From contig NZ_LT670849.1 of NCBI RefSeq assembly GCF_900142985.1, forward strand, positions 930,001 to 994,000: 64,000 nucleotides of DNA, written 5' to 3'. The position numbers and the translations under genes were made by a program. This stretch comes from Bradyrhizobium erythrophlei (lineage in GTDB: Bacteria; Pseudomonadota; Alphaproteobacteria; Rhizobiales; Xanthobacteraceae). A model generated the notes under the pieces. It ran no database searches, was not told where the DNA came from, and saw nothing but the letters and a program-made list of their open reading frames with translations. Below are positions 1-64,000 of the stretch, piece after piece. Within the stretch, counting starts at the first letter, position 1, and each line of letters begins with the position of its first letter.

Positions 1-57
1 GAGAGTCGTGTGCTAGAATAACGGCGATCAATTTGGTCGGCTGGGAGGATGTCTAAA

Positions 58-795
58 ATGAAAAAAGTGGTTCTGATTTCAACCGGCGCTGTCTTAGCCG
101 GTTTCCTCATATGGTCTCCGCTTGCTTTGGCTCAGGGGAAGACCGCCAAAGCCTGCACCGAAGAATGGCGTGCGGACAAGGCTAATTTCCAGGCCAAGGG
201 CGTCACAGAGAGGGCATATGTAGCGCAGTGTCGCGCAGGGGCTGCGCCAACAACGACCGCTGCACCCGCTCCCGCGCCCAACATCGCACCTCCTCCACCT
301 GTCGCTAGGGCTCCCGACAGCACGACTGGCGCAAAGACCGCCAAGGCCTGCACCGAAGAATGGCGGGCAGACAAGGCGAATTTCCAAGCGAAGGGGGTCA
401 CCGAGAGAGCGTACGTAGCGGCATGCCGCGCCGGAACTGTCGCAACACCTACGGTAGGTCCGGCTCCTGCGCCTGCCCCTACCACGACAACCGCCGCACC
501 ACCCCCACCGGCCCCTGCGCCAACGGCCACTAGGCCGACGGCTGAGCCACCATATGGCACCACGCAACGGGCACCCTCCACTGGATCACCCTCCGCTGCT
601 GGTCAATACTCCACCGAGGCCCAGGCGAAGGCTTCTTGTTTCGGGGACACCGTAGTTTGGGTGAACTTGCGATCTAAAATCTACCATTTCGCGGGCACTC
701 ACAATTACGGGAACACCATGAACGGCGCGTACATGTGTGAGAGAGATACGGCCGCACAAGGAATGCGCGCCGCAAAGAACGAACAACATCCTTAA
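58..795 (+). CDS. Secreted Ala/Pro-rich protein with two near-identical Cys-containing repeats
   Basis: A 245-residue exported protein of unknown function. The first ATG (49) lies directly against the GGGAGG at 43-48, so the ATG at 58, nine bases from that Shine-Dalgarno, is the better start. A signal peptide ends near LALAQG. Two copies of a 34-residue unit (KTAKACTEEWRADK to YVAxCRAG) follow, separated by an Ala/Pro/Thr linker; each has two Cys and resembles rhizobial PsiF-like modules. A second Pro/Thr linker leads to a C-terminal domain with two Cys (SCFGDTVVWVN, GAYMCERD). The two units differ at one residue but at many synonymous positions. The location is probably periplasmic. The function is not recognised. 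Confidence 0.8.
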   Translation: MKKVVLISTGAVLAGFLIWSPLALAQGKTAKACTEEWRADKANFQAKGVTERAYVAQCRAGAAPTTTAAPAPAPNIAPPPPVARAPDSTTGAKTAKACTEEWRADKANFQAKGVTERAYVAACRAGTVATPTVGPAPAPAPTTTTAAPPPPAPAPTATRPTAEPPYGTTQRAPSTGSPSAAGQYSTEAQAKASCFGDTVVWVNLRSKIYHFAGTHNYGNTMNGAYMCERDTAAQGMRAAKNEQHP

Positions 796-859
796 ACCGG
801 ATGGGGCAACGCGCCTTGGTCGGTGTGTTGCCCCACTTCCATTTGGATTGGAATTTGGC

Positions 860-1423
860 GTGGCCCTGAGATGCAGGCCATCACCTTCGCTCACGCCGTC
901 TAAGCTTTTGATGCAAGCCCTCGATCGCGTGACCTCGTCCTACGCTGAGCCAATTCTGGATGCGCCCTGTGGATTTGGACGAAACGCCCTAGCTTTGGCC
1001 TCCCTTGGCTACGACGTGATCGCAGTCGATAACAACGTCGATCGTCTCAAGTCGGTCAAAGCATCGGGTGCATTACAATCAAGCGGGTCAGGAAGCATCG
1101 TCACGCTCTGCGCCGACTTGGCTTCGGACCGTCTGCCATTCCGGAAGTCGTCGTTTTCAGCGATTCTTTGCATCCACTATCCCGTGCAGAAGATCATTAT
1201 GGATTTGTGCGCTGCATTAGACGAGGGCGGCTGGCTCTACATCGAGACCTTCGGAGGCCAAGGCCAAAACTACCTCGAATTGCCAAAGCTTGGCGAAATT
1301 CCAGAAGCACTCCAGGGATTTGAGCTAGTCCTATGCAAGGAAAGGCCCGTCGGCCCTCCCTCCTATCGAGCCGCTGTCGTCCAGGCGCTCGCGCAAAAGC
1401 GACCCGGAGACCGACCAGTCTGA
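860..1423 (+). CDS. Class I SAM-dependent methyltransferase
   Basis: A small cytoplasmic methyltransferase of about 187 residues; the substrate is unknown. The SAM-binding motif I is DAPCGFGRNALALA, followed by the acidic motif-II region DVIAVDNN. A CADLASDRLPF segment and the LCIHYPV post-motif fit a Rossmann-fold methyltransferase. The frame is open from 737, inside the preceding gene, so the start is uncertain. GTG 860 keeps the segment PSLTPSKLL that usually precedes motif I, while ATG 911 would give a shorter protein with no clear ribosome-binding site. It sits between the repeat protein and the hxs operon and need not be related to either. Confidence 0.65.
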   Translation: MALRCRPSPSLTPSKLLMQALDRVTSSYAEPILDAPCGFGRNALALASLGYDVIAVDNNVDRLKSVKASGALQSSGSGSIVTLCADLASDRLPFRKSSFSAILCIHYPVQKIIMDLCAALDEGGWLYIETFGGQGQNYLELPKLGEIPEALQGFELVLCKERPVGPPSYRAAVVQALAQKRPGDRPV

Positions 1424-1440
1424 AAAGTTTCCAATCAGAA

Positions 1441-1474
1441 ACAAATTAGCGGCTGTAACAAATTAGCGGCTGTA
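1441..1474. repeat. Perfect 17-bp tandem direct repeat upstream of the hxs operon
   Basis: Two exact, directly abutting copies of ACAAATTAGCGGCTGTA occupy 1441-1457 and 1458-1474, about 110 bp before the hxsA start. Each copy spans more than one helical turn. The pair could be a regulator-binding site for the operon or a replication-slippage duplication; the sequence alone cannot tell which. Confidence 0.7.
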
Positions 1475-1581
1475 AAAATCGGTTTAATCTAAAGTTGGTG
1501 TCATATGACACTTGCAACCACCCGCAAAATAATGCTTTTGTTGTATACGCAATACCAACACTTGAGCCGGGGGATTAACTT

Positions 1582-1884
1582 ATGTCTGTCACTTCAAAAA
1601 CGATTCTTTCACTCGGAGCTGCGATCGCATCTCTGACTGGCGCTCAGGTGCTGGGCACCCAAGCGAACGCCACCCCGGCGGCAACGGACGCGAATGCTGC
1701 AACGGTTGGCACCGAGAACTCAATTCCTCAACTGGAACCGAATGCGCACTATCGACTGGGTGACGATCTACTTGGCTTTGTCATGACTCAGCAGCCGGAC
1801 GGAACGTTGGTTGCGCAACATTCGTCTCATGCTTCGCACGCTTCTCATGCGTCCCACGCTTCGCATGCCTCAAGCCGTTACTGA
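1582..1884 (+). CDS. hxsA: His-Xaa-Ser repeat protein HxsA (radical SAM substrate peptide)
   Basis: A 100-residue precursor of the His-Xaa-Ser system. A hydrophobic N-terminus (about residues 7-27) with a likely cleavage after ANA-30 suggests export. A polar linker and the segment NAHYRLGDDLLGFVM (54-68) lead to the C-terminal repeat: five His-Ala-Ser units from H83 to S97, then Ser-Arg-Tyr. HxsA-family proteins are the presumed targets of the paired radical SAM enzymes HxsB and HxsC; which chemical change they receive is not shown by the sequence. GGGGGA at 1569-1574 is a good ribosome-binding site for ATG 1582. The units use varied His, Ala and Ser codons, so the repeat is held at protein level. 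It is the first gene of hxsADBC. Confidence 0.88.
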   Translation: MSVTSKTILSLGAAIASLTGAQVLGTQANATPAATDANAATVGTENSIPQLEPNAHYRLGDDLLGFVMTQQPDGTLVAQHSSHASHASHASHASHASSRY

Positions 1885-2212
1885 AAAGAACCAGTCGCGA
1901 ATTTCGATTGCTGTCGATTTTGATGCAAGCATTCAGACTCTGGATGTCTTGCAAGCGGCTGCATATCGTCTGATCGGAACAGCAACGTGCCGAATCGAGA
2001 AAATCGACGGTCGACTTATCTGCAATCTTGAGGCTCGGAGCCGATCTTCGCGAGGATCGACGGAAGAAGCGGATGAGCTGAGAACGCGTTTTCTCGATCT
2101 AGTTACAGACGAAAACCTAAGGACACGTCTGGCGGAGAAAACCGCAGGCATTCGCAATGTAATGCTTGCGCTTGCATTCGGATCCTTAGCCGCCGACCAA
2201 GCTAACAAGTAA
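1865..2212 (+). CDS. hxsD: His-Xaa-Ser system protein HxsD
   Basis: A small (115-residue) cytoplasmic partner protein of the Hxs system. It has an LQAAAYRLIG helix near residue 30, a central two-strand region, and a C-terminal signature FLDLVTDENLRTRLAEKT followed by IRNVMLALAF. This matches the HxsD pattern of a LxDYxLRE-like motif then a hydrophobic AF end. ATG 1865 lies inside the last codons of hxsA (20-bp overlap), implying translational coupling; the frame stays open back to 1811 but would then read through the repeat DNA. HxsD has no known catalytic motif. Its role as peptide-recognition or scaffold protein is inference. Confidence 0.8.
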   Translation: MPQAVTEKNQSRISIAVDFDASIQTLDVLQAAAYRLIGTATCRIEKIDGRLICNLEARSRSSRGSTEEADELRTRFLDLVTDENLRTRLAEKTAGIRNVMLALAFGSLAADQANK

Positions 2213-2231
2213 CCTCTAGATTTGGCGTAGA

Positions 2232-3689
2232 ATGGCTCGTTTTGCTGCCGTTGATGCGTTCGGCTCGCCGAGTAGCGAGCTTGCGCTCTTGCCGTTCAAT
2301 TTTGAGCGCACGGGAAACGCACAGTTCTTAGTTTCCAATATGGTGGGCGATTTCATCCGGCTAACTGAGGATGAAATTAACAAGGTCATTGAACTGAAGC
2401 TGAAACCCGGAGATGGGCTGTACGAGAAGGCTTACGCCGCTCATCTGATAACCGGCGCTCAGCAAAGAGCGCAGCAGCAGCTTCTTGCCTTGCGCCTTCG
2501 CAGCCGCATGTCCTTCTTGCGGGAGATGACGCCACTCCACATGTTCGTCGTGACGTTGCGCTGCGAGCATTCCTGCCCTTATTGCCAAGTCTCACGTCAA
2601 AGCACTGATCGCTCGCGATTTGACATGAGCGAAATGACGGCCCAGCGCGCGCTTGATATCGCTTTCCAGAGCAAGTCATCGCGGATAAAGATCGAATTTC
2701 AGGGCGGCGAGCCTCTCCTAAACTTCGACCTGATCCAGAAGATCGTTCAAGCCGCTCAAGCCAAGTCAGCAACGATCGGCAAGAAGGCCGATTTTGTAAT
2801 CGCGACTAACCTGGCGTTGGTCAACGATGAAATCTTGCGATACTGCAAGGCCAACGAAATCCTTTTGTCCACGTCGCTTGACGGTCCTCCCGATCTACAC
2901 AACAAAAATCGACCGAGACCGGGCGGAAATAGCTACGAGTTGGCAATCGACGGCATTCGCCGAGCACAACAGGTGCTTGGAAAAGACCGTATCGGCGCAC
3001 TAATGACAACCACCGAATCCAGTCTGGATCGCGTCGACGCGATCATTGATGAATACTTGAAGCTAGGGTTAGAAGGCATTTTCCTTCGTCCGCTCTCACC
3101 ATTTGGTTTTGCAATCAAGACTAAGCAGTATCACCGCTACGATACGAAGCGCTGGTTACGTTTCTTCGAGCGGGGTCTCCGGCGCATTCTGGAAATCAAC
3201 CACCAAGGCCGGCCTTTTCGCGAATTCTATTCGGCGCTGGTCCTCACCAGGATGTTGACCGACAAACCGATCGGCTACGTTGATTTGCGCAGCCCGGCCG
3301 GCGTCGGTATCGGAGCATTGGTCTACAATTATGATGGAAACGTCTATGCCTCTGACGAGGGGCGCATGCTCGCCGAGACAGGCGACAACGCCTTCCGGCT
3401 CGGCCACGTTGATACTCACGACTACCGCTCGCTCGTACTGTCCGACACATTGATTGACGCTATTTCGGCTTCCCTAACCCAATGTGCTCCCGAATGTTCG
3501 GACTGCGTGTTTGAAAGCCACTGCGGGGCAAACCCCGTGCATCATCACGCGACCCAAGGTGACATGCTTGGTATCAAGCCACTTTCGGATTTCTGCGAAC
3601 GCCAAAAAGGGACAATGCGCCTACTGCTTGAAATATTGGAGAACTCTCCGAAAGACGCGGCGATCCTGCGGCAGTGGGCAGGCATATGA
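2232..3689 (+). CDS. hxsB: His-Xaa-Ser system radical SAM maturase HxsB
   Basis: A 485-residue radical S-adenosylmethionine enzyme. The [4Fe-4S] cluster motif CxxxCxxC is C111-EHS-C115-PY-C118, followed by the SAM-binding EFQGGEPLL segment. The C-terminal region has a SPASM-like cluster domain with C418, C422, C425, C431 and C455 (CAPECSDC, then SHCG and FCER), expected to hold auxiliary Fe-S clusters. The first 100 residues form the extra N-terminal domain seen in paired Hxs maturases. HxsB presumably modifies the HxsA repeat together with HxsC; the reaction is unknown from sequence. The start ATG 2232 is 19 bp after hxsD, and the stop overlaps the hxsC start (ATGA). Confidence 0.88.
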   Translation: MARFAAVDAFGSPSSELALLPFNFERTGNAQFLVSNMVGDFIRLTEDEINKVIELKLKPGDGLYEKAYAAHLITGAQQRAQQQLLALRLRSRMSFLREMTPLHMFVVTLRCEHSCPYCQVSRQSTDRSRFDMSEMTAQRALDIAFQSKSSRIKIEFQGGEPLLNFDLIQKIVQAAQAKSATIGKKADFVIATNLALVNDEILRYCKANEILLSTSLDGPPDLHNKNRPRPGGNSYELAIDGIRRAQQVLGKDRIGALMTTTESSLDRVDAIIDEYLKLGLEGIFLRPLSPFGFAIKTKQYHRYDTKRWLRFFERGLRRILEINHQGRPFREFYSALVLTRMLTDKPIGYVDLRSPAGVGIGALVYNYDGNVYASDEGRMLAETGDNAFRLGHVDTHDYRSLVLSDTLIDAISASLTQCAPECSDCVFESHCGANPVHHHATQGDMLGIKPLSDFCERQKGTMRLLLEILENSPKDAAILRQWAGI

Positions 3690-4885
3690 CCCTCCCCCTA
3701 TTTGGTGTTGCTAAAAGTTGCGCGGGATTTGCGGACGATATGCCGCGGACGGTTGTTCGCCTGAGGTCGCCGGAAGCAGCTGAGCCCTTCGGGGACTACG
3801 ATTTTGCACTTGTCAAATCCACCGACGATATTTCTCAGTCACTTAAAAACGGACGCCGCTCAATTTTTGTGATCGGCGATTCAGCTGATATTTCTACCCC
3901 GGTGGCTAGCCGATTTGACCGAACAATCTCGCTACCGACCAACTTCGATTATCTGGGTCCTGGCGATATTCTTGGATTTCATATTCCAACCAAGAAGTTT
4001 CGGACTCTGTTTAGGGAAAACTCGCGGCACAACTCGTTCCTGGTAACCGAGCGCTGCAACAATTATTGCCTGATGTGCTCGCAGCCGCCAAAGGATATCG
4101 ACGATCGTTGGATCCTGGATGAGATTAAAAAGAGCTTGCCGCTCGTTCCAAAGACTACTCGCACGCTGACTTTTACGGGCGGAGAGCCTTTATCGGACTG
4201 GGTTGATTTTATCAAGATTCTCAAAGATTGTCGGAATTTGCTTCCAGACACGGCCATTCAAGTTTTGACGAACGGCCGCGCGTTTGCAAATTCGGAAATT
4301 GTGGATGCCTGGAAAGCCATAGCTCATCCCAGTCTCATCGCGGCAATCCCCGTCTATGCGGCTGTCGATTATCTGCACGACTACGTCGTTCAGGCGAATG
4401 GGGCTTTCGATGAAACTATCCTTGGTATTTTGAAGCTTAAGGATCGAGGACAGCGCGTCGAGGTTCGCGTGGTTTTACACGCGCACACGGCACCGAGCAT
4501 TGCAGAGACAAGTCGGTGGATCGCTAGAAATTTGCCCTTCGTTGACCACGTCGCCCTGATGGGGATGGAAAACACGGGGTTTGCGCTCGCCAACGAGAAG
4601 TCGCTCTGGATCGATCCGATCGATTATCGAGAGAGCCTGGCTGAAGGCGTTCAAACCTTGTCCGCCACGGGCATGAATGTCTCAATCTATAATCTTCCGC
4701 TTTGCGTTATCGAACCCATCATTTGGCCGCACGCCGTCCAGTCGATATCCGATTGGAAGAATGGTTATGTGGAGGAATGTGAGAAGTGTGCTCAGAAGAG
4801 CAATTGCAGCGGATTGTTCACTTCCGGTCGACCGCGCCAAAGTCGCGGGATTTCAGCGATTTTAAATCGACAGCCGGCAGCTTAA
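3686..4885 (+). CDS. hxsC: His-Xaa-Ser system radical SAM maturase HxsC
   Basis: The second radical SAM enzyme of the operon, 399 residues. The CxxxCxxC motif is C124-NNY-C128-LM-C131, followed by TFTGGEPLSDW for SAM binding. Near the C-terminus, VEECEKCAQKSNCSG provides three Cys in a short SPASM/twitch-like motif. The N-terminal 110 residues carry no recognised fold. ATG 3686 is chosen because it makes an ATGA overlap with the hxsB stop; a GTG at 3674 would add four residues. Two different radical SAM proteins in one operon with a single repeat peptide is the hallmark of this family and suggests two sequential or cooperative steps. Confidence 0.87.
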   Translation: MTLPLFGVAKSCAGFADDMPRTVVRLRSPEAAEPFGDYDFALVKSTDDISQSLKNGRRSIFVIGDSADISTPVASRFDRTISLPTNFDYLGPGDILGFHIPTKKFRTLFRENSRHNSFLVTERCNNYCLMCSQPPKDIDDRWILDEIKKSLPLVPKTTRTLTFTGGEPLSDWVDFIKILKDCRNLLPDTAIQVLTNGRAFANSEIVDAWKAIAHPSLIAAIPVYAAVDYLHDYVVQANGAFDETILGILKLKDRGQRVEVRVVLHAHTAPSIAETSRWIARNLPFVDHVALMGMENTGFALANEKSLWIDPIDYRESLAEGVQTLSATGMNVSIYNLPLCVIEPIIWPHAVQSISDWKNGYVEECEKCAQKSNCSGLFTSGRPRQSRGISAILNRQPAA

Positions 4886-5062
4886 TTCGAGCGCTGGCAG
4901 CAATTCGTACATCGAGATGTTACGGAATATTTGGGTAATGGCCGAGCTGTGAGCCCTGACGTAACTCGATATGAACGAGCGGGGCGTGTTAGCCTTTGCA
5001 GCAGCATTCGGCTATCTATAGGAATTCGCCCAATATCAACCCGCGGGCGGGGAAACGGGGCA

Positions 5063-7284
5063 ATGACGACGAAAATCGAGGCTCACGAGCGTACAATCGG
5101 CGATATCTTCAGCGACTTTTATCAATTCGAGATCCCACCCTATCAGCGCCCCTACGCATGGGAAGAAGAGCAAGCACGCGAGCTCCTAGCAGATCTATTG
5201 GATGCGATGGACAACCGCAACGTAAGCGGTGGTCTTTATTTCTTGGGTAGCATCGTACTCGTCAAACCTCCGTCCGAAGCCCATGCCAGGGTTATCGACG
5301 GCCAGCAACGACTCACGACGCTGACCATTCTTCTGAGTGTGTTGCGCGATCTGACAACGGATGTTGAACGCAGGATCGAGCGCAGATCATACGTCTATCA
5401 AAAAGCGAGTCCCGACAAAGGACTGAGGGAGCGTTACCGACTTGTGCTCCGCGAGCGTGACCGGCCGTTCTTTCTGAAGTACGTTCAAGCCCGGACGCGA
5501 CGAACGATTTGGCTGACGCCACGAAGCTGGAAGGCAGTCAAAAACGTATCGCGGAAAATACAAGGATCCTGCGGAATCAACTTGAGCAGGTATCAGAAGA
5601 GCGGAGAAACGCGCTCATCGCTTTTCTGATCCAGCATTGTTATCTCGTCGTGGTCGCCGTTCCGACACCCGAGGCTGCCCGCAGAATCTTTACCGTTCTG
5701 AATGCCCGCGGCCTAGATCTCACTCCAACCGACATCCTCAAAGCCGATCTGCTCGAACGCGCAGGCGATGACCTGGAGACGCCACTCGCTACCCGATGGG
5801 AGCAGGTGGAGCACGCATTGGGGCGCGACCGAATGGTCGAATTGTTCGGCCATATCCGAATGATCTATGAGCGGGACAAACCGCGGTTGGCACTGGAGAC
5901 AGGTTTTCAAAAGTTCGTTCCGCCGTTTTCCGGAAAGGCGGACGCATTTATCTCAGATATTCTAGAGCCGGTCACAGATACTTGGCTTTTGCTGACGGAT
6001 AACGCGCGCGTGCAGAAGCATTATGGAAACGAAGCAGCCAAGGCGGTCCGGTCGCTCGATCGGATCGACAACAAGGACTGGCTGCCTCCCGCGCTGCTTC
6101 GAATGTGGAAGGGCAAAGAGCTCGAAGGCCAGGCTGTCGCAGATTTTCTGGTCGCGCTGGAACGCCTAGCTTATTTTCTTTTTGTCACGCGTGCGGGCGT
6201 GAACGACAGGATCGCGCGCTTCGCCGCCGTGATGGATGAATTCGACCCGCGCAAAAGCAAAGAAGACAAGGATAAGAAGAAAGCCGATATGGGTCTCGAT
6301 TTATCGGACGCCGAACAACATAAGCTCGTGCGCGTCTTATCGGGGCCACTCTATGAAGTCAGCCGCGTTTGCAAACCGGTGATGCAGCGGTTGGATGAAG
6401 CTTTATCAAGCGGCGGCGCAAGCTACGACGAACTTGTCTCGATCGAGCACGTCCTTCCACAAACGGTCGATGACGGCAGCGAGTGGGAGCAGTTGTTCCC
6501 GGACGAGCAGGAACGTTCCGACTGGACCCACCGGCTGGCAAATTTGGTCTTCCTGACGCATCGGATCAATAGCCGTGCTTCGAATTGGGATTTCGAACGA
6601 AAGAGGAAGGAATACTTCGCGTCCTCAGACGGCTCCTCGCCTTTCGTGATCACCCAAGGGGTATTGCAAGCGGAAGGCTGGACGCCGGAGCATCTCGGCG
6701 AGCGGCAGACTCAGTTGTTGGAGAGGCTCTGTGAGGTCTGGGATTTGAAGGCCGTGGATTTGGAGGCTGAAATTGTCAACCTATTGCCACAGAAGGGCAC
6801 GTGGCGCTTCACGGATACTGAGATCATAAAAGCCAAGCGTAGTGAAATACTCGAGGCGTTGAGTAACAGGGAGAAGGTTGCGCTAAACAAGAAGGGAGCG
6901 TTGTCATGGACTGACGATGAAGGCGTCCGCGTCGTTAGCACCATTTCGAAACGCTACGATCGACGCGCCGCTCCCTATTGGTATGGATACTCACCCGAAT
7001 GGAGAAAATTCTTATCGGGAGCACAGAGGTCGTTCTTGGTGCTGGGATGCGTCGACAGAAACACGGCTTACGCCATTCCTGCACAGGAGATCGAAAAGAT
7101 CATCGATGATCTCCATATGTCGCCGGCTAAACGTGATGAGGATTCGACCAAACATACTGTAGAGGCTTCAGCCAGGCATTGGCACATTGTTTTGGACGAT
7201 AACGACGATGGTGGCCTTGATTTAGTGCCAAGGAAGGGGTCAAGGATACCCGTCAAAAAATTCGAACTCAAACTAACCGAATAG
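5063..7284 (+). pseudogene. GmrSD-like DUF262 / HNH (DUF1524) protein, broken by a one-base frameshift
   Basis: It encodes what would be a protein of about 740 residues. The DUF262 nucleotide-binding domain is marked by PPYQRPYAW (25-33) and DGQQRLTTL (79-87). A helical middle region follows, then a DUF1524 HNH nuclease core with IEHVLPQ near 6440 and NLVFLTHRINSRASNW, and a C-terminal extra domain. Such proteins resemble GmrSD/BrxU-type restriction factors against modified phage DNA. The frame changes near 5486-5490: after FFLKYVQ it runs out as ARTRRTIW, while the next frame gives SPDATNDLADATKL, as expected if one A was lost from a CAAAGCC. This is either a disabled gene or a sequencing error. 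It follows hxsC by 177 bp on the same strand. Confidence 0.8.
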
Positions 7285-7466
7285 AGCCGAACGCGGCTAG
7301 GGCAGGCTCAGGGCCGGGTTCACTAAGTCCGTCAACGGCGCCAGCGAAGGCGCCGGCATCGTTGAGAGGACTTGGATAATCGGAGACCTGACCGATCGCG
7401 CGCTTGCTTCGTAGCCCGTTGCTCCGGCCCAGAAGGACGGAAGCTCTTCACCGCAGGCGGAGGGGA

Positions 7467-7712
7467 CTAACCGATCGCCATGATGCTGGGATCGACAAAG
7501 TCACCCTTCATAGGCACGACTTTGTCGCCCGCAAACGGTAGAAGCAGTTCGAATTGATCTTTGAATTGCTTTCTCGCCGCAGTCCTTTCGATCCTCTCTG
7601 GTTGCGGCAATGGCGGGAGTTTCGGCATCCGTCCTTCGAGAATATCAGCGATAGTGACAACTTGGAGCCGTGGCAACCCTCCGCGCCTAAGGTTTGATTG
7701 TTTGATAATCAA
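7467..7712 (-). pseudogene. Possible C-terminal remnant of a DNA methylase
   Basis: An 81-codon open frame without an ATG start. Its first part (LRRGGLPRLQVVTIADILEG, then MPKLPPLPQP) resembles the tail of adenine-specific DNA methylases, which end with a PRLQIxTxxELLxGK.PK.PP segment. The catalytic and SAM-binding motifs are absent. It is therefore probably a 5'-truncated leftover of a mobile restriction-modification gene. It lies next to the broken DUF262 gene and points away from the ribbon-helix-helix gene. The resemblance is from memory of the family and is weak; it could instead be a short unrelated gene. Confidence 0.35.
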
Positions 7713-7716
7713 TCAA
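7694..7716. promoter_or_regulatory. Inverted repeat before the ribbon-helix-helix gene
   Basis: TTGATTG (7694-7700) and CAATCAA (7710-7716) form an inverted repeat just upstream of the ATG at 7728. Ribbon-helix-helix proteins commonly bind such short operators and repress their own genes, so this is a plausible autoregulatory site. Binding itself is inferred. Confidence 0.4.
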
Positions 7717-7727
7717 TCGAGGCGACG

Positions 7728-7943
7728 ATGGGCCGCAAGCCAAAGACCACTGGACCACGAGCTCGCGACCCTGGCGCATTCAAATCTGTACTGGTTCGTA
7801 TAAATGCCGATGGCTGGCGGGCGCTGAAGATGCTGGCGATCGAAAACGATGCAACGCTAAACGCCTTGGCGGTTGAAGCCTTCAATGATTTGCTGAAAAA
7901 GCACGGGAAACGTCAGCTGGTCGAGAATCCGCTGCTGGACTGA
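7728..7943 (+). CDS. Small ribbon-helix-helix type DNA-binding protein
   Basis: A 71-residue protein with a basic N-terminus (MGRKPKTTGPRARD), a beta-strand segment (SVLVRINADGWRALKML) and a helix (TLNALAVEAFNDLLKKHG). This is the order of a ribbon-helix-helix antitoxin-like or plasmid-type regulator. GAGGCGAC just before ATG 7728 serves as ribosome-binding site. No toxin gene of the usual small size follows directly, so a toxin-antitoxin role cannot be claimed; self-regulation through the upstream inverted repeat is likely. Confidence 0.7.
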   Translation: MGRKPKTTGPRARDPGAFKSVLVRINADGWRALKMLAIENDATLNALAVEAFNDLLKKHGKRQLVENPLLD

Positions 7944-8102
7944 GATTGGCTACTTTCCTCATTAGGAAGGCAATTAATAACCCTAACCGATTCAGGGCCC
8001 AGACGATGTTAACCTGGGCTTCACGATGGCCCAGGAGGATTGGCCCGGGTTAATCAATTGAACATTAGCGATGCCCATGATCGCATAAAACGGACATGGG
8101 AT

Positions 8103-8306
8103 ATGGCGGATACAAGCTCTTGCACCTGCAGCGATGTGCATACTCGCGCCATTTGCGACGAGGTTGGCGAACGACTTCGATTTCTCCTAAACCAGTCGCA
8201 GACGCCACCACCTCCAAGAATTTTGGCGTTGCTATTGCAACTCCAATTGGCCGAAATGAAAGCGCCGGCGCAAGTACTCCGGCAGCGGACTTCTACTGCT
8301 GCCTGA
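8103..8306 (+). CDS. Small hypothetical protein
   Basis: A 67-residue hypothetical protein with a Cys pair near the start (SCTC) and helical stretches (ICDEVGERLRFLL, RILALLLQLQLAEM). The frame is open from TTG 8040, but the AGGAGG at 8033-8038 is too close to that codon to serve it. ATG 8103 is used here although its own ribosome-binding site is poor. The function is not recognised. Confidence 0.45.
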   Translation: MADTSSCTCSDVHTRAICDEVGERLRFLLNQSQTPPPPRILALLLQLQLAEMKAPAQVLRQRTSTAA

Positions 8307-8369
8307 AGAGTCGTAGTCGCTCAAGACTGTCGCATCAGTCGGCTGGTCCAGATCGGCTAAGGGGAAGTG

Positions 8370-8582
8370 ATGGTCGTTCTCCGAGAGATTCTTTATCTCT
8401 GCTGCATGGCAATAACTATCTTGTGCGGGATCGCAGCACTCACGATCACGGTGGCAATCGTTACAAACAAGCTTCCGGAGGACCCGCAGGCTTGGATGGC
8501 AGCGGTGTTCTTTGCGGCGGTCGGCGCCGCTGCTTGGATAGCTGGTCGCGCGGCAAGGTGGGACTGGTCGAGCTCGGGCTGA
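8370..8582 (+). CDS. Small membrane protein with two predicted helices
   Basis: A 70-residue hydrophobic protein with two membrane segments: about residues 4-30 (ILYLCCMAITILCGIAALTI) and 41-62 (WMAAVFFAAVGAAAWIAG). They are joined by the polar turn TNKLPEDPQ. A GTG at 8367 directly precedes ATG 8370; GGGGAAG upstream fits either. It lies 13 bp before the next small gene in the same direction, suggesting co-transcription. The function is unknown. Confidence 0.55.
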   Translation: MVVLREILYLCCMAITILCGIAALTITVAIVTNKLPEDPQAWMAAVFFAAVGAAAWIAGRAARWDWSSSG

Positions 8583-8595
8583 AAGCGGAGGGAAA

Positions 8596-8814
8596 GTGAA
8601 GAGGCCTCTAAAGGAATATGAGATCAGGCGCCTCCTGCACAGAGCGTGGAGCCGACGGCGGCTGGCAGCCTCGCCAAGTGTTCGCAACGCTTTGCAACTG
8701 AACCTCAATCGAGAACTCGAAGAACCACGCGGCGAGGCCGTGAAGTATTTCTTCGCCGCCCTTATCCTCCAGGGCCTGCTCTACCTAGTCTATAGTCGGC
8801 TTGGAATAAGCTAG
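8596..8814 (+). CDS. Small protein with C-terminal membrane anchor
   Basis: A 72-residue protein starting at GTG 8596 after a GCGGAGGGAAA ribosome-binding site. A basic, helical N-terminal half (IRRLLHRAWSRRRLAASPSV) is followed by a single C-terminal membrane segment (YFFAALILQGLLYLVYS). The shape suggests a tail-anchored inner-membrane protein. No family is recognised; the neighbour upstream is also a small membrane protein. Confidence 0.55.
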   Translation: MKRPLKEYEIRRLLHRAWSRRRLAASPSVRNALQLNLNRELEEPRGEAVKYFFAALILQGLLYLVYSRLGIS

Positions 8815-8818
8815 GGCT

Positions 8819-8881
8819 CCCGGCGGCCTTCGCTCATCGGGCACCAACCGTGGGGAACAAAAAAAGAGGCCGCCGATTTTT
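8819..8881 (+). terminator. Possible long-loop terminator after the small membrane gene pair
   Basis: CGGCGGCC just after the 8814 stop pairs with GGCCGCCG about 36 bases later, followed by ATTTTTG. The stem is strong but the loop is long, so termination activity is uncertain. Confidence 0.35.
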
Positions 8882-8886
8882 GTGGA

Positions 8887-9087
8887 ATGGAATACCGAGG
8901 CACGACATACAATGTCATTCAAGGCATAGAGCGCCGGGTCTGGAAATGGTCAGTATCGGTTGCGGGCGTGGTGCTGAGGGGCCAAGCGGAGACTAAATCC
9001 GCAGCCGTGGCCGCGGCTGAGAAAGCAATCGATCGGGCACTGGCTCCTAGAAACGTGCCGCGTGCGCCCCGCGTCGACCCGGATTGA
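8887..9087 (+). CDS. Small hypothetical protein of Bradyrhizobium type
   Basis: A 66-residue protein with alternating strands (MEYRGTTYNVIQGI, WKWSVSVAGVVLRGQAET) and a helix (KSAAVAAAEKAIDRAL). It resembles the abundant small rhizobial proteins that start MEYRGxxY and have the WxxxVxxxG pattern. These are probably single-domain alpha/beta proteins; no function is known for them. The start ATG 8887 is the only reasonable one. Confidence 0.6.
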   Translation: MEYRGTTYNVIQGIERRVWKWSVSVAGVVLRGQAETKSAAVAAAEKAIDRALAPRNVPRAPRVDPD

Positions 9088-9170
9088 CCTTCACCAAATG
9101 GGGCGCCGCCGCGACGTGGACGCGCGCCTGTGTTATTTTGGCTCCGGACAGCCGAGAGGCAGAAGCTTCA

Positions 9171-9195
9171 CGTCTCGGCCCGCGCGGCCGAGACG
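9171..9195. other. Perfect 10-bp inverted repeat (hairpin)
   Basis: CGTCTCGGCC (9171-9180) and GGCCGAGACG (9186-9195) are exact complements around a five-base spacer. The hairpin lies about 110 bp upstream of the DUF1330 gene. There is no T-run on either side. It could be an operator or a structured leader. Confidence 0.55.
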
Positions 9196-9303
9196 AATTG
9201 CTTGAACCTTAGGTTGACCGCCGCGACTCACGTTTAGGGCGAGGTGCGCCCGAATAAGGGGGTGTTCGTCCTGTTTTGAAATCGCACAATCGGAGGGAAT
9301 GCC

Positions 9304-9693
9304 ATGAGATCCAACTACAAAATCACTATGGTATTGCTGGCTGGCGTCGCAATCGGCGCTATCGCGGTTCAGGGCCTCCACGCTCAAGGGGCCAAGCTGA
9401 AGGCCTACGCTATCAGTGAACTTGAGACCCTCGATGCCTCAGCCCAAGCCGCGTACCTGCCTGCCGCCCGCAAGGCGATAGAAGCAGCTAACGGTCACAC
9501 TTTGCGCACCGCGGCCGGACGAGTGGTTCAAATAGAGGGCGGGCCGGCTCCCAAGAATGTCGGAATTACTGAATGGGCCAGCCTGGATGATGCTGTGGCA
9601 TTCTACAAGTCTAAAGCCTGGGCGGACCTTGCACCCGATCGCGACAAGGCGACCAAAGTGGTGCGGCGGTACGTCGTTGAAGTTGAAAAGTAG
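9304..9693 (+). CDS. DUF1330 family exported protein
   Basis: A 129-residue protein with an N-terminal signal peptide (KITMVLLAGVAIGAIAVQGLHAQG) and a ferredoxin-like DUF1330 domain. Typical DUF1330 features are KAYAISELETLD, the YLPAARKAIEAANG helix, and WASLDDAVAFYKSKAW near the end. The catalytic role of the family is unknown; a dimeric alpha-beta barrel is expected. CGGAGGGAATGCC before ATG 9304 is a strong ribosome-binding site. The gene appears to be transcribed alone and ends before a GC-rich hairpin. Confidence 0.85.
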   Translation: MRSNYKITMVLLAGVAIGAIAVQGLHAQGAKLKAYAISELETLDASAQAAYLPAARKAIEAANGHTLRTAAGRVVQIEGGPAPKNVGITEWASLDDAVAFYKSKAWADLAPDRDKATKVVRRYVVEVEK

Positions 9694-9708
9694 CGGTAGT
9701 CAAAGGCA

Positions 9709-9731
9709 GGGGCCGCCTCGTGGGCGGCCCC
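9709..9731 (+). terminator. GC-rich hairpin after the DUF1330 gene
   Basis: GGGGCCGCC (9709-9717) pairs with GGCGGCCCC (9723-9731). The T-run is poor (GTCTACTT), so this may be a weak terminator or an mRNA-stabilising hairpin. Confidence 0.4.
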
Positions 9732-9822
9732 GTCTACTTGATCGCCGTTGATTCGCGACAGTTTCGTGTTCAAGGCCAATGGTGAAGCTCACGCTTCGAC
9801 TGGGTGAAGCCCAAGGGCCGGG

Positions 9823-10140
9823 GTGAGCGTGAAGAACAAAGATCTTGCAGCGTTGTCCGTCGACCAACTTTGGCGTCTGCGCGCGGAGATTGAAAGGCTT
9901 TTGTCTTCGAAAATAGAAACCGAGAAGCGAAAGCTTGAGCAACGTCTTGCTCAGCTTGAGGGGCGCACCGAGCCTAAAAAAAGAACTCGGCGACCTTACC
10001 CAACGGTTCGTCCAAAATATCGCAACCCGGAGCGCCCCTCGGAAATCTGGTCTGGACGAGGGAAGCAACCGCGCTGGGTCCGCGCGCAACTTGCGTCAGG
10101 AAAGAAATTAGACGATCTGCTTATTTCACAGACGCACTGA
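9823..10140 (+). CDS. H-NS / HvrA-like nucleoid-associated protein
   Basis: A 105-residue DNA-binding protein of the alphaproteobacterial H-NS group. The N-terminal half is a coiled-coil oligomerisation helix (LWRLRAEIERLLSSKI, EKRKLEQRLAQLEG). A basic linker (KKRTRRPYP) leads to the C-terminal DNA-binding motif around PKYRNPERPSEIWSGRGKQP. GTG 9823 is the likely start. Such proteins silence A/T-rich, horizontally acquired DNA, which fits its place inside this accessory region. The 3' end overlaps the convergent gene at 10126-10335 by 15 bp. Confidence 0.85.
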   Translation: MSVKNKDLAALSVDQLWRLRAEIERLLSSKIETEKRKLEQRLAQLEGRTEPKKRTRRPYPTVRPKYRNPERPSEIWSGRGKQPRWVRAQLASGKKLDDLLISQTH

Positions 10141-10335
10141 CGGCCGGTCGTCTCTTGTAAGAGGACTATAAATCCGCTTCCTATTGAGAGGGTTTTTTGG
10201 CACGCAACGGAGCTCTGCCCTTCGAACTTCGTCGCGAAGCCTTTGCAACTCCAGATAACGATCCTCTAGGGTGCTGCCGTTCGACAGCGTTCGCGTTCGC
10301 GTAATTTTCGCTGACGTCGATCCCTGGCTCTTCAT
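10126..10335 (-). CDS. Small hypothetical basic protein
   Basis: A 69-residue protein; ATG 10335 follows a good GGGGAAT ribosome-binding site on the minus strand. It is rich in Arg and Ser/Thr and has one clear helix (DRYLELQRLRDEVRRAELR). It ends convergently inside the last 15 bp of the H-NS-like gene. No family is recognised. Confidence 0.5.
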   Translation of the reverse strand: MKSQGSTSAKITRTRTLSNGSTLEDRYLELQRLRDEVRRAELRCVPKNPLNRKRIYSPLTRDDRPSVRL

Positions 10336-10583
10336 GACTATTCCCCTCATTTAGATGGGTACTAAAAGCCGCCGTAAGATTTGATCGCCTTCAAAAAACA
10401 TCCTAGTGCGACGCACAAATTACGTCGCGATGAAATTATATACTATGGACATGTTGATTGGGCAAAATTCTGCCTTCACTTTAGGCAGAGCTAGCCTCAC
10501 ACAGAGCGCCCTCTCACTGATCCCGAACCGCACGAGTCCGGCACCTTCATCCGGTTCACGCAGGCAGGCGCGGACCTGTTCGC

Positions 10584-10817
10584 GTGAAGAAGCTGACGCG
10601 ATCCGGCTGGGTGCCATTCGAAGTTCCTCCCGGCGTTGCACGGGCATTCATCGAGGACATGAAGGCGTATTTTGCCGAGGAGAACGGGCACAAGCGTGAC
10701 GCGATCGCAGTCCGCGAGCTTCACGCGCTCAAGGAGCATCAAGGGCCGCGAGAGAAGGCGCTTCGATTGTCATACGTGAAGGCGATGTTTTTAGAGATGA
10801 AGGGTATTGTTGGTTGA
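10584..10817 (+). CDS. Small hypothetical protein of Bradyrhizobium type
   Basis: A 77-residue soluble protein beginning at GTG 10584. The sequence KKLTRSGWVPFEVPPGVARA, then MKAYFAEEN and RDAIAVRELHALKEHQGPRE, resembles short proteins that are common in Bradyrhizobium genomes, without known function. Its stop codon overlaps the start of the next miniature gene (TGATG), so the two are probably translationally coupled. Confidence 0.65.
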   Translation: MKKLTRSGWVPFEVPPGVARAFIEDMKAYFAEENGHKRDAIAVRELHALKEHQGPREKALRLSYVKAMFLEMKGIVG

Positions 10818-10969
10818 TGAAAAAACCAGTCGCTAATCCATCAGAGCGCGACTGCCCGGAATGTATGGGGAGCGGCTTCACGGTCGTGAAGCATCCAACG
10901 AAACCCGGCGTCAAAATTTATAAAGCGTGTGAAGAATGTCTAGGCAAGGGACGTGTTGCCGCCAATTGA
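10817..10969 (+). CDS. 50-residue zinc-finger miniprotein (DnaJ-type CxxCxGxG motifs)
   Basis: A 50-residue gene whose ATG overlaps the previous stop (TGATG). It encodes two CxxC knuckles of the DnaJ cysteine-rich type: CPECMGSGF near the N-terminus and CEECLGKGR near the C-terminus, spaced by about 22 residues. Four Cys would bind one zinc ion. There is no J domain. The role is unknown; coupling to the 77-residue protein upstream suggests that they act together. Confidence 0.65.
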   Translation: MKKPVANPSERDCPECMGSGFTVVKHPTKPGVKIYKACEECLGKGRVAAN

Positions 10970-10991
10970 GGCGGCGGCCTTAAGGAGTTCT

Positions 10992-11144
10992 ATGCGTTCA
11001 TCAGTCTGGATAGCGATCTTCGTCGGCTCGACAATAGGTGGCATGGTGCCAGAGCTGTGGGGCGGTGACATGCTTTCCTATTCCGGCGTACTGCTCAGCG
11101 GCGTCGGTGCGTTCGCGGGGCTGTGGGTTGCATACAGGCTTTAA
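10992..11144 (+). CDS. 50-residue inner-membrane miniprotein
   Basis: ATG 10992 follows the strong AAGGAG ribosome-binding site at 10983-10988. The product is almost entirely hydrophobic, with two short membrane segments (VWIAIFVGSTIGGMVPEL and YSGVLLSGVGAFAGLWVAY). A longer frame from GTG 10953 exists, but it would overlap the previous gene and skip the ribosome-binding site. Similar 50-residue membrane proteins are common in Bradyrhizobium; no function is known. Confidence 0.6.
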   Translation: MRSSVWIAIFVGSTIGGMVPELWGGDMLSYSGVLLSGVGAFAGLWVAYRL

Positions 11145-11462
11145 GAGACGCTTCAGAATTAGGCCACTAGGGGTCGAAACAGGCGAATAACCCACTGGGG
11201 GTGCTGTGCCAATTAGGACAGTGCTGTAGACGGTATTTGTCCGGCTATCTCAGCCTGTGGATAACTCTAAGCTGCCTCTTGCCGGGGCTGAGATTTTCAT
11301 CACGCACAAATTTTGCCGGCCATTGGGGTCGCCGAGAGGTGACCCCTTTCGATTCCAGCGCTCGGAAGCTGAAAGCGGCATCAAAAAGAAAGCCGCCCAC
11401 TGAGGCAGCCTTAATTCGAGGGACTTGTTTTCTTCCTGCCCAGTGCCTTCGTCGGCTACCTG
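11145..11462. other. Intergenic stretch without a supported gene
   Basis: No convincing coding frame on either strand. One imperfect hairpin is present (GGGGTC ... GTGACCCC near 11327-11346). It lies between plus-strand and minus-strand small genes, so it may hold transcription ends for both. Confidence 0.5.
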
Positions 11463-11624
11463 TTAGTCGAATGTTTCTTGAGGGATCTGCGGACGTGAGT
11501 GCACCATGCTCATCCAGCCTTGGGCGATCCGCAGCCAGGATGCACGGTCTACTTCGCTGATAGCTCGGTCTGCCTGTCGCTGCGCCTCAACGGCGCGACG
11601 CCGGTATTCGTCCTGAGTAGCCAT
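11463..11624 (-). CDS. 53-residue hypothetical protein
   Basis: A minus-strand gene of 53 codons starting at ATG 11624. The product is one charged helix followed by AISEVDRASWLRIAQGWMSM and a short polar tail. The DRAxWLRIAxGW pattern is shared by many short Bradyrhizobium proteins (often 50-70 residues), which supports it being real. The function is unknown. The next minus-strand gene upstream starts at 11892. Confidence 0.6.
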   Translation of the reverse strand: MATQDEYRRRAVEAQRQADRAISEVDRASWLRIAQGWMSMVHSRPQIPQETFD

Positions 11625-11688
11625 GATCCGACGATGCGCCTATTTCGGCAATCGGAACAGTTACAAATCAAAAAGGAACCACGAGGCC

Positions 11689-11892
11689 TTACGTCGGTGC
11701 TCTCAATTCGCCCTGAAGCCAACCTGCAACTTCGCGTGACTTCATGGGGTCGTCCCATTCGGTGACAATCTGGTGGATGTCGCTGCACAGCTGGCACTCA
11801 AAGGTGCGGATGTGGAAGCCTAAGTGGCTGGGCGTGATCTGCGCCAGTATCGTTACGCTTTTGCAGATCGGACATAGCGGTCGGAAGGACAT
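11689..11892 (-). CDS. Small zinc-ribbon-like protein
   Basis: A 67-residue protein with two CxxC pairs (CPIC at residues 7-10, CQLC near 33-36) separated by about 22 residues, a typical single zinc ribbon. The rest, ILAQITPSHLGFHIRTFEC and a C-terminal DPMKSREVAGWLQGEL, matches a small-protein family widespread in Bradyrhizobium. It is probably co-directional with the 53-residue gene downstream. The role is unknown. Confidence 0.65.
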   Translation of the reverse strand: MSFRPLCPICKSVTILAQITPSHLGFHIRTFECQLCSDIHQIVTEWDDPMKSREVAGWLQGELRAPT

Positions 11893-12087
11893 GGTTGCGC
11901 GCCTTGATGAGGCGGGAGCACAACACTCTCAGTCACCGGGTATATGCCGTTACAGGGCCGGTGATGAATCGATCATGGCGCGTTGCAATACAGGCACGAT
12001 GTTCCGTTTTGCTCACCTTCGAAATGAAATTAACGATTGGTTCACGAATTGGTCTGCTGTCCGACTCAATTTGAGCAAAAGCCATTT

Positions 12088-12171
12088 TCAAAGGTGGAAA
12101 GCCGCAAAAACAAGCACGCCGATTAGAAAAGCGAGCGCAATAGCAATGAGCGCTAGAAAAAACTTGGCCAT
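12088..12171 (-). CDS. Possible 27-residue membrane peptide
   Basis: ATG 12171 opens a 27-codon frame encoding a nearly uniform hydrophobic helix: MAKFF, LALIAIALAFLIG, VLVFAAF, then His-Leu. The pattern (basic residue, one membrane segment, short end) fits a small inner-membrane peptide, and the codons are not repetitive. There is no homology evidence, so it may be chance. Confidence 0.3.
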   Translation of the reverse strand: MAKFFLALIAIALAFLIGVLVFAAFHL

Positions 12172-12340
12172 ATAGAACCAACAAGGCGCATTCTCATTGG
12201 TTGCTAGGTCGCCTTACGTCATCATGGCGGACCTCATGGATTGCTCAATACGCCGTCAGGCCGTGTTCTGCTCCGAAATGAACACAACCAAACGACACTT
12301 TCAGCAGAGAAACACCGCGCTTCTGAGGAAGTTATTCCGC

Positions 12341-12547
12341 ATGACCACTTGCATGCGCTGCTTCGGATGCCGCTGGGTTTGCGAGGCCCATCCTCATATG
12401 GCCTGGGAAGGCGAGTATGCCTGTGGTTGCGGCGCGCCCGGAATGCCATGCCCGGCTTGCAACAAGCCCGCTGAAGGCGAGATGCCCAGGATGCCGGCGG
12501 CTTTGAAACAGAGTTCAATAGGAGCTGCTGGTGGAATTGACGGATAA
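12341..12547 (+). CDS. Cys-rich small protein with several CxxC/CxC motifs
   Basis: A 68-residue protein with eight Cys in CMRCFGC, WVC, CGCG and CPAC, plus His in EAHPHMAWEG. The pattern Cys-rich - WVCEAHP - W.G - CGCGAPGMPCPACN matches a zinc-binding small-protein family frequent in Bradyrhizobium. ATG 12341 is chosen to start just before the first Cys motif; the frame is open further upstream. It probably binds one or two zinc ions. The function is unknown. Confidence 0.55.
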   Translation: MTTCMRCFGCRWVCEAHPHMAWEGEYACGCGAPGMPCPACNKPAEGEMPRMPAALKQSSIGAAGGIDG

Positions 12548-12853
12548 GACGGCTCCGCACAGTCCGGGGCGTGCATTGGCGGAGCCGCCAACGGCGGCAC
12601 TGGAGGAGACACACTGTCCGCCGTCCATAAGCTTACGGGCGCAATCGCCTTAGGTTGCTAAGCTCGGATCAAGCGCGAATCCTCGCTCCTAAAAGTCCTG
12701 TAATGGAGGCGACTGTCGAACCGGCCGGCCGCTGCCAGAGTGATGTACTCATTTGCGTTAAAAATCTATTCCCTTTCGAGAAAGCGCCGCAACTGCGCCG
12801 TGACTCAGGATTTGGCTTTGGGGTCAGGTCTGGGGCTTGTACCGGGGGAAACA
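12548..12853. other. Intergenic stretch without a supported gene
   Basis: About 300 bp. Several short frames are open but none has a good start and protein-like composition. It presumably contains the promoter of the exported protein at 12854. Confidence 0.45.
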
Positions 12854-13141
12854 ATGAGGGTCCTTGCCGCGATACTTACCTTGCTAGTTTCAAGTGCTGC
12901 CGCCGCTCAAGAGTGCAAGACTTGCTCAATGGCCGATGCCTGCACAAAGGCATACTTTAAAGCTACGTTGGAAGCCCAAAGCGCCACTAAGCAGGCGATC
13001 CGGGATTGGAAACAGAATCTAGATAAAAAGGCCTCCGCAGAATTGTCCAACAGGGGCGCGCTCGCGTTACAAGACGCCATGGAAACGCAAGTTCGTTCTG
13101 AGCTGGAACGCCTGAAGGAGTGCTTAGCCAAGATTAGGTAG
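12854..13141 (+). CDS. Small exported protein with Cys residues
   Basis: A 95-residue protein. The signal peptide RVLAAILTLLVSSAAAAQ is cut before ECKTC. The mature part begins with three Cys (CKTCSMADAC), continues as a charged helix (ATLEAQSATKQAIRDWKQNL) and ends with a helix containing one more Cys (LERLKECLAKIR). A periplasmic helical protein with two disulfides is likely. CGGGGGAAACA precedes ATG 12854. No family is recognised. Confidence 0.6.
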   Translation: MRVLAAILTLLVSSAAAAQECKTCSMADACTKAYFKATLEAQSATKQAIRDWKQNLDKKASAELSNRGALALQDAMETQVRSELERLKECLAKIR

Positions 13142-13322
13142 CTGACCGGAGCTGCCTGGTTAACCCTGATTAGTTTCCTTAAGACGCAGATTGCCTTGCG
13201 ACCATCGGTCCCGAGAATGCAGCGTTCGCGGCGACGCTCCGGCACTAAGTGACGTCAAGGCGTTTGCCTTTTCCGACTCGCTAAATAAGTCCTTCAAGGA
13301 CGGGGCGCATGCGAGGTGCTGC

Positions 13323-13580
13323 ATGCAATTCAGTCGTGTTATTAATCCCGTCGGTGACATGCAAATATGGAACGCAAGCGGCGACGGTTTCTCGTTTGTG
13401 ATCAGTTATGAGAGCCGCAGCGGTCCTGGTCTTCATGGTGCTCCGGGCTTTGTAGCATCTTGGCGTCCACTTCATGACAACAGGGGCGCAGTCAAAGTTA
13501 TCGGGTCACCTTTCAAGACATTCGAAGCGGCCGAGGAAGCCTGCGAAACAATGCTAGGATATTTGACAGAGAGGCATTAG
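13323..13580 (+). CDS. Small hypothetical protein
   Basis: An 85-residue protein from ATG 13323; a second in-frame ATG at 13359 (MQIWNASGDGF) may be the true start. Its middle (FSFVISYESRSGPGLHGAPG, then FVASWRP) and end (SPFKTFEAAEEACETML) look like a compact alpha/beta domain found in short Bradyrhizobium proteins. No function is known. Confidence 0.5.
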   Translation: MQFSRVINPVGDMQIWNASGDGFSFVISYESRSGPGLHGAPGFVASWRPLHDNRGAVKVIGSPFKTFEAAEEACETMLGYLTERH

Positions 13581-13693
13581 TCGCAGCTTCACGAAGACTT
13601 TGGTCGCCCGTTGTGTGAATTGGGGTGCACCCGCCAGCGACTGATCGGCCTACGTTGTCATCGCCGTTTCACGGCGGTTCCTCCCTTAACTTG

Positions 13694-13721
13694 GCGCCCG
13701 TCGCGAATGGCGGGCTTTTTT
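13694..13721 (+). terminator. Rho-independent terminator
   Basis: The stem GCCCG (13696-13700) pairs with CGGGC (13711-13715) around a ten-base loop, followed by TTTTTT. It stands about 115 bp after the 13580 stop and 90 bp before the lipoprotein gene, so it would end transcription entering from the left. Confidence 0.6.
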
Positions 13722-13809
13722 CGAAGCTCCTGGTGCGGCCTTCGCGCGTGCAGTATTGCCTTCGACCCCAGGTTGCGGTTGGATGGCGGCCGGTCGGGGG
13801 ATCAGCAAA

Positions 13810-14190
13810 ATGCGTATTCTGGGAATCGTGGCGCTATGCGTCACGCTGTGTGGCTGTGCGGCTTCGCGGCAGGAGACTGCGGTTCGTTTGGGCCAACAGT
13901 ACATCAGGCAGAATGTCGACGCCCTTGTCGTTCGATTTGGACCGCCGGCCAACACGTTCAAGATGAACAGCGGCGAAACCTCGTACGTCTGGCAACTTGG
14001 CAACCAGACCGAAATCAACACCTATCGAGGCACCGGCGCAGCAAGCACACAGTTTTGCAAGGTCAACGTCGTTGCAACACCAGCCGGAATTGTAACTCAG
14101 CTCCACACCGAAGATGCCAATATATATACTGGACTTACAGCGGCGGTCGGTGTCGATGTAAGCCTTTGCGCGACCCGCCTCGGCACGTAA
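13810..14190 (+). CDS. Small lipoprotein
   Basis: A 126-residue lipoprotein: signal peptide RILGIVALCVTL with a lipobox LCGC (Cys at about residue 16). A mature domain follows with ETAVRLGQQYIRQNVDALVVRFGPPANTFKM and later SYVWQLGNQTEINT. The RFGPPxxxxxxxGExxYxW pattern is reminiscent of SmpA/BamE-like outer-membrane-associated lipoproteins, but this link is tentative. GGGGGAT before ATG 13810 is a good ribosome-binding site. The gene is monocistronic and convergent with the DUF3800 gene. Confidence 0.65.
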   Translation: MRILGIVALCVTLCGCAASRQETAVRLGQQYIRQNVDALVVRFGPPANTFKMNSGETSYVWQLGNQTEINTYRGTGAASTQFCKVNVVATPAGIVTQLHTEDANIYTGLTAAVGVDVSLCATRLGT

Positions 14191-14300
14191 CGGCACATCC
14201 GTAGGATACGGCCGCGTCGCATCCCCAATCCCTAGCGGTTTCCCTCCGCGGATCGGCCGGGGACACGTCACGGAGCGTGGCGTAACATCTGTAACGCTTG

Positions 14301-15122
14301 CTAGTCGCTAGTAAGAACGCACGTAGACATTAGCCCCTCAACAATTTGATCTTCATTGTACGAAATGGTGAGGCATGGACGCTTTTTCCCACGCCATGTT
14401 CCGAAGTCGAAGTTTTCCATTTTCGTCGGCAACTCGGACGCATCTTCTTCGTACCACTCTCTCACCCACCAGGCCCAAAGGTCGGCAGCCTGAAGGGGCA
14501 GAAACGTCTGATCATTTCCAAAAATTGGTTTTGCGCCGTAGCGATTTTTTGTTTCATCCGGCCGGCTAGACATGTAGTCATCCCAAGTGGCTGAGATGAA
14601 ACCTTCTTCCATTCGATTATCGAAATAGAAATCAACCTTTCCATCCGCCAGCTCGGGGTCCAAGAGGGGCCGATCAGTATGGAACTGATCCATCAGGGCT
14701 CGAAACTGATAGGCGAAGGGATTCTCGAAGCGGTCGAAGTTCACATATTGCAGACCGAGCTTCTGTGCGTTGTTTCGAATGCGTTCAAGGGCCGCTTCGT
14801 ATTCGGTAAGGTCGATCCGGCAAGCGAGCGATAAAGTGACGTGTTCCTCGATGATTCTATAAAACCAGGGCACCCGCTCCATGCGTTCGGGGAGAGCGGC
14901 CATCTCGCTCATTTTGAAGTGCTGTTTGCCGTTTTCAGCGAGCGTGCCGAAAGGAAGCATCGCCTCCCACTCCGGCTTGAATTTTTCCCAAGCCTCCACG
15001 GTCGCGATGTGGCCGGCTAGAACAGATTCGCCTCCAGGAGTAGAGCTATCGTCGATGAATGCTAAAAAGTTACGTGCGTGGAGCAAATCAAATCTCCCAG
15101 CATCAACAACCAACCTAACCAC
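14301..15122 (-). CDS. DUF3800 domain protein
   Basis: A 273-residue cytoplasmic protein. The N-terminal FLAFIDDSSTPGG is the acidic DUF3800 opening motif (FIDESG-like), a presumed metal/nuclease-like RNase H-type fold. Later features are IEEHVTLSLACRIDLTEY, a conserved DFYFDNR-type motif (KVDFYFDNRMEEGF) and LPLQAADLWAWWVREW near the C-terminus, where LQxADLxA is typical of the family. GTG 15122 gives a 20-residue leader before the domain, so the real start may lie a little downstream. DUF3800 genes are frequent in mobile and defence regions; the reaction is not known. Confidence 0.75.
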   Translation of the reverse strand: MVRLVVDAGRFDLLHARNFLAFIDDSSTPGGESVLAGHIATVEAWEKFKPEWEAMLPFGTLAENGKQHFKMSEMAALPERMERVPWFYRIIEEHVTLSLACRIDLTEYEAALERIRNNAQKLGLQYVNFDRFENPFAYQFRALMDQFHTDRPLLDPELADGKVDFYFDNRMEEGFISATWDDYMSSRPDETKNRYGAKPIFGNDQTFLPLQAADLWAWWVREWYEEDASELPTKMENFDFGTWRGKKRPCLTISYNEDQIVEGLMSTCVLTSD

Positions 15123-15199
15123 CTAAGGTAGGACTTATTGCTGATCTAGCGCAATCCCTAGCGGCTTCACGCACGGTGCCTTTTTCGCGATCATGGGAT

Positions 15200-15439
15200 A
15201 TGCCCACCCTCACTCGCCGCCGCTCAGACAACCCGCACCAAGAGACCTGGCACGTCTATTATGGCAACGTGCAAGTGGGCAGGATCGGTAAGCGCGCGGG
15301 CGTGCCGGTCGACGTAGACCAGTGGCAATGGCGTTGCGGGTTCTATCCCGGATGCGAGCCGCGCGAGCATCGCTACGGCACGGCAGCCGACTTCTTCACC
15401 GCGCTGCGGGAGTTTGAGGCCGCGTGGCGGGAGATAGCT
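15200..15439 (+). pseudogene. Truncated Bradyrhizobium-type small protein, in frame with the next gene
   Basis: Eighty codons (PTLTRRRSDNPHQETWHVYY ... VGRIGKRAGVPVDVDQWQW ... EHRYGTAADFFTALREFEAAW). They match the first part of a common soluble Bradyrhizobium protein that normally continues for 20-60 residues after the FEAAW helix. Here the frame runs straight into the signal peptide of the cyanovirin-N-like gene at 15440. The join looks like a deletion or recombination junction. Translation as one 192-residue fusion is possible but would put a signal peptide in the middle. Confidence 0.55.
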
Positions 15440-15775
15440 ATGCAAACAATTCTTATCTTTATTACTGCGAGTTTCGTTCTCCTGACGCCTCAGGCCACTT
15501 TGGCGCAACAAGCGTGCAAGTGTAACATCGCGGGTAAAATAGTTTGCTATCCAGCAACGACATGTGGCTCGGCAGGCGGTATTTGCAATGGGGTTTGGCC
15601 GTTTCCTGCTGGAAACTACGCGCAATCGTGCCGTAGTTGTGTAGACAGCTGTGCCCAGTTGACTTGTGTTTGCAAGAAAACTGATGGGCACGAGCAAGTC
15701 ACGGGGATAAACATTTTATCGTGCCCAAGCCAGCGCCTTTCAAACATAAACGGTAACTTGGCGTGCGGACCCTAA
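15440..15775 (+). CDS. Exported cyanovirin-N (CVNH)-like protein
   Basis: A 111-residue secreted protein. The signal peptide (QTILIFITASFVLLTPQATLAQQ) is followed by a Cys-rich segment (CKCNIAGKIVCYPATTCG). The last 50 residues resemble a CVNH repeat: GNYAQSCRSC, LTCVCKKTDG, INILSCPSQRLSNINGNLAC. CVNH domains bind glycans; in bacteria their roles are little known. The reading frame is continuous with a truncated gene upstream, but the signal peptide marks ATG 15440 as the functional start. The CVNH assignment rests on Cys spacing and the GNLxC ending and needs a profile search. Confidence 0.6.
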   Translation: MQTILIFITASFVLLTPQATLAQQACKCNIAGKIVCYPATTCGSAGGICNGVWPFPAGNYAQSCRSCVDSCAQLTCVCKKTDGHEQVTGINILSCPSQRLSNINGNLACGP

Positions 15776-15839
15776 ATATAGTGAACCTTCTGCTCCTCGA
15801 TCAAGCTGTCGCTAAAAGGTCTGTTCAATTTATTTCTCC

Positions 15840-16052
15840 TTAATGTTTCTCAAAATTTGATCGTCGCACTACCGGATCAATGATTACCCGACACACGAAT
15901 TGATCGCTCTCACGCGCCTCGCCACTCGCAATCAGCCCGTCAATTGCAGCCTGGCATTCCTCTGCCGAGTCCCCAATCACGCGAAAGACCTTCCAGTCGT
16001 CCCCCGCTGGCACCTTGGCTTCGAGCTTCGAAAGTCGCTGTTCGATCCTCAT
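15840..16052 (-). CDS. Small coiled-coil/acidic hypothetical protein
   Basis: A 70-residue protein from ATG 16052. It begins with a short charged helix (RIEQRLSKLEAKV), then DDWKVFRVIGDSAEECQAAI and a C-terminal RVIIDPVVRR. It starts four bases after the stop of the similar gene at 16057-16239, so the two form an operon. Both begin with the same xIExRLxKLEAK helix, which suggests an old tandem duplication. Such proteins are common in rhizobial phage-like and island regions; the function is unknown. Confidence 0.6.
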   Translation of the reverse strand: MRIEQRLSKLEAKVPAGDDWKVFRVIGDSAEECQAAIDGLIASGEARESDQFVCRVIIDPVVRRSNFEKH

Positions 16053-16056
16053 TCGC

Positions 16057-16239
16057 TCAATTCCCCAACCACTGCACCGAAGTGACACGAGCGCTCGCCG
16101 GCGCATGCAGTGCCGCTATGCCTTGCTCGATTTCCAGATCGGTCATCGGTCGGCAACCGTTCATGGCCCAAAAGTAGATCGCCGGGCCCTCTGGGCAGGA
16201 TTTGGCCTCCAGCTTCGTCAGTCTCGTTTCGATGCTCAT
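16057..16239 (-). CDS. Small paralogous hypothetical protein
   Basis: A 60-residue protein from ATG 16239. The N-terminal helix SIETRLTKLEAK is shared with the following gene, after which the sequences diverge (PAIYFWAMNGCRPMTDLEIE). It is the upstream member of a two-gene minus-strand operon (4-bp spacing). No function is known. Confidence 0.55.
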   Translation of the reverse strand: MSIETRLTKLEAKSCPEGPAIYFWAMNGCRPMTDLEIEQGIAALHAPASARVTSVQWLGN

Positions 16240-16280
16240 TTAATTGTTCCCAAATTGTAGGATCAGTTGGTTACCGGCAC

Positions 16281-16829
16281 TCAGTGCAACCGATGCGTCG
16301 ATAGGATTTCCTGTACGAGAGGGCTTGCCCTCAGCTTTGACCGTCGCCCCATCACGTTCGGAGCATCCCAATTCTGGATCTCACCGAAGCTGCCGCCTGT
16401 CACAGAGGGCACATACGGCGTATTGGTCCCCCGTTTTGCCCAATGCTCGCGGAGGTACTTCAGCTCGGATTGATAATCATGTCGCGCCTGGGTATCAGCC
16501 GTCGAGATGATGTCCCCCACGATCGCATCGATACGGATCTGATTTTCCGATAGCGCGCAAACCGGAATGTAAAAGCTGAAAGTCTGGCGCCGCCGTTCAA
16601 TCGCAAGAAGAATGCGCAATAGCTCAACGTTCAGTTCATCATGGCAAATCCGGATTTCATTAACAAATCTCTGAAGACGGCAGTCAAAATGACTGCGAGC
16701 GGCGCACGCAGTGGAGTTCGAACCCAGTCTCTGCCCAAAGTCTCCACAAAACGGGAATAATCGCGTAGGTGGCCGGAGACTTTCGGCGATTGGCGCTCGA
16801 AAATCGTCGAAACGGGAGTTTGGAGACAA
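16281..16829 (-). CDS. Doubtful hypothetical protein, N-terminus read from repeat DNA
   Basis: An open frame of 182 codons upstream of the two small paralogous genes and in the same direction. The C-terminal 115 residues (ELNVELLRILLAIERRRQTF ... GDIISTADTQARHDYQSELK ... SFGEIQNWDAPNVMG) look like real, partly helical protein. The first 60 codons come from the 61-bp repeat and its flank and carry no protein signal. If genuine, translation must start at a non-ATG codon inside, or the gene has lost its 5' end. Confidence 0.35.
   Translation of the reverse strand: MSPNSRFDDFRAPIAESLRPPTRLFPFCGDFGQRLGSNSTACAARSHFDCRLQRFVNEIRICHDELNVELLRILLAIERRRQTFSFYIPVCALSENQIRIDAIVGDIISTADTQARHDYQSELKYLREHWAKRGTNTPYVPSVTGGSFGEIQNWDAPNVMGRRSKLRASPLVQEILSTHRLH
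16726..16786. repeat. 61-bp dispersed repeat, copy 1
   Basis: A 61-bp sequence containing the inverted repeat AAAGTCTCC ... GGAGACTTT. It has a second copy of equal length at 20490-20550, with 10 mismatches by manual alignment (84% identity). Frames read through this element give protein-like strings seen as spurious hypothetical proteins in Bradyrhizobium, so it is probably a dispersed intergenic repeat. Confidence 0.7.
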
Positions 16830-17254
16830 GGCCGACTTCGCGAAATGCCGGCATTTCCGGCCTTATCTCGCGTTTCTAGGGGAGCCCGGCCGAATGCTGG
16901 AATGCCTGGCTGACCTCGGAGGATTCGAACTCGCATATTCCCGATTGGAAAAAGGCCTTTGAAATGTCGGGGGAACTTCCCCAGATTTCCTTTAACTTCG
17001 AGGCCGGAGACTTCAGACTACCGCCGAGACCGCGCAGTGCAGATCAGACCTTGTCTCCAATCCACGTCTCCTCAAAAAGAGAATATTTTCGAAATCAGGT
17101 GGCGACTTTCGCCAATTTACGGACAATGTACGAGGTAGTTTCAGTGGCGCGGCTCGCATGTCGATGAGGGCCGCAAACGGACTCATGCGCCGCAAAATGT
17201 TGCTCTATTCGATCGCCTCGCGGAAGCTCATGCTGGAACGGCAAATATGCCCGA
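16830..17254. other. Intergenic stretch next to repeat copy 1
   Basis: No supported gene. It contains further repeat-like pieces: a palindrome GAAATGCCGGCATTTC near 16843, a GGAGGATTCGAACTC fragment near 16919 that resembles the T-arm of a tRNA gene, and several GGAGAC motifs. It looks like a graveyard of short repeats and tRNA-derived scraps. Confidence 0.5.
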
Positions 17255-19069
17255 TCAGTCCGGCAGCCCGAGCTTTCGCAGATTTTCCGCCATACGGTCG
17301 AGAGCTGCATTTGAAAAGACCATCGCCTGTTTGAATTTGGAAACCGTCAGATCGGGATAGCTGAGCAGCATTTCCGCAAATGCTAGTTTAGCCTCTTCGG
17401 TCCGGCCAGCTCCCGACAAGGCCGATGCGAGATTTCGATATATCCAACGAGCGTTGGGCCGCTCCTCAAGCGCGCGCCGATATAACGCCGCGGCCTTATC
17501 GTAGTCTTGCGAGATTTCATGGGCCGAGCCGATGCCCGTATAGTTGTTGAAGTTCATCGGGTCGATCGGACTGAGACGCAGTGCACGCTCAAACTTCTCG
17601 ATCGCATGTTTGGGCTGATCAGAATAATTATCGATCCATCCAAGTCGACTCCAGGCCCATGCACAGTTGGGATCAAGAGCAAGGGCGCGCTCAAGCAGCA
17701 CGCGAGCGGTTCCGTAGTTGCGTACGAAGGTATGGACCGCACCGAGCACCGCCAAGATAAGCGGATCGTCGCCGCTCAGGTTCGCGGCCCGCTCCGCGAG
17801 CGAGCGCGCCATCGCCTGACTCAGCGCGATGTCGTCCGCCCAATTGTAGACTGAACGTTGGGCGTGGCACCAGCCCGCAAGCGCCAGAGCCAGCGGATAT
17901 TCCGGATCAACCTTCAGCGCCCCTTCAAGCAGTTCGAGCGCTTTCGCACTTTCGTCCTTCTCGAGCGCCCAGACGTGGGGCATCGCTCTCATGGTGTAGT
18001 CGTAGCTGCCCAGATCCTGCGGCCGCTTACGTCGCGACCGCTCAATTTCGGCAATGCGGATGGAAGGTTGCAAAGCGCCCGCCACCTGCTCCGTTATACG
18101 ATCTTCGAGATCGAAGAAATCCTCGATTGCCCCGTCAAAGCGCGAACTCCAGACGTGTGCGCCTCCCTCAGTCTCGATCAGCTGGACGATAATCCGCAGG
18201 CGATTACCCGCCTTCTGCACGCTGCCCTCCAGCAGATAAGCGACCCCCAACTCCCTACCGATATCGCGCGCATTCGTCGGATGGCCCTTGTAGGCGAACG
18301 CCGAACTGCGTGCGATCACGAAAAAAGAGCGGATAGACGAAAGCGCGGCGGTAATCGCTTCGACGATTCCGTCTGCAAGGTAGTCTTGCCCGGCCTCCGA
18401 CGACATGTTGTCGAACGGCAGTACGACGATGGACGGTTTGTCGGGCAACGCAAGGGTTCGGGCTTGTTGTACTGGAGGCGATCGGATTGCCGAAGCAGCC
18501 TCGTCGCCAATCCGAGCCCGCCATACGCGCATCGGCTCTGCAATATTCTTCAGCGCTTGCTCACCGATGTCGTCAAAAGCAATTTCCACCTTGCCGCGAA
18601 TTTGCCTGTGCGCATCGTCGGAGATGCAGATTCCTCCGGGTTGGGCGATTCCTTCAAGGCGCGCTGCGATGTTGACACCATCGCCGAAAATGTCGTCATC
18701 GTCGATGATGATATCGCCGACATGAATGCCGATGCGGAACTCGATCCTGAAGTCCTGCGGCACGGCGGCGCTCTGCCTGACCATCGCCCGCTGGACGTCC
18801 ACCGCGCAGCGGACAGCATCGACAGCACTGGCAAACTCAACCAGCATGCCGTCGCCCGTAGTCTTGACGATGCGTCCACGATAGGCGGCTATCGTCGAAT
18901 CGACCAGGGTCTTGCGCAGCGTCTTCAACTGCGCGAGCGTCCGTTCCTCGTCGCGGCCCATTAACCGGCTATAGCCGGCGACGTCCGCCGCCAGCACAGC
19001 CGCCAGTCGTCGATCCATGCGCTCGTCGGGCAAAAAAGCCCCCCGATCGATGAAATCTTCTAACTGCAT
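17255..19069 (-). CDS. Class III adenylate/guanylate cyclase with TolB-like and TPR domains
   Basis: About 604 residues. The cyclase homology domain comes first: AAVLAADVAGYSRLMG (metal-binding Asp), KTTGDGMLVEF (second Asp) and FGDGVNIAARLEG with the Asn/Arg pair for catalysis, so it should make cAMP or cGMP. A linker leads to a TolB-like domain (SIVVLPFDNMSSEAGQDYLA, LLEGSVQKAGNRLRI), then TPR repeats through the C-terminus (PEYPLALALAGWCHAQ, PNCAWAWSRLGWIDNY, PNARWIYRNLASALSGAGRT). This architecture is very abundant in Bradyrhizobium. ATG 19069 is used; ATG 19018 (MDRRLAAV) is an equally likely start, and the frame runs open to 19252. It is divergent from cysK. Confidence 0.88.
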   Translation of the reverse strand: MQLEDFIDRGAFLPDERMDRRLAAVLAADVAGYSRLMGRDEERTLAQLKTLRKTLVDSTIAAYRGRIVKTTGDGMLVEFASAVDAVRCAVDVQRAMVRQSAAVPQDFRIEFRIGIHVGDIIIDDDDIFGDGVNIAARLEGIAQPGGICISDDAHRQIRGKVEIAFDDIGEQALKNIAEPMRVWRARIGDEAASAIRSPPVQQARTLALPDKPSIVVLPFDNMSSEAGQDYLADGIVEAITAALSSIRSFFVIARSSAFAYKGHPTNARDIGRELGVAYLLEGSVQKAGNRLRIIVQLIETEGGAHVWSSRFDGAIEDFFDLEDRITEQVAGALQPSIRIAEIERSRRKRPQDLGSYDYTMRAMPHVWALEKDESAKALELLEGALKVDPEYPLALALAGWCHAQRSVYNWADDIALSQAMARSLAERAANLSGDDPLILAVLGAVHTFVRNYGTARVLLERALALDPNCAWAWSRLGWIDNYSDQPKHAIEKFERALRLSPIDPMNFNNYTGIGSAHEISQDYDKAAALYRRALEERPNARWIYRNLASALSGAGRTEEAKLAFAEMLLSYPDLTVSKFKQAMVFSNAALDRMAENLRKLGLPD

Positions 19070-19254
19070 CAGAACACAGGCCCGGGCCTTCTGCCAGAGG
19101 CAAAAGCTCCCGGAATGAGGCGTCAAAGAATGATTTGAACTTTGCGCGAGGAAGCGAGACCTAACTACAGAGCGACAAGCGATCTGCGCGACGGCGCCGA
19201 TCGGACTCCTGCTGTTTTCCACCTTCGAGCGACGCAAGTTCGGGAAAGGCACGC

Positions 19255-20298
19255 ATGGGACGGAAATACCAGAGCATCATCGAGACCGTCGGCAATACGC
19301 CGGTCGTCAGAATCAATCATTTGGCGCCGCCAGGCGTGAACCTTTTCGTGAAGATCGAGGCCTTCAATCCGCTTGGGTCCGTCAAGGACCGTTTGGCCCT
19401 TGGTGTGATCGAGGCAGCCGAACAGTCGGGAGAGCTTAAACCTGGCCAGACGGTCATTGAGGCGACAAGCGGTAACACCGGAATCGGTCTCGCCATGGTT
19501 TGCGCAGCCAAGGGCTACCCGTTGGTGATTACCATGGCAGAGCCGTTCAGCGTCGAACGCCGCAAACTGATGCGATTCCTCGGCGCGAAAGTCATTGTAA
19601 CTCCTGCCGCGGAGCGCGCCGTCGGCATGATCAACAAAACCATCGAGCTGGCCAAGGCGCATGGATGGTATATGACCCGGCAGTTTGAGAATGAAGCCAA
19701 TCCCGACATCCATTCGCGCACGACCGCGCGCGAGATACTTGATGATTTCGCCGGTGAACGGCTGGATTACTGGGTTACGGGCTATGGAACCGGTGGAACG
19801 TTAAAGGGCGTCGGACGGGTGCTTGCCAAGGAGCGCCCCGAAACGAAGATTGTCGTTTGCGAGCCCGCGGATGCGCAGCTGTTGGGGAGCGGCATCAAGC
19901 AGGCGCGAAACCCGGACGGTACTCCAGCGGCACCGCATCCGGCATTCAAACCACATCCGATGCAGGGCTGGACGCCAGATTTTATTCCGAAGCTGACCGA
20001 CGATGCCGTCGCGATGGAGCTCATCGACAAAATTCTACCGATCTCCGGTCCCGACGCGATTCGCTGCAGCAAGGACCTTGCTGCCAGGGAGGGCATCTTT
20101 GTCGGCGTTTCCGCGGGCGGGACTTTTGCAGGCGCGCTGAAGGTTGCGCTCGAAGCTGGGAAAGGAGCAAACATCCTCTGCATGCTTCCCGACACCGGCG
20201 AGCGTTACTTGAGCACACCTCTATTCGCCGACATATCGGCTGATATGAACGAGGAAGAGCTGAAAATTTCACGCTCGACGCCGGGTGCCCATCTTTAG
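19255..20298 (+). CDS. cysK: Cysteine synthase (O-acetylserine sulfhydrylase)
   Basis: A 347-residue PLP enzyme making L-cysteine from O-acetylserine and sulfide. Family features in order: TVGNTPVVRIN, the lysine motif GSVKDRLAL (PLP Schiff base), EATSGNTGIGLA (substrate loop), the glycine-rich phosphate clamp TGYGTGGTLKGVG, and GVSAGGTFAG with the conserved Ser near the C-terminus. GGAAAGG lies before ATG 19255. It is slightly longer than the usual 310-330 residues because of an added C-terminal tail (NEEELKISRSTPGAHL). It is transcribed alone, divergently from the cyclase gene. Confidence 0.93.
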   Translation: MGRKYQSIIETVGNTPVVRINHLAPPGVNLFVKIEAFNPLGSVKDRLALGVIEAAEQSGELKPGQTVIEATSGNTGIGLAMVCAAKGYPLVITMAEPFSVERRKLMRFLGAKVIVTPAAERAVGMINKTIELAKAHGWYMTRQFENEANPDIHSRTTAREILDDFAGERLDYWVTGYGTGGTLKGVGRVLAKERPETKIVVCEPADAQLLGSGIKQARNPDGTPAAPHPAFKPHPMQGWTPDFIPKLTDDAVAMELIDKILPISGPDAIRCSKDLAAREGIFVGVSAGGTFAGALKVALEAGKGANILCMLPDTGERYLSTPLFADISADMNEEELKISRSTPGAHL

Positions 20299-20605
20299 GC
20301 CGGTCCAACTCAGCGATCGGCCGCGATTGAACCGCGATCGGTCCCAAGACACGGCTCGTGATCGTCAACACGCCCCACAAGCGAGTTCGAATAGAAGTTG
20401 TCTGCTTTGCTTGCGTTAGCAGACCATGGAAATCGAGGCGGATAGAGGAAATCTCACTGCTGCCTCGGTCACGCAGTGATTGTCGGAAAAGTCTCTGCGC
20501 AAAGTCTCCCAAAAACGGGAATATTGTCGTCAGTAGCTGGAGACTTTCGGGGAATTCTCGTAGAAGTAGCACGCTTGCAGAGACATAAAAAGCGAGTCAT
20601 CCTAC
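20299..20605. other. Intergenic stretch between cysK and the tRNA-Gln terminator
   Basis: No gene is supported. It contains the second copy of the 61-bp repeat at 20490-20550 and is otherwise unremarkable. Confidence 0.5.
20490..20550. repeat. 61-bp dispersed repeat, copy 2
   Basis: The partner of 16726-16786, with the same AAAGTCTCC ... GGAGACTTT inverted repeat. The central 15 bases differ most, while the arms are conserved, as expected when the hairpin rather than the loop is maintained. Confidence 0.7.
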
Positions 20606-20629
20606 AAAAAACCCTTATTTCAAGGGGTT
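20606..20629 (-). terminator. Terminator of tRNA-Gln
   Basis: On the minus strand AACCCC, an eight-base loop and AGGGTT followed by TTTTT form a short rho-independent terminator about 43 bp after the tRNA 3' end. Confidence 0.65.
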
Positions 20630-20671
20630 CTCTCAACTAAGTTGCAAACTATCTAAAGTTGAGAGAGTGCT

Positions 20672-20746
20672 TGGCTGGGGCGGGAGGATTCGAACCTCCG
20701 TATGGTGGAATCAAAATCCACTGCCTTACCACTTGGCGACGCCCCA
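20672..20746 (-). tRNA. tRNA-Gln (anticodon UUG)
   Basis: A complete tRNA on the minus strand. The acceptor arm TGGGGCG (20746-20740) pairs with CGCCCCA (20682-20676). The D-arm has AAGTGGTAAGGC. The anticodon stem GTGGA/TCCAC encloses the loop TTTTGAT with anticodon TTG. The T-arm is CGGAGGTTCGAATCCTCC-like. Discriminator G and an encoded CCA (20674-20672) end the gene. The anticodon reads CAA/CAG glutamine codons. It marks the edge between the accessory left part and the core right part of the window. Confidence 0.95.
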
Positions 20747-21027
20747 ACGGCCGGAACACGGGATGGCAGGCGCCCTCCCCGAAGTTTTCGTTCGGCAACG
20801 CCGGTCTATAGAGGCAGTCGGCCCATTTCAACAGGGCAAACGCTCAAAATCTGGTTGAAACTTGCATCCCACAGGCGGCTGGACGGGGGCGGCCAGTTCA
20901 GGCGATTTCCGCCACCGTTCGTGCCACCTCGCACCTTTGCCGCACTGCCGCGGACAGAAAAGTTGAGAGGCGCATCATTTCGTGGGAATACGGTTTTCGT
21001 CTTTTTTGGATGCGAGGCTTTGATCCC

Positions 21028-22806
21028 ATGACCTACCGTGCGCCGATCAGCGACATGTTGCTGGCCCTCAACCACGGCGCCGGGCTCGAGGCTGCCGTGA
21101 AGGCTGGCCACTACGGCGATTTCGACGTCGATATCGCTTCCGCCGTGCTGGAAGAAGCCGGCCGGTTTGCCACGGACGTATTGGCGCCGCTCAACCGTAC
21201 CGGTGACGAGCACGGAATCAAGCTCGAAGGCTCAAGCGTCATCACCGCGCCCGGCTGGCCTGATGCCTACAAGCGCTGGACCGCGGCGGGATGGAACGCG
21301 GTGTCGGGGCCGGAAGATTTCGGCGGCCAGGGTCTGCCGCTCGCCATCAATGCCGCCTGCACCGAAATCTGGAGCGCGTCGAACATCTCGTTCGGCCTCT
21401 GCCCGCTCCTGACCCTGAGCGCGATCGAGGCGCTCGATGCCCATGGCAGCGAGGAACTGAAGAAGATCTATCTCGAAAAGCTCGTCTCCGGGGACTGGCC
21501 CGGCACCATGCAACTCACCGAGCCGCAGGCGGGTTCCGATGTCGGTGCGCTACGCAGCCGCGCCGAGCGCGCCGGCGACGGCAGCTATCGTATCAAGGGC
21601 AGCAAAATCTTCATCACCTATGGCGATCACGACATGAGCGACAACATCGTTCATTTCGTGCTTGCCCGCCTGCCCGATGCGCCTGCCGGCACCAAAGGCA
21701 TTTCGCTGTTCTTGATTCCGAAGTTCATGGTCAACGCCGACGGCTCGCTCGGCGAACGCAACGACATCTATGTCAGCGGCATCGAGCACAAGCTCGGCAT
21801 GCACGCCGCGCCCACCTGCACCATGACCATGGGCGACCATGGCGGCGCCATCGGCTATCTGATCGGCGAGGAAAATCGCGGCATGCAATGCATGTTTACG
21901 ATGATGAACCAGGCGCGTCTTGCCGTCGGACTCCAAGGCGTCGGCATCGCCGACCGCGCCTATCAGCAGGCATTGGCTTTCGCGCAGGAGCGCCGCCAGG
22001 GCCGCGCCATCGGCAAGCCCGGCAACGAGTCCGATCCGATCATCGTGCATCCCGACGTCAAGCGCATGCTGATGCAGATGCGCGCGATGACGGCCGCCAG
22101 CCGCACCATCTGTTACGCCACGGCGGTGGCGCTTGATGTTTCGATGCGGGCCAAGGACGCGAAAGTGCGCACGGCGGCGGCCGCGCGGGCGGCACTGCTG
22201 ACCCCGATCGCAAAGGCCTTTTCTACCGACCTCGGCAACGAAGCCACCTCGATCGGCGTGCAAATCCACGGCGGCATGGGCTTCATCGAGGAAACCGGCG
22301 CGGCGCAGCACTATCGCGACGCCCGCATCACGCAGATCTACGAAGGCACCAACGGCATCCAGTCGATCGATCTCGTGACGCGGAAGCTTGCGGCCAACGG
22401 CGGCGAGTCGGTTTGGGCCCTGCTCGACGAACTCAAAGGTATCGTCAAGCAGGTCGAAACGTCGAACGATCCGGCGTTCGGCACCACCGGCGCCAAACTG
22501 CGTGACGCACTGGCCTCGCTCGAGCGTACTAGCCGTTGGCTTCTGGAACACGTGACGTCCGCGCCCAACGAGGCATTGGCCGGCGCCACACCCTACTTGC
22601 GGCAGTTCGGAGCCACGCTTGGCGGATGCATGCTGGCGAACGAGGCATTGGCCGCGCGCGGCATCGGCGACGCTGACCCGCAGCGCTACGTCATGCTGGC
22701 GCGCTTCTTCGCCGAGAACATCACGGTTCAAGCGCCGTCGCTCGAGAAAACCGTGATGGACAGCGCTGAAGCCGTCAACGGCGCGGACGCCGTGCTGTTG
22801 GGATAA
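21028..22806 (+). CDS. Acyl-CoA dehydrogenase with C-terminal extension (DmdC/FadE-like clade)
   Basis: A 592-residue FAD-dependent acyl-CoA dehydrogenase of the long type carrying the extra C-terminal helical domain. Substrate and FAD-binding motifs are visible: MQLTEPQAGSDVGALRSRAE, KIFITYGDHDM, and QIHGGMGFIEETGAAQHYRDARI. The catalytic Glu is in IYEGTNGIQSIDL. The clade contains 3-methylmercaptopropionyl-CoA and medium/long-chain acyl-CoA dehydrogenases, so the substrate cannot be set from sequence. ATG 21028 (MTYRAPISDMLLALNHGAG, the conserved start of this clade) is preferred over ATG 21010. Electrons would go to ETF. Confidence 0.92.
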   Translation: MTYRAPISDMLLALNHGAGLEAAVKAGHYGDFDVDIASAVLEEAGRFATDVLAPLNRTGDEHGIKLEGSSVITAPGWPDAYKRWTAAGWNAVSGPEDFGGQGLPLAINAACTEIWSASNISFGLCPLLTLSAIEALDAHGSEELKKIYLEKLVSGDWPGTMQLTEPQAGSDVGALRSRAERAGDGSYRIKGSKIFITYGDHDMSDNIVHFVLARLPDAPAGTKGISLFLIPKFMVNADGSLGERNDIYVSGIEHKLGMHAAPTCTMTMGDHGGAIGYLIGEENRGMQCMFTMMNQARLAVGLQGVGIADRAYQQALAFAQERRQGRAIGKPGNESDPIIVHPDVKRMLMQMRAMTAASRTICYATAVALDVSMRAKDAKVRTAAAARAALLTPIAKAFSTDLGNEATSIGVQIHGGMGFIEETGAAQHYRDARITQIYEGTNGIQSIDLVTRKLAANGGESVWALLDELKGIVKQVETSNDPAFGTTGAKLRDALASLERTSRWLLEHVTSAPNEALAGATPYLRQFGATLGGCMLANEALAARGIGDADPQRYVMLARFFAENITVQAPSLEKTVMDSAEAVNGADAVLLG

Positions 22807-22842
22807 CGCTCTCAGGCAGAGGCGGTATTTTGCGCGGGACCG

Positions 22843-23139
22843 TCAGCGCCGATCGAGCTTGGTGATCGTCTTGGCGCCGCCGTTATCGTTGACGGAATAG
22901 TTGACGATGTCGCCGGCGTGCAGCGTTTCCAGCGAGACGCCGCTTCCAACCTTGAACTCCTCGGCCGCACCGCCGGTGTTTGCACCGACCGTACCGTTCT
23001 GGGTCTGCCGGATCGCGACCGTATTGTTGAGGCGGTTGAGTTGGGTAATGGTTCCCGTATGCGTCTGCTGGGCGAGAGCCGTCGAACTCACGGCGACAAA
23101 CGCGGCGGCACCAGCCAAAACGACTTTCGCGATTTTCAT
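22843..23139 (-). CDS. Small periplasmic CusF-like OB-fold protein
   Basis: A 98-residue exported protein; ATG 23139 after GGGAGAATGTC, signal peptide KIAKVVLAGAAAFVAVSSTA with cleavage at LAQ. The mature part (GTITQLNRLNNTVAIRQ, EEFKVGSGVSLETLHAGDIV, then NYSVNDNGGAKTITKLD) has the strand order of CusF/DUF1344 small beta-barrels. The Met and His copper ligands of CusF are absent, so copper binding is unlikely. It is convergent with the acyl-CoA dehydrogenase gene, 36 bp apart. The role is unknown. Confidence 0.7.
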   Translation of the reverse strand: MKIAKVVLAGAAAFVAVSSTALAQQTHTGTITQLNRLNNTVAIRQTQNGTVGANTGGAAEEFKVGSGVSLETLHAGDIVNYSVNDNGGAKTITKLDRR

Positions 23140-23263
23140 GACATTCTCCCAGTTGGGGAAGGCATGCGCGTTAAACCACCTGCGGCGGAATGGTTCCGGG
23201 CCAGAACGGTTCCCCAAAGGTACCGTCCTGGCCGTTAGTTAATCCGACCACAATAAGGTGACG

Positions 23264-24250
23264 CTATTGCGGCGCCAGCGGCATCGGCGGCCGCGGCGCC
23301 GATCCTACCACGCCGGGGTCGGCCTGTGGCTGAATTTGCGGCGCTGGCGGATAGGGTTGAGCCGCCGGCGGCGGCGGGGGCGACCCTGCGGAAGCCTGAG
23401 CTTGAGCGGAATAAGGCGACGAAGCCGGCCGATAGACCGGCGGCGGCGGTGCCGCGGGCGGATAGCCTGTCGATGAATAAACCGGCGCAGGCCTGTGCGC
23501 GGCTGGAGCCGGCGGGCGCGGCGCCGTGGCGGCAAGTTTCGCCTTGGCATTTTGTTCGGCAAGCTTGTCGGTCACCTTGGCGAGATCGCGCGCCATCTGC
23601 TGCTGGCCTGCCTTTAGCTCGGCGATCGTCCCCTTCAGCGTCTCAACCTGCTGGTTGGCGCTGGCGAGATCGCGCGCCATCGATTGCAACTGCTGAGCCG
23701 CATCTGACGGCGGCACCGCGGCGGCAGCAACGGCGTTTTCGGACGTGCTGGCATCGGAGGCGTTTTGCGCGGCCGCCGCCGGCGGCTCCGCCGGCGTCGC
23801 CTCGGCCGGATCGTCCGATGGCGTGGAGTTCGCGCCGAGCCCGAGCTTGTCGAGCGGCAACGAGGCGGCAATGGCCCATTTCGGCGCCCACGATACGAGC
23901 GCCTTCTTCGCAGCGTAACCGAAGGTCTGCCAGCTCATCGCGGCGGCGCCGATACCGAGCGCCAGCAGAAGCGCGGCGAAGGTCCGCATCGCGCGGCGGA
24001 CGAACGAACTCTTCGCCGGCACACCGTCGTTGACATCGGTGGCGCGAAACGTCGCATCGACCACCGGCACAGTGGCTGGAACAGATGAATCGGAAGCGGC
24101 ACGAGCGCCGGCTTCGGAATGGTGCCTTGCTGCGGCGCGCAGGAGGTCGGCGATTTCCGCGTCCGCCGGCGCAACCCGTACCTGATCGGACGGGACGACA
24201 ACAAAGTCATGCGGATTTTCAGTTGCTTTCGGCTTCACCCCGGTCTGCAT
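23264..24250 (-). CDS. Membrane-anchored proline-rich coiled-coil protein
   Basis: A 328-residue protein of unknown function found in Bradyrhizobium relatives. A polar N-terminal cytoplasmic part (to about residue 85) is followed by one membrane helix (FAALLLALGIGAAAMSW). Next comes an Ala/Pro stretch, then a heptad coiled coil (LQSMARDLASANQQVETLKG, TIAELKAGQQQMARDLAKVT). The end is Pro/Ala-rich (PPAAPPPPVYRPA). The layout suggests a periplasm-facing structural or scaffold protein. ATG 24250 is chosen; the frame is open to 24352. Confidence 0.7.
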   Translation of the reverse strand: MQTGVKPKATENPHDFVVVPSDQVRVAPADAEIADLLRAAARHHSEAGARAASDSSVPATVPVVDATFRATDVNDGVPAKSSFVRRAMRTFAALLLALGIGAAAMSWQTFGYAAKKALVSWAPKWAIAASLPLDKLGLGANSTPSDDPAEATPAEPPAAAAQNASDASTSENAVAAAAVPPSDAAQQLQSMARDLASANQQVETLKGTIAELKAGQQQMARDLAKVTDKLAEQNAKAKLAATAPRPPAPAAHRPAPVYSSTGYPPAAPPPPVYRPASSPYSAQAQASAGSPPPPPAAQPYPPAPQIQPQADPGVVGSAPRPPMPLAPQ

Positions 24251-24453
24251 CGGCCCTCCAACGTCACCGGCTCTGGAGCGGCCGGCAAATCGCTTGTGGA
24301 ATCCCCTCAAACTTACCTTGGCCCAGACTTCACCATGGTTTGACCAAACCAAGGCAATCCCGTGGAGAGGTTGCGGCCAGTTGTGGACCGCCCTCGCCCG
24401 AATGTAGGATATTCTCGACGTTCCTGTATGTCGACCGACGGAAAGCCCAATCC

Positions 24454-25215
24454 ATGACCGGACACCTCACCGTTACCGACGAAGACGCCATTCGTGTGAT
24501 CAAGCTCAGCCGGCCGGAGAAGAAAAACGCCATCACGCAGGACATGTACCGCGACATGAGCGCGGCGATCGACAGCGCGCAAGGCAATGCCGCGATCCGC
24601 TGTCTGATCATCTCGGGCGAACCGGGCGCGTTTACCGCCGGCAACGACCTCGAGGACTTTCTGAAGGACGGCACGTCGAATACCGGCACGCCGCGCGCTT
24701 CCAACGCCATCAAGTTCCTCCATTCACTCACCCACAACACCAAGCCCGTCGTCGCCGCCGTCGACGGCATCGCAATCGGTATCGGCACCACGATGCTGTT
24801 TCACTGCGATCAGGTGATCGCGAGCACGAGGGCCAGTTTCGCAACCCCCTTCATTCACCTCGGCCTCGTGCCGGAAGGCGCTTCCAGCATGCTCGCGCCC
24901 TGGCTGATGGGACATCAGCGTGCCTTCTCCATGCTGGTGATGGGACACGCACTGAATGCCGAGGAAGCGCGCAGCGCCGGCTTCGTCAACAAGGTGGTTG
25001 CGCCGGAGGCCCTCGAAGGCGAGGCCAAAAAAACCGCGCGCGAAATCGCCGCCCTCCCCGCCGAGGCGGTCGCCGCCTCGCGAAAGCTTCTGAAACATGC
25101 GCCGGAAGATCTGGTCCGCCGCATCGACCATGAGAGCCATTTGTTCGGCGAACGGATGCGCTCGGCGGAAGCAGTTGCAGCGTTCAAGGCGTTTTTCGCG
25201 CGAAAGAAATCTTGA
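24454..25215 (+). CDS. Enoyl-CoA hydratase/isomerase family protein
   Basis: A 253-residue crotonase-fold enzyme. The CoA-binding and oxyanion-hole features are LSRPEKKNAIT near residue 20, the ISGEPGAFTAGNDLEDF loop (first oxyanion-hole region) and AVDGIAIGIGTTMLFHCD (second). The Glu of FIHLGLVPEGASSML sits where hydratases place a catalytic acid; the other catalytic Glu of classical hydratases (ALGGGCELA-type) is not present, so isomerase or another acyl-CoA chemistry is possible. ATG 24454 is a clean start. It probably belongs to fatty-acid or aromatic acid degradation. Confidence 0.87.
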   Translation: MTGHLTVTDEDAIRVIKLSRPEKKNAITQDMYRDMSAAIDSAQGNAAIRCLIISGEPGAFTAGNDLEDFLKDGTSNTGTPRASNAIKFLHSLTHNTKPVVAAVDGIAIGIGTTMLFHCDQVIASTRASFATPFIHLGLVPEGASSMLAPWLMGHQRAFSMLVMGHALNAEEARSAGFVNKVVAPEALEGEAKKTAREIAALPAEAVAASRKLLKHAPEDLVRRIDHESHLFGERMRSAEAVAAFKAFFARKKS

Positions 25216-25255
25216 GCTTCGTGAAATCGTCGCGCCTGTTCTCTATAGTCGCGCC

Positions 25256-27079
25256 ATGAGACTTTCGCTCGCGCTAGTGCCCACTTTCCGAAGTTCGTGC
25301 GCCTTCGCAGCGCCCACCTTCACGAACTTCGGAAAGTCATGGGCCCTAGCAAACTTATTGATACTAGTACCGCTTAGTCGATCTGAAGTCCCTGATCGAA
25401 TTCGCCGCTTGCGCTGCAGGGACTTCAGATCGGCGGTACTAGCCTTCATCGCCATGACGCTGGCCGCGTCATCTCCGGCTATGGCGCAGCCGGCGACGGT
25501 GGATTTGCGCATCCTCGCGATCAACGACTTTCACGGCTACCTTCGCGCTTCCTCGGGCGGGATCAGGATTGCCGACCCCAGCGACAAGACCAAAAAGATC
25601 ACGGTGCCGGCGGGCGGCGCCGAGCAGATGGCGACCCTCGTCAAGGAACTCGCCGACGGCCACAGGAACACGATCTTCGTCGCCGCAGGCGACCTGATCG
25701 GCGCAAGCCCGCTGCTGTCGGCGATGTTCCACGATGAACCGACGATCGAATCGCTGTCGATGATGGGACTAGCGCTCGCCTCCGTCGGCAATCACGAGTT
25801 CGACGAAGGCAAGGACGAATTGAAGCGGATGCAGAATGGGGGCTGTCATCCAGTCGACCTATGCCAGGGGCCTCATCCATTCACGGGCGCAAAATTCCAC
25901 TACCTCGCGGCGTCCACGGTCGAGACCGCGACCGGCAACACGGTTTTTCCGCCCTACGAGGTCAGGGAGTTTGACGGCGTTCCAGTGGCCTTCATCGGGT
26001 TGACGCTGAAAGGCACCGCCGGGATCATTTCGCCCAGCAGCGCGGCAGGCCTCGAATTCCGCGATGAAGCCGAGACCGTGAATGCGCTGGTTCCGGAACT
26101 GAGGGCGCGCGGGATAGAAGCCATCGTCGTCCTGATTCACGAAGGCGGCTATCCGACCGGCGACTATAATGAGTGCCCCGCGATCTCGGGCGCCATCGTC
26201 GACATCGTCAAGAAGTTCGACCGCGCCGTCGATCTCGTGATCAGCGGCCACACCCATCAGCCCTATGTTTGCAACATCGACGGACGGCTTGTGACCTCGG
26301 CTGACAAATACGGCACGCTGGTCACCACGATCGACGTCACGCTCGACCCGAAGTCGCGCGACATCGTCAGCGCCAGGGCCGACAATGTCATTGTCCGCAG
26401 CGATACGCTGGCCAAAACCCCAGAGCAGACCGCACTGATCGCGGCCTACGACAAGTTCGCCGCCCCCATCGGCAATCGCCGCGCCGGATCGATCACGGCG
26501 ACGCTCTCGCGTGTGCCGAATGAAGCGGGCGAAAGCGCGCTCGGCGATGTCGTCGCCGATGCGCAGCTTGCCGCAACTTCAACCGCGTCCAAGGGCGGCG
26601 CGGTCGTTGCGTTCACCAATCCCGGCGGCCTCCGCGCCGACCTTGCGGCCAAGGACGACGGCGCCGTGACTTACGCCGACGTGTTCGCAAGCCAGCCGTT
26701 CCGCAATCAGCTCGTCACACTCACGCTCAGCGGCGGCCAGATCAAGGCGATGCTGGAGCAGCAATGGCTCGACCCGAAGCGCCCGCGTATTCTCCAGGTC
26801 TCGAAGGGATTCAGCTACACGTGGGATGGAAGCAAGCCGTTCGGCGAACGCGTGGTCGCAAGCTCGATATCGTTGAACGGAGCGTCCGTCGATTCCGCCG
26901 GGAGCTACCGCGTCACGGTCAACAACTATCTCTCCACCGGTGGCGACGGCTTTACGGCGTTGACGGAAGGAACTGCGCCGCAGTTCGGCGCTTATGATGC
27001 CGATGCACTTTACGCTTACTTCCAGGCCAGCAGCCCGATAAGCCCCGCCCCTGCCGACCGCATCAAGCGGGCGAACTAG
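25256..27079 (+). CDS. 5'-nucleotidase / UshA-like metallophosphoesterase with an in-frame palindromic insertion
   Basis: A 607-codon gene for a periplasmic nucleotidase that should release phosphate from nucleotides. Metallophosphatase motifs: ILAINDFHGYL, AAGDLIGASPL, GNHEFDEGKDEL, HEGGYPTGDYNE and SGHTHQPYV. The C-terminal 5'-nucleotidase domain includes TNPGGLRADL and VNNYLSTGGDGF. The first codons (MRLSLAL) are cut off from AFIAMTLAASSPAMAQ by a 165-bp palindromic element at 25278-25442; without it they join into a normal signal peptide. As it stands the N-terminus is about 55 residues too long, so export may rely on a later start, such as TTG 25409. Confidence 0.9.
   Translation: MRLSLALVPTFRSSCAFAAPTFTNFGKSWALANLLILVPLSRSEVPDRIRRLRCRDFRSAVLAFIAMTLAASSPAMAQPATVDLRILAINDFHGYLRASSGGIRIADPSDKTKKITVPAGGAEQMATLVKELADGHRNTIFVAAGDLIGASPLLSAMFHDEPTIESLSMMGLALASVGNHEFDEGKDELKRMQNGGCHPVDLCQGPHPFTGAKFHYLAASTVETATGNTVFPPYEVREFDGVPVAFIGLTLKGTAGIISPSSAAGLEFRDEAETVNALVPELRARGIEAIVVLIHEGGYPTGDYNECPAISGAIVDIVKKFDRAVDLVISGHTHQPYVCNIDGRLVTSADKYGTLVTTIDVTLDPKSRDIVSARADNVIVRSDTLAKTPEQTALIAAYDKFAAPIGNRRAGSITATLSRVPNEAGESALGDVVADAQLAATSTASKGGAVVAFTNPGGLRADLAAKDDGAVTYADVFASQPFRNQLVTLTLSGGQIKAMLEQQWLDPKRPRILQVSKGFSYTWDGSKPFGERVVASSISLNGASVDSAGSYRVTVNNYLSTGGDGFTALTEGTAPQFGAYDADALYAYFQASSPISPAPADRIKRAN
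25278..25442. repeat. 165-bp double-palindrome element inserted in a signal-peptide coding region
   Basis: Two long inverted repeats in tandem. The first pairs ACTTTCCGAAGTTCGTG (25283-25299) with its exact complement at 25321-25337. The second pairs CGATCTGAAGTCCCTG (25379-25394) with 25417-25432, and its outer arms CTAGTACCG (25364) and CGGTACTAG (25434) also match. CTAG occurs at both ends of each palindrome (25274, 25346, 25364, 25439). The length from 25278 to 25442 is 165 bp, or 55 codons, and both sides stay in one frame. It resembles the palindromic elements that insert into coding DNA in some alphaproteobacteria. Confidence 0.85.
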
Positions 27080-27160
27080 ATCGGTCTTTCCCCGGCCGCG
27101 ATCAGCCCTTAGATTGAGCATCCGCGAAAGGCGCATCCGCGCACGCGCAAAAGGCCCTGC

Positions 27161-28090
27161 ATGACGACGCTTCTAGTATCCCATCCGTCGACCCTGAATC
27201 ATCTGACCCCGCCCGGACACCCCGAGCGGCCGGACAGGATTCGCGCGGTCGACGAGACTCTGGCTGAGAGCCGGTTCGATCCGCTGGTGCGCGAACTCGC
27301 GCCGGAAGGCTCGCTCGATCTTGTCACGCTGTGCCACGACGAGCATTACGTGAACGAGCTGCGCCGCATCGCGCCAGCGAGCGGCATCGTCTATCTCGAT
27401 GGCGACACCTCGATGTCGCCGGGCACGTGGGAAGCGGTGATGCGCGGCGTCGGCGGCGCGGTTGCGGCAACCGACGCGATCATGTCGGGCAAGCATAGCA
27501 ACGCCTTCGTCGCAATGCGCCCTCCCGGCCATCACGCCGAAACCAACCGCCCCATGGGTTTTTGCTTTTTCGATCACGCGGCGATTGCGGCGCGCCACGC
27601 CCAGAAGAAATATGGCATCGGCCGCGCGGCGGTGGTCGATTTCGACGTTCACCATGGCAACGGCACCCAGGACATCTTCTGGGCCGACAAGAGCGTGATG
27701 TACTGCTCGACGCATCAGATGCCGCTGTTCCCGGGCACCGGCGCAACCGGCGAACGCGGCGAGCACGACAACATCGTCAACGCACCGCTTGCCCCCGAAG
27801 ACGGCAGCACCAGGTTCCGTGCCGCCTTCGAAAACACGATCCTGCCCAACTTGAGCAAGTTCAGTCCCGAACTCATCATCATCTCGGCCGGCTTCGATGC
27901 GCATCATCGCGATCCGCTGGCTTCGATCAATCTCAAGGCCGAGGACTTCGGATGGGTGACGAAGAAGCTGATGGACCTTGCCGACCGCACGGCAGGAGGT
28001 CGAATTGTTTCGGTGCTCGAGGGCGGCTATGATCTTCAGGGCCTGAAGGAATCGGTTGCGGCCCATGTCAGCGCCCTGATGGGCTCTTGA
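27161..28090 (+). CDS. Histone deacetylase family / acetylpolyamine amidohydrolase-like enzyme
   Basis: A 309-residue Zn-dependent deacylase of the arginase/deacetylase superfamily. Key motifs are ALRPPGHHAE-type (AMRPPGHHAETNRPMGFCFF) with the catalytic His pair, VVDFDVHHGNGTQ with two metal ligands (Asp and His), ISAGFDAHHRDPL with the third, and LEGGYDLQGL at the end. Bacterial members act on acetylated polyamines, lysines or other amides; the substrate is not known here. It is followed closely by xseB and dxs in the same direction, a block common in related genomes. Confidence 0.92.
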   Translation: MTTLLVSHPSTLNHLTPPGHPERPDRIRAVDETLAESRFDPLVRELAPEGSLDLVTLCHDEHYVNELRRIAPASGIVYLDGDTSMSPGTWEAVMRGVGGAVAATDAIMSGKHSNAFVAMRPPGHHAETNRPMGFCFFDHAAIAARHAQKKYGIGRAAVVDFDVHHGNGTQDIFWADKSVMYCSTHQMPLFPGTGATGERGEHDNIVNAPLAPEDGSTRFRAAFENTILPNLSKFSPELIIISAGFDAHHRDPLASINLKAEDFGWVTKKLMDLADRTAGGRIVSVLEGGYDLQGLKESVAAHVSALMGS

Positions 28091-28154
28091 AGGCGCGCGG
28101 CGACTTCAACCGCTTAACCAGCGCATCCAGGAAACGGGATCCAGGAAAATTATT

Positions 28155-28406
28155 ATGGCTGAGAACGCCCAGGCGGACGTCAAGAAACTGAGCTTTGAGC
28201 GCGCGATGGAGGAACTCGAAACCATCGTCAAGCGGCTTGAGGACGGCAAGGTGCCGCTGGAAGAATCGGTTGCCATTTACGAGCGCGGCGAAGCATTGAA
28301 GCGCCGCTGCGAGGAACTGCTTCGTCAAGCGGAGGCGCGCGTCGACAAGATCACCACCGATGCCAGTGGCCAGCCGACCGGCACGGAGCCCCTCGACGTG
28401 CAATAA
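28155..28406 (+). CDS. xseB: Exodeoxyribonuclease VII small subunit
   Basis: An 83-residue helical protein that joins XseA to form exonuclease VII, which degrades single-stranded DNA. It shows the family pattern KLSFERAMEELETIVKRLED, VPLEESVAIYERGEALKRRC and LRQAEARVDKI. The length matches the 75-90 residues usual for XseB. The 480-bp gap to dxs suggests separate promoters. Confidence 0.95.
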   Translation: MAENAQADVKKLSFERAMEELETIVKRLEDGKVPLEESVAIYERGEALKRRCEELLRQAEARVDKITTDASGQPTGTEPLDVQ

Positions 28407-28886
28407 GCGGCGGCCTGCCTTATTTCCTGAGCCGTGAATGCATTGGGGCCTTGCCGAAATGGTTAAGCAGGACGGCCCACCTGCCTAAATTGTTCACGAA
28501 ATCGGCCCATTTGAGCGCACAAAGCCTCCTACAATGTGGAAATGTCGGGTTCCCTCCTCGCCCAGGTTCCCGGGGTAGTTCCCAAGCCGGTTGGCTTTGG
28601 CTGCCATTTTAGTGTAAAGCTCTGACGACTATGGGCTGACGAAGGTGCTCGTCAGGCATGATCCTGCAACGTCAAGTACCTCAACTAGCTCAATAAATTG
28701 ATCGATTCGGTGGAACCGTCCTAAGGTGATGCAAATCACGTTGAACGATCCGGGGCACATCTAAGACTATCGATCGGGCAAGAAGCCCGTAGCATCCGTG
28801 GGTTTTGGGCGCTTGCGCTTACTTTTTGCGCAACCCATCTCCCGTCGGACCGTTGATCTCGACTTTGAAAAAATTGGAATGACGCT
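28407..28886. other. Long intergenic stretch before dxs
   Basis: 480 bp with no credible gene on either strand. It has the look of decayed sequence (short A/T-rich runs, no conserved frame) and presumably carries the dxs promoter near its right end. No riboswitch or transposon end could be recognised. Confidence 0.5.
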
Positions 28887-30815
28887 GTGACCACATATAG
28901 TAAGACGCCGCTTCTCGACACAATCCGAACCCCGGATGACTTGCGGAAGCTCAAGGTGGAGCAAGTCCGGCAGGTTGCCGACGAACTGCGTCAGGAAACC
29001 ATCGACGCGGTTTCGGTGACGGGCGGCCATTTCGGCGCCGGCCTCGGCGTGGTCGAGCTGACCACGGCCATTCATTATATCTTCGACACGCCGCGCGACC
29101 GCCTGATCTGGGACGTCGGCCATCAGGCCTACCCGCACAAGATCCTCACCGGCCGCCGCGACCGCATCCGCACGCTGCGCACCGGCGGCGGCTTGTCCGG
29201 CTTCACCAAGCGCACCGAGAGCGATTACGATCCGTTCGGCGCCGCGCACTCCTCGACCTCGATTTCGGCAGGCCTCGGCATGGCCGTGGCGCGCGACCTC
29301 TCCGGCGGCAAGAACAACGTGATTGCCGTGATCGGCGACGGCGCGATGTCGGCGGGCATGGCCTATGAGGCCATGAACAATGCGGGCGCGATGAACTCCC
29401 GCCTGATCGTCATCCTCAACGACAACGACATGTCGATTGCACCGCCGGTCGGCGCGATGTCGGCCTATCTGTCAAGGCTTTATTCCGGCAAGACCTATCG
29501 CACGCTGCGCGAGGCCGCCAAGCAGATCAACAAGCGGCTGCCGAAAGTGCTGGCCAACCGCGCCAACCGCGTCGAGGAATATTCCCGCGGCTTCATGATG
29601 GACGGCGGCACGCTGTTCGAAGAACTCGGCTTCTATTACGTCGGCCCGATCGACGGCCATAACCTCGACCACCTGCTGCCGGTGCTGCGCAACGTTCGCG
29701 ACATGGAGACCGGACCGATCCTGGTTCATGTCGTGACGCAAAAAGGCAAGGGCTACGCGCCGGCCGAAGCATCCGCCGACAAATATCACGCCGTCGTCAA
29801 GTTCGACGTCGCCACCGGTACCCAGGCCAAGGCCAAGCCGAATGCGCCGGCCTATCAGAACGTGTTCGGCCAGAGCCTCGTCAAGGAAGCCCAGAAGGAC
29901 GAAAAGATCGTCGGCATCACCGCCGCGATGCCGTCGGGCACCGGGATCGACATCTTCAACAAGGCGTTTCCCGACCGCACCTTCGACGTCGGCATTGCGG
30001 AGCAGCACGCGGTGACCTTCGCCGCCGGTCTCGCGACCGAAGGCTACAAGCCGTTCTGCGCGATCTATTCGACCTTCCTGCAACGCGGTTACGACCAGGT
30101 CGTCCACGATGTGGCGATCCAGAGCCTGCCGGTTCGTTTTGCCATCGACCGCGCCGGTCTGGTCGGCGCCGACGGCGCAACCCATGCAGGGTCCTTCGAC
30201 AATGCCTATCTGGGCTGTCTGCCGAATTTCGTGATCATGGCGGCTTCCGACGAAGCCGAACTGGTGCACATGGTGGCGACGCAGGTTGCGATCGACGACC
30301 GCCCGAGCGCGGTGCGCTACCCGCGCGGCGAAGGCCGCGGCGTCGAAATGCCCGAAGTCGGCATTCCGCTCGAGATCGGCAAGGGCCGCATCGTCCGTCA
30401 GGGCAACAAGATCGCCTTGCTGTCGTTCGGCACGCGTCTGGGTGAAAGCGAGAAGGCGGCCGATGAACTCGCCGCGCACGGACTTTCAACAACCATTGCC
30501 GATGCGCGCTTCATGAAGCCGCTCGACGAGGAGATGATCCTCAAGCTCGCGCGCGACCACGAAATCCTCATCACCATCGAGGAAGGCTCGGTCGGCGGCT
30601 TCGGCTCCCACGTGATGCAGTTCCTGACTGACAGTGGCGCGCTCGACAATGGCGCGGTGCGCGTGCGCACGATGGTGCTGCCTGACGAATTCCTTGATCA
30701 CGATTCGCCGGGCGCAATGTACGCCCGCGCAGGCCTTGACGCCAAGGGCATCGTCGCCAAGGTGTTCGAGGCGCTTGGCAAGGACGTCAAGACCGAGACG
30801 GTGAAGCTCGCCTGA
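28887..30815 (+). CDS. dxs: 1-deoxy-D-xylulose-5-phosphate synthase
   Basis: A 642-residue thiamine diphosphate enzyme that condenses pyruvate and glyceraldehyde 3-phosphate, the first step of the MEP isoprenoid pathway (also feeding thiamine and pyridoxal synthesis). Seen: [20 protein letters not shown], the TPP motif [20 protein letters not shown], the MEP-type transketolase region [18 protein letters not shown] with the catalytic Glu, and [18 protein letters not shown] 28887 is the start ([13 protein letters not shown]). The length is normal. It is the first gene of a block running to the TrmA-type methyltransferase. Confidence 0.96.
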
Positions 30816-30861
30816 GCCGGCCGGGTCCAGCCGTATCGGCCGCACATTCGGGCGCGCTGAT

Positions 30862-31416
30862 ATGAAGATATACCTGGCTGGCCCCGACGTGTTCTTACCC
30901 AACGCCGTCGAACTCGGGCGTCGAAAAGTAGAACTTTGCGCCCGCTACCGCCTTGTCGGGCTTTATCCGCTCGACAACGCCGTCGATCCGGCCGCGCCTG
31001 ACGCTTCGCTTGCCATTTTCAAGGGCAACGAGGCGATGATGGATGCGGCGGACGCCGTTATCGCCAATCTCACCCCGTTTCGTGGGCCTGGCGCCGATAG
31101 CGGAACGGTCTACGAACTCGGCTTCATGGCGGGCCGCGGCAAACCCTGCTTCGGTTACTCCAACGATCCCTTGCTCTACGCCGATCGCGTTCGCGAATTC
31201 ACCGGCGTGACCAGGCGCGAAGGCCGGCTGACCGACAGCGGCGGATTGACGGTTGAAGATTTTAGCCTCGCCGATAACTTGATGATGATCCACGCGCTGG
31301 AGCGCTATGGTGGTGCGCTGGTGACCCCGAAGGCGCGACCTGCCGATATCTGGCAGGATCTGGCCACATTCGAGGCCTGCGTCCGGCTCGCGGCCGAACA
31401 CCTCGGCGTCGCATAG
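30862..31416 (+). CDS. Nucleoside 2-deoxyribosyltransferase family protein
   Basis: A 184-residue protein of the N-deoxyribosyltransferase family (Rossmann-like, base exchange or hydrolysis of deoxyribonucleosides). Typical elements are KIYLAGPDVFLPNAVELG at the N-terminus, DAADAVIANLTPFRGPGADSGTVYELG with the catalytic-type Glu, and FMAGRGKPCFGYSND. It sits 46 bp after dxs and 25 bp before tlyA, probably co-transcribed. Nucleotide salvage or house-cleaning is the likely role. Confidence 0.88.
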   Translation: MKIYLAGPDVFLPNAVELGRRKVELCARYRLVGLYPLDNAVDPAAPDASLAIFKGNEAMMDAADAVIANLTPFRGPGADSGTVYELGFMAGRGKPCFGYSNDPLLYADRVREFTGVTRREGRLTDSGGLTVEDFSLADNLMMIHALERYGGALVTPKARPADIWQDLATFEACVRLAAEHLGVA

Positions 31417-31440
31417 CGATAAATCCAACGGTTTTCGAAA

Positions 31441-32175
31441 ATGCCCTCGCCCCGTAAACGCATCGATCTCCTGCTGGTCGAGCGCGGCTTGTTCGAAAGC
31501 CGCTCGCGCGCGCACGCGGCGATTGACGCAGGCCTTGTCTCGGCTAACGACAAACAGGTCCTGAAAGCTTCCGAGATGGTCGCCACCGATGCGGTCTTGC
31601 AGGCGCAGCCGGCCCATCCCTTCGTCTCGCGCGGCGGCGTCAAGCTCGCAGGCGCACTCGAGCAGTACCCAATCGACATCGAGGACCACGTCTGCCTCGA
31701 CGTCGGCGCCTCGACCGGCGGCTTCACGGAAGTCCTGCTTGCGAATGGCGCCAGCGTGGTATTCGCAATCGACGTCGGACAGGGACAGTTGCACCCTTCC
31801 CTGCAAGGTCACCCCAAGGTCGTTTCTATGGAAGAGACCGACATCCGCGCGCTCGAGGGCAAGCGGCTGCCGGCGCGGCCCGACGTCGTGGTGATCGACG
31901 TCAGCTTCATCTCGCTCAAGATGGTGCTGCCGGTCGCCTTGTCGCTGGCGGCGGCGCCAATGCATCTCCTGGCGCTGATCAAGCCGCAGTTCGAGGCCAC
32001 GCGCAAACATTCAAAGCGCGGAATCATCCGCGACGCCGCCGTGCACCGGGAGGTTTGCGACGACATTGCCGCTTTCGCCGCTTCGCTCGGATGCGCGGAC
32101 ATCCGCATATTCCCCTCCCCGATCACGGGCGGCGACGGCAACGTCGAATTCTTCATCGGCGTGCGCCGTGGTTGA
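31441..32175 (+). CDS. tlyA: TlyA-family rRNA 2'-O-methyltransferase
   Basis: A 244-residue protein with an N-terminal S4 RNA-binding domain ([20 protein letters not shown]) and an FtsJ-like methyltransferase domain ([20 protein letters not shown], the SAM motif). The catalytic Lys-Asp-Lys-Glu set appears spread as [17 protein letters not shown] and [16 protein letters not shown]. In characterised members it methylates 16S and 23S rRNA. It is often called hemolysin A in older annotation. It overlaps the next gene by 8 bp. Confidence 0.92.
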
Positions 32176-33409
32176 ACGGCTCCGCATCGATCATGTCGGC
32201 CATCTCGGCGACGGCGTTGCGACCGTCGGGGAACAGAGCATCTTTGTGCCCTACGCGCTCGGCGGCGAGACCGTCGATGTTACAACCGTGTCGGGTCATC
32301 ATCCTGATCGCCGGCAACTGGTCCGGGTCGAGCAATCAAGCCCGGAGCGCATCGAACCGCTCTGCCAGCACTTCGGCGTCTGCGGCGGCTGCGCGATCCA
32401 GCACTGGGAAACCGGGCGCTATCATGCCTGGACACGCGATCTCGTCGTGGCCACGCTGGCGCAGGCGAAGATCGCTTGCGAAGTTTTTCCGTTGATCGAC
32501 GCCCACGGCCGGGGGCGCCGCCGCATGACCTTGCACGCGCGGAAAGGCACGCATGACGTGCTCAAGGTCGGCTTTGCCGCGGCTCATTCCCATGACATCG
32601 TCCCGATCGACCGCTGTCCGATCCTCGACCCCGCCTTGAACGGTGCGCTGGACGCAGCCTGGGCGCTGGCCGAACCCTTGACCGCGATCGGCAAGCCGCT
32701 CGACATCCAGATCACCGCAACCGATGGTGGTCTTGATGTCGACATCCGAGGCTCCGGTCCGCTGCCGGCGGCTCTCGTCTCGACATTGTCCGCCGTCGCC
32801 GCCAAGCATCGCCTGGCGCGGCTGACGCGGCATGGCGAACTGGTGCTGATGCGCCAGCCACCCGGCGTCACCATGGGCAAGGCGCGGGTCATCTTGCCGC
32901 CGGGCTCGTTCCTTCAAGCCACCGTTGCCGGCGAAGAAACACTGGCCGCGCTGGTGTCGGAACGCAGCCGGCGCGCCAAACACATCGCCGATCTGTTTTG
33001 CGGCGTCGGTCCGTTTGCGCTCAGGCTCGCCGAGAAATCGCGCGTCGCGGCCTTCGACAGCGATGCCGGCGCGATCGCCAGCCTGCAAAAAGCGGCCGCC
33101 GCGACCAGCGGACTGAAGCCGCTCAGAGCCGAGGCACGCGATCTGTTTCGTCGTCCACTGGTAGCGGAAGAATTGCGGGACTTCGATGCGGTCGTGTTCG
33201 ATCCGCCGCGGCAGGGCGCACAGGCGCAAGCCGAACGGCTTGCGGCGAGCAAGGTTCCTGTCGTGATCGCGGTGTCCTGCAATGTCGCAACGTTCGCCCG
33301 CGACGCCCGGATCCTGATCGACGGCGGTTACAAAATCGAAGGCGTCACGCCCGTCGACCAGTTCCGGCACACGCCGCATGTCGAACTGGTGGCGCGATTT
33401 GCGCGATAG
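32168..33409 (+). CDS. TrmA/RlmD-family 5-methyluridine RNA methyltransferase
   Basis: A 413-residue SAM-dependent methyltransferase, GTG start overlapping tlyA. An N-terminal TRAM-like part ([15 protein letters not shown]) is followed by the iron-sulfur Cys set C66, C72, C75 ([11 protein letters not shown]) and the later RCPILD Cys. The methyltransferase core has [17 protein letters not shown] and [16 protein letters not shown]. The catalytic Cys is in [13 protein letters not shown]. The C-terminal [17 protein letters not shown] is the classic RumA/TrmA ending. The target could be tRNA U54 or rRNA uridines. Confidence 0.9.
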
Positions 33410-33438
33410 CAGGACAGATCAAGCCAACACGGTTTCGC

Positions 33439-34287
33439 CTAGCGTCCCCAGCGGTCCTGCCAGATCTTCTCGCCAATCATGCAGGATACACGCGGCTCCT
33501 TGTCAGCGACGGGAATCACCGGCCGCTCCGGTGTTCGTCCGGCGACCTCCAGCAGCAGCTTGGTGCGGATCGCTTCCTTGAACTTTTCGCGATCCTTGAT
33601 CGCGACTACGAACGCGCCGGGTCCGCCGATCACGCAGTCCTCGTAATACCAATCGAGGTTCTCGATATCCATGGTGGAATAGGAAGGCTCCTTCACCATG
33701 ATCGGCAGGCCGTTGATGACGATGCCCTTGGAAACGGCTTCGTCGCGCACGGGCGTCACCGGCACGCCGTTATTGTTTGGACCGTCGCCGGAGATGTCGA
33801 TGACGCGCCGTAATCCCGGATACGGATTGTTCTCGAACAGCGGCATCGCGAAATTGATCGCACCGGAAATCGACGTGCGCGAAGCGCGGCGGATCGACGC
33901 TTTCAGGATTTCGTCAGCGACAGCGTCTGCCGTTTCCGGACCGTCGATGACGCGCCAGGGAATGATGATCTTCTGATCGTTCGACGCCGCCCATTCAAAA
34001 TAGGTCACCGAAATCTTGCCGTTCGGCAGAGCTCTCAGTGCCTGCAAGAACTCTTTCGAGACGATGGCCTGCGCGTAGCCTTCGCGCTGAACCGCGAGTT
34101 CATCCATGTCCATCGAATAGGAGACATCGACTGCGAGCACGAGTTCGACGTCGACCTTCGGCTCTGTCTTGTCGGCGGATCGCGTCTGATGCCGAAGACG
34201 GACATCCGGCGCAGCCACACCGGCGACGTCACTTGCGGTGAGTGCGCCTGCGACCAACACCGCCCCGATCGAGACATACCAGCGCAT
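33439..34287 (-). CDS. DUF1194 exported von Willebrand factor A-like protein
   Basis: A 282-residue exported protein. A signal peptide (WYVSIGAVLVAGALTASDVA) precedes a VWA-type domain with the metal-ion-dependent adhesion site start LVLAVDVSYSMDMDEL (DxSxS). Then come RRASRTSISGAINFAM and RVIDISGDGPNNNG, which complete the fold. The C-terminal part (NLDWYYEDCVIGGPGAFV) is typical of DUF1194. It is probably periplasmic, ligand or partner unknown. ATG 34287 is the preferred start; the frame is open to 34353. It is convergent with the methyltransferase. Confidence 0.88.
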   Translation of the reverse strand: MRWYVSIGAVLVAGALTASDVAGVAAPDVRLRHQTRSADKTEPKVDVELVLAVDVSYSMDMDELAVQREGYAQAIVSKEFLQALRALPNGKISVTYFEWAASNDQKIIIPWRVIDGPETADAVADEILKASIRRASRTSISGAINFAMPLFENNPYPGLRRVIDISGDGPNNNGVPVTPVRDEAVSKGIVINGLPIMVKEPSYSTMDIENLDWYYEDCVIGGPGAFVVAIKDREKFKEAIRTKLLLEVAGRTPERPVIPVADKEPRVSCMIGEKIWQDRWGR

Positions 34288-34503
34288 CAGCGGCCCTCCC
34301 GTCGTGTGACCATGATGTTCGCACGCATAATGCCGGACGCAAAGCTGGAACATTTTGCAGCGTTCACATTCAGGTTAGCTGCCGCGATCCCGGTGATTTC
34401 GCGTGCCGCAGGAACAGGTCGGCCTGCCCTCACTTGCGGTGCAGGAACTTCAAATAGGCGGCACCAGGTACCAAGGGCGGCGGGAAAGCAGTATTCTTGG
34501 CCC

Positions 34504-34809
34504 ATGAGCGACACCGTCACCACACCGAAAACCAAGATCAAGACCAAGGTCGAACGCCCACGGCTGCACAAGGTCATTCTGATCAATGACGACTACACGC
34601 CGCGCGAATTCGTCGTCATGGTCCTCAAGGCGGAATTCCGCATGACCGAAGACCAGGCGCACAAGGTCATGATTACCGCTCACCGGCTCGGCGCCTGCGT
34701 CGTCGCCGTCTTCACCAAGGATGTGGCCGAGACCAAGGCGACCCGCGCCACCGATGCCGGCCGGGCGAAAGGCTATCCGCTGCTGTTCACGACCGAACCG
34801 GAAGAATGA
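34504..34809 (+). CDS. clpS: ATP-dependent Clp protease adapter ClpS
   Basis: A 101-residue adaptor that binds N-degron residues and hands substrates to ClpAP. Conserved segments: LHKVILINDDYTPREFVVMVL, where the Asn-Asp-Asp-Tyr-Thr-Pro motif lines the N-degron pocket, and ACVVAVFTKDVAETKATRAT. The basic 20-residue leader is normal. The last 37 bp overlap the 3' end of the convergent cyclase gene (34773-36011). Confidence 0.96.
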   Translation: MSDTVTTPKTKIKTKVERPRLHKVILINDDYTPREFVVMVLKAEFRMTEDQAHKVMITAHRLGACVVAVFTKDVAETKATRATDAGRAKGYPLLFTTEPEE

Positions 34810-36011
34810 CCGGCGAGCGGAAGCGCATTCGCTCCCGCCGTTTCATCTGAAAGGCCGAAGACCCGCTCGGCCTTCGAAAATCCCGCAATCGGAAATTCGC
34901 CGAGTTCGTCCCAGCGGTCCGGACAGGACTTGGCAAAGGCGGCGGATGCCACCACCGTGCGATGCAGGCGGCTGGCCATCTTTTCCAGCCGCGCTGCAAG
35001 GTTGACCGCCGGCCCGATGCAGGTGAAGTCGAGCCGGTTGCCGCCGCCGATATTGCCATAAAGAATTTGTCCGACATGGAGCGCCACGCCGAAACGAAAG
35101 CGCTCGACGGTCTCACCGATCGGGAACTGCATGGCCTCGACATTGGCGCGGGCCTCGCAGGCTGCTTCCAAAACCTTGGCGCACGCATGACCCATATCGC
35201 CGACATATTCGTCGAACGGAAACACTGCGAGCAGCCCGTCACCCATGAATTTCAGAACCTCGCCGCCATGGGTGGCGATCGCAGACACCTGGCAGTCGAA
35301 ATACTGGTTGAGGATTTCGATGACGGTTTCAGCAGGCAACCGGTCCGACAGCGCGGTAAAGCCGCGCAGGTCCGACAGCCAGATCGCCGCCTGCATGATT
35401 TCCGTGTGACCACGCCGGATCTGGCCACCGAGAATGCGCTCGCCGGCGCGATTGCCGACATAGGTGTCGAGCAGAATTGACGACATGAAGCGCAGCCGCG
35501 TGACCTCGATCAGGCGCGACAGCGGCGGGATCAACTCACGGAGCGCTTTGAGCTGCATGTCGGTGAAGCCGCCCGGCTGTTTCGTGGTCCAGCTGGACGC
35601 ATGCACCGAGCCATCGACATTGAGGAGCGGCAGCGCGATATAATCTGTGGTGCCCTCCTCGCGCAGCTCGGCGAAAATCGGGAAGCGGTTGCCATCCGGA
35701 CCATCGAGCTTCGCCCTGATTTCGCACCCTTTCGCAAACACGATCGCGAGCGGGCTGGTGCGATATTCCTCCGAATCCAGCATCTCGTAATTGGCGCTGC
35801 CGACCACGACTTCGCTGCCCGCCCGCCAGACGAAATTGCGTCCGACGATATCGGGGTGCAAGGTGCGGACGAAGACACCGACACGCGCCAATGGCAAACC
35901 GGCCGCGACCAGCCGCTCGCAGGTCTCGGCCATCATCTGCGGCGGGCTGGGCGCGGATCGCGCGCCATCGACGAGCCAATCAGTCAGTTTCCGGAAGGCA
36001 AGCGTATCCAT
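34773..36011 (-). CDS. Adenylate/guanylate cyclase (GAF-like plus class III catalytic domain)
   Basis: A 412-residue cyclase. The N-terminal 180 residues form a GAF-like sensor (VGVFVRTLHPDIVGRNFVWR; TDYIALPLLNVDGSVHASSW). The C-terminal cyclase homology domain has IWLSDLRGFTALSDRLP (first metal Asp), EVLKFMGDGLLAVFPF (second Asp) and FTCIGPAVNLAARLEKM (Asn and Arg). All key residues are present, so it is probably active. It reads towards clpS and overlaps its last 37 bp, an antisense arrangement that could link their expression. ATG 36011 (MDTLAFRKLTDWLV) is the start. Confidence 0.9.
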   Translation of the reverse strand: MDTLAFRKLTDWLVDGARSAPSPPQMMAETCERLVAAGLPLARVGVFVRTLHPDIVGRNFVWRAGSEVVVGSANYEMLDSEEYRTSPLAIVFAKGCEIRAKLDGPDGNRFPIFAELREEGTTDYIALPLLNVDGSVHASSWTTKQPGGFTDMQLKALRELIPPLSRLIEVTRLRFMSSILLDTYVGNRAGERILGGQIRRGHTEIMQAAIWLSDLRGFTALSDRLPAETVIEILNQYFDCQVSAIATHGGEVLKFMGDGLLAVFPFDEYVGDMGHACAKVLEAACEARANVEAMQFPIGETVERFRFGVALHVGQILYGNIGGGNRLDFTCIGPAVNLAARLEKMASRLHRTVVASAAFAKSCPDRWDELGEFPIAGFSKAERVFGLSDETAGANALPLAGHSSGSVVNSSG

Positions 36012-36155
36012 GGCTTACACCTTGCTGGTTGGCCCGAGGGGACGTCAAGGCACAGCCCCTCGGCCACCTTACCGGTACGATAACATAGCCAGGTAAAGGC
36101 TCGACAAAGCCAGGAACCGCTGCAAGACTTATTGGATAATAAAACGAGGGAGGAA

Positions 36156-36608
36156 ATGATGAATATCAATCGTCGCGAGCTGGCGTTACCGATACTTGCC
36201 GTTGGGATACTGGGTGTCGTTCCCGCCGCCCTTGCCGGAGCAGATGAGGATGCCGTCAAGAAGAACGTGGAGGCATTCCGCACCGCTCAATTCGTCTCCG
36301 ATGCCAAGGGATTGGAAGCGCTTTGCGCGCCCGAGCTCAGCTACAGCCATTCCGACGGCAGGGTCGAGGACAAGGCCACTTTCGTTACCAATGCCACGGA
36401 CGGAAAATCGAAATTCCTGTCCCTGGCATATGACGATCTGAGCATCCGCGTCGTCGGTCCCGCCGCCATTGTACGATTTCATTGGCGCGGCGAAAGCGAA
36501 GCTGTCGCCGACGGCAAGAAGAGCTCCACCAATCTGCATATCCTGATGAACTGGCAAAAGCAGGGAGCGGACTGGAGGCTGTTGTCCCGCGGGTCGACCA
36601 AGCTCTGA
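36156..36608 (+). CDS. Exported NTF2-like (DUF4440) protein
   Basis: A 150-residue protein with an N-terminal export signal containing paired Arg (NINRRELALPILAVGILGVVP, possibly Tat-type) ending at ALAGAD. A nuclear-transport-factor-2 fold domain follows: AVKKNVEAFRTAQFVSDAKG, SYSHSDGRVEDKATFV, then a C-terminal strand NLHILMNWQKQGADWRLLSR. Such domains bind small ligands or act as enzymes; no catalytic residues can be named. GGGAGGAA before ATG 36156 fixes the start. It lies between the cyclase and aroC. Confidence 0.82.
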   Translation: MMNINRRELALPILAVGILGVVPAALAGADEDAVKKNVEAFRTAQFVSDAKGLEALCAPELSYSHSDGRVEDKATFVTNATDGKSKFLSLAYDDLSIRVVGPAAIVRFHWRGESEAVADGKKSSTNLHILMNWQKQGADWRLLSRGSTKL

Positions 36609-36656
36609 TGCTCGAACGAGCATGACGACGGCGGGCGGCCCGAACCGCTCGCCGAC

Positions 36657-37745
36657 CTATCCGCCGACTTGCGCGCGGTGGCGCAGGAAGTGGTCTGCGA
36701 GCACGCATGCCATCATGGCCTCGCCCACGGGAACGGCGCGAATGCCGACGCAGGGGTCGTGACGGCCCTTGGTCAGGATTTCCGTCTCGCCACCCTTGCG
36801 ATCCACGGTACGCCGCGGCGATAGGATCGACGAGGTCGGCTTCACGGCGAACCGCACCACCACCGGCTGGCCCGTGGAGATGCCGCCCAGGATGCCGCCG
36901 GCATGATTGGACAGGAAGGTGACACCCTGATTGCCCATCCGCATTTCGTCGGCGTTTTCCTCGCCGGACAATTCCGCCGCGGCAAAACCGTCGCCGATCT
37001 CGACGCCCTTCACCGCGTTGATGCTCATCATCGCGGCTGCGAGATCGGCATCGAGCTTGCCGTAGATCGGCGCGCCCCACCCGGCCGGCACGCCTTCGGC
37101 CACCACCTCGATCACCGCACCAATCGATGAACCGCTCTTGCGGATGCCATCAAGGTAGTTCTCAAAGAAAGCCGCCTTGTCCTTGTCAGGACAGAAGAAC
37201 GGGTTTTTCGACACTTCATCCCAGTTCCACTTGCCGCGATCGATCCTGTGCGGCCCCATCTGCACCAGCGCGCCGCGCACCGTGATGCCGGGGAGAATCT
37301 TTCGGGCGATCGCGCCCGCCGCCACCCTCATCGCCGTCTCGCGCGCCGACGAGCGCCCGCCGCCGCGATAATCGCGCAGGCCGTATTTGGCGTCATAGGT
37401 GTAGTCAGCGTGACCGGGACGAAACTTGTCCTTGATGTCCGAATAGTCCTTCGAACGCTGGTCGGTGTTTTCGATCAAAAGCCCGATCGGCGTTCCGGTC
37501 GTCACCTGCGCGCCGGTCTCCGGATGCGCCAATACGCCGGACAGGATCTTCACCGCATCCGGCTCCTGCCGTTGCGTCGTGAAGCGCGATTGGCCCGGCC
37601 GCCGGCGGTCAAGATCATGCTGAATGTCTTCGGCCGTTAACGGTATCTGCGGCGGACAACCGTCGACCACACAGCCGATCGCAGGCCCATGGCTTTCGCC
37701 AAAGGTCGTGACCCGGAACAGATGGCCGAAGGTATTGTGGGACAT
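36657..37745 (-). CDS. aroC: Chorismate synthase
   Basis: A 362-residue FMN-dependent enzyme converting EPSP to chorismate, the last shikimate step. Visible signatures: [20 protein letters not shown] near the start, [38 protein letters not shown] with the FMN-contact Arg residues, and [20 protein letters not shown] near the C-terminus. ATG 37745 is chosen ([10 protein letters not shown], the conserved start) rather than the longer open frame from 37787. The length is normal. A monocistronic gene is likely. Confidence 0.95.
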
Positions 37746-37804
37746 GGCGTGTCGTAACGTGCAAGACCCCTTCGGGTCAAATAGCAAGGCGCCTCGATTC
37801 GTTC

Positions 37805-38398
37805 TTAACTATACTGCGCCAAGCCATTGTCGCTGAACACGTAAACCGCGCCCTGTTCAATTTTCAGGTCAGCGGCGTTTTCCGGGCTCTTGAAGCCAAG
37901 TTCGACCATCAGCGCACGCGCGGTGCCGCCGTGGGCGACCGCCACGATGTCGGCCTTGAGCCCGCGATACCAGTCGGCGACCCTCGCCTGCACCTCGACA
38001 TAGGTCTCGCCGCCCGGCGGCGCGACCGTCCACTTTTCGGCCTGACGCCGGGCGAACAGATCGGGGGCATTCGCTTCCATCTCCGCCAGCGTCGATCCCT
38101 CCCATTGGCCGTAGCCGATCTCGCGCAGGCGACTGTCGATGGTGTAGCCGGAAAGCGGAAGCTTCAGGACACCCCGCATCAGGTCCATGGTCTGACGGGC
38201 GCGGCCGAGTGGGCTTGCGACAAAGCCGATCGAAGATGCGCTTTGGCCGTCGCGCGTCAGCAGATCGGCGAGGACGCGGCCGGCGTGAACCGACTGCGTG
38301 CGGCCGAGTTCGTTGAGCGGAATGTCCTGCACGCCCTGAAGCCTGCCCAGCGCGTTCCACTCCGTCTCGCCGTGGCGGATGTAATAGACGGTCGGCAT
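37805..38398 (-). CDS. Histidine phosphatase (phosphoglycerate mutase-like) family protein
   Basis: A 197-residue enzyme of the histidine phosphatase superfamily. The phosphorylated His is in [39 protein letters not shown] and [16 protein letters not shown] supply the Arg and Glu, and [15 protein letters not shown] the second His. It may act as phosphatase on a small phosphorylated metabolite (GpmB/CobC-like). It is 60 bp downstream of the aroC start region, on the same strand and upstream of aroC. Confidence 0.9.
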
Positions 38399-38637
38399 TC
38401 GGTGTCAGTCTTTCGCCAGCGAGTCCGAACTTTTCACGATGTGACAATTCCGATGCTTTACAGCTGGTTTGCAGGTACACCAGCTCCGACGGGCGGTACA
38501 GGCCCTCTCAAATGATAGCGACCTGAGCACCCGTGGGACTACGGGCGGAATAGCCATTTCGGTCTGGGGTTTAGCTGATTGGATCAAGCTCCGATGCGCG
38601 ATCGAGTGCCGCTGGGAATGATTTGGAATCGGGCCTT

Positions 38638-39126
38638 ATGACTGCGTTTCGCGAGAGTGTCGAAGCCATGATACCGGCGCTGCGCCGGTATGCACGTGCG
38701 CTCACGCGTGATGCCGACATTGCCGATGATCTGGTGCAAGATACGTTGGTTCGAGCGTTGCGCTCGGAACGGCTTTTTCTCGGTGGCGACGTGCGGAGCT
38801 GGCTCTACACGATCTTGACCAACCTCAACAAGAACAGGCGGCGATCGCTGGCCCGCCGGCCGCAATTCATGCCTCTCCTGGAAAACAATCCGGACGCCAG
38901 CGGCACCGAAGCCGAGGGTCGCGACATTGCCCGGGCGCTGGCGACTTTGGTGGACGATCAGCGCGCGGTGCTGCTGCTCGTGATGCTGGAGGGACTGAGT
39001 TATCGCGAAGTCGCCGACATTCAGGGCGTGCCGATCGGCACGGTGATGTCACGCTTGGCGCGCGCGCGAGCGCATGTGAAGGCCGTTCTCGACGGCGAGC
39101 GCCCGGCGTTGCGAAGGGTGAAGTGA
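38638..39126 (+). CDS. ECF-type RNA polymerase sigma factor
   Basis: A 162-residue extracytoplasmic-function sigma factor. Region 2 runs over RYARALTRDADIADDLVQDTLVRAL with a -10-reading helix (VRSWLYTILTNLNKNRRR). Region 4 helix-turn-helix is LSYREVADIQGVPIGTVMSRLARAR. ATG 38638 (MTAFRESVEAMIPALRRYA) is preferred. The following gene (39257) encodes a membrane protein of the anti-sigma type in the same direction, so sigma and anti-sigma form an operon, as is usual for this group. Confidence 0.92.
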   Translation: MTAFRESVEAMIPALRRYARALTRDADIADDLVQDTLVRALRSERLFLGGDVRSWLYTILTNLNKNRRRSLARRPQFMPLLENNPDASGTEAEGRDIARALATLVDDQRAVLLLVMLEGLSYREVADIQGVPIGTVMSRLARARAHVKAVLDGERPALRRVK

Positions 39127-39256
39127 TGATGAGCTTTATAAGTGAACGTGTTGTGGCTGCGTTTTTTGGGGAAACCACATTGCAGACGACGCCGCATTTC
39201 CGCCGGGGAGAGCGGAACGCGGCCGGAATGATTTCGATCAGGAAGAGACCACGACA

Positions 39257-40024
39257 ATGACCGACCCAAAAATTCCTGTCACCGAAGACGAACTGCACGC
39301 CTATGTCGACAACGAACTACCGGCCGAGCGCCGCGGCGATGTCGAAGCTTGGCTTGCGGCTCATCCCGACGCGGCCGAACGAGTACAAGCTTGGCGCGCC
39401 ATGGCGGACGAGCTTCACGCGCGCTACGATCACATCGCTGACGAGGCGGTGCCTAAGCGGCTGGAGATCGAACGGCTGGTGCAGCGGCCGCGCAAATGGG
39501 TGTACGGCGCCGTTGCCGCGACGCTTGCCGCTTTCGTCTGTGGCGGGGGCGTCGGCTGGGTGGCGCGGGGCGCAACCGCGACGCCGTCGGCGATCGAGAG
39601 CCTGACTTCGGATGCGCTGGATGCGCATAAGCTTTATGTCGTCGAAGTACGCCATCCCGTGGAAGTGCCGGGCAGCGAACGCGACCACTTGCAGACATGG
39701 CTGACCAAGCGTTGCGGCTGGGAAGTCCGCGCCCCGAAACTGGACTCAAGCGGGTTGAAGCTCGTCGGGGGACGGCTGTTGCCCGGTCCGACCGGTCCGG
39801 CCTCGTTCTTCATGTATGAGAGCGCCTCGGGCGAGCGCTACACGCTCTATTCCTCGCGTTCGAAGACCGGATCGGCGCAGATGCGTTACACGGCGGCCGA
39901 AAATTCCGGCGCGATGTACTGGTCGGAGGACGAGGTCAGCTACGTGTTGAGCGGCCCGATCGACAAGGAAAAGCTCCACCACGTGGCGCGGCTTGTCTAC
40001 GACCAGACCGATAAAGGCGGTTAG
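39257..40024 (+). CDS. Membrane anti-sigma factor
   Basis: A 255-residue protein partner of the upstream ECF sigma factor. The cytoplasmic N-terminal part (ITEDELHAYVDNEL-like; VTEDELHAYVDNELPAERR) is the sigma-binding segment. One membrane helix (WVYGAVAATLAAFVCGGGVG) leads to a periplasmic domain (EVPGSERDHLQTWLTKRCGW) that could sense the envelope. No zinc-binding HxxxCxxC motif is present, so this is a non-ZAS anti-sigma. It lies 130 bp after the sigma gene. Confidence 0.88.
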   Translation: MTDPKIPVTEDELHAYVDNELPAERRGDVEAWLAAHPDAAERVQAWRAMADELHARYDHIADEAVPKRLEIERLVQRPRKWVYGAVAATLAAFVCGGGVGWVARGATATPSAIESLTSDALDAHKLYVVEVRHPVEVPGSERDHLQTWLTKRCGWEVRAPKLDSSGLKLVGGRLLPGPTGPASFFMYESASGERYTLYSSRSKTGSAQMRYTAAENSGAMYWSEDEVSYVLSGPIDKEKLHHVARLVYDQTDKGG

Positions 40025-40247
40025 CTTCGAAGATCTGCGCAGCGCTTAAGCGTGGCGAATTTGTCACGTCCAAATTCCGACATTAAGAATCTGGAATTGG
40101 AACATGGACGCGTCTCAATATCGCTTCACGGAATCACGAAAAGTTGTGGCGCGTTCGATCCGCCGATCGACGCAAGCGGCCTCGCCTGGGGTTGGTACCG
40201 CGCTGGTCCCCCAGGTCGAGGCCGCACCTTTTTTCCCTCCGCGCCGA

Positions 40248-41207
40248 TTATGAGAGATCGCTACGCGGATTGTAGGGATGTGCGTCACGCCACTTTTGCA
40301 TCAACGTCTCCAGTTCGGAGTCGTTCCCGTCCGGCAGCATGATCCGGGTGGTAACCAGAAGGTCGCCGTTTCCGCCTGCTTTCGGCAATCCCTTGCCTTT
40401 CAAGCGAAACGTCCGCCCACTCGAAGTGTTCTTCGGAATTGAAAGCTCGACCGCACTGCCGAGCGTCGGCACGCGTACCTTGCCGCCGAGCACCGCTTCA
40501 TAGAGCGTAATCGGCAGATCGAGGCGCAGGTCGCTGCCATCCACCTTGAAGAACGGGTGCGGCGCGATGCTGATGGTGATCAGGAGATCGCCGGGCGGAT
40601 GTCCCTGCGCGGTCTCGCCCTGCCCCTTCAGCCGGATCTGCTGACCGGCCACGACGCCCGGAGGAATCCTGACGTTGAGTTCCTTGCCGGTTGGCAGTCT
40701 GACGCGCTTTTCCGCTCCCTTTACCGACTCTTCCAGCGACACGGTCATGGAGACGGAAAGGTCGAGATCAAGCGCCATGGTGCCGGGGTCGAACTCGAAG
40801 CGTGCGCCGCCGCCCGCGCCCGGCCGGCCGGCGCGCGCGTTAGCCGCGCCGAACATGCTGTTGAGGATGTCCTCGAACCCGCCGCCGCCCGCGCCCGGCC
40901 CGCCGCCGGTGCGGAACGTGTGCGTCTCGAAACCACCGCCTCCGGGCCGCGCACGACCGCCGCCGGGAAAGCCCTGGAAGCGCGGCTTGCCCTCGGCATC
41001 GATCTCGCCGCTGTCGAACTGCTTGCGTTTGTCGGCATCGCCAATGATCTCGTTGGCCGAGTTCAACTCGGCGAAACGAGCCGCCGCCTTGGGATCGTCC
41101 TTGTTGGCGTCGGGGTGGTACTTCTTGGCAAGCTTGCGAAAGGCGCTCTTGATCGCCGCGGCGTTGGCGCTTCGCGGCACCCCCAAGACCTCATAGGGGT
41201 CGCGCAT
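40248..41207 (-). CDS. DnaJ-class co-chaperone (CbpA-like)
   Basis: A 319-residue J-domain protein. The J domain is residues 1-70 (RDPYEVLGVPRSANAAAIKS; the HPD motif is in LAKKYHPDANKDD). A Gly/Phe-rich linker (FQGFPGGGRARPGGGGFE) follows, then the two C-terminal substrate-binding domains (VRLPTGKELNVRIPPGVVAG; DLLITISIAPHPFFKVDGSD). The DnaJ zinc-finger region is missing, so it is of the CbpA/type II kind and would work with DnaK. Ends LETLMQKWRDAHPYNPR, normal for the family. Confidence 0.94.
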   Translation of the reverse strand: MRDPYEVLGVPRSANAAAIKSAFRKLAKKYHPDANKDDPKAAARFAELNSANEIIGDADKRKQFDSGEIDAEGKPRFQGFPGGGRARPGGGGFETHTFRTGGGPGAGGGGFEDILNSMFGAANARAGRPGAGGGARFEFDPGTMALDLDLSVSMTVSLEESVKGAEKRVRLPTGKELNVRIPPGVVAGQQIRLKGQGETAQGHPPGDLLITISIAPHPFFKVDGSDLRLDLPITLYEAVLGGKVRVPTLGSAVELSIPKNTSSGRTFRLKGKGLPKAGGNGDLLVTTRIMLPDGNDSELETLMQKWRDAHPYNPRSDLS

Positions 41208-41418
41208 CCGTCAGTTCTCCTTCGAGGGAATCCATCGAGTCTAGTACACGGGCGCGAAGCCCGCTCATGATTTTCATTTGGGGATTGCGTGGCATTTTTG
41301 CAACGGCCTTCGGCGACAGTCGGACAAGCGAATGGAACAGGATTGTTCACGGCTTCAACGCCTTACGGGAAGACCCGCATCCTAAAGCAGATTCGTAAAG
41401 ACCACGATCGATCGAACT

Positions 41419-41895
41419 TCAGCTCTGCCGCCACGGCTTCAATGTATGGATTTCCCACTGCCCGCGGCCGGTCTGGCAAGCCGCGCCTTGCAGCCAGCTT
41501 TCGGAATCGCCCTTGACGTAGCTGGCGAGGAAATCGCGGCAGGTCCGCCCCTCCGAGGAATAGGCCTGGGCGAGCGGCGTCACCGAACCCCGCGCGCCGG
41601 TCTCGGGGTTTTCCCAGGGCTGGCTGGCGTCCTTGTCGCCGTTGGTCAGGACGTCGGAAGCGGCATTGCGGGCAAAGGCGAGATCGGTTTCGCTTGGCAC
41701 CGGAGATCCCGCTTTCGCCGGCGAGACTGAGCCCGTCACCTCGTCACCGCCAAGGGCAGCCCATCCGCCACCGCCTCGGGAAAAGCTGCATCCACCGGCC
41801 TCGATCCCGATCAGGGCCATGATCATTATCATTCCAACCGGCCGGACCGGCGATAGGCCAAAGCGTCCCCATGCCCTATATAAGGCTGACCTCAT
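41419..41895 (-). CDS. RT0821/Lpp0805-like surface lipoprotein
   Basis: A 158-residue probable lipoprotein. A basic N-terminus and hydrophobic stretch ([17 protein letters not shown]) end in a lipobox-like GGC. Mature residues have a Ser/Gly linker and then a domain with the pattern [14 protein letters not shown] and [20 protein letters not shown], ending [11 protein letters not shown]; this arrangement (NPxTGxxGxVTP...CRxF) is that of the RT0821-type surface antigen family, perhaps outer-membrane associated. ATG 41895 or ATG 41832 may be the start; the first keeps a longer leader. It is divergent from pdxH. Confidence 0.75.
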
Positions 41896-41947
41896 ACAGG
41901 GCTGTAACGCGGATCTTGCCGCCGGCAGGGGCAACTTCGGACTCCAA

Positions 41948-42589
41948 ATGACGGACACGACCTCCATCAAACACCCGGCACCCTTAACATCCGGTGATTT
42001 CACCGCGGCGGAGGAACCGTTGGCGCTGTTTGGCGAGTGGTTTGCGGAAGCCACGAAGTCCGAGCCCAACGATCCCAATGCGATGGCGCTGTCGACCGTC
42101 GATACAGACGGCCTGCCGGACGTGCGGATGGTGCTGATGAAGGGCTATGACGCGGGCGGCTTCGTGTTCTACAGCCACATCGCCAGCCAGAAAGGCCGCG
42201 AATTGGCCGCAAATCCTAAGGCGGCTTTACTCTTTCACTGGAAGTCGCTGCGCCGGCAGGTGCGTATCCGCGGACCGGTGTCACCGGTCACCGACGCTGA
42301 AGCCGATGCCTATTTCGCCACCCGCCCCAAACAGGCCCAGATCGGCGCCTGGGCTTCGAAACAGTCGCGGCCGCTTGAAAGCCGGTTCGCGTTCGAACAA
42401 GCGATCGCCAAGGTTGCCGCGCAATACCTGATCGGCGAGGTGCCGCGCCCACCCGGCTGGAGCGGCTGGCGCATCACCCCGCTCCGGTTCGAGTTCTGGC
42501 ATGACCGCCCGTTCCGTTTGCACGACCGTATCGAATTTCGCCGCGACGCGCCGGGTCAGGCCTGGTCGAAGACGCGGCTTTACCCCTGA
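41948..42589 (+). CDS. pdxH: Pyridoxamine/pyridoxine 5'-phosphate oxidase
   Basis: A 213-residue FMN enzyme making pyridoxal 5'-phosphate from PNP or PMP. Family features: [25 protein letters not shown] (FMN binding), [46 protein letters not shown] and the C-terminal [15 protein letters not shown] with RLYP at the end. The length and ending are typical. ATG 41948 is the clean start. The short-chain dehydrogenase gene follows after 20 bp, probably in the same transcript. Confidence 0.95.
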
Positions 42590-42609
42590 TCGATAGATCG
42601 AAGGACCCC

Positions 42610-43365
42610 ATGGCCACGTCATCCCATAACGGACCAAGGCGGACGCTGCTGCTCACCGGGGCCAGCCGCGGCATCGGGCACGCGACGGTGATCCGCTTCT
42701 CCTCGGCCGGCTGGCGCGTCATCACCTGCTCGCGGCATCCGTTTCCTGAAGACTGTCCGTGGGACGCCGGGCCCGAGGATCACATCCAGGTCGATCTCGC
42801 CGACCATGACGACACGGCGCGCGCTATTTCCGAAATTCGCGAGCGCCTGGAAGGCGGCGTGCTACACGCGCTGGTCAACAATGCGGCGATTTCGCCGAAG
42901 GCCGAAGGCGGCAAGCGGCTCGGCTCTATCGACACCGATATCGAGACCTGGACCCACGTGTTCCGGGTCAATTTCTTTGCGCCGATCATGATGGCGCGCG
43001 GCCTGATCGAGGAATTGAAGGCGGCCAAAGGCTCGGTCGTCAACGTGACCTCGATCGCGGGCTCGCGGGTGCACCCGTTCGCCGGCGCGGCCTATGCAAC
43101 CTCAAAGGCCGCGCTCGCTTCCCTGACGCGCGAAATGGCCGCGGATTTCGGCAGACTAGGCGTGCGAGTGAATTCGATTGCGCCGGGCGAGATCGACACT
43201 TCGATCCTGTCGCCGGGTACGGAAAAGATCGTCGAACAGCAAATTCCGATGCACCGGGTCGGCACGCCGGACGAGGTTGCCAAGATCATCTATGTGCTGT
43301 GCACGGAAACCAGTTCCTACGTGAACGGCGCCGAAATCCACATCAACGGCGGCCAACACGTTTGA
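42610..43365 (+). CDS. Short-chain dehydrogenase/reductase (SDR)
   Basis: A 251-residue NAD(P)-dependent oxidoreductase. Rossmann cofactor motif TGASRGIGHATV, the NNAAISPKAEGG loop, catalytic Ser in VNVTSIAGSRVHPFAG, and the Tyr/Lys pair in YATSKAALASL. The C-terminus GGQHV is typical of classical SDRs. The substrate is unknown. It lies 20 bp after pdxH on the same strand. Confidence 0.9.
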   Translation: MATSSHNGPRRTLLLTGASRGIGHATVIRFSSAGWRVITCSRHPFPEDCPWDAGPEDHIQVDLADHDDTARAISEIRERLEGGVLHALVNNAAISPKAEGGKRLGSIDTDIETWTHVFRVNFFAPIMMARGLIEELKAAKGSVVNVTSIAGSRVHPFAGAAYATSKAALASLTREMAADFGRLGVRVNSIAPGEIDTSILSPGTEKIVEQQIPMHRVGTPDEVAKIIYVLCTETSSYVNGAEIHINGGQHV

Positions 43366-43432
43366 GGGTGTCACGCGAGGCCGAAGGCGGCCGAGCACCC
43401 TGAGATATCGGTCCAGATCAGCCCGTCTCAAT

Positions 43433-43630
43433 TCAGATCAGCCCGCGCAGGATTTGTGCGGCCTGCCAGCGCAGGGCTTCTTCGGCATTCGCAACGCTGG
43501 AACATTCGTCTTCGCGCTCGCCGTCAGCAAGCAAGGCGCCGCAATGCCGGCAGGTGCGCGGCGACATCGCCTCGGCCCTGACGATGTTGCGGCCTTGCTG
43601 GTAACTTGCGAAATCGATGACGTTCTGCAT
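43433..43630 (-). CDS. Small hypothetical protein with a CxxC pair
   Basis: A 65-residue protein from ATG 43630 (MQNVIDFASYQQGRNIVRAE). A CRHCGALLADGE zinc-knuckle-like motif is present, with a further Cys at ECSSVAN, then a helix EEALRWQAAQIL. The function is unknown. The frame is open to 43654, but ATG 43630 fits the composition better. Confidence 0.6.
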   Translation of the reverse strand: MQNVIDFASYQQGRNIVRAEAMSPRTCRHCGALLADGEREDECSSVANAEEALRWQAAQILRGLI

Positions 43631-43809
43631 TGACCTTATGACTTTCTCAACCATGGGAGTTCTCGCGGGTCGTTCCGAGAACGTTATGGCAGAAAGCCGT
43701 CGCGCAAACGTTCAGTGCTCCGCTCAAATTTTAGCGGAGCGATTGGGCCGAGAAGTCCGGCAGTTCCGCGTACTTTCTTAACCTCAACAGGCAGCCAAAA
43801 GCCGCTGGT

Positions 43810-44790
43810 TTACAGCCACTTCTTCCAGCGGAAGTACATGTAGGGCGCAACAGCGGCCAGCGCCATCATCACGACCGCCATCGGATAGCCGTGCTGCCAT
43901 TCGAGTTCCGGCATGATCTTGAAATTCATGCCGTAGATCGAGGCGATCAGGGTCGGCGGCATCAACACCACAGCCATCACCGAAAACAGCTTGATGATGT
44001 TGTTCTGCTCGAGATTGACGACGCCGAGCATCGCATCGAGAATGAACGTGATCTTGTTGGAAAGATAGGAGGCGTGATCGGTCAGCGAGGCCACGTCGCG
44101 CTGCATGGTCTTGAGCTGCTCGCGCATGTCCTTTGACCATTTCACGCCATCGACAGATGCCGTAACGAAGGTAACGACGCGGCCGATCGAGACGAGACTC
44201 TCCCGTACCTTGGAAGTCAGGTCGCCTTTGCGGCCGATCGCGATCAGGATGTCGGAGTAGCGCTTGGCGTGCCCGGTGCGTGCCGCTCCATCGGGTTCGA
44301 AAATCTGGTGGCTGATCGCGTCCATCTCGCCGCCGGCACGCTCCAGGATGTCGGCGTTGCGGTCGATCACCGCATCCAGAAGCTCCATCAACACCATTTC
44401 GCCGGTAATTGCCGGGGCGCACGCGCGCGCCAACTTGTTTTCCACCAGCACGAACGGCCTCGGCTCATCGTAGCGAACGGTGACCAGGCGATGGCTGGCC
44501 AAGATAAAGGTGACCGCCGTGGTGCGGGGATTTTCCGTGTCCGCTGCGCACATCAATGTCGCCGTCATGTAGCGCGCGCTGTTTTCGATATAGAGCCGGC
44601 TGGAAATCTCGATTTCCTGCATATCCTCGCGGGTCGGGACCGCGATGCCGGCAAGGCGCTCGACTGCCTTATCCTCGGCCATCGTCGGTTTCACCAGATC
44701 GATCCAGACGGCGTTATCCGGCAAAGCCTCCATATCGGTGACGGTGGCCTTTTTCAGAGAGGATTCGCTGGGGACAAACACCGAGAACAT
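43810..44790 (-). CDS. CorA-like magnesium/divalent cation transporter
   Basis: A 326-residue inner-membrane protein. A large cytoplasmic domain (residues 1-260) includes VWIDLVKPTMAEDKAVERLA and a long helix (MREQLKTMQRDVASLTDHAS). Two C-terminal membrane helices follow, the first ending with the YGMNF pore signature (SIYGMNFKIMPELEWQHGYP), the second YPMAVVMMALAAVAPYMYF. A pentamer conducting Mg2+ (or Co2+/Ni2+) is expected. The length is normal for this subfamily. It is transcribed alone. Confidence 0.93.
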   Translation of the reverse strand: MFSVFVPSESSLKKATVTDMEALPDNAVWIDLVKPTMAEDKAVERLAGIAVPTREDMQEIEISSRLYIENSARYMTATLMCAADTENPRTTAVTFILASHRLVTVRYDEPRPFVLVENKLARACAPAITGEMVLMELLDAVIDRNADILERAGGEMDAISHQIFEPDGAARTGHAKRYSDILIAIGRKGDLTSKVRESLVSIGRVVTFVTASVDGVKWSKDMREQLKTMQRDVASLTDHASYLSNKITFILDAMLGVVNLEQNNIIKLFSVMAVVLMPPTLIASIYGMNFKIMPELEWQHGYPMAVVMMALAAVAPYMYFRWKKWL

Positions 44791-45186
44791 GGGCGGCTCC
44801 GGACGTGAAGGACAGGGTTAACCAAGGCGCTGTTCCAACGTTCGCGAGCAACGCGTCGGAGCGGGATGCGAATACCGGAATCGGCCGAAGAATTCGAGTT
44901 TGGCAGGCTTTCAATAACGGGCCCGTGAGCCTCCGGCCATTTGCGGCACGCCTATGGCGAGAGCATGGCGGTGATCTGGCGGGCTGGCTAAGCTATTGCC
45001 GGAGAATCCACAACCGCTCAAGCACTTGCGGCAAAAAAGACACAGGAAGGCTCCCGCAGCGCGGGAACAGCATCCCGGCACTGGAAATATCGTCAAATTC
45101 GGCGATAATGTGGGAGTTGAAGGTGGAGTCGTGGCGGGGCAATAAAGTCTCGCGCCTCGAACACCGGGGTCGATTGGAAATCCAAA
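44791..45186. other. Divergent intergenic stretch between corA and the L,D-transpeptidase gene
   Basis: About 400 bp with no supported gene; only weak hairpins (GCTCCCGCAGCGCGGGAAC near 45052). It should hold the promoters of both flanking genes. Confidence 0.5.
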
Positions 45187-45888
45187 ATGCCGATGAAACT
45201 GACGTCGCTCAAGTTGGCAATGGCTGTAACAGCCGCCGGTCTGCTGCTTTCGGGCTGCATGGAAACCGCAAGCTACGAGGCGACCAACACCGCCGCGTTC
45301 AAACAGCGCGACAAGGAATTGCTGGCGAAGGTTCGCTACGAGAACGTGCAGCCGCCGGAGAATTTCCGCCGCGCGATCGTCGAATTTCGCCGCAAGGAAG
45401 CCCCCGGCTCGATCGTGGTGGATTCCGACAACCACTACCTCTACTACGTGATGAACGACGGCAAGGCGATCCGCTACGGCATCACTGTCGGCGAAGAAGC
45501 CATGGCGTGGTCAGGCGTTGCCAAGATCGGCAGCATGACCGAATGGCCAGCTTGGCATCCGACCAAGGGCGAGATCGAGCGTCTCGGCGTTCCCACTTTC
45601 GTGCCACCGGGCCCGGACAATCCGATGGGTTCGCGCGCGATGTATCTGTATTCGGGCGGCAAGGACACGCTGTTCCGGATTCACGGCACCAACCAGCCGG
45701 AATATATCGGCCAGTCGATCTCATCCGGCTGTATCCGCATGACCAACGAGGACGTGATTGACCTCTATAACCGCGCCAAGGTCGGCGCGATCGTCGTCGT
45801 GCTCGCGCCCCATCACGGCGAATCGCCGTTCGGTGGCTCGTCGCAGGTGGCGCAGGGTGGCAACACCAACTTCGGCTCGTGGCAATAA
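45187..45888 (+). CDS. L,D-transpeptidase (YkuD domain) lipoprotein
   Basis: A 233-residue cell-envelope enzyme that forms 3-3 cross-links or attaches proteins to peptidoglycan. The signal ends in a lipobox LLSGCMETAS. The YkuD domain has EAPGSIVVDSDNHYLYYV, MYLYSGGKDTLFRIHGTNQP (His) and the active-site motif SISSGCIRMTNEDVIDLY with catalytic Cys and Arg. The C-terminal tail is Gly/Gln-rich. ATG 45187 or 45193 may start. It ends before a strong terminator at 45921. Confidence 0.92.
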   Translation: MPMKLTSLKLAMAVTAAGLLLSGCMETASYEATNTAAFKQRDKELLAKVRYENVQPPENFRRAIVEFRRKEAPGSIVVDSDNHYLYYVMNDGKAIRYGITVGEEAMAWSGVAKIGSMTEWPAWHPTKGEIERLGVPTFVPPGPDNPMGSRAMYLYSGGKDTLFRIHGTNQPEYIGQSISSGCIRMTNEDVIDLYNRAKVGAIVVVLAPHHGESPFGGSSQVAQGGNTNFGSWQ

Positions 45889-45920
45889 GCGATCCGATCC
45901 TGATTTGACCGAAACAAAGA

Positions 45921-45943
45921 GCGCCGGTTTACCGGCGCTTTTT
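45921..45943. terminator. Terminator shared by convergent envelope genes
   Basis: GCGCCGGT (45921-45928) and ACCGGCGC (45931-45938) are an exact 8-bp inverted repeat followed by TTTTTC. It ends the L,D-transpeptidase transcript and overlaps the stop of the convergent extensin-like gene (45929). Confidence 0.8.
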
Positions 45944-46834
45944 CTTTGACGAGCTATCGGCAGCGGGCTTTTGCTCCGCCGCCGCATCGGGCTCAGCGTT
46001 GGATTTCGCGGCCTCCGGTTCATCGGCCGTCTCGCGGGGCGGCGCCTCCACCGGACGCGCGGCCGGCAGCATCGGTGCCACGGCCGGCAACGCATCCCAG
46101 ACGTACCACTGGCAAATCCGGTAATCGTTGCGCCGTTCCATCAGATCGAGATGGATGTGGTCTTCGTGATAACCGTCGGAGCCTGGCCCCAGCACGGTCG
46201 AGAAACGCGCGCATACCGAATGCAGCACGCTTTCGCGCGTCTCGCGCGCGACGGTGCGGTCGGTCAGCGAGATCGTGCGGCCATCGGCAAACGTGAAGGA
46301 GCGGACATCGATCGCATTGGCGCGGCCATGCTCGGACAATTGCGCGCCGGGGATGCGGTTGCGGCCACGGCATTCGAAGGAATCGAAATTGTCGAGGGCT
46401 GAAATTGCGCTGCCGAGGTTTTTGGCAAGCGGCGCGACATCGGTGCGAACCCAGTCGGCGATGGCGGAGGCCATCTTGCAGCGCAGGATCGCCGCCGGCT
46501 TGACCGCGACCTGATGGCTATCCGGCAAAACCACAGCCTCGAGCCGCACCAGATCCTCCCCGCCGCAGCCGCCAGCCCCATGGATGTCGGGAATGCTGGG
46601 CGCAATCGCGATCGCCTCCGTCAGGGCAAGCCGGCAGGCCGAAGGCGGTGGTGGGGTCGCCGCGCTCGGCTCGGCGTCGTGGTCGTCAGGAGCCGTGGAC
46701 GGCTCGATCTTGGCGGAGGGCGCTTGCGTTGGCCGCGGCCTCGGCAAGGGCACCTTGGCGGTGGCGACACCCCTGGCGTCGGCGAAACGCGTCTGGCCGC
46801 AACAGACGAGCAGCAGCGCGGCCGCGCTAACCAT
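45929..46834 (-). CDS. Extensin-like (D,D-carboxypeptidase-fold) protein
   Basis: A 301-residue exported protein. The N-terminus (VSAAALLLVCCGQTRFADAR) has a signal with Cys that may be a lipobox. A Pro/Ala-rich linker leads to an extensin-like C-terminal domain: ADWVRTDVAPLAKNLGSAI, then IPGAQLSEHGRANAIDVRSF with the SxHxxxxAxD zinc/active-site pattern, and GYHEDHIHLDLMERR with the second His set. The C-terminus is Lys-rich (SSSKKKRR). Such domains are related to VanY-type peptidases and probably act on peptidoglycan. ATG 46834 is used; the frame runs open into the acyl-CoA synthetase gene, which is not coding here. Confidence 0.85.
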   Translation of the reverse strand: MVSAAALLLVCCGQTRFADARGVATAKVPLPRPRPTQAPSAKIEPSTAPDDHDAEPSAATPPPPSACRLALTEAIAIAPSIPDIHGAGGCGGEDLVRLEAVVLPDSHQVAVKPAAILRCKMASAIADWVRTDVAPLAKNLGSAISALDNFDSFECRGRNRIPGAQLSEHGRANAIDVRSFTFADGRTISLTDRTVARETRESVLHSVCARFSTVLGPGSDGYHEDHIHLDLMERRNDYRICQWYVWDALPAVAPMLPAARPVEAPPRETADEPEAAKSNAEPDAAAEQKPAADSSSKKKRR

Positions 46835-46951
46835 GGCCACCCTGCGGACGCCTCTCCCACCAGAAGCCCACTTGCGGCGTGCCCGCCCCGCGCTAGACTT
46901 CGCATCAAAGAACGCAAAAAAGGCGATCGAACATTCAGGAGGGACATCCCT

Positions 46952-48574
46952 ATGCTGGGATTGATGCAAGACTGGCCTTTGCTGTGTCATCGAATTCTCG
47001 AGCACGCGGCACTTATCCATGGCACTCAGGAAGTCGTCACCCGGTCGGTCGAAGGTCCCATCCATCGCACCAATTATGCCGAAATCCACAAGCGGGCGCT
47101 GAAGATCTCGCAGCGGCTGGACCGCGACGGTATCAGGCTCGGCGACCGCGTCGCCACCATCGCCTGGAACACCTGGCGTCACCTCGAAGCCTGGTACGGC
47201 ATCATGGGCATCGGCGCGATCTGCCATACCGTCAACCCGCGGCTGTTTCCCGAGCAGATCGCCTGGATTATCAACCACGCGCAAGACCGCGTGGTGATGA
47301 CCGATATCACCTTCGTGCCGATTCTGGAAAAGATCGCCGACAAACTCACAAGCGTCGAGCGCTACATCGTGCTCACCGACAAGACGCACATGCCGCAAAC
47401 GACGCTGAAGAACGCGGTCGCCTATGAAGACTGGATCGCGGAAGCCGACGGCCATTTCAGATGGAAGACCTTCGACGAAAATACCGCAGCCGCGATGTGC
47501 TACACGTCAGGCACGACCGGTGATCCCAAGGGCGTGCTGTACTCGCACCGTTCCAACGTCATGCATGCGCTGATGGCCAATACCGGCGACTCGCTCGGCG
47601 CCTGCGCCAGCGACACCATGCTGCCGGTGGTTCCGCTGTTTCATGCCAATAGCTGGGGCATTGCGTTCTCGGCGCCCTCGATGGGCACCAAGCTGGTGTT
47701 ACCCGGCGCCAAACTCGACGGCGCCTCGGTCTTCGAACTTCTGGAAACTGAAAAGGTGACGCATACCGCGGGCGTTCCGACCGTGTGGCTGATGCTGCTG
47801 AACCACATGGCCACCAACAAGCTGAAGCTGCCGCATTTGCGCATGGTGGTGTGCGGCGGCTCGGCGATGCCGCGCTCGATGATCAAGGCCTTCGTCGACA
47901 TGGGCGTGACCGCACGGCACGCCTGGGGCATGACCGAGATGAGCCCGATCGGCACCCTCGCCACGCTCAAACCGCCGTTCAGCGATCTGGCCGGCGAAGA
48001 GGCGCTCGACATCCTCCAGACCCAGGGCTATCCGCCGTTCGGCGTCCAGATGAAGATCACCGACGATGCCGGCAAGGAGCTGCCATGGGATGGCAAGACC
48101 TTCGGCCGCCTCAAGGTCTCAGGCCCCTCGGTTGCCAAGGCCTATTACCGGGTCGATGCCGATATTCTCGACGAGAACGGCTTCTTCGACACCGGCGATG
48201 TCGCCACCATCGATCCGAATGGTTACATGCGGATCACCGACCGCTCCAAGGACGTGATCAAATCCGGCGGCGAATGGATTTCCTCGATCGATCTGGAAAA
48301 CCTCGCGGTCGGCCACCCGGCGGTAGCGGAAGCGGCCGTGATCGGCGTCCATCACCCCAAATGGGATGAGCGCCCCCTGCTCATCGTCCAACTCAAGCAG
48401 GGACAGAATGCCACCAAGGACGACATCCTGAAATTCATGGACGGCAAGATCGCCAAGTGGTGGATGCCGGATGACATCGCATTCGTCGACGGCATTCCGC
48501 ACACCGCGACCGGCAAAATCCTGAAGACCGCGCTGCGCGAGCAATTCAAGGCCTATACCTTTCCCGGCACCTAG
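46952..48574 (+). CDS. Fatty-acyl/acyl-CoA synthetase (AMP-binding)
   Basis: A 540-residue ANL-superfamily ligase that activates a carboxylic acid to its CoA thioester via acyl-AMP. Motifs: [19 protein letters not shown] (P-loop), [50 protein letters not shown] and [20 protein letters not shown], and the conserved Lys in [12 protein letters not shown] near the end. It resembles medium/long-chain acyl-CoA ligases. ATG 46952 follows AGGAGGG. Together with the acyl-CoA dehydrogenases and enoyl-CoA hydratase elsewhere in the window it fits beta-oxidation. Confidence 0.92.
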
Positions 48575-48608
48575 TGGATTAAAATCGGACCACCGGCGCG
48601 AGCGCCAG

Positions 48609-48636
48609 AAGGCCGGGTCAATCCGCCCCGGCCTTT
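48609..48636 (+). terminator. Hairpin after the acyl-CoA synthetase gene
   Basis: AAGGCCGGG (48609-48617) pairs with CCCGGCCTT (48627-48635) around nine bases. The T-run is short, so it may be a weak terminator. Confidence 0.5.
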
Positions 48637-48906
48637 GGCGCCTGATCCCTTGAATTCGGCCCCACTTCGTGGTCTCACACCGGCTAACGGGGTGAATTCG
48701 ACATTCGCAACCGGCCTTGCCGCGAACCCTGGTGCGAATGTCAAATCCAAACCCTATTATTAGGATGTATCTGCTAGTGGTCCTTTGGGTTCTAACATTC
48801 GCAAAAGTACCAGCTGAGACGGGATGCGAATGTTAGAATCGGAGCACTAGCTTTTGAGCCTGGCCGGTTCCGGTCGACCGTCTCCGTTGCAGCAGAAATC
48901 GAGGCC
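48637..48906. other. Intergenic stretch holding the double-palindrome element
   Basis: No gene is supported between the hairpin after the synthetase and ATG 48907. It contains the tandem palindromes at 48700-48742 and 48774-48850; the DUF1499 promoter should lie in the remaining bases. Confidence 0.55.
48700..48850. repeat. Double palindrome with CTAG-bounded arm
   Basis: Two inverted repeats in tandem share the core ACATTCGCA/TGCGAATGT. The first pairs GACATTCGCA (48700-48709) with TGCGAATGTC (48733-48742). The second pairs TTCTAACATTCGCA (48790-48803) with TGCGAATGTTAGAA (48825-48838), and its outer ends are CTAGTG (48774) and CACTAG (48845). The two-palindrome layout with CTAG ends resembles the element in the 5'-nucleotidase gene, but the arms are different in sequence. 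Confidence 0.75.
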
Positions 48907-49758
48907 ATGGCCCGCAGGTTTTCCGCGCCCTATCTATCGGAGCCCGTCTCCAGCCTGGCGTCGTGGTCGCGCAACCTGGCGGTATTTGCCGTGGTGGCGG
49001 TCCTGGTTTCGATCATCATCGTCCGCTTTGGTTTTCTCGAAATCAAACCGGCGCTCGCGACCTTTTTCGGAGCGCTCGCCTGCGCCGGCCTGTCGATGGT
49101 GATCGGCCTGATCGGCGCGGCGGCGATCTGGCAGAGCGGCGCCAGTGGCGTGGGCCGGATCCTGCTGGCGTTTTTGATCGACGTGACCCTGCTCGCTTAT
49201 CCGGCCTATCTCGGTCTGCAATACCGCAAGCTGCCCGCGATCCACGACATCACGACCGATCCGATCGACCCGCCTCGCTTCGAGGCCCTGGCTCGCTTGC
49301 GCACCGGCGAAGGCACCAATCCAGCCGTCTACGCCGGCCTTTATTCGGCTGAGCAGCAGCGCATCGCCTATCCCGACATCGAGACGGTCGAACTCGAACT
49401 TCCGGTGCAGCGCGCCTATGAGATCACGTTGCAGCTGGTGAACCGGCGCAAATGGCTTGTGATCGACGAACGCGCGCCGCAGCCGCCACGCCGGATCGGC
49501 CGCATCGAGGCAGTGGCGCGCACGCCGATCATGGGCTTCCGTGAGGATATATCGATCCGCGTCTCGCCGGACGACGAGGATTCGCGCGTCGATATTCGCT
49601 CCGCGTCGCGCTATTTCGAAAGCGACCTCGGCAGCAACGCGGCACGCGTTCGCAAGTTGATGGAAGATCTCAACACCGCCGCCGATACCGATGCGCTGAA
49701 GCCCGCGAAGAAGCCGGCCGCGCCCGCCAAGGCCCCGCCGAAGGTGGTGAAGAAGTAA
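48907..49758 (+). CDS. DUF1499 membrane protein
   Basis: A 283-residue inner-membrane protein. Three N-terminal membrane segments (about residues 20-115: NLAVFAVVAVLVSIIIVRFG, FGALACAGLSMVIGLIGAAA, ILLAFLIDVTLLAYPAYLGL) are followed by a DUF1499 domain (DIETVELELPVQRAYEITLQ; IEAVARTPIMGFREDISIRV; SASRYFESDLGSNAARVRKL). DUF1499 proteins are of unknown function, often beside envelope genes. The end is Lys/Pro/Ala-rich. It is convergent with the MBL-fold hydrolase gene. Confidence 0.85.
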   Translation: MARRFSAPYLSEPVSSLASWSRNLAVFAVVAVLVSIIIVRFGFLEIKPALATFFGALACAGLSMVIGLIGAAAIWQSGASGVGRILLAFLIDVTLLAYPAYLGLQYRKLPAIHDITTDPIDPPRFEALARLRTGEGTNPAVYAGLYSAEQQRIAYPDIETVELELPVQRAYEITLQLVNRRKWLVIDERAPQPPRRIGRIEAVARTPIMGFREDISIRVSPDDEDSRVDIRSASRYFESDLGSNAARVRKLMEDLNTAADTDALKPAKKPAAPAKAPPKVVKK

Positions 49759-49764
49759 CGCACT

Positions 49765-50688
49765 TTACGCGGTGGCCAGCCGATACGTTCCATCGATCAC
49801 GGGATCGCCATCGGTTGCAACGATGCCACGTCCGACCAGATCTTCCAGATGCGCCAGCACGGAATAACCGGCCGCTCGCATCAGGCGCGGATCAATGCCG
49901 ATATAGATCGCACGCACGATCGTCGGGATATCGGCCTCGCCTTTCGACAGGCGATGCAGGATCGACGCCTCGCGGGCCTGGCGGTGCCGGATCAGAAAGC
50001 GCACGTAACGCGGCGCATCCGGAATTTCCGGGCCGTGCCCGGAGAAATAGAGCTCCTCGCCGCGCGCCGCGAGCTTCTCCAGCGAGGCCATGTAATCGAC
50101 CATCGATCCGTCCGGCGGCGCCACGATCGAGGTCGACCATCCCATCACGTGATCGCCGACGAACAGAAATTTGCGATCGGGCCAGGCGAAAGCGAGATGA
50201 TTGGCGGTGTGGCCGGGGGTCGCGACCGTCTCGAGCTTCCAGCCCTCGCCCTCGATCATCTCGCCGTCCTTGACTTCAATGTCCGGGCGAAACTCGCGGT
50301 CGGCGCCTGATTCCGGATTATGCTTCTCGCTTTCAAAGCGCGGTCGCGACGCCCGATGCGGGCCTTCGGCAAAGACCGGCGCGCCGGTCGCTGCCTTGAT
50401 ACGCGGCGTGTTCACCGAATGGTCGCGATGGGTGTGGGTGACGAGAATATGCGTTACCGTCTCCCCGCCCACGGCATCGAGCAGCGCCTTGGCGTGGGCT
50501 TCATCGTCGGGACCGGGATCGATGATGGCGACCTTGCCGCGGCCGACGATGTAACTCACTGTGCCGGTGAAGGTGAACGGGCTCGGATTGTTGCAGAGGA
50601 TTCGTCGTACGCCGAGCCGCACTTCCTCGACTACGCCAGGCGCAAGCGGAAAATTGCGGTTGAACGGGACGTCGTCGTTATCGGCCAT
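49765..50688 (-). CDS. MBL-fold metallo-hydrolase
   Basis: A 307-residue metallo-beta-lactamase-fold hydrolase. Zinc-binding motif THTHRDHSVNTP (HxHxDH), ETVATPGHTANHLAFAW, FVGDHVMGWSTSIVAPPDGS and YFSGHGPEIPDA supply the further His and Asp ligands. A C-terminal winged-helix-like part (SILHRLSKGEADIPTIVRAI) follows, as in LACTB2-like enzymes, which are RNA or thioester hydrolases. ATG 50688 is used. The substrate is unknown. Confidence 0.9.
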   Translation of the reverse strand: MADNDDVPFNRNFPLAPGVVEEVRLGVRRILCNNPSPFTFTGTVSYIVGRGKVAIIDPGPDDEAHAKALLDAVGGETVTHILVTHTHRDHSVNTPRIKAATGAPVFAEGPHRASRPRFESEKHNPESGADREFRPDIEVKDGEMIEGEGWKLETVATPGHTANHLAFAWPDRKFLFVGDHVMGWSTSIVAPPDGSMVDYMASLEKLAARGEELYFSGHGPEIPDAPRYVRFLIRHRQAREASILHRLSKGEADIPTIVRAIYIGIDPRLMRAAGYSVLAHLEDLVGRGIVATDGDPVIDGTYRLATA

Positions 50689-50710
50689 GGGAGTTACCTG
50701 CACTCGCTAG

Positions 50711-50810
50711 GCCATCCCCCGCGCAGGCGGGGATCCGGTAAACACCGGGAGCCGGGGTTGAACCAGAGGTCTCTGGAATACTGGATCGTCCGCTTTCGCG
50801 GACGATGACA
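50711..50810. repeat. Intergenic repeat with several short hairpins
   Basis: A cluster of short inverted repeats between two minus-strand genes: CCCCCGC/GCGGGG (50716-50733), CCAGAG/CTCTGG (50763-50776) and TCGTCCGC/GCGGACGA (50786-50805). The strings CCGCGCAGGCGGGGATCC and CGCTTTCGCGGACGATGACA are of a kind dispersed in Bradyrhizobium intergenic DNA. It may act as mRNA end structure for the gene at 50839. Confidence 0.6.
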
Positions 50811-50838
50811 GCGGTGTTCGCTACTACGATTAAGGCCC

Positions 50839-52053
50839 TTACGAGAACGCCTGAATGCCGGTGATGGCGCGCCCCAGGATCAGGGCGTGGACGTCGTGGG
50901 TGCCCTCATAGGTGTTCACGGTCTCGAGGTTCGCGGTATGCCGCATCACGTGATATTCGATCTGGATGCCGTTGCCGCCGTGCATGTCGCGCGCGGTGCG
51001 GGCGATGTCGAGCGCCTTGCCGCAATTGTTGCGCTTGACGATCGAGATCATCTCCGGCGCCATCTTGCCTTCGTCCATCAGCCGGCCGACCCGCAACGAG
51101 GCCTGCAAGCCGAGCGCGATCTCCGTCTGCATGTCGGCGAGCTTCTTCTGCACGAGCTGGGTTGCGGCGAGCGGCCTGTTGAACTGCTTGCGGTCAAGCG
51201 TGTATTGCCGCGCGCGGTGCATGCAATCTTCGGCCGCCCCCATCGCGCCCCAGGAAATGCCGTAGCGCGCGCGATTGAGGCAGCCGAACGGGCCCTTGAG
51301 GCCGGAAACATTCGGCAACAGCGCGCTCTCCGACACCTCGACGCCGTCCATCACGACCTCACCGGTGACGGAGGCGCGAAGCGACAGCTTGCCGCCGATC
51401 TTCGGCGCCGAAAGCCCCTTCATGCCCTTCTCGAGAATGAAGCCGCGGATCTGGTTGTTGTGTTCGGCGGACTTCGCCCAGATCACGAACACATCGGCGA
51501 TCGGCGCGTTGGAAATCCACATCTTGGAGCCGCTGATCCGGTAGCCATCGGCGGTCTTCTCCGCGCGGGTCTTCATGCCGCCGGGGTCGGAACCGGCATC
51601 GGGCTCGGTCAGGCCGAAACAGCCGACCCATTCGCCGGTCGCAAGCTTCGGCAGGTATTTCTTGCGCTGGTTCTCGTCGCCATAGGCATAGATCGGATGC
51701 ATCACCAGCGAGGACTGCACCGAGTTCATCGAACGATAGCCGGAATCGACGCGCTCGATTTCGCGCGCCACCAGCCCATAGGCGACGTAGCTTGCATTGG
51801 CGCAGCCATATTCTTCCGGCAGCGTAATGCCGATCAGGCCGAGCTCGCCCATTTCGTTGAAAATCTCGCGGTCGGTCTTCTCTTCGAGATAGGCCTTGGT
51901 CACGCGCGGCAGAAGCTTGTCCTGCGCATAGGCGCGCGCGGTGTCGCGGATCATCCGCTCGTCTTCGGTCAACTGGTCGTCGAGCAGGAACGGGTCGTCC
52001 CATTGAAAATTAACGGGCGACGGTTTGTCCTTGGCCTGAGGGCGCACGCTCAT
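50839..52053 (-). CDS. gcdH: Glutaryl-CoA dehydrogenase
   Basis: A 404-residue FAD acyl-CoA dehydrogenase that oxidises and decarboxylates glutaryl-CoA to crotonyl-CoA in lysine/tryptophan breakdown. It matches the GcdH pattern: [20 protein letters not shown] at the start, [20 protein letters not shown] (FAD), [18 protein letters not shown], and the catalytic Glu in [20 protein letters not shown] followed by ITGIQAF. ATG 52053 is the start. The adjacent ribB gene is on the same strand upstream. Confidence 0.93.
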
Positions 52054-52183
52054 GGAAAATCCTTTCACAACATCAGTTGCATTTTAAATCGATCGGCACA
52101 GAAGCGCAATTGCGTCATTCCGAGGCAGAAAGAACCGCATCGCCGATCGTCGCACCTGCTCAACTCACAATGACCTGATGCTA

Positions 52184-53260
52184 TCAGCCTTCGAGCGCCT
52201 CGCTCGAGACGATCTCGATGCCGAATCCGGAAAGCCCCTTGTAGTCGTGCAGCGACGAACTCAGGTTCCGGATCGACGTGACGCCGAGGTCGCGCAGGAT
52301 TTGCGCACCGACACCGACTTCGCGCCATTGCTTGTTGCGGTCGGCCTCCGCGGTCTTATCCTCGGGCAGTGGCGCCACCGGAACGCCGGCCGCACCATCG
52401 CGCAAGTAGACCAGAACGCCGCTGCCGTTCTTCTTGAAGCGTTCCAGCACCTGCTGCATGTGCTTCGGCCCGGTGAAGATATCCCGCACGATGTTGGGCT
52501 TGTGGAAGCGGGTCAGCACGTTCCTGCCGTCACCGACGCCGTTGTAGACGAAGGCAACGTGGGCGATCGAATCGAACGGCGAACGATAGGCAAAGCCCTG
52601 CAACGGCCCGATCGGGCTTTCAGCGGAAAAGCTCGAGACGCGCTCGATCAGCTTCTCCCGCGCCTGACGGTAAGCGATCATGTCAGCGATCGTGACATGC
52701 TTGAGATTGTTCGCTTTGGCGAACCGCGCCACCTGCTCGCCCTTCATCACCGAGCCGTCGTCATTCATCAGCTCACTGATGACACCGACCGGCGGCAGGC
52801 CGCTCAGCCGGCAGAGGTCGACCGCGGCTTCCGTATGGCCCGAACGCAGCAGCACGCCGCCGTCCCGCGCAATCAGCGGAAACACATGGCCCGGCCGCGC
52901 AAAGTCGTTGGCGCCGACATTCGGATTGGCCAGCGCCCGGCAGCAGGAAGCGCGCTCTTCCGCGGAAATGCCGGTGCCGCCATCGGGCTTGTAGTCGATC
53001 GAGACGGTGAACGCGGTGGTGTGGCTGGAATCATTGTGGGCCACCATCGGATCAAGCCGCAGACGGCGGGCGTCCTCCTGCGTGATCGGCGCGCAGACGA
53101 TCCCTGAAGTGTGGCGGATGATGAACGCCATCTTTTCAGGCGTGCACAGCGAGGCCGCAACGATCAGGTCGCCCTCGCCCTCGCGGTCGTCGTCATCGGT
53201 AACCACGACAAGCTCGCCATGGGCAAAGGCATGCAGAACTTCCTGGATCGGATCGGCCAT
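52184..53260 (-). CDS. ribB: 3,4-dihydroxy-2-butanone 4-phosphate synthase with degenerate GTP cyclohydrolase II-like domain
   Basis: 358 residues. The N-terminal 200 residues are RibB: VVTDDDDREGEGDLIVAAS (Mg2+ site), ARPGHVFPLIARDGGV and RSGHTEAAVDLCRLSG. They convert ribulose 5-phosphate to the four-carbon riboflavin precursor. The C-terminal half aligns with GTP cyclohydrolase II (VYNGVGDGRNVLTRFHKPN, GSGVLVYLRDGAAGVP). It lacks the Cys triad that binds zinc and the GRGIGL segment, so it is probably not a working RibA. It is a RibBA-like protein with one active half. Confidence 0.9.
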   Translation of the reverse strand: MADPIQEVLHAFAHGELVVVTDDDDREGEGDLIVAASLCTPEKMAFIIRHTSGIVCAPITQEDARRLRLDPMVAHNDSSHTTAFTVSIDYKPDGGTGISAEERASCCRALANPNVGANDFARPGHVFPLIARDGGVLLRSGHTEAAVDLCRLSGLPPVGVISELMNDDGSVMKGEQVARFAKANNLKHVTIADMIAYRQAREKLIERVSSFSAESPIGPLQGFAYRSPFDSIAHVAFVYNGVGDGRNVLTRFHKPNIVRDIFTGPKHMQQVLERFKKNGSGVLVYLRDGAAGVPVAPLPEDKTAEADRNKQWREVGVGAQILRDLGVTSIRNLSSSLHDYKGLSGFGIEIVSSEALEG

Positions 53261-53418
53261 AGGGTCTCTCGTTTGGTGGCGCGAGCATTAGCCCGGCAGC
53301 TCGGGTCGCGCCAGCCTCATTACGCAAGGCAGAATGGCTTCCCCGGCGTAGCGGGTGGTGGCGACAAAGCCTGTCTACTTGAATAAGGTCGAACGCAATC
53401 AAGAACAAGGGAGGGCCT

Positions 53419-54660
53419 ATGACGGCCGCGCCATTTGACTTTTCGCCACTCTTGCCGGCTGGCCTGCCTGCCGCAGCAGCCAGATGGACGGGGCTTGCCA
53501 AATACAGCTTCGTCGGCGGCAACAACGATCCCGAGCAGATCCCGCTCGATGGTCTGATCGAGGCGGTTAACGCCGTGCTAAGACGCGAGGGACAAACACT
53601 CGCCACCTATGGGCTCCAGAGCGGCCCGCAGGGATATCTCGCCTTACGCCAGTTTCTCTCTGCGAAACTGAGACGCGATGGCGGCATCTCCTGTACCGCG
53701 GACGACGTCCTGATCGTCTCTGGCTCGTTGCAGGCGCTCGACCTCGTCAATGCCACCCTGCTCGCCCGCGGCGATACCGTGATCGTCGAGCGCGACACCT
53801 ATCAAGGCACGCTGAACCGGCTGACGCGGCTCGGGGTCAATACGATCGGGATTCCACTCGACGGCGATGGCATGCGGATGGACGTGCTCTCCGACACGCT
53901 TGTAGACCTCAAACGCCGCGGCATTACGCCGAAATTTATCTATACCATCCCAACCGTGCAAAATCCGACGGGCACCATCATGCCGGAGGCGCGACGTCTC
54001 GAGCTCCTGAAGCTCGCCGAACAGCACGGCGTGCCGATCTTCGAGGACGACTGCTACGCCGATCTGATCTGGGACGGCAAGCGCCCGCCGGCGATCCACG
54101 CGTTAAGCAAGTCCGCCAACGTCATTCATATCGGCTCATTTTCCAAATCGATCGCACCGGCCTTGCGCGTCGGCTTCATCGTGGCGCCATGGGCGGCGAT
54201 GTCGCGGATGCTGGCGTTGAAAACCGACGCCGGCAGCGGCGCGCTGGAGCAGATGGTGCTCGCCGAATACTGCACGCCGCATTTTGAGACACACGTGCCT
54301 GCTTTGCGACGCGGCCTGCGTGCCAAACTCGATACGCTGATGGAAGCGCTGAACGAGCATTTCGGCACTACGGCGGAGTTCGAGGTGCCCAAGGGCGGCA
54401 TTTTCCTCTGGGTCAAACTGCCTGATCACGTCGATACGCTGAAACTCTATCAGGCCGCACTCGCCGCCGGCGTCTCGATCAATCCGGGACCGGAGTGGTC
54501 GACCGACAAGGCCTATGCTGGCTCGCGTTTGCGGTTGTGTTTCGCCAGTCCGACTCACCAGCAAATCCGCGAGGGCGTCGCGACCTTTGCCGAGGTTTGC
54601 CGGAAGGAATTCGGCGTGCCGACACGTAGTGGTAATGTGGAGATGAAGTCCCGTGCATGA
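53419..54660 (+). CDS. PLP-dependent aminotransferase (2-aminoadipate/valine-type, fold I)
   Basis: A 413-residue class I/II aminotransferase. Features: TYGLQSGPQGYLALRQFLSA, PLP-contact YTIPTVQNPTGTIMPEARRL, DDCYADLIWDG, and the PLP Lys in HIGSFSKSIAPALRVGFIVA. The closest type is the MocR-free LysN/2-aminoadipate transaminase-like group. Its substrate amino acid is not determined. A LysR-type regulator follows 27 bp downstream on the same strand and may control this or neighbouring genes. Confidence 0.9.
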   Translation: MTAAPFDFSPLLPAGLPAAAARWTGLAKYSFVGGNNDPEQIPLDGLIEAVNAVLRREGQTLATYGLQSGPQGYLALRQFLSAKLRRDGGISCTADDVLIVSGSLQALDLVNATLLARGDTVIVERDTYQGTLNRLTRLGVNTIGIPLDGDGMRMDVLSDTLVDLKRRGITPKFIYTIPTVQNPTGTIMPEARRLELLKLAEQHGVPIFEDDCYADLIWDGKRPPAIHALSKSANVIHIGSFSKSIAPALRVGFIVAPWAAMSRMLALKTDAGSGALEQMVLAEYCTPHFETHVPALRRGLRAKLDTLMEALNEHFGTTAEFEVPKGGIFLWVKLPDHVDTLKLYQAALAAGVSINPGPEWSTDKAYAGSRLRLCFASPTHQQIREGVATFAEVCRKEFGVPTRSGNVEMKSRA

Positions 54661-54687
54661 GCGGGATTAGCCCAAGGAGCTCTCACG

Positions 54688-55575
54688 ATGGATGCGGCCG
54701 ACCTGAGAGTATTTGAGAGCGTCACGCGTTGCGGCAGCATGAACAAAGCCGCGCTCGAGCTCAACACGGTGCAATCGAACGTCACCGCGCGCATCAAGGC
54801 GCTGGAGGACGAACTCGGGTTTGAGTTGTTCGAGCGCACCCATCGCGGAGTGACGCTGACCGCGGCGGGAAAGCGACTGCTGCCCTTTGCAAGCCGCGCC
54901 GCGCGCGTGCTTGAGGACGCCCGGCGGGCGGTCGCCGATCAGGGATCGCCCTCCGGTCCGCTGGTGATCGGTTCGCTCGACACCACGGCCGCGTTGCGGC
55001 TGTCGCCCACTCTCGCCGAATTCGCGAGTTCCAATCCTGCCGTCGACCTCACCCTGCGCACCGGAACGACCGCCGAGCTTGTCGACCAGGTTCTCCATCA
55101 CAGCCTCGAGGGCGCCTATGTCTGCGGGCCGGTGAACCATCCCGACCTGGTGGCCGAACCGTTCGTTCGGGAAGAGCTGGTCATCATGACGGCTCCGGGC
55201 GTTGCCGATTTCGACGCGATCGCGGCCATACCGGATCTGAAAATCATCGTCCTGAAGATCGGCTGCTCCTATCGGCTGCATCTGGAGGCCCTGCTCGCCC
55301 GGCGTGGGATCGTTGGCGTGAGGTGCCTGGAATTCGGCACGCTGGAGGCCATCTTCAGCTGCGTCAGCGCCGGACTCGGCATCACGCTGCTGCCGAGGGC
55401 GCTGCTAGGCTCGGTATGGGATCACAAGCGCGTGGGCGTCCACAGCCTGCCCAACGCCGAGAAATGGGTCGACACCGTCTTTGTTCGCCATCGCGAAGCC
55501 TACGCCTCGAGCGCGCTGCGCGCCTTTCTCGATTCAGCCAAGCCGGCCACCGCGCGGAACGCAGCGGCCGAATAA
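54688..55575 (+). CDS. LysR-family transcriptional regulator
   Basis: A 295-residue regulator. The N-terminal winged helix-turn-helix (ADLRVFESVTRCGSMNKAAL; LNTVQSNVTARIKALEDELG) is followed by a linker helix and the periplasmic-binding-protein-like effector domain (GPLVIGSLDTTAALRLSPTL ... VSAGLGITLLPRALLGSVWD). It may regulate the aminotransferase upstream or the transporter downstream; the effector is unknown. Its stop is 110 bp before the MFS gene. Confidence 0.93.
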   Translation: MDAADLRVFESVTRCGSMNKAALELNTVQSNVTARIKALEDELGFELFERTHRGVTLTAAGKRLLPFASRAARVLEDARRAVADQGSPSGPLVIGSLDTTAALRLSPTLAEFASSNPAVDLTLRTGTTAELVDQVLHHSLEGAYVCGPVNHPDLVAEPFVREELVIMTAPGVADFDAIAAIPDLKIIVLKIGCSYRLHLEALLARRGIVGVRCLEFGTLEAIFSCVSAGLGITLLPRALLGSVWDHKRVGVHSLPNAEKWVDTVFVRHREAYASSALRAFLDSAKPATARNAAAE

Positions 55576-55686
55576 GCCCGCTATCGCTGCCTGTGATAGC
55601 CGCCATCAAATCTAACCGTTACCGGACCCGATCTCGCTCGTCCTAGGATCGCCCCAGGCCCTGGACAAGTGAAACCGGTATCGACC

Positions 55687-56925
55687 ATGCCAGCAGATGC
55701 GCAAACCGATCGCTCCGCAGCTCTCGCATTTGGCGGATTGGCCGCCATGGCAGCCGCCCTCGGCATTGGCCGTTTTGTCTACACGCCGATCCTTCCCGTG
55801 ATGCTGGCCGCGCTCGGCTGGAGCAAGTCCGACGCCGGTATCATCGCGTCCGCCAATTTTCTCGGCTACCTCGCCGGCGCCATGCTCGCGAGCCTGCCGT
55901 TTGCCGCCGCGCGTCCAAGATGGTGGTTGCTGGCCGGCCTGGTCGTGAGCTCGGTAACGACGGCGGCGATGGCTCTGTCGTCGAACATCGTGATCTTCGT
56001 CGCGCTCCGTTTCATCGGCGGGGCTGCGAGTGCTTTCGTGATCGTATGTGCCTCGACGCTGGTTCTGCAGCAGCTTGCGCTTTCAGGACGTCATTCCCTG
56101 TCCGGAATTCATTTTGCCGGCGTCGGACTTGGCATCATGGTTTCGGCGCTCGCCGTCTCGACCATGCTGGTCTGGGGCGCGGGTTGGAAGCACCTGTGGA
56201 TCGCTTCCGGCGCGCTCGCTGCGCTTGCAACGGCCGTGGCTGCGGCGCTGGTCCCGCACAGCCGTGACATCGCGGCCAAGCCGCAGGCCGTAAACGCGCA
56301 AACCTCGCCGCCCGGCATCGGCGCGATGATCCTGGCCTACGGCCTGTTCGGCTTCGGCTATGTCATCACGGCGACCTTCCTGATTGCGATCGTACGCTTG
56401 GCCGAAAACGTCCACGTCCTCGAACCCTGGGTCTGGATCATCTTTGGACTCGCCGCGATCCCCTCGGTCACGGTCTGGGGCTGGCTCGGTCAGCGGATCG
56501 GGATATTCAACGCTTTTGCGGTTGCCTGCGCGCTCGAAGCGTTGGGGGTCGTCGCCAGCGTCGAGTGGGTCACGATGTCAGGCATCGCGGTAGCCACGCT
56601 GCTGTTGGGCGGCACCTTCATGGGCATTACCGCGCTCGGCTTTGTGGCCGGACGAACGCTCGCGCCCGGCAACTCGCAGCAGGCGCTCGGCCGCATGACC
56701 GCAAGCTTCAGCCTCGGACAGATCGCAGGCCCGGTGGTGGCGGGGTTTCTGTCCGAGCGGCTCGGTGACTTCCGCATGGCCTCGCTGATCGCAGCCGCGG
56801 CCCTGGTCGTTGCGGCCGCGCTGTCGGCGCGGACATCCTGGCTGGTAGCCGCTCACGCCAGCCGGCAGAAAGCGGCCGCCACGGCCAACGCCGCGAACTG
56901 TTACCTCACCGCAAATGGCGCCTGA
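55687..56925 (+). CDS. YbfB/YjiJ-family MFS transporter
   Basis: A 412-residue inner-membrane protein with about 12 hydrophobic segments, beginning AALAFGGLAAMAAALGIGRFV. The strings GRFVYTPILPVMLAALGWSK and NFLGYLAGAM mark the YbfB/YjiJ subfamily of the major facilitator superfamily. The exported or imported compound is unknown. ATG 55687 is used; GTG 55669 is an alternative. Its 3' end overlaps by 25 bp the convergent metallohydrolase gene. Confidence 0.88.
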   Translation: MPADAQTDRSAALAFGGLAAMAAALGIGRFVYTPILPVMLAALGWSKSDAGIIASANFLGYLAGAMLASLPFAAARPRWWLLAGLVVSSVTTAAMALSSNIVIFVALRFIGGAASAFVIVCASTLVLQQLALSGRHSLSGIHFAGVGLGIMVSALAVSTMLVWGAGWKHLWIASGALAALATAVAAALVPHSRDIAAKPQAVNAQTSPPGIGAMILAYGLFGFGYVITATFLIAIVRLAENVHVLEPWVWIIFGLAAIPSVTVWGWLGQRIGIFNAFAVACALEALGVVASVEWVTMSGIAVATLLLGGTFMGITALGFVAGRTLAPGNSQQALGRMTASFSLGQIAGPVVAGFLSERLGDFRMASLIAAAALVVAAALSARTSWLVAAHASRQKAAATANAANCYLTANGA

Positions 56926-58175
56926 TACGGTCGACCGAACGGCACGCCGTTGATCACGGTCTGTACCGGCTTCAACTGCACCTTGCCGTCACGCTTGTTG
57001 TTGCGGGTATCGACGAAGGTGACGGGCCCTTCCACCCCGTCCATGATCGAGACGTCACCGGGGGCGCCGATCTGAAGCGTGCCGATCTTCGGCGCGCGGT
57101 TGATGATCTTCGCTGGCGCAATGGTGGCCATCGCGACCACCTGCTCGAGCGAGAAGCCAAGCGCCATGAACTTGCCCATGACGTTCGGCAGGTATGGCGT
57201 GCCCGGCGTGTTGCCCGAGAAGACGTGAATGTCGGAAGAGATCGTATCGGGCGTACAGCCGCCCGGGATCGCCACTTCCGCCACCGTGAAATCGAAGCTT
57301 CCGCCGCCGTGACCGACGTCGAAGATCACGCCGCGCTGCTTGGCCGCGAGCGCCGCCGGCAACAGCTTGCCGTCCTGCACGATGTTGGTCGCCGCGCCGG
57401 CATTGTTGAGAAAACCCGAATAGGAATGGGTGAGGACATCGCCCGGCCGCAGCAGATTGAGGATGTCGGTCATCAATTGTGACGTTTCGACGCCGCCGAT
57501 ATGCACCATCATCTTGGCCGGCCAACCGCACATCTCACAGGCCTGGATACCCCGCTTGAGCGGTTCTATGCCGTGCTTGTAGATGACGTTCTCCGACATC
57601 CGGACCTTAACGCCGAGCAGGAAATCCGGGTTCTCGGCGAGCGCCATTGCGCATGCTTCCACCTGCGCGTTGTCGATGTTGTAGAGCTCGGCCACCGGAA
57701 ACGCCGACAGGCCGTTATTGGCGATGTGGAGGAAGGCATACATCCGCGCCCGCGTCTGCGCGACGATGAAGCGGCGCAATGCGGCAAGATTGTTGACGCC
57801 GGCGTCGCCGGCCGACACCACCGTTGTCGTGTTCTGGAATTGCACGAGTTCGTCGGCGGGAATGCCGATGGCCGAACCATACGGATAAACATGGCAATGC
57901 AGGTCGACGAGGCCCGGCGTCACGAGTTTGCCCGACGCATCAATGGTTTTGGCGGCGCGCGCCGCTGGAATCTCGGCCTCGACTGCCTCGATCACGCCCC
58001 AGCGAATGCCGATATCGCGCTTTCCCCGTAACGACTGGCTCGGGTCGAGCACATCGCCGCCCTTGATGACCAGGTCGAATTTGTCGTTCGGCCCCATCGC
58101 GGCGATCGCCGGCGACGTTGACAATGCAGCAGCGGCCGTGCCGGCCAGGAAATGACGGCGTGACAGTTCGGACAT
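56901..58175 (-). CDS. Amidohydrolase/deacetylase family metallohydrolase with Tat signal
   Basis: A 424-residue exported enzyme of the amidohydrolase superfamily. A twin-arginine signal (SRRHFLAGTAAAALSTSPAI) is followed by a dihydroorotase/deacetylase-like barrel: GLVDLHCHVYPYG (HxH metal motif), GVKVRMSENVIYKHGIEPLK with a Lys in the metal region, MMVHIGGVETSQLM, DVLTHSYSGFLN, FDVGHGGGSFDFTVAEVAIP and DTISSDIHVFSGNTPG (Asp). The substrate is unknown; periplasmic amide or cyclic imide hydrolysis is likely. ATG 58175 is preferred over the longer open frame. It is divergent from the serine hydrolase gene. Confidence 0.88.
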   Translation of the reverse strand: MSELSRRHFLAGTAAAALSTSPAIAAMGPNDKFDLVIKGGDVLDPSQSLRGKRDIGIRWGVIEAVEAEIPAARAAKTIDASGKLVTPGLVDLHCHVYPYGSAIGIPADELVQFQNTTTVVSAGDAGVNNLAALRRFIVAQTRARMYAFLHIANNGLSAFPVAELYNIDNAQVEACAMALAENPDFLLGVKVRMSENVIYKHGIEPLKRGIQACEMCGWPAKMMVHIGGVETSQLMTDILNLLRPGDVLTHSYSGFLNNAGAATNIVQDGKLLPAALAAKQRGVIFDVGHGGGSFDFTVAEVAIPGGCTPDTISSDIHVFSGNTPGTPYLPNVMGKFMALGFSLEQVVAMATIAPAKIINRAPKIGTLQIGAPGDVSIMDGVEGPVTFVDTRNNKRDGKVQLKPVQTVINGVPFGRPYQAPFAVR

Positions 58176-58338
58176 ACTGACGTTCCCCCCAGATTTGACG
58201 TTTCTTGTCGTCAATGATGCGACGCCGCACGCATTTGCGCAAGCCGCAGGCACGCCTGCGTCAAACGCAACTGGTTTGACGAAGACCATTGGCATAGTCT
58301 TTCCCAAGAGCCACCAGAGCTCGAAACGGGAGACGTCC

Positions 58339-59610
58339 ATGATCCGCATTCGTTTGCTCGCTGCGACATTCTGTCTTTTAGCTTCCAGTGCAGCCTTTGC
58401 GGCCGACCTGCCCCGCGCCAGGCCGGAGGAGGTCGGAATGTCGAACGAACGGCTGGCGCGCATCGGCGAGGTGCTGAAGGCCGATATCGATGCAGGCCGC
58501 ATTCCCGGCGCGGTCGTCGCGATCGCACGTCACGGCAGGCTGGTGATGTTTGAGGCTTACGGTTGGCGCGACAAGGCGGCCGGGGTCGCCATGACCACGG
58601 ACACCATTTTCAACATCGCCTCCATGACCAAGCCGATGACGACGGTCGGTGCCTTGATGCTCTATGAGCGCGGCCAGCTTCTGATCGGAGATCCGCTTTC
58701 GAAATATTTTCCGAAGTTCGCAAACATGCGGGTCGCGGCGCGTGACGCCAGTGGCGAACCGACGGCGGAAACGGTGGCCGCCGACCGGCAGATCACGGTG
58801 CAGGACCTGATGCGCCACACCTCCGGCATCATTTATGGCGGCCGCGGCAACACGTTGGTGCACAAGATGGTCCCGGCCGGCAGCGGCGACGCGTCGCGCG
58901 AATATGACGGCGTGGCCTTCCTCGACAAGCTCGCGTCGGCTCCTCTGCTTTATCAACCCGCAACTGTATGGGACTACGGCTTTGGGCTTGACCTGCTGGG
59001 TCTCACGATCGAAAAAATCAGCGGCCAGACGCTCGAGCAATACCTCAAGGCCAATGTGTTCACGCCGCTCGGCATGAAGGACACGGGTTTCTCGATCTCA
59101 CCCGACCAGGCGGCACGCTACGCCAAGCCGCTACCTGTCGATCCCGACACCGGCAAGCCGCAAGCCCGCAGCCCCGAACTGACCCAGCCGCTCAAATTCG
59201 AGTGCGGCGGCGGTTGTGCGGCTTCGACGGCTTCCGACTATTTGCAGTTTGCGATGATGCTGATGAACGAGGGCCGCAACGGCGAAGCCCGCCTGCTTGG
59301 TCCGAGAACGGTCGCCTATATGCTGTCGGACCAGCTTGGCCCGCACATCAGGAATCTGATCGGTAACGCCGATCCGACCCGCGCCGATTATGGTTTCGGC
59401 CTCGGACTTGCGGTGCGGACGACGCCGGGCGTGGTGAAGATGATGGGTTCGGTCGGCCAGTTCTCCTGGCCCGGCGCGAGCGGCACCGACTGGTGGGCCG
59501 ACCCGAAGCAGGAGCTTGCGGTGGTCTATATGTCGGCGGCGCCTGGCCCCGTTCGCTGGCATTACCGGCAGAAGATCAACGCGCTGGTCTATCAGGCCAT
59601 CGTAGACTGA
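58339..59610 (+). CDS. Class C beta-lactamase-fold serine hydrolase
   Basis: A 423-residue exported enzyme. The signal peptide (IRIRLLAATFCLLASSAAFA) is cut at AAD. The serine motif SxxK is in NIASMTKPMTTVGALML (Ser and Lys). The Tyr motif is in PATVWDYGFGLDLLGLTIEK. No KTG triad was found; a WPG-type loop (QFSWPGASGTDWWADP) lies near the end, as in esterase EstB-like family members. It could be an esterase, D-aminopeptidase or beta-lactamase-like protein rather than an antibiotic-resistance enzyme. Confidence 0.87.
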   Translation: MIRIRLLAATFCLLASSAAFAADLPRARPEEVGMSNERLARIGEVLKADIDAGRIPGAVVAIARHGRLVMFEAYGWRDKAAGVAMTTDTIFNIASMTKPMTTVGALMLYERGQLLIGDPLSKYFPKFANMRVAARDASGEPTAETVAADRQITVQDLMRHTSGIIYGGRGNTLVHKMVPAGSGDASREYDGVAFLDKLASAPLLYQPATVWDYGFGLDLLGLTIEKISGQTLEQYLKANVFTPLGMKDTGFSISPDQAARYAKPLPVDPDTGKPQARSPELTQPLKFECGGGCAASTASDYLQFAMMLMNEGRNGEARLLGPRTVAYMLSDQLGPHIRNLIGNADPTRADYGFGLGLAVRTTPGVVKMMGSVGQFSWPGASGTDWWADPKQELAVVYMSAAPGPVRWHYRQKINALVYQAIVD

Positions 59611-59769
59611 TCTTGCGGCTAGCGGCCAGGCGGATTGCCAATGCCAAATTCGCTCCACCAGCCGCGGAACATTTTCAAAGCTGAATAGGCGTTCAGAATT
59701 CTCTTGGGATTCGCGCGGAACGTTCCCTCCTCGTATGAAGTTCAATCTTCACTAATGGAGGAGGACACC

Positions 59770-59964
59770 ATGAAGAAGCTTGCTTACGCTATTGCTGCTG
59801 TTACCGCGATTGCGATCGCGGCGCCGTCCGTTGCCAATGCCGAGAAGATCGTCATCAAGCGCGGACACCATCACGAGTGGCATCACGATCGTGGCTGGCA
59901 CCAGGGCTGGCGCCATCACGACCGTGATCGGGTCGTGGTCAGGCATCGCGACTATAGGGGCTAA
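59770..59964 (+). CDS. Small exported His-rich protein
   Basis: A 64-residue secreted peptide: signal KKLAYAIAAVTAIAIAAPSV ending at ANA, then a mature part of about 40 residues with ten His and many Arg/Asp/Trp (HHHEWHHDRGWHQGWRHH, then DRDRVVVRHRDYRG). GGAGGA lies before ATG 59770. The His-rich, Cys-free composition suggests metal binding in the periplasm. A strong terminator follows. The gene is transcribed alone. Confidence 0.75.
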   Translation: MKKLAYAIAAVTAIAIAAPSVANAEKIVIKRGHHHEWHHDRGWHQGWRHHDRDRVVVRHRDYRG

Positions 59965-59975
59965 GGCCGACACAG

Positions 59976-60007
59976 GAATGGCCCCGCAAGGGGCCATTCT
60001 CTTTTTC
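59976..60007 (+). terminator. Rho-independent terminator after the His-rich gene
   Basis: GAATGGCCCC (59976-59985) and GGGGCCATTC (59990-59999) form a perfect 10-bp stem with a GCAA loop, followed by TCTTTTT. It also ends the convergent aldo-keto reductase transcript region. Confidence 0.85.
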
Positions 60008-60030
60008 GTTTTGGGCCTGCTGAGCGCGGA

Positions 60031-60849
60031 TCAATCCCACGCCGGCGCAAAGCCCGGAGATACGCAGCGCCGGTCCTTCGGCAGATTTGCGATCGCTTGC
60101 CGATCCTCGTCGTCGAGCCCGACGTTGAGCGCATCGAGATTGGCCTGCTGGCTTTCCTTGCGGGAGGCCTTCGGAATTGCCGCCACGCCATCCTGATCGA
60201 GCAGCCATTTCAGCGCGACCTGCGCCGCGGTTGCGCCGTGCTTCTTGCCGATCGCCATGAGTGTTTCGTTAGAGGCCGCCCGGCCCTGCGCAAGCGGACA
60301 ATAGGCGACCAGCGGGATCGATTTGGCGGAAAGGTATTTCCGAAGCGCGGTCTGGTCGAGCATCACGTGATATTCGACCTGGTTGCAGGCGATCGGTGCC
60401 TTGATCTCTTCGACGACCTTCTTGAGGAGCGCAACGTTGAAATTGGCGACACCGATCGCACGCGTGCGGCCTTCCTGCTTCAGCTTCATCAGCGTTTCGA
60501 ACATCGCCGGCAGGTTCATGTTCGGCGCCGGCCAATGCACGAGATAGAGATCGACCTGATCGAGCCTCAGCTTCTTCAGGCTGGTATCGAAGGCGCGGCG
60601 CATCGCGTCCGGCGCCAGATTTTCGTTCCAGACCTTGGTCGTGACATGCAGATCCTTGCGGGCGACGCCGGAGGCGGCAATCGCAGCCCCAATCGCCTCC
60701 TCGTTGCCATACATCTCCGCGGTATCGATGTGGCGATAGCCGAGCCCGAGCGCGCTTTCCACCGCCGCGCGGCAGGCGTCGCCCTGCATGCGATAGGTGC
60801 CAAGACCAAGGCGCGGCAGGCTGATGCCCTGCGTTTGCAGTTGTTCCAT
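60031..60849 (-). CDS. Aldo-keto reductase
   Basis: A 272-residue NADPH-dependent reductase of the AKR5/DkgA-like type. Catalytic residues: Asp/Tyr in HIDTAEMYGNEEAIGAAI, Lys in HVTTKVWNENLAP, and His in DLYLVHWPAPNMNLP. NADPH-binding KASRKESQQANLDALNVGL is near the end. It reduces aldehydes or keto-sugars such as methylglyoxal or 2,5-diketo-gluconate; the substrate is not known. ATG 60849 is clear. Confidence 0.92.
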   Translation of the reverse strand: MEQLQTQGISLPRLGLGTYRMQGDACRAAVESALGLGYRHIDTAEMYGNEEAIGAAIAASGVARKDLHVTTKVWNENLAPDAMRRAFDTSLKKLRLDQVDLYLVHWPAPNMNLPAMFETLMKLKQEGRTRAIGVANFNVALLKKVVEEIKAPIACNQVEYHVMLDQTALRKYLSAKSIPLVAYCPLAQGRAASNETLMAIGKKHGATAAQVALKWLLDQDGVAAIPKASRKESQQANLDALNVGLDDEDRQAIANLPKDRRCVSPGFAPAWD

Positions 60850-61000
60850 TTTGATGAACTCCGAAGACGGGCAGCCCTTGTCTGGGCAAGGGTGAGGAGA
60901 GAAATGATTTGAGACGAGACTTTGAACGAAATCGTCTTCCGCTGATATTGTGCTGGCGCCGCAACCTTCAAATCAAGATGCCGTCATAACCGCCATCGGC

Positions 61001-61489
61001 CTAGCGCTTCCAGTTGCAGATGCCGCCGGACTTGCAGGGCCAGACCTGAACGCTGGTATCGCGCGCCTGCGCCTCGATGGGGTTTCGTCCGTGAAGCGCA
61101 ACGAGTGCGCGCGGCTTGTGCGCCGGTGCTCGTTCGACGCGCGCATGGGCAACACGAGCAGCAATGGTTGCAGACCTGGGCTCGACCTTGGTGGAGGATG
61201 GGTTCTCGGCACGGACTGTGGCCACCGGCACCGTCTTGGGATCGACCACCAACTCCGCATTGGCCTGGCCCGTGTCCTTGCCGCGATCGATCGTCACATC
61301 CAGCGGACCTGGCGTGAAGCTCGTGGCGGGACCCAGCGGCGTCGGCGACAGCACGGCGCGGGAAAGATCGAGATTGAGAAACTCGCCGGCGCGATACGGC
61401 TGCGCGGACGCGAGACCGCTCCAGGCCAATGCCGTCATGCCCAAAAACGCCAGGCCTGTAGCAGCCAGCCCTACGCGATTCAAGACCAT
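61001..61489 (-). CDS. Exported hypothetical protein
   Basis: A 162-residue protein. A signal peptide (LNRVGLAATGLAFLGMTALAW ... LASAQ) is followed by a low-complexity, Ala/Pro/Val-rich mature region (EFLNLDLSRAVLSPTPLGPA, EPRSATIAARVAHARVERAP) and a Cys-containing end (VWPCKSGGICNWKR). No family is recognised. ATG 61489 follows GGGAGGCC; a TTG at 61492 directly precedes it. The gene lies alone between the reductase and the ABC importer. Confidence 0.6.
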   Translation of the reverse strand: MVLNRVGLAATGLAFLGMTALAWSGLASAQPYRAGEFLNLDLSRAVLSPTPLGPATSFTPGPLDVTIDRGKDTGQANAELVVDPKTVPVATVRAENPSSTKVEPRSATIAARVAHARVERAPAHKPRALVALHGRNPIEAQARDTSVQVWPCKSGGICNWKR

Positions 61490-61716
61490 CAAGGCCTCCC
61501 TCAGCCGATTGCCCGCCCACCTCGTTTACTTAATGAATAAAGCCGTCAATTCCAGTGGATTTGACAGGCAAGGTTACCGCGCCGGCCAGTCCCGCTGCGT
61601 CGCAACCCCTCTTCTTACGCTTTGAATAATCGATGGTTCCCTCGACGGAAGGCATCCTGTATAGGGTGCGGTCGCCGGGTAAAATAAACTATGTCGTGTT
61701 GGCTGAAAGGACTGCC

Positions 61717-62658
61717 ATGCCCGTTGCGTCGTTTTTGACCCGCCTGCTGCCCGTTTTATTCGCAAGCTTGTCGCTTGCGATCTCCGCGCCGAAGGCGAAC
61801 GCCGAGGACAAGGTGCTGCGGGTCGGTACGCTGAAGCTGATTCACGGTATCACCCCCTACTTCTACGAGAAGTTTGCGCCGCCGGGCTACAAGATCGAGG
61901 TCATCCCCTTCGAGAGCCCGACCGACGGAAAGAATGCGGTGCTGACCGGCACCGTCGACACCTGCATTCACGGTATTGCCGCGTTTTTGCTTGGCGCTGC
62001 GGCCGGCGAGCCGGTCGTGATCGTCGCGGCCGCGACCAACCGCGGCATGGGCGTCGTCGCGGACGCCAAATCCGACATCAAGACGATCAAGGATCTCAAA
62101 GGTAAGCGCGTCGCGATCTTCCCGGGCTCGACGCAGGAAGTCGTCATTCTCGAGCGTCTGAAGGCCGAGGGCATGTCGGTCAAGGACATCCAGCCGATCC
62201 GGCTGTCGTTCAGCGACATGCCGGCGGCGCTCGCCCGCGGCGATATCGACGCCTATGTCGGCGCCGAGCCCGGCCCCGGAATCAGCCTCGCCAATGGCAC
62301 CGGCCGGCTGGTCGAATACCCCTATTCGACGCCGATCGGCTCGCTCAACATGATCCTCTCGGCCAGCGAGAAGCTGATCAAGGAGAACCCCGAACGTCTC
62401 AAGATGATCGTCGACATGCACAAGAAGGCAACCGACTACGCGATGGCGCATCCCGAAGAGATGGTCGAGGTCGCCATGCAAAAGCTCGGACAGCAACGCC
62501 CGTCGATCGAGAAAGCGGTGCCGAACGTCGAACTGACCTGGAAGATCGACCAGGGCTTCATCGACCGCGCCAAGGCCTATAGCGAGTTGATGGTCGAGAA
62601 GAAGCAGGTCCGCCAGGCACCCGACATGGCGCGCGCCATCACCGAACAGTTCATGTAA
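61717..62658 (+). CDS. ABC transporter substrate-binding protein (SsuA/TauA/NMT1 type)
   Basis: A 313-residue periplasmic binding protein. The signal peptide runs to about SAPKANA; then KVLRVGTLKLIHGITPYFYE, a substrate-fold domain with VGAEPGPGISLANGTGRLVE and the hinge YPYSTPIGSLNMILSASEKL. The type is that of nitrate/sulfonate/taurine/thiamine-precursor importers; which ligand is bound cannot be read. It leads the operon with the permease (62668) and ATPase (63527). ATG 61717 follows GAAAGGAC. Confidence 0.88.
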   Translation: MPVASFLTRLLPVLFASLSLAISAPKANAEDKVLRVGTLKLIHGITPYFYEKFAPPGYKIEVIPFESPTDGKNAVLTGTVDTCIHGIAAFLLGAAAGEPVVIVAAATNRGMGVVADAKSDIKTIKDLKGKRVAIFPGSTQEVVILERLKAEGMSVKDIQPIRLSFSDMPAALARGDIDAYVGAEPGPGISLANGTGRLVEYPYSTPIGSLNMILSASEKLIKENPERLKMIVDMHKKATDYAMAHPEEMVEVAMQKLGQQRPSIEKAVPNVELTWKIDQGFIDRAKAYSELMVEKKQVRQAPDMARAITEQFM

Positions 62659-62667
62659 CGGCACAAC

Positions 62668-63534
62668 GTGAGCGACCACGCCACCACCCTGCCCGACAGC
62701 ACCGAGGCAAGCGTACCGGCCGCAGCCGCGTCGCGCCGAAAGCGCCAGCGGCTGGAGACGTTGCGCGCGATCGTGCTTGGCGCGGGCTTTCCGCTGCTTC
62801 TGGTCCTGATCTGGGACCGCGCGGTAGCGATATCAGGCACCCGGCTGATCCCGACCCCGTATCAGGTCGCGGTGATGATGTACGACTTCACTTTTGGCGG
62901 AATCTATGACGACGCCTTCAGCGGCACCATCCTCACCCACGTCTGGAAGTCGATGCAGCGCGTTTATGGCGGCTTCTTCCTCGCCGCCGTGATCGGCATT
63001 CCCCTAGGGATGATGCTTGGGCGCATCAAGGTGTTGCGGCAACTGCTCGACCCCACGATTTCGGTTCTGCGCCCGATCCCGGTCACCGCATGGCTGCCGC
63101 TATCGATGATCTTTTTCGGACTGGGGCCGAATGCAGCGATCTTCCTCGTCTTCCTCGGCGCGTTCTACCCGATCCTGTTGAATACCATGTTCGGCGTGCG
63201 CTCGATCGACCCAAAACTGTTCGAGGCTGCTTCCATGCTCGGCTGTTCCGGCGCCGGGCTGTTCCGGCAGATCGTGCTGCCGGCCTCGCTGCCGTCGATC
63301 TTCAACGGACTACGGATCGCGCACGGCTTTGCCTGGATCCTGATCGTGGTCGGCGAGATGACCGGCGTTCCCACCGGTCTCGGCTCGGTCGTGATGGATG
63401 GCCGCACATTATCACGTACCGATCTCGTGATCACCGGCATGATCGTCATCGGCGCCTGCGGCTTTGTCACCGACCGCCTCATTGTCGCGATCAGCAATCG
63501 CCTGTTGAGCTGGAGCCCGCAGCATCGTGAGTAA
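62668..63534 (+). CDS. ABC transporter permease (SsuC/TauC type)
   Basis: A 288-residue inner-membrane permease with about six hydrophobic segments (LVLIWDRAVAISGTRLI, FFLAAVIGIPLGMMLG, WLPLSMIFFGLGPNAAIFL, HGFAWILIVVGEMTGV, VITGMIVIGACGFVTD). The EAA loop is EAASMLGCSGAGLFRQIVLP (EAAxxxGxSxxxxFxxIxLP). GTG 62668 starts eight bases after the binding-protein stop. It pairs with the following ATPase. Confidence 0.9.
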   Translation: MSDHATTLPDSTEASVPAAAASRRKRQRLETLRAIVLGAGFPLLLVLIWDRAVAISGTRLIPTPYQVAVMMYDFTFGGIYDDAFSGTILTHVWKSMQRVYGGFFLAAVIGIPLGMMLGRIKVLRQLLDPTISVLRPIPVTAWLPLSMIFFGLGPNAAIFLVFLGAFYPILLNTMFGVRSIDPKLFEAASMLGCSGAGLFRQIVLPASLPSIFNGLRIAHGFAWILIVVGEMTGVPTGLGSVVMDGRTLSRTDLVITGMIVIGACGFVTDRLIVAISNRLLSWSPQHRE

Positions 63535-64000
63535 AGGGCATCAGGATCTCTTGACCGTCCGCGGCGTCACCAAGCGCTTTGCGGTTGGCGACGACGAGGT
63601 CGAGGCGCTGGCGCCAGTCGATCTCACCATCCCCAGGGGCGAATTCGTCTGCATGATCGGCGCCTCCGGCTGCGGCAAGTCCACGCTGCTTCGCATCATC
63701 GCCGGCTTCGAAGAGCCAACCACCGGTCAGGTTTCGATCGACGGCAAGCCGGTCACCGGACCCGGCAGCGACCGCGGCATGGTGTTTCAGGATTACGCGC
63801 TGTTTCCATGGATGACGGTGCGGCAGAACATCAGCTTCGGGCCGCGGCAACGGCATTTGCCGCGCGAACAGATCGACAAGACCGCGGACGAGTTTGTCAA
63901 AATGGTCGGCCTCGAGCGCTTCGCCGATCGTTATCCGAACCAGTTGTCGGGGGGCATGAAGCAGCGCGTCGCGATCGCGCGCGTGCTCGCCAACAACGCC
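63527..64000 (+). CDS. ABC transporter ATP-binding protein, cut by the window end
   Basis: The first 158 codons of an SsuB/TauB-type ATPase, from GTG 63527, which overlaps the permease stop by 8 bp. Walker A is GASGCGKST. The Q-loop is in MVFQDYALFPWMTVRQNISF. The signature LSGGMKQRVAIARVLANN appears at the right edge. Walker B and the H-loop lie beyond the window. It energises import by the 61717-63534 proteins. Confidence 0.92.
   Translation, partial: MSKGHQDLLTVRGVTKRFAVGDDEVEALAPVDLTIPRGEFVCMIGASGCGKSTLLRIIAGFEEPTTGQVSIDGKPVTGPGSDRGMVFQDYALFPWMTVRQNISFGPRQRHLPREQIDKTADEFVKMVGLERFADRYPNQLSGGMKQRVAIARVLANNA

Follow-up and report, generated by a model that had tools for sequence, protein, structure and literature searches.

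The window, a 64,000-nucleotide stretch of the Bradyrhizobium erythrophlei genome, contains an intact hxsA2-hxsD-hxsB-hxsC operon at positions 1582-4885; this and the other genes and protein segments mapped between 49 and 4885 lie on the forward strand. The operon encodes a cysteine-free precursor protein of 100 residues (hxsA2, 1582-1884), a protein of 115 residues (hxsD, 1865-2212), a radical SAM maturase of 485 residues (hxsB, 2232-3689) and a second radical SAM enzyme of 399 residues (hxsC, 3686-4885). The original prediction of a four-gene operon with short gaps and overlaps was borne out: the open reading frames are uninterrupted at the coordinates then given, with verified start and stop codons, hxsD begins within hxsA in another frame (20-nt overlap; the ATG at 1865 was preferred over a TTG at 1811), 19 nt separate hxsD from hxsB, and hxsB and hxsC overlap by 4 nt (ATGA). 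A scan of positions 1-9000 for structured RNA returned no Rfam family over threshold. We rejected the perfect palindrome GTGTCATATGACAC at 1498-1511 as a conserved operator ahead of hxsA, as it is not preserved as such in seven aligned relatives.

The proteins were scored against the NCBIfam cut-offs for HxsA, HxsA2, HxsB, HxsC and HxsD. HxsB (TIGR03978, 606 bits, cut-off 370) and HxsC (TIGR03977, 375 bits, cut-off 268), on whose profile matches the original prediction had staked its assignment, both passed. The precursor reached 66.4 bits with NF038296 (HxsA2, cut-off 48) and 30 bits with TIGR03979 (HxsA, cut-off 122), and is therefore of the A2 type. Only HxsD, at 40-40.5 bits with TIGR03976, remained under its curated cut-off of 50, so that the proposed search with all four proteins succeeded for three of them; the name HxsD is still supported by its operon position and by 1084 database relatives, the 120 listed carrying Pfam PF27806 and many being named HxsD. 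HxsB relatives occur in 23 named loci and 31 further genome stretches; HxsC accompanies nearly all of them, and HxsD and a tail protein accompany most. The system is distributed over several phyla, plasmids and at least one phage. These loci and the curated profiles support assigning the operon to the Hxs system, in its short-precursor (HxsA2) form.

Judged by eye, residues 1-30 of HxsA2 (1582-1671) resemble a signal peptide, with a charged start, the hydrophobic stretch ILSLGAAIASLTG and an ANA site, which makes export of HxsA2 plausible. Relatives have an N-terminus of similar layout. Some relatives start with a Tat-like, KKRxFLxP-like motif that is absent from the window protein. Residues 54-79 (NAHYRLGDDLLGFVMTQQPDGTLVAQ, 1741-1818) lie just before the tail and form a putative binding segment for the RRE-like domain of HxsB; the segment is kept among Bradyrhizobium-type relatives and only loosely in other phyla. 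The tail itself (1819-1872) consists of six H-x-S units, namely the five HAS units counted previously preceded by one HSS, and is followed by SRY. Its synonymous codons are mixed (His CAT four times and CAC twice; Ala GCT, GCG and GCC), which argues against a recent origin of the tail by repetition of DNA.

Constraint on the H-x-S pattern extends across the family, with His occupying the first position in 613 of 619 cases and Ser the third in 618 of 619, in a count based on 120 listed of 359 matches that were retrieved partly via shared tail words and read until a unit with neither H nor S was reached. At the middle position 13 residues occur, among which small ones (A, S) dominate. A deviating unit was present in six of the 114 counted proteins; six other proteins lacked an anchor and were left out of the count, two of them without a tail in the part covered and four with tails in which one HAT and two PAS units occur. 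Across 53 distinct hxs loci, a survey of repeat length as suggested earlier identified a tail protein in 51, with an unbroken run of 5 to 10 units; the search pattern itself required H and S in at least three units. Among these 53 loci, no tail protein was found at L006, which is a truncated set, and L079.

Both radical SAM enzymes carry the CxxxCxxC motif (C111, C115 and C118 of HxsB, 2562-2585; C124, C128 and C131 of HxsC, 4055-4078) and four extra C-terminal cysteines (C422, C425, C431 and C455 of HxsB, 3495-3596; C340, C365, C368 and C374 of HxsC, 4703-4807). The motifs and the presence of extra C-terminal Cys had been noted at the outset from the sequence alone. All of these residues proved invariant across the 21 aligned sequences of each enzyme. 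We propose one auxiliary Fe-S cluster at the C-terminal cysteines of HxsB and one at those of HxsC.

In the AlphaFold2 model of HxsB, residues 20-92 (2289-2507) form a predicted N-terminal domain of RRE-like beta-beta-beta-alpha-alpha-alpha topology (strands 22-26, 31-36 and 41-45; helices 46-53, 62-69 and 79-92); no PqqD-type Pfam match was found in HxsB. The best Foldseek match, CteB, aligns from residue 21 and thus includes this domain, and TigE aligns from residue 13; the majority of structural alignments span residues 93-470 only. By Z, the closest solved fold is anSME, with ChlB also among the closest, and the second-best NCBIfam profile is PapB, below its cut-off. HxsB was likewise under the cut-off of the anaerobic sulfatase maturase profile and failed the four triceptide profiles (FxsB, 42.7 against 370 bits; GrrM/OscB, 57.1 against 310; XyeB, 44.4 against 450; YhhB, 67 against 445). 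HxsD, modelled with AlphaFold2 at a mean pLDDT of 83, has a predicted ferredoxin-like beta-alpha-beta-beta-alpha order and is probably not an RRE, with no RRE or PqqD entry among the 50 VIA and 50 Foldseek matches listed. Sequence comparison found no solved relatives of HxsD at E up to 1.

Directly upstream of hxsA2 lies a gene for a class I SAM-dependent methyltransferase (860-1423; 187 residues from the GTG at 860, in a frame open from 737; Pfam Methyltransf_25/11), which belongs to an hxs-linked family that we propose here. The earlier description of the operon as complete is thus too narrow. Within the genus, the family is present in 3 of 195 genomes, all three among the 13 with HxsB (hypergeometric 2.4e-4, ignoring relatedness), and is absent from 10 of those 13. 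The gene adjoins hxs in L002, L003, L010, L012 and L023: its sequence and the last bases of hxsC overlap in L010 (Methylovulum), and it follows hxsC after 4 nt in L023 (an Acidobacteriaceae MAG) and is divergent, upstream of hxsA, in L012 (an Acidobacteriales MAG). It also lies beside an HxsA-like gene (L131); in one genome, G520, such a pair occurs and neither HxsB nor HxsC reaches the cut-off. A class sample of 385 genomes yielded only two matches above 91 bits, a line set after the gap was seen and with at most eight candidates per genome scored, and both adjoin an hxsA gene; weaker matches in 68 more genomes were taken as generic methyltransferases. The nearest solved enzymes by sequence are Slr1183 and TehB, and none of 70 pattern matches in viral contigs was a relative.

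A putatively exported protein is encoded at 49-795, with two KACTEEWRADKANFQAKGVTERAYVA repeats and a C-terminal VVWVN..YH..YGNT..GAYMC domain. Within the genus, where strong matches were sought, the domain scored at least 76 bits in 10 of 195 genomes, nine of which belong to the 13 HxsB-bearing ones (hypergeometric 7.5e-12, again ignoring relatedness). In 13 further genomes, none with HxsB, it scored lower, at 37 to 57 bits. Relatives lie near hxs in 12 loci, the window included, two of which are second copies of the same genome. We regard the protein as an hxs neighbour within Bradyrhizobium whose membership in the system is uncertain. Both upstream genes lie in a low-GC stretch that begins before the window and extends to about 20 kb, with a G+C content of 52-53% over hxs compared to about 60-66% beyond 20 kb. 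A search of the window and its left flank for an island border found no repeat of at least 15 nt of the tRNA-Gln gene (20672-20746). Elsewhere, Pfam scans covering 20 of 290 neighbour genes (16 loci, mainly near-duplicates, excluded) found Endonuclease_NS near hxs in L010 and L022. Together with thermonucleases annotated on two plasmids, these make secreted nucleases a lead as candidate general partners of hxs.

The Hxs system was reportedly treated by Haft and Basu in 2011, a work cited in PMC9062424, and for more than ten years has had a name but no assigned chemistry. In the searchable open literature, which leaves most subscription papers outside, we found no Hxs biochemistry or product, in agreement with the earlier statement that in silico recognition of the system contrasts with a poorly described chemistry. 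The accessible portions of PMC9062424 and PMC8446631 treat the Hxs names and contain no Hxs biochemistry, and no mention of Hxs was found in that of PMC7470986.

We consider it likely that, ahead of export, the tail is cross-linked or oxidised by leader-guided radical chemistry, and that it is also methylated in the methyltransferase-bearing subset. HxsA2 would be made with its signal-like N-terminus; the RRE-like domain of HxsB would then grip the segment ahead of the tail prior to export, and HxsB, HxsC and the small helper HxsD would modify the tail unit by unit. Since HxsA2 has no cysteine, and His and Ser are held with the middle position free, it is most likely the His and Ser of each unit that become joined or altered. 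By analogy with three-residue cyclophanes, our first choice within the system is a C-C (or C-N) bond between the imidazole and the beta carbon of the Ser two residues on, which we put forward tentatively; Ser oxidation is our second choice there and seems unlikely. In the subset, the upstream methyltransferase would also methylate HxsA, the imidazoles or the C-terminus being the simplest sites, and the chances that HxsA is its substrate appear evenly divided. The product would be an exported tail, perhaps metal-binding or cell-wall-associated. Taken as a whole, an HxsA2-type Hxs system with HxsBCD-dependent tail modification, methylation in a subset and an exported product is the best explanation of the locus, in which we place about even confidence. 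Quite improbable as a conjunction is the picture in which all units of the exported tail are converted to strained His-Ser cyclophanes or comparable linked units, the methyltransferase branch additionally methylates imidazoles or the terminus and can act on HxsA without HxsB and HxsC, and the resulting bacterial poly(modified histidine) tail has spread by plasmids, phages and chromosomal segments.

Several other readings have to be weighed. The tail Ser (or His) may be oxidised rather than cross-linked, for instance from Ser to formylglycine as by anSME, or end in another non-linked product; we judge this outcome unlikely. anSME acts on Ser or Cys and is closest to HxsB in solved fold; its motif differs, and its profile cut-off was missed. 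We assign a low probability also to a tail that serves mainly as a metal-binding (Zn, Ni, Cu) His array, in which the enzymes tune the site and the methyltransferase N-methylates imidazoles. Six His, one at every third residue, the small middle residues and the G520 pairing would suit such an array, as would METTL9, which according to the accessible text of PMC12269839 methylates His in HxH with a small x. However, H-x-S differs from HxH, the methyltransferase is of a generic class I type, and no recurring neighbour family resembled a metal transporter, sensor or chaperone, as judged by eye.

In another reading, which we find rather doubtful, a shared low-GC segment carries both the methyltransferase and the exported neighbour along as passengers, unrelated to Hxs. 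Within Bradyrhizobium the link could reflect shared ancestry of that segment, with its distinct G+C content, and the methyltransferase is missing from most HxsB genomes. Against this, the methyltransferase recurs in other arrangements (L010, L023, L012 and G520), and both high-scoring matches in the class sample adjoin an hxsA gene. The exported neighbour may still be a passenger: one of its strong matches within the genus (G165) lies on a contig without hxs. The family-wide tail constraint, the RRE-like topology predicted for HxsB and the recurrent methyltransferase link are added here. With one precursor of six near-identical units, two radical SAM enzymes, a small partner and one candidate tailoring enzyme, the short Bradyrhizobium set offers a compact system for finding the Hxs product.

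Among known systems, HxsB resembles the CteB- and PapB-type thioether (ranthi- and sactipeptide) maturases by Foldseek and profile, respectively, but HxsA2 has no cysteine, which makes a thioether impossible and rules this chemistry out. With eukaryotic METTL9 the common notion is methylation of His placed at regular intervals between small residues, and any functional similarity is a guess. The synthases of triceptide three-residue cyclophanes (HaaB, ScaB, MscB and ChlB) are likewise radical SAM enzymes, with short aromatic-x-x motifs as their targets, and the accessible text of PMC11002830 gives separate cyclophane precedents for His at position i and Ser at i+2; in contrast to these, HxsB fails the related profiles, and Hxs has two radical SAM enzymes together with HxsD. 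Closest of all is the Hxs system itself (NCBIfam TIGR03976-03979 and NF038296), with which the window set shares all four genes, the order A2-D-B-C and the H-x-S tail, and from which it is set apart by an HxsD below the curated cut-off, an upstream methyltransferase of the hxs-linked family and near-uniform His-Ala-Ser units.

Four intact genes, hxsA2 (1582-1884), hxsD (1865-2212), hxsB (2232-3689) and hxsC (3686-4885), run in the same direction in the window, within a 7.5 Mb, single-contig genome that yielded one HxsB above cut-off and one HxsA2. Since the genes are intact and NCBIfam gives names to all four proteins, the original prediction of an Hxs operon is confirmed and the Hxs name is right. 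The profile search against the Hxs families bore out HxsA2, HxsB and HxsC, which exceeded their curated cut-offs, but not HxsD, which fell approximately 10 bits short. The nearest named hxs relatives are Bradyrhizobium records, with an HxsB identity of 92%, which is the basis for placing the genome in that genus.

In the genus, 13 of 195 genomes have an HxsB above cut-off. With the E limit set at 1e-60, HxsB turned up in 8 of 385 class genomes and 15 of 398 phylum genomes (above cut-off in 6 and 14, respectively). HxsB relatives are also known from Bacteroidota, Acidobacteria, Eremiobacterota, Legionella and Methylovulum, from plasmids of many hosts, including cyanobacteria, and from one Leptospira phage and 6 viral contigs. 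The genes flanking hxs differ widely between loci, the pattern that an accessory and frequently mobile cassette would give. In the plasmid collection, Klebsiella accounts for 304 of the 328 records with an HxsB relative, 31-32% identical to the window HxsB among the matches listed, and the one plasmid examined carries the set in the order D-B-C-A, flanked by insertion sequences. All 55 loci gave matches to both HxsB and HxsC, and 48 of them also to HxsD (E up to 1e-3); in this count two genomes enter twice, the HxsC of locus L079 is weak (<60 bits) and locus L006 is truncated. The latter, from Bradyrhizobium erythrophlei GAS478, is a decaying set: both of its radical SAM genes, hxsB and hxsC, are cut short, and the stretch compared yielded no hxsD and no tail protein.

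In a survey of gene order and repeat length, as proposed with the original prediction, the gene for the short precursor HxsA2 was mostly first (A-D-B-C), and tails had 5 to 10 uninterrupted units in 51 of 53 distinct loci from several phyla. The gene for long HxsA, which has a peptidoglycan-binding-like C-terminus, follows hxsC in the Proteobacteria examined, and in the Bacteroidota examined it precedes hxsD. An Eremiobacterota locus (L005:7659-8784) carries two tandem HxsA-type genes, one product being longer with its repeats in mid-protein. Among 619 tail units read from 114 anchored database relatives (of 120 matches listed out of 359), 613 have His and 618 have Ser, while the middle position takes 13 different residues, most commonly Ala. 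The window tail has six units with mixed codons. Constraint therefore acts on the protein, with His at position one, Ser at position three and fixed spacing.

All 21 aligned sequences of HxsB, and likewise all 21 of HxsC, share the three radical SAM cysteines and a further four cysteines in the C-terminal part; the invariance of the latter four suggests one auxiliary cluster in each enzyme. The predicted fold of HxsB (pLDDT 79.5) resembles anSME, CteB and ChlB, and its residues 22-92, which precede the core, form three strands followed by three helices, arranged as in a RiPP recognition element (RRE). The CteB and TigE alignments extend over this N-terminal part, and we take the N-terminal domains of both to be RREs. 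The HxsD model (pLDDT 83) has a different element order and weak structural matches only, the best by Foldseek being Pcc1 (E 0.019). On these models, we therefore propose that leader recognition may reside in HxsB, with HxsD as a putative partner or scaffold. Hxs goes unmentioned in the main text of two RRE papers (PMC12710340, PMC7470986).

The open reading frame preceding hxsA2 (860-1423, forward strand; best start GTG 860, judged against relatives) encodes a class I methyltransferase by Pfam, which received no hxs-related name in the NCBIfam scan. Its family occurs in 3 of 195 genomes of the genus, all within the 13 with HxsB and one with a broken copy, and inside the compared flanks of 6 of 70 distinct hxs loci besides the window, placed relative to hxs in four different ways. 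Across the class, the profile matched 70 of 385 genomes (E up to 1e-15), with more than 91 bits in only two (265 and 169; next score 90.4), the window's genome and G520. In G520, the methyltransferase gene adjoins a gene for an HxsA-like protein that has six H-x-S units and scores 25 bits against the HxsA2 cut-off of 48, and neither HxsB nor HxsC was found above cut-off in the assembly, rated 95% complete. Because the contig stops approximately 570 nt beyond the HxsA-like gene, the hxs genes were possibly lost or left unassembled. A further sign of association is that the listed database matches to the methyltransferase family and those to HxsD have nine contig sizes of at least 3 kb in common (0.11 expected, at most 2 in shifted controls), or 13 over all sizes (2.1 expected, at most 7 in shifted controls). 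The association is recurrent, yet only a minority of the sets show it.

Between the methyltransferase gene and hxsA2 lies a perfect palindrome, GTGTCATATGACAC (1498-1511), kept in 0 of 7 aligned relatives; the adjacent TTGCAAC is kept in 4 of 7. An exported-looking protein (49-795, forward strand) and a small protein just left of the window (L145:4031-4522) stand near hxs in several Bradyrhizobium loci. For the former, 9 of 10 strong genus matches fall in HxsB genomes, the tenth lying on a contig with no hxs, and weak matches occur in another 13 genomes, all of them without HxsB. Descent of the segment from a common ancestor may account for these neighbours. Adjoining hxsC, a GmrSD-type restriction gene (4931-7284) is split across two frames and looks broken: one reading frame holds GmrSD_N 1-113, and the following one has the remainder of GmrSD_N together with GmrSD_C. 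G+C is 52-60% across positions 1-20000 and the left flank (52-53% across hxs) against about 60-66% past 20 kb, with a tRNA-Gln (20672-20746) near the change; the low-G+C stretch looks like acquired DNA, and no border repeat was found in the window or left flank. In four hosts, including two methane-oxidising relatives, a nuclease lies near hxs: Endonuclease_NS by Pfam at L010:13205-14191 and L022:13356-14093, and thermonucleases by annotation at L100:7633-8349 and L101:8027-8563.

The precursor has no Cys, which excludes thioethers in the tail. The reaction would require both His and Ser, at i and i+2, in every unit, and for this reason a His-to-Ser-beta link fits best, the main rival being oxidation of the tail Ser. 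HxsB and HxsC may share out the work or each take alternate units, and the tail would be exported once modified. The peptidoglycan-binding domain annotated in long HxsA versions hints at a cell-wall role. According to a review (PMC11002830), other radical SAM enzymes join C2 of His to C-beta of Ala at i+2, and Phe to C-beta of Ser. Taken together, the window set is well formed and belongs to an orphan system already known; the linked methyltransferase and the proposed leader-binding domain in HxsB add to the interest of this set.
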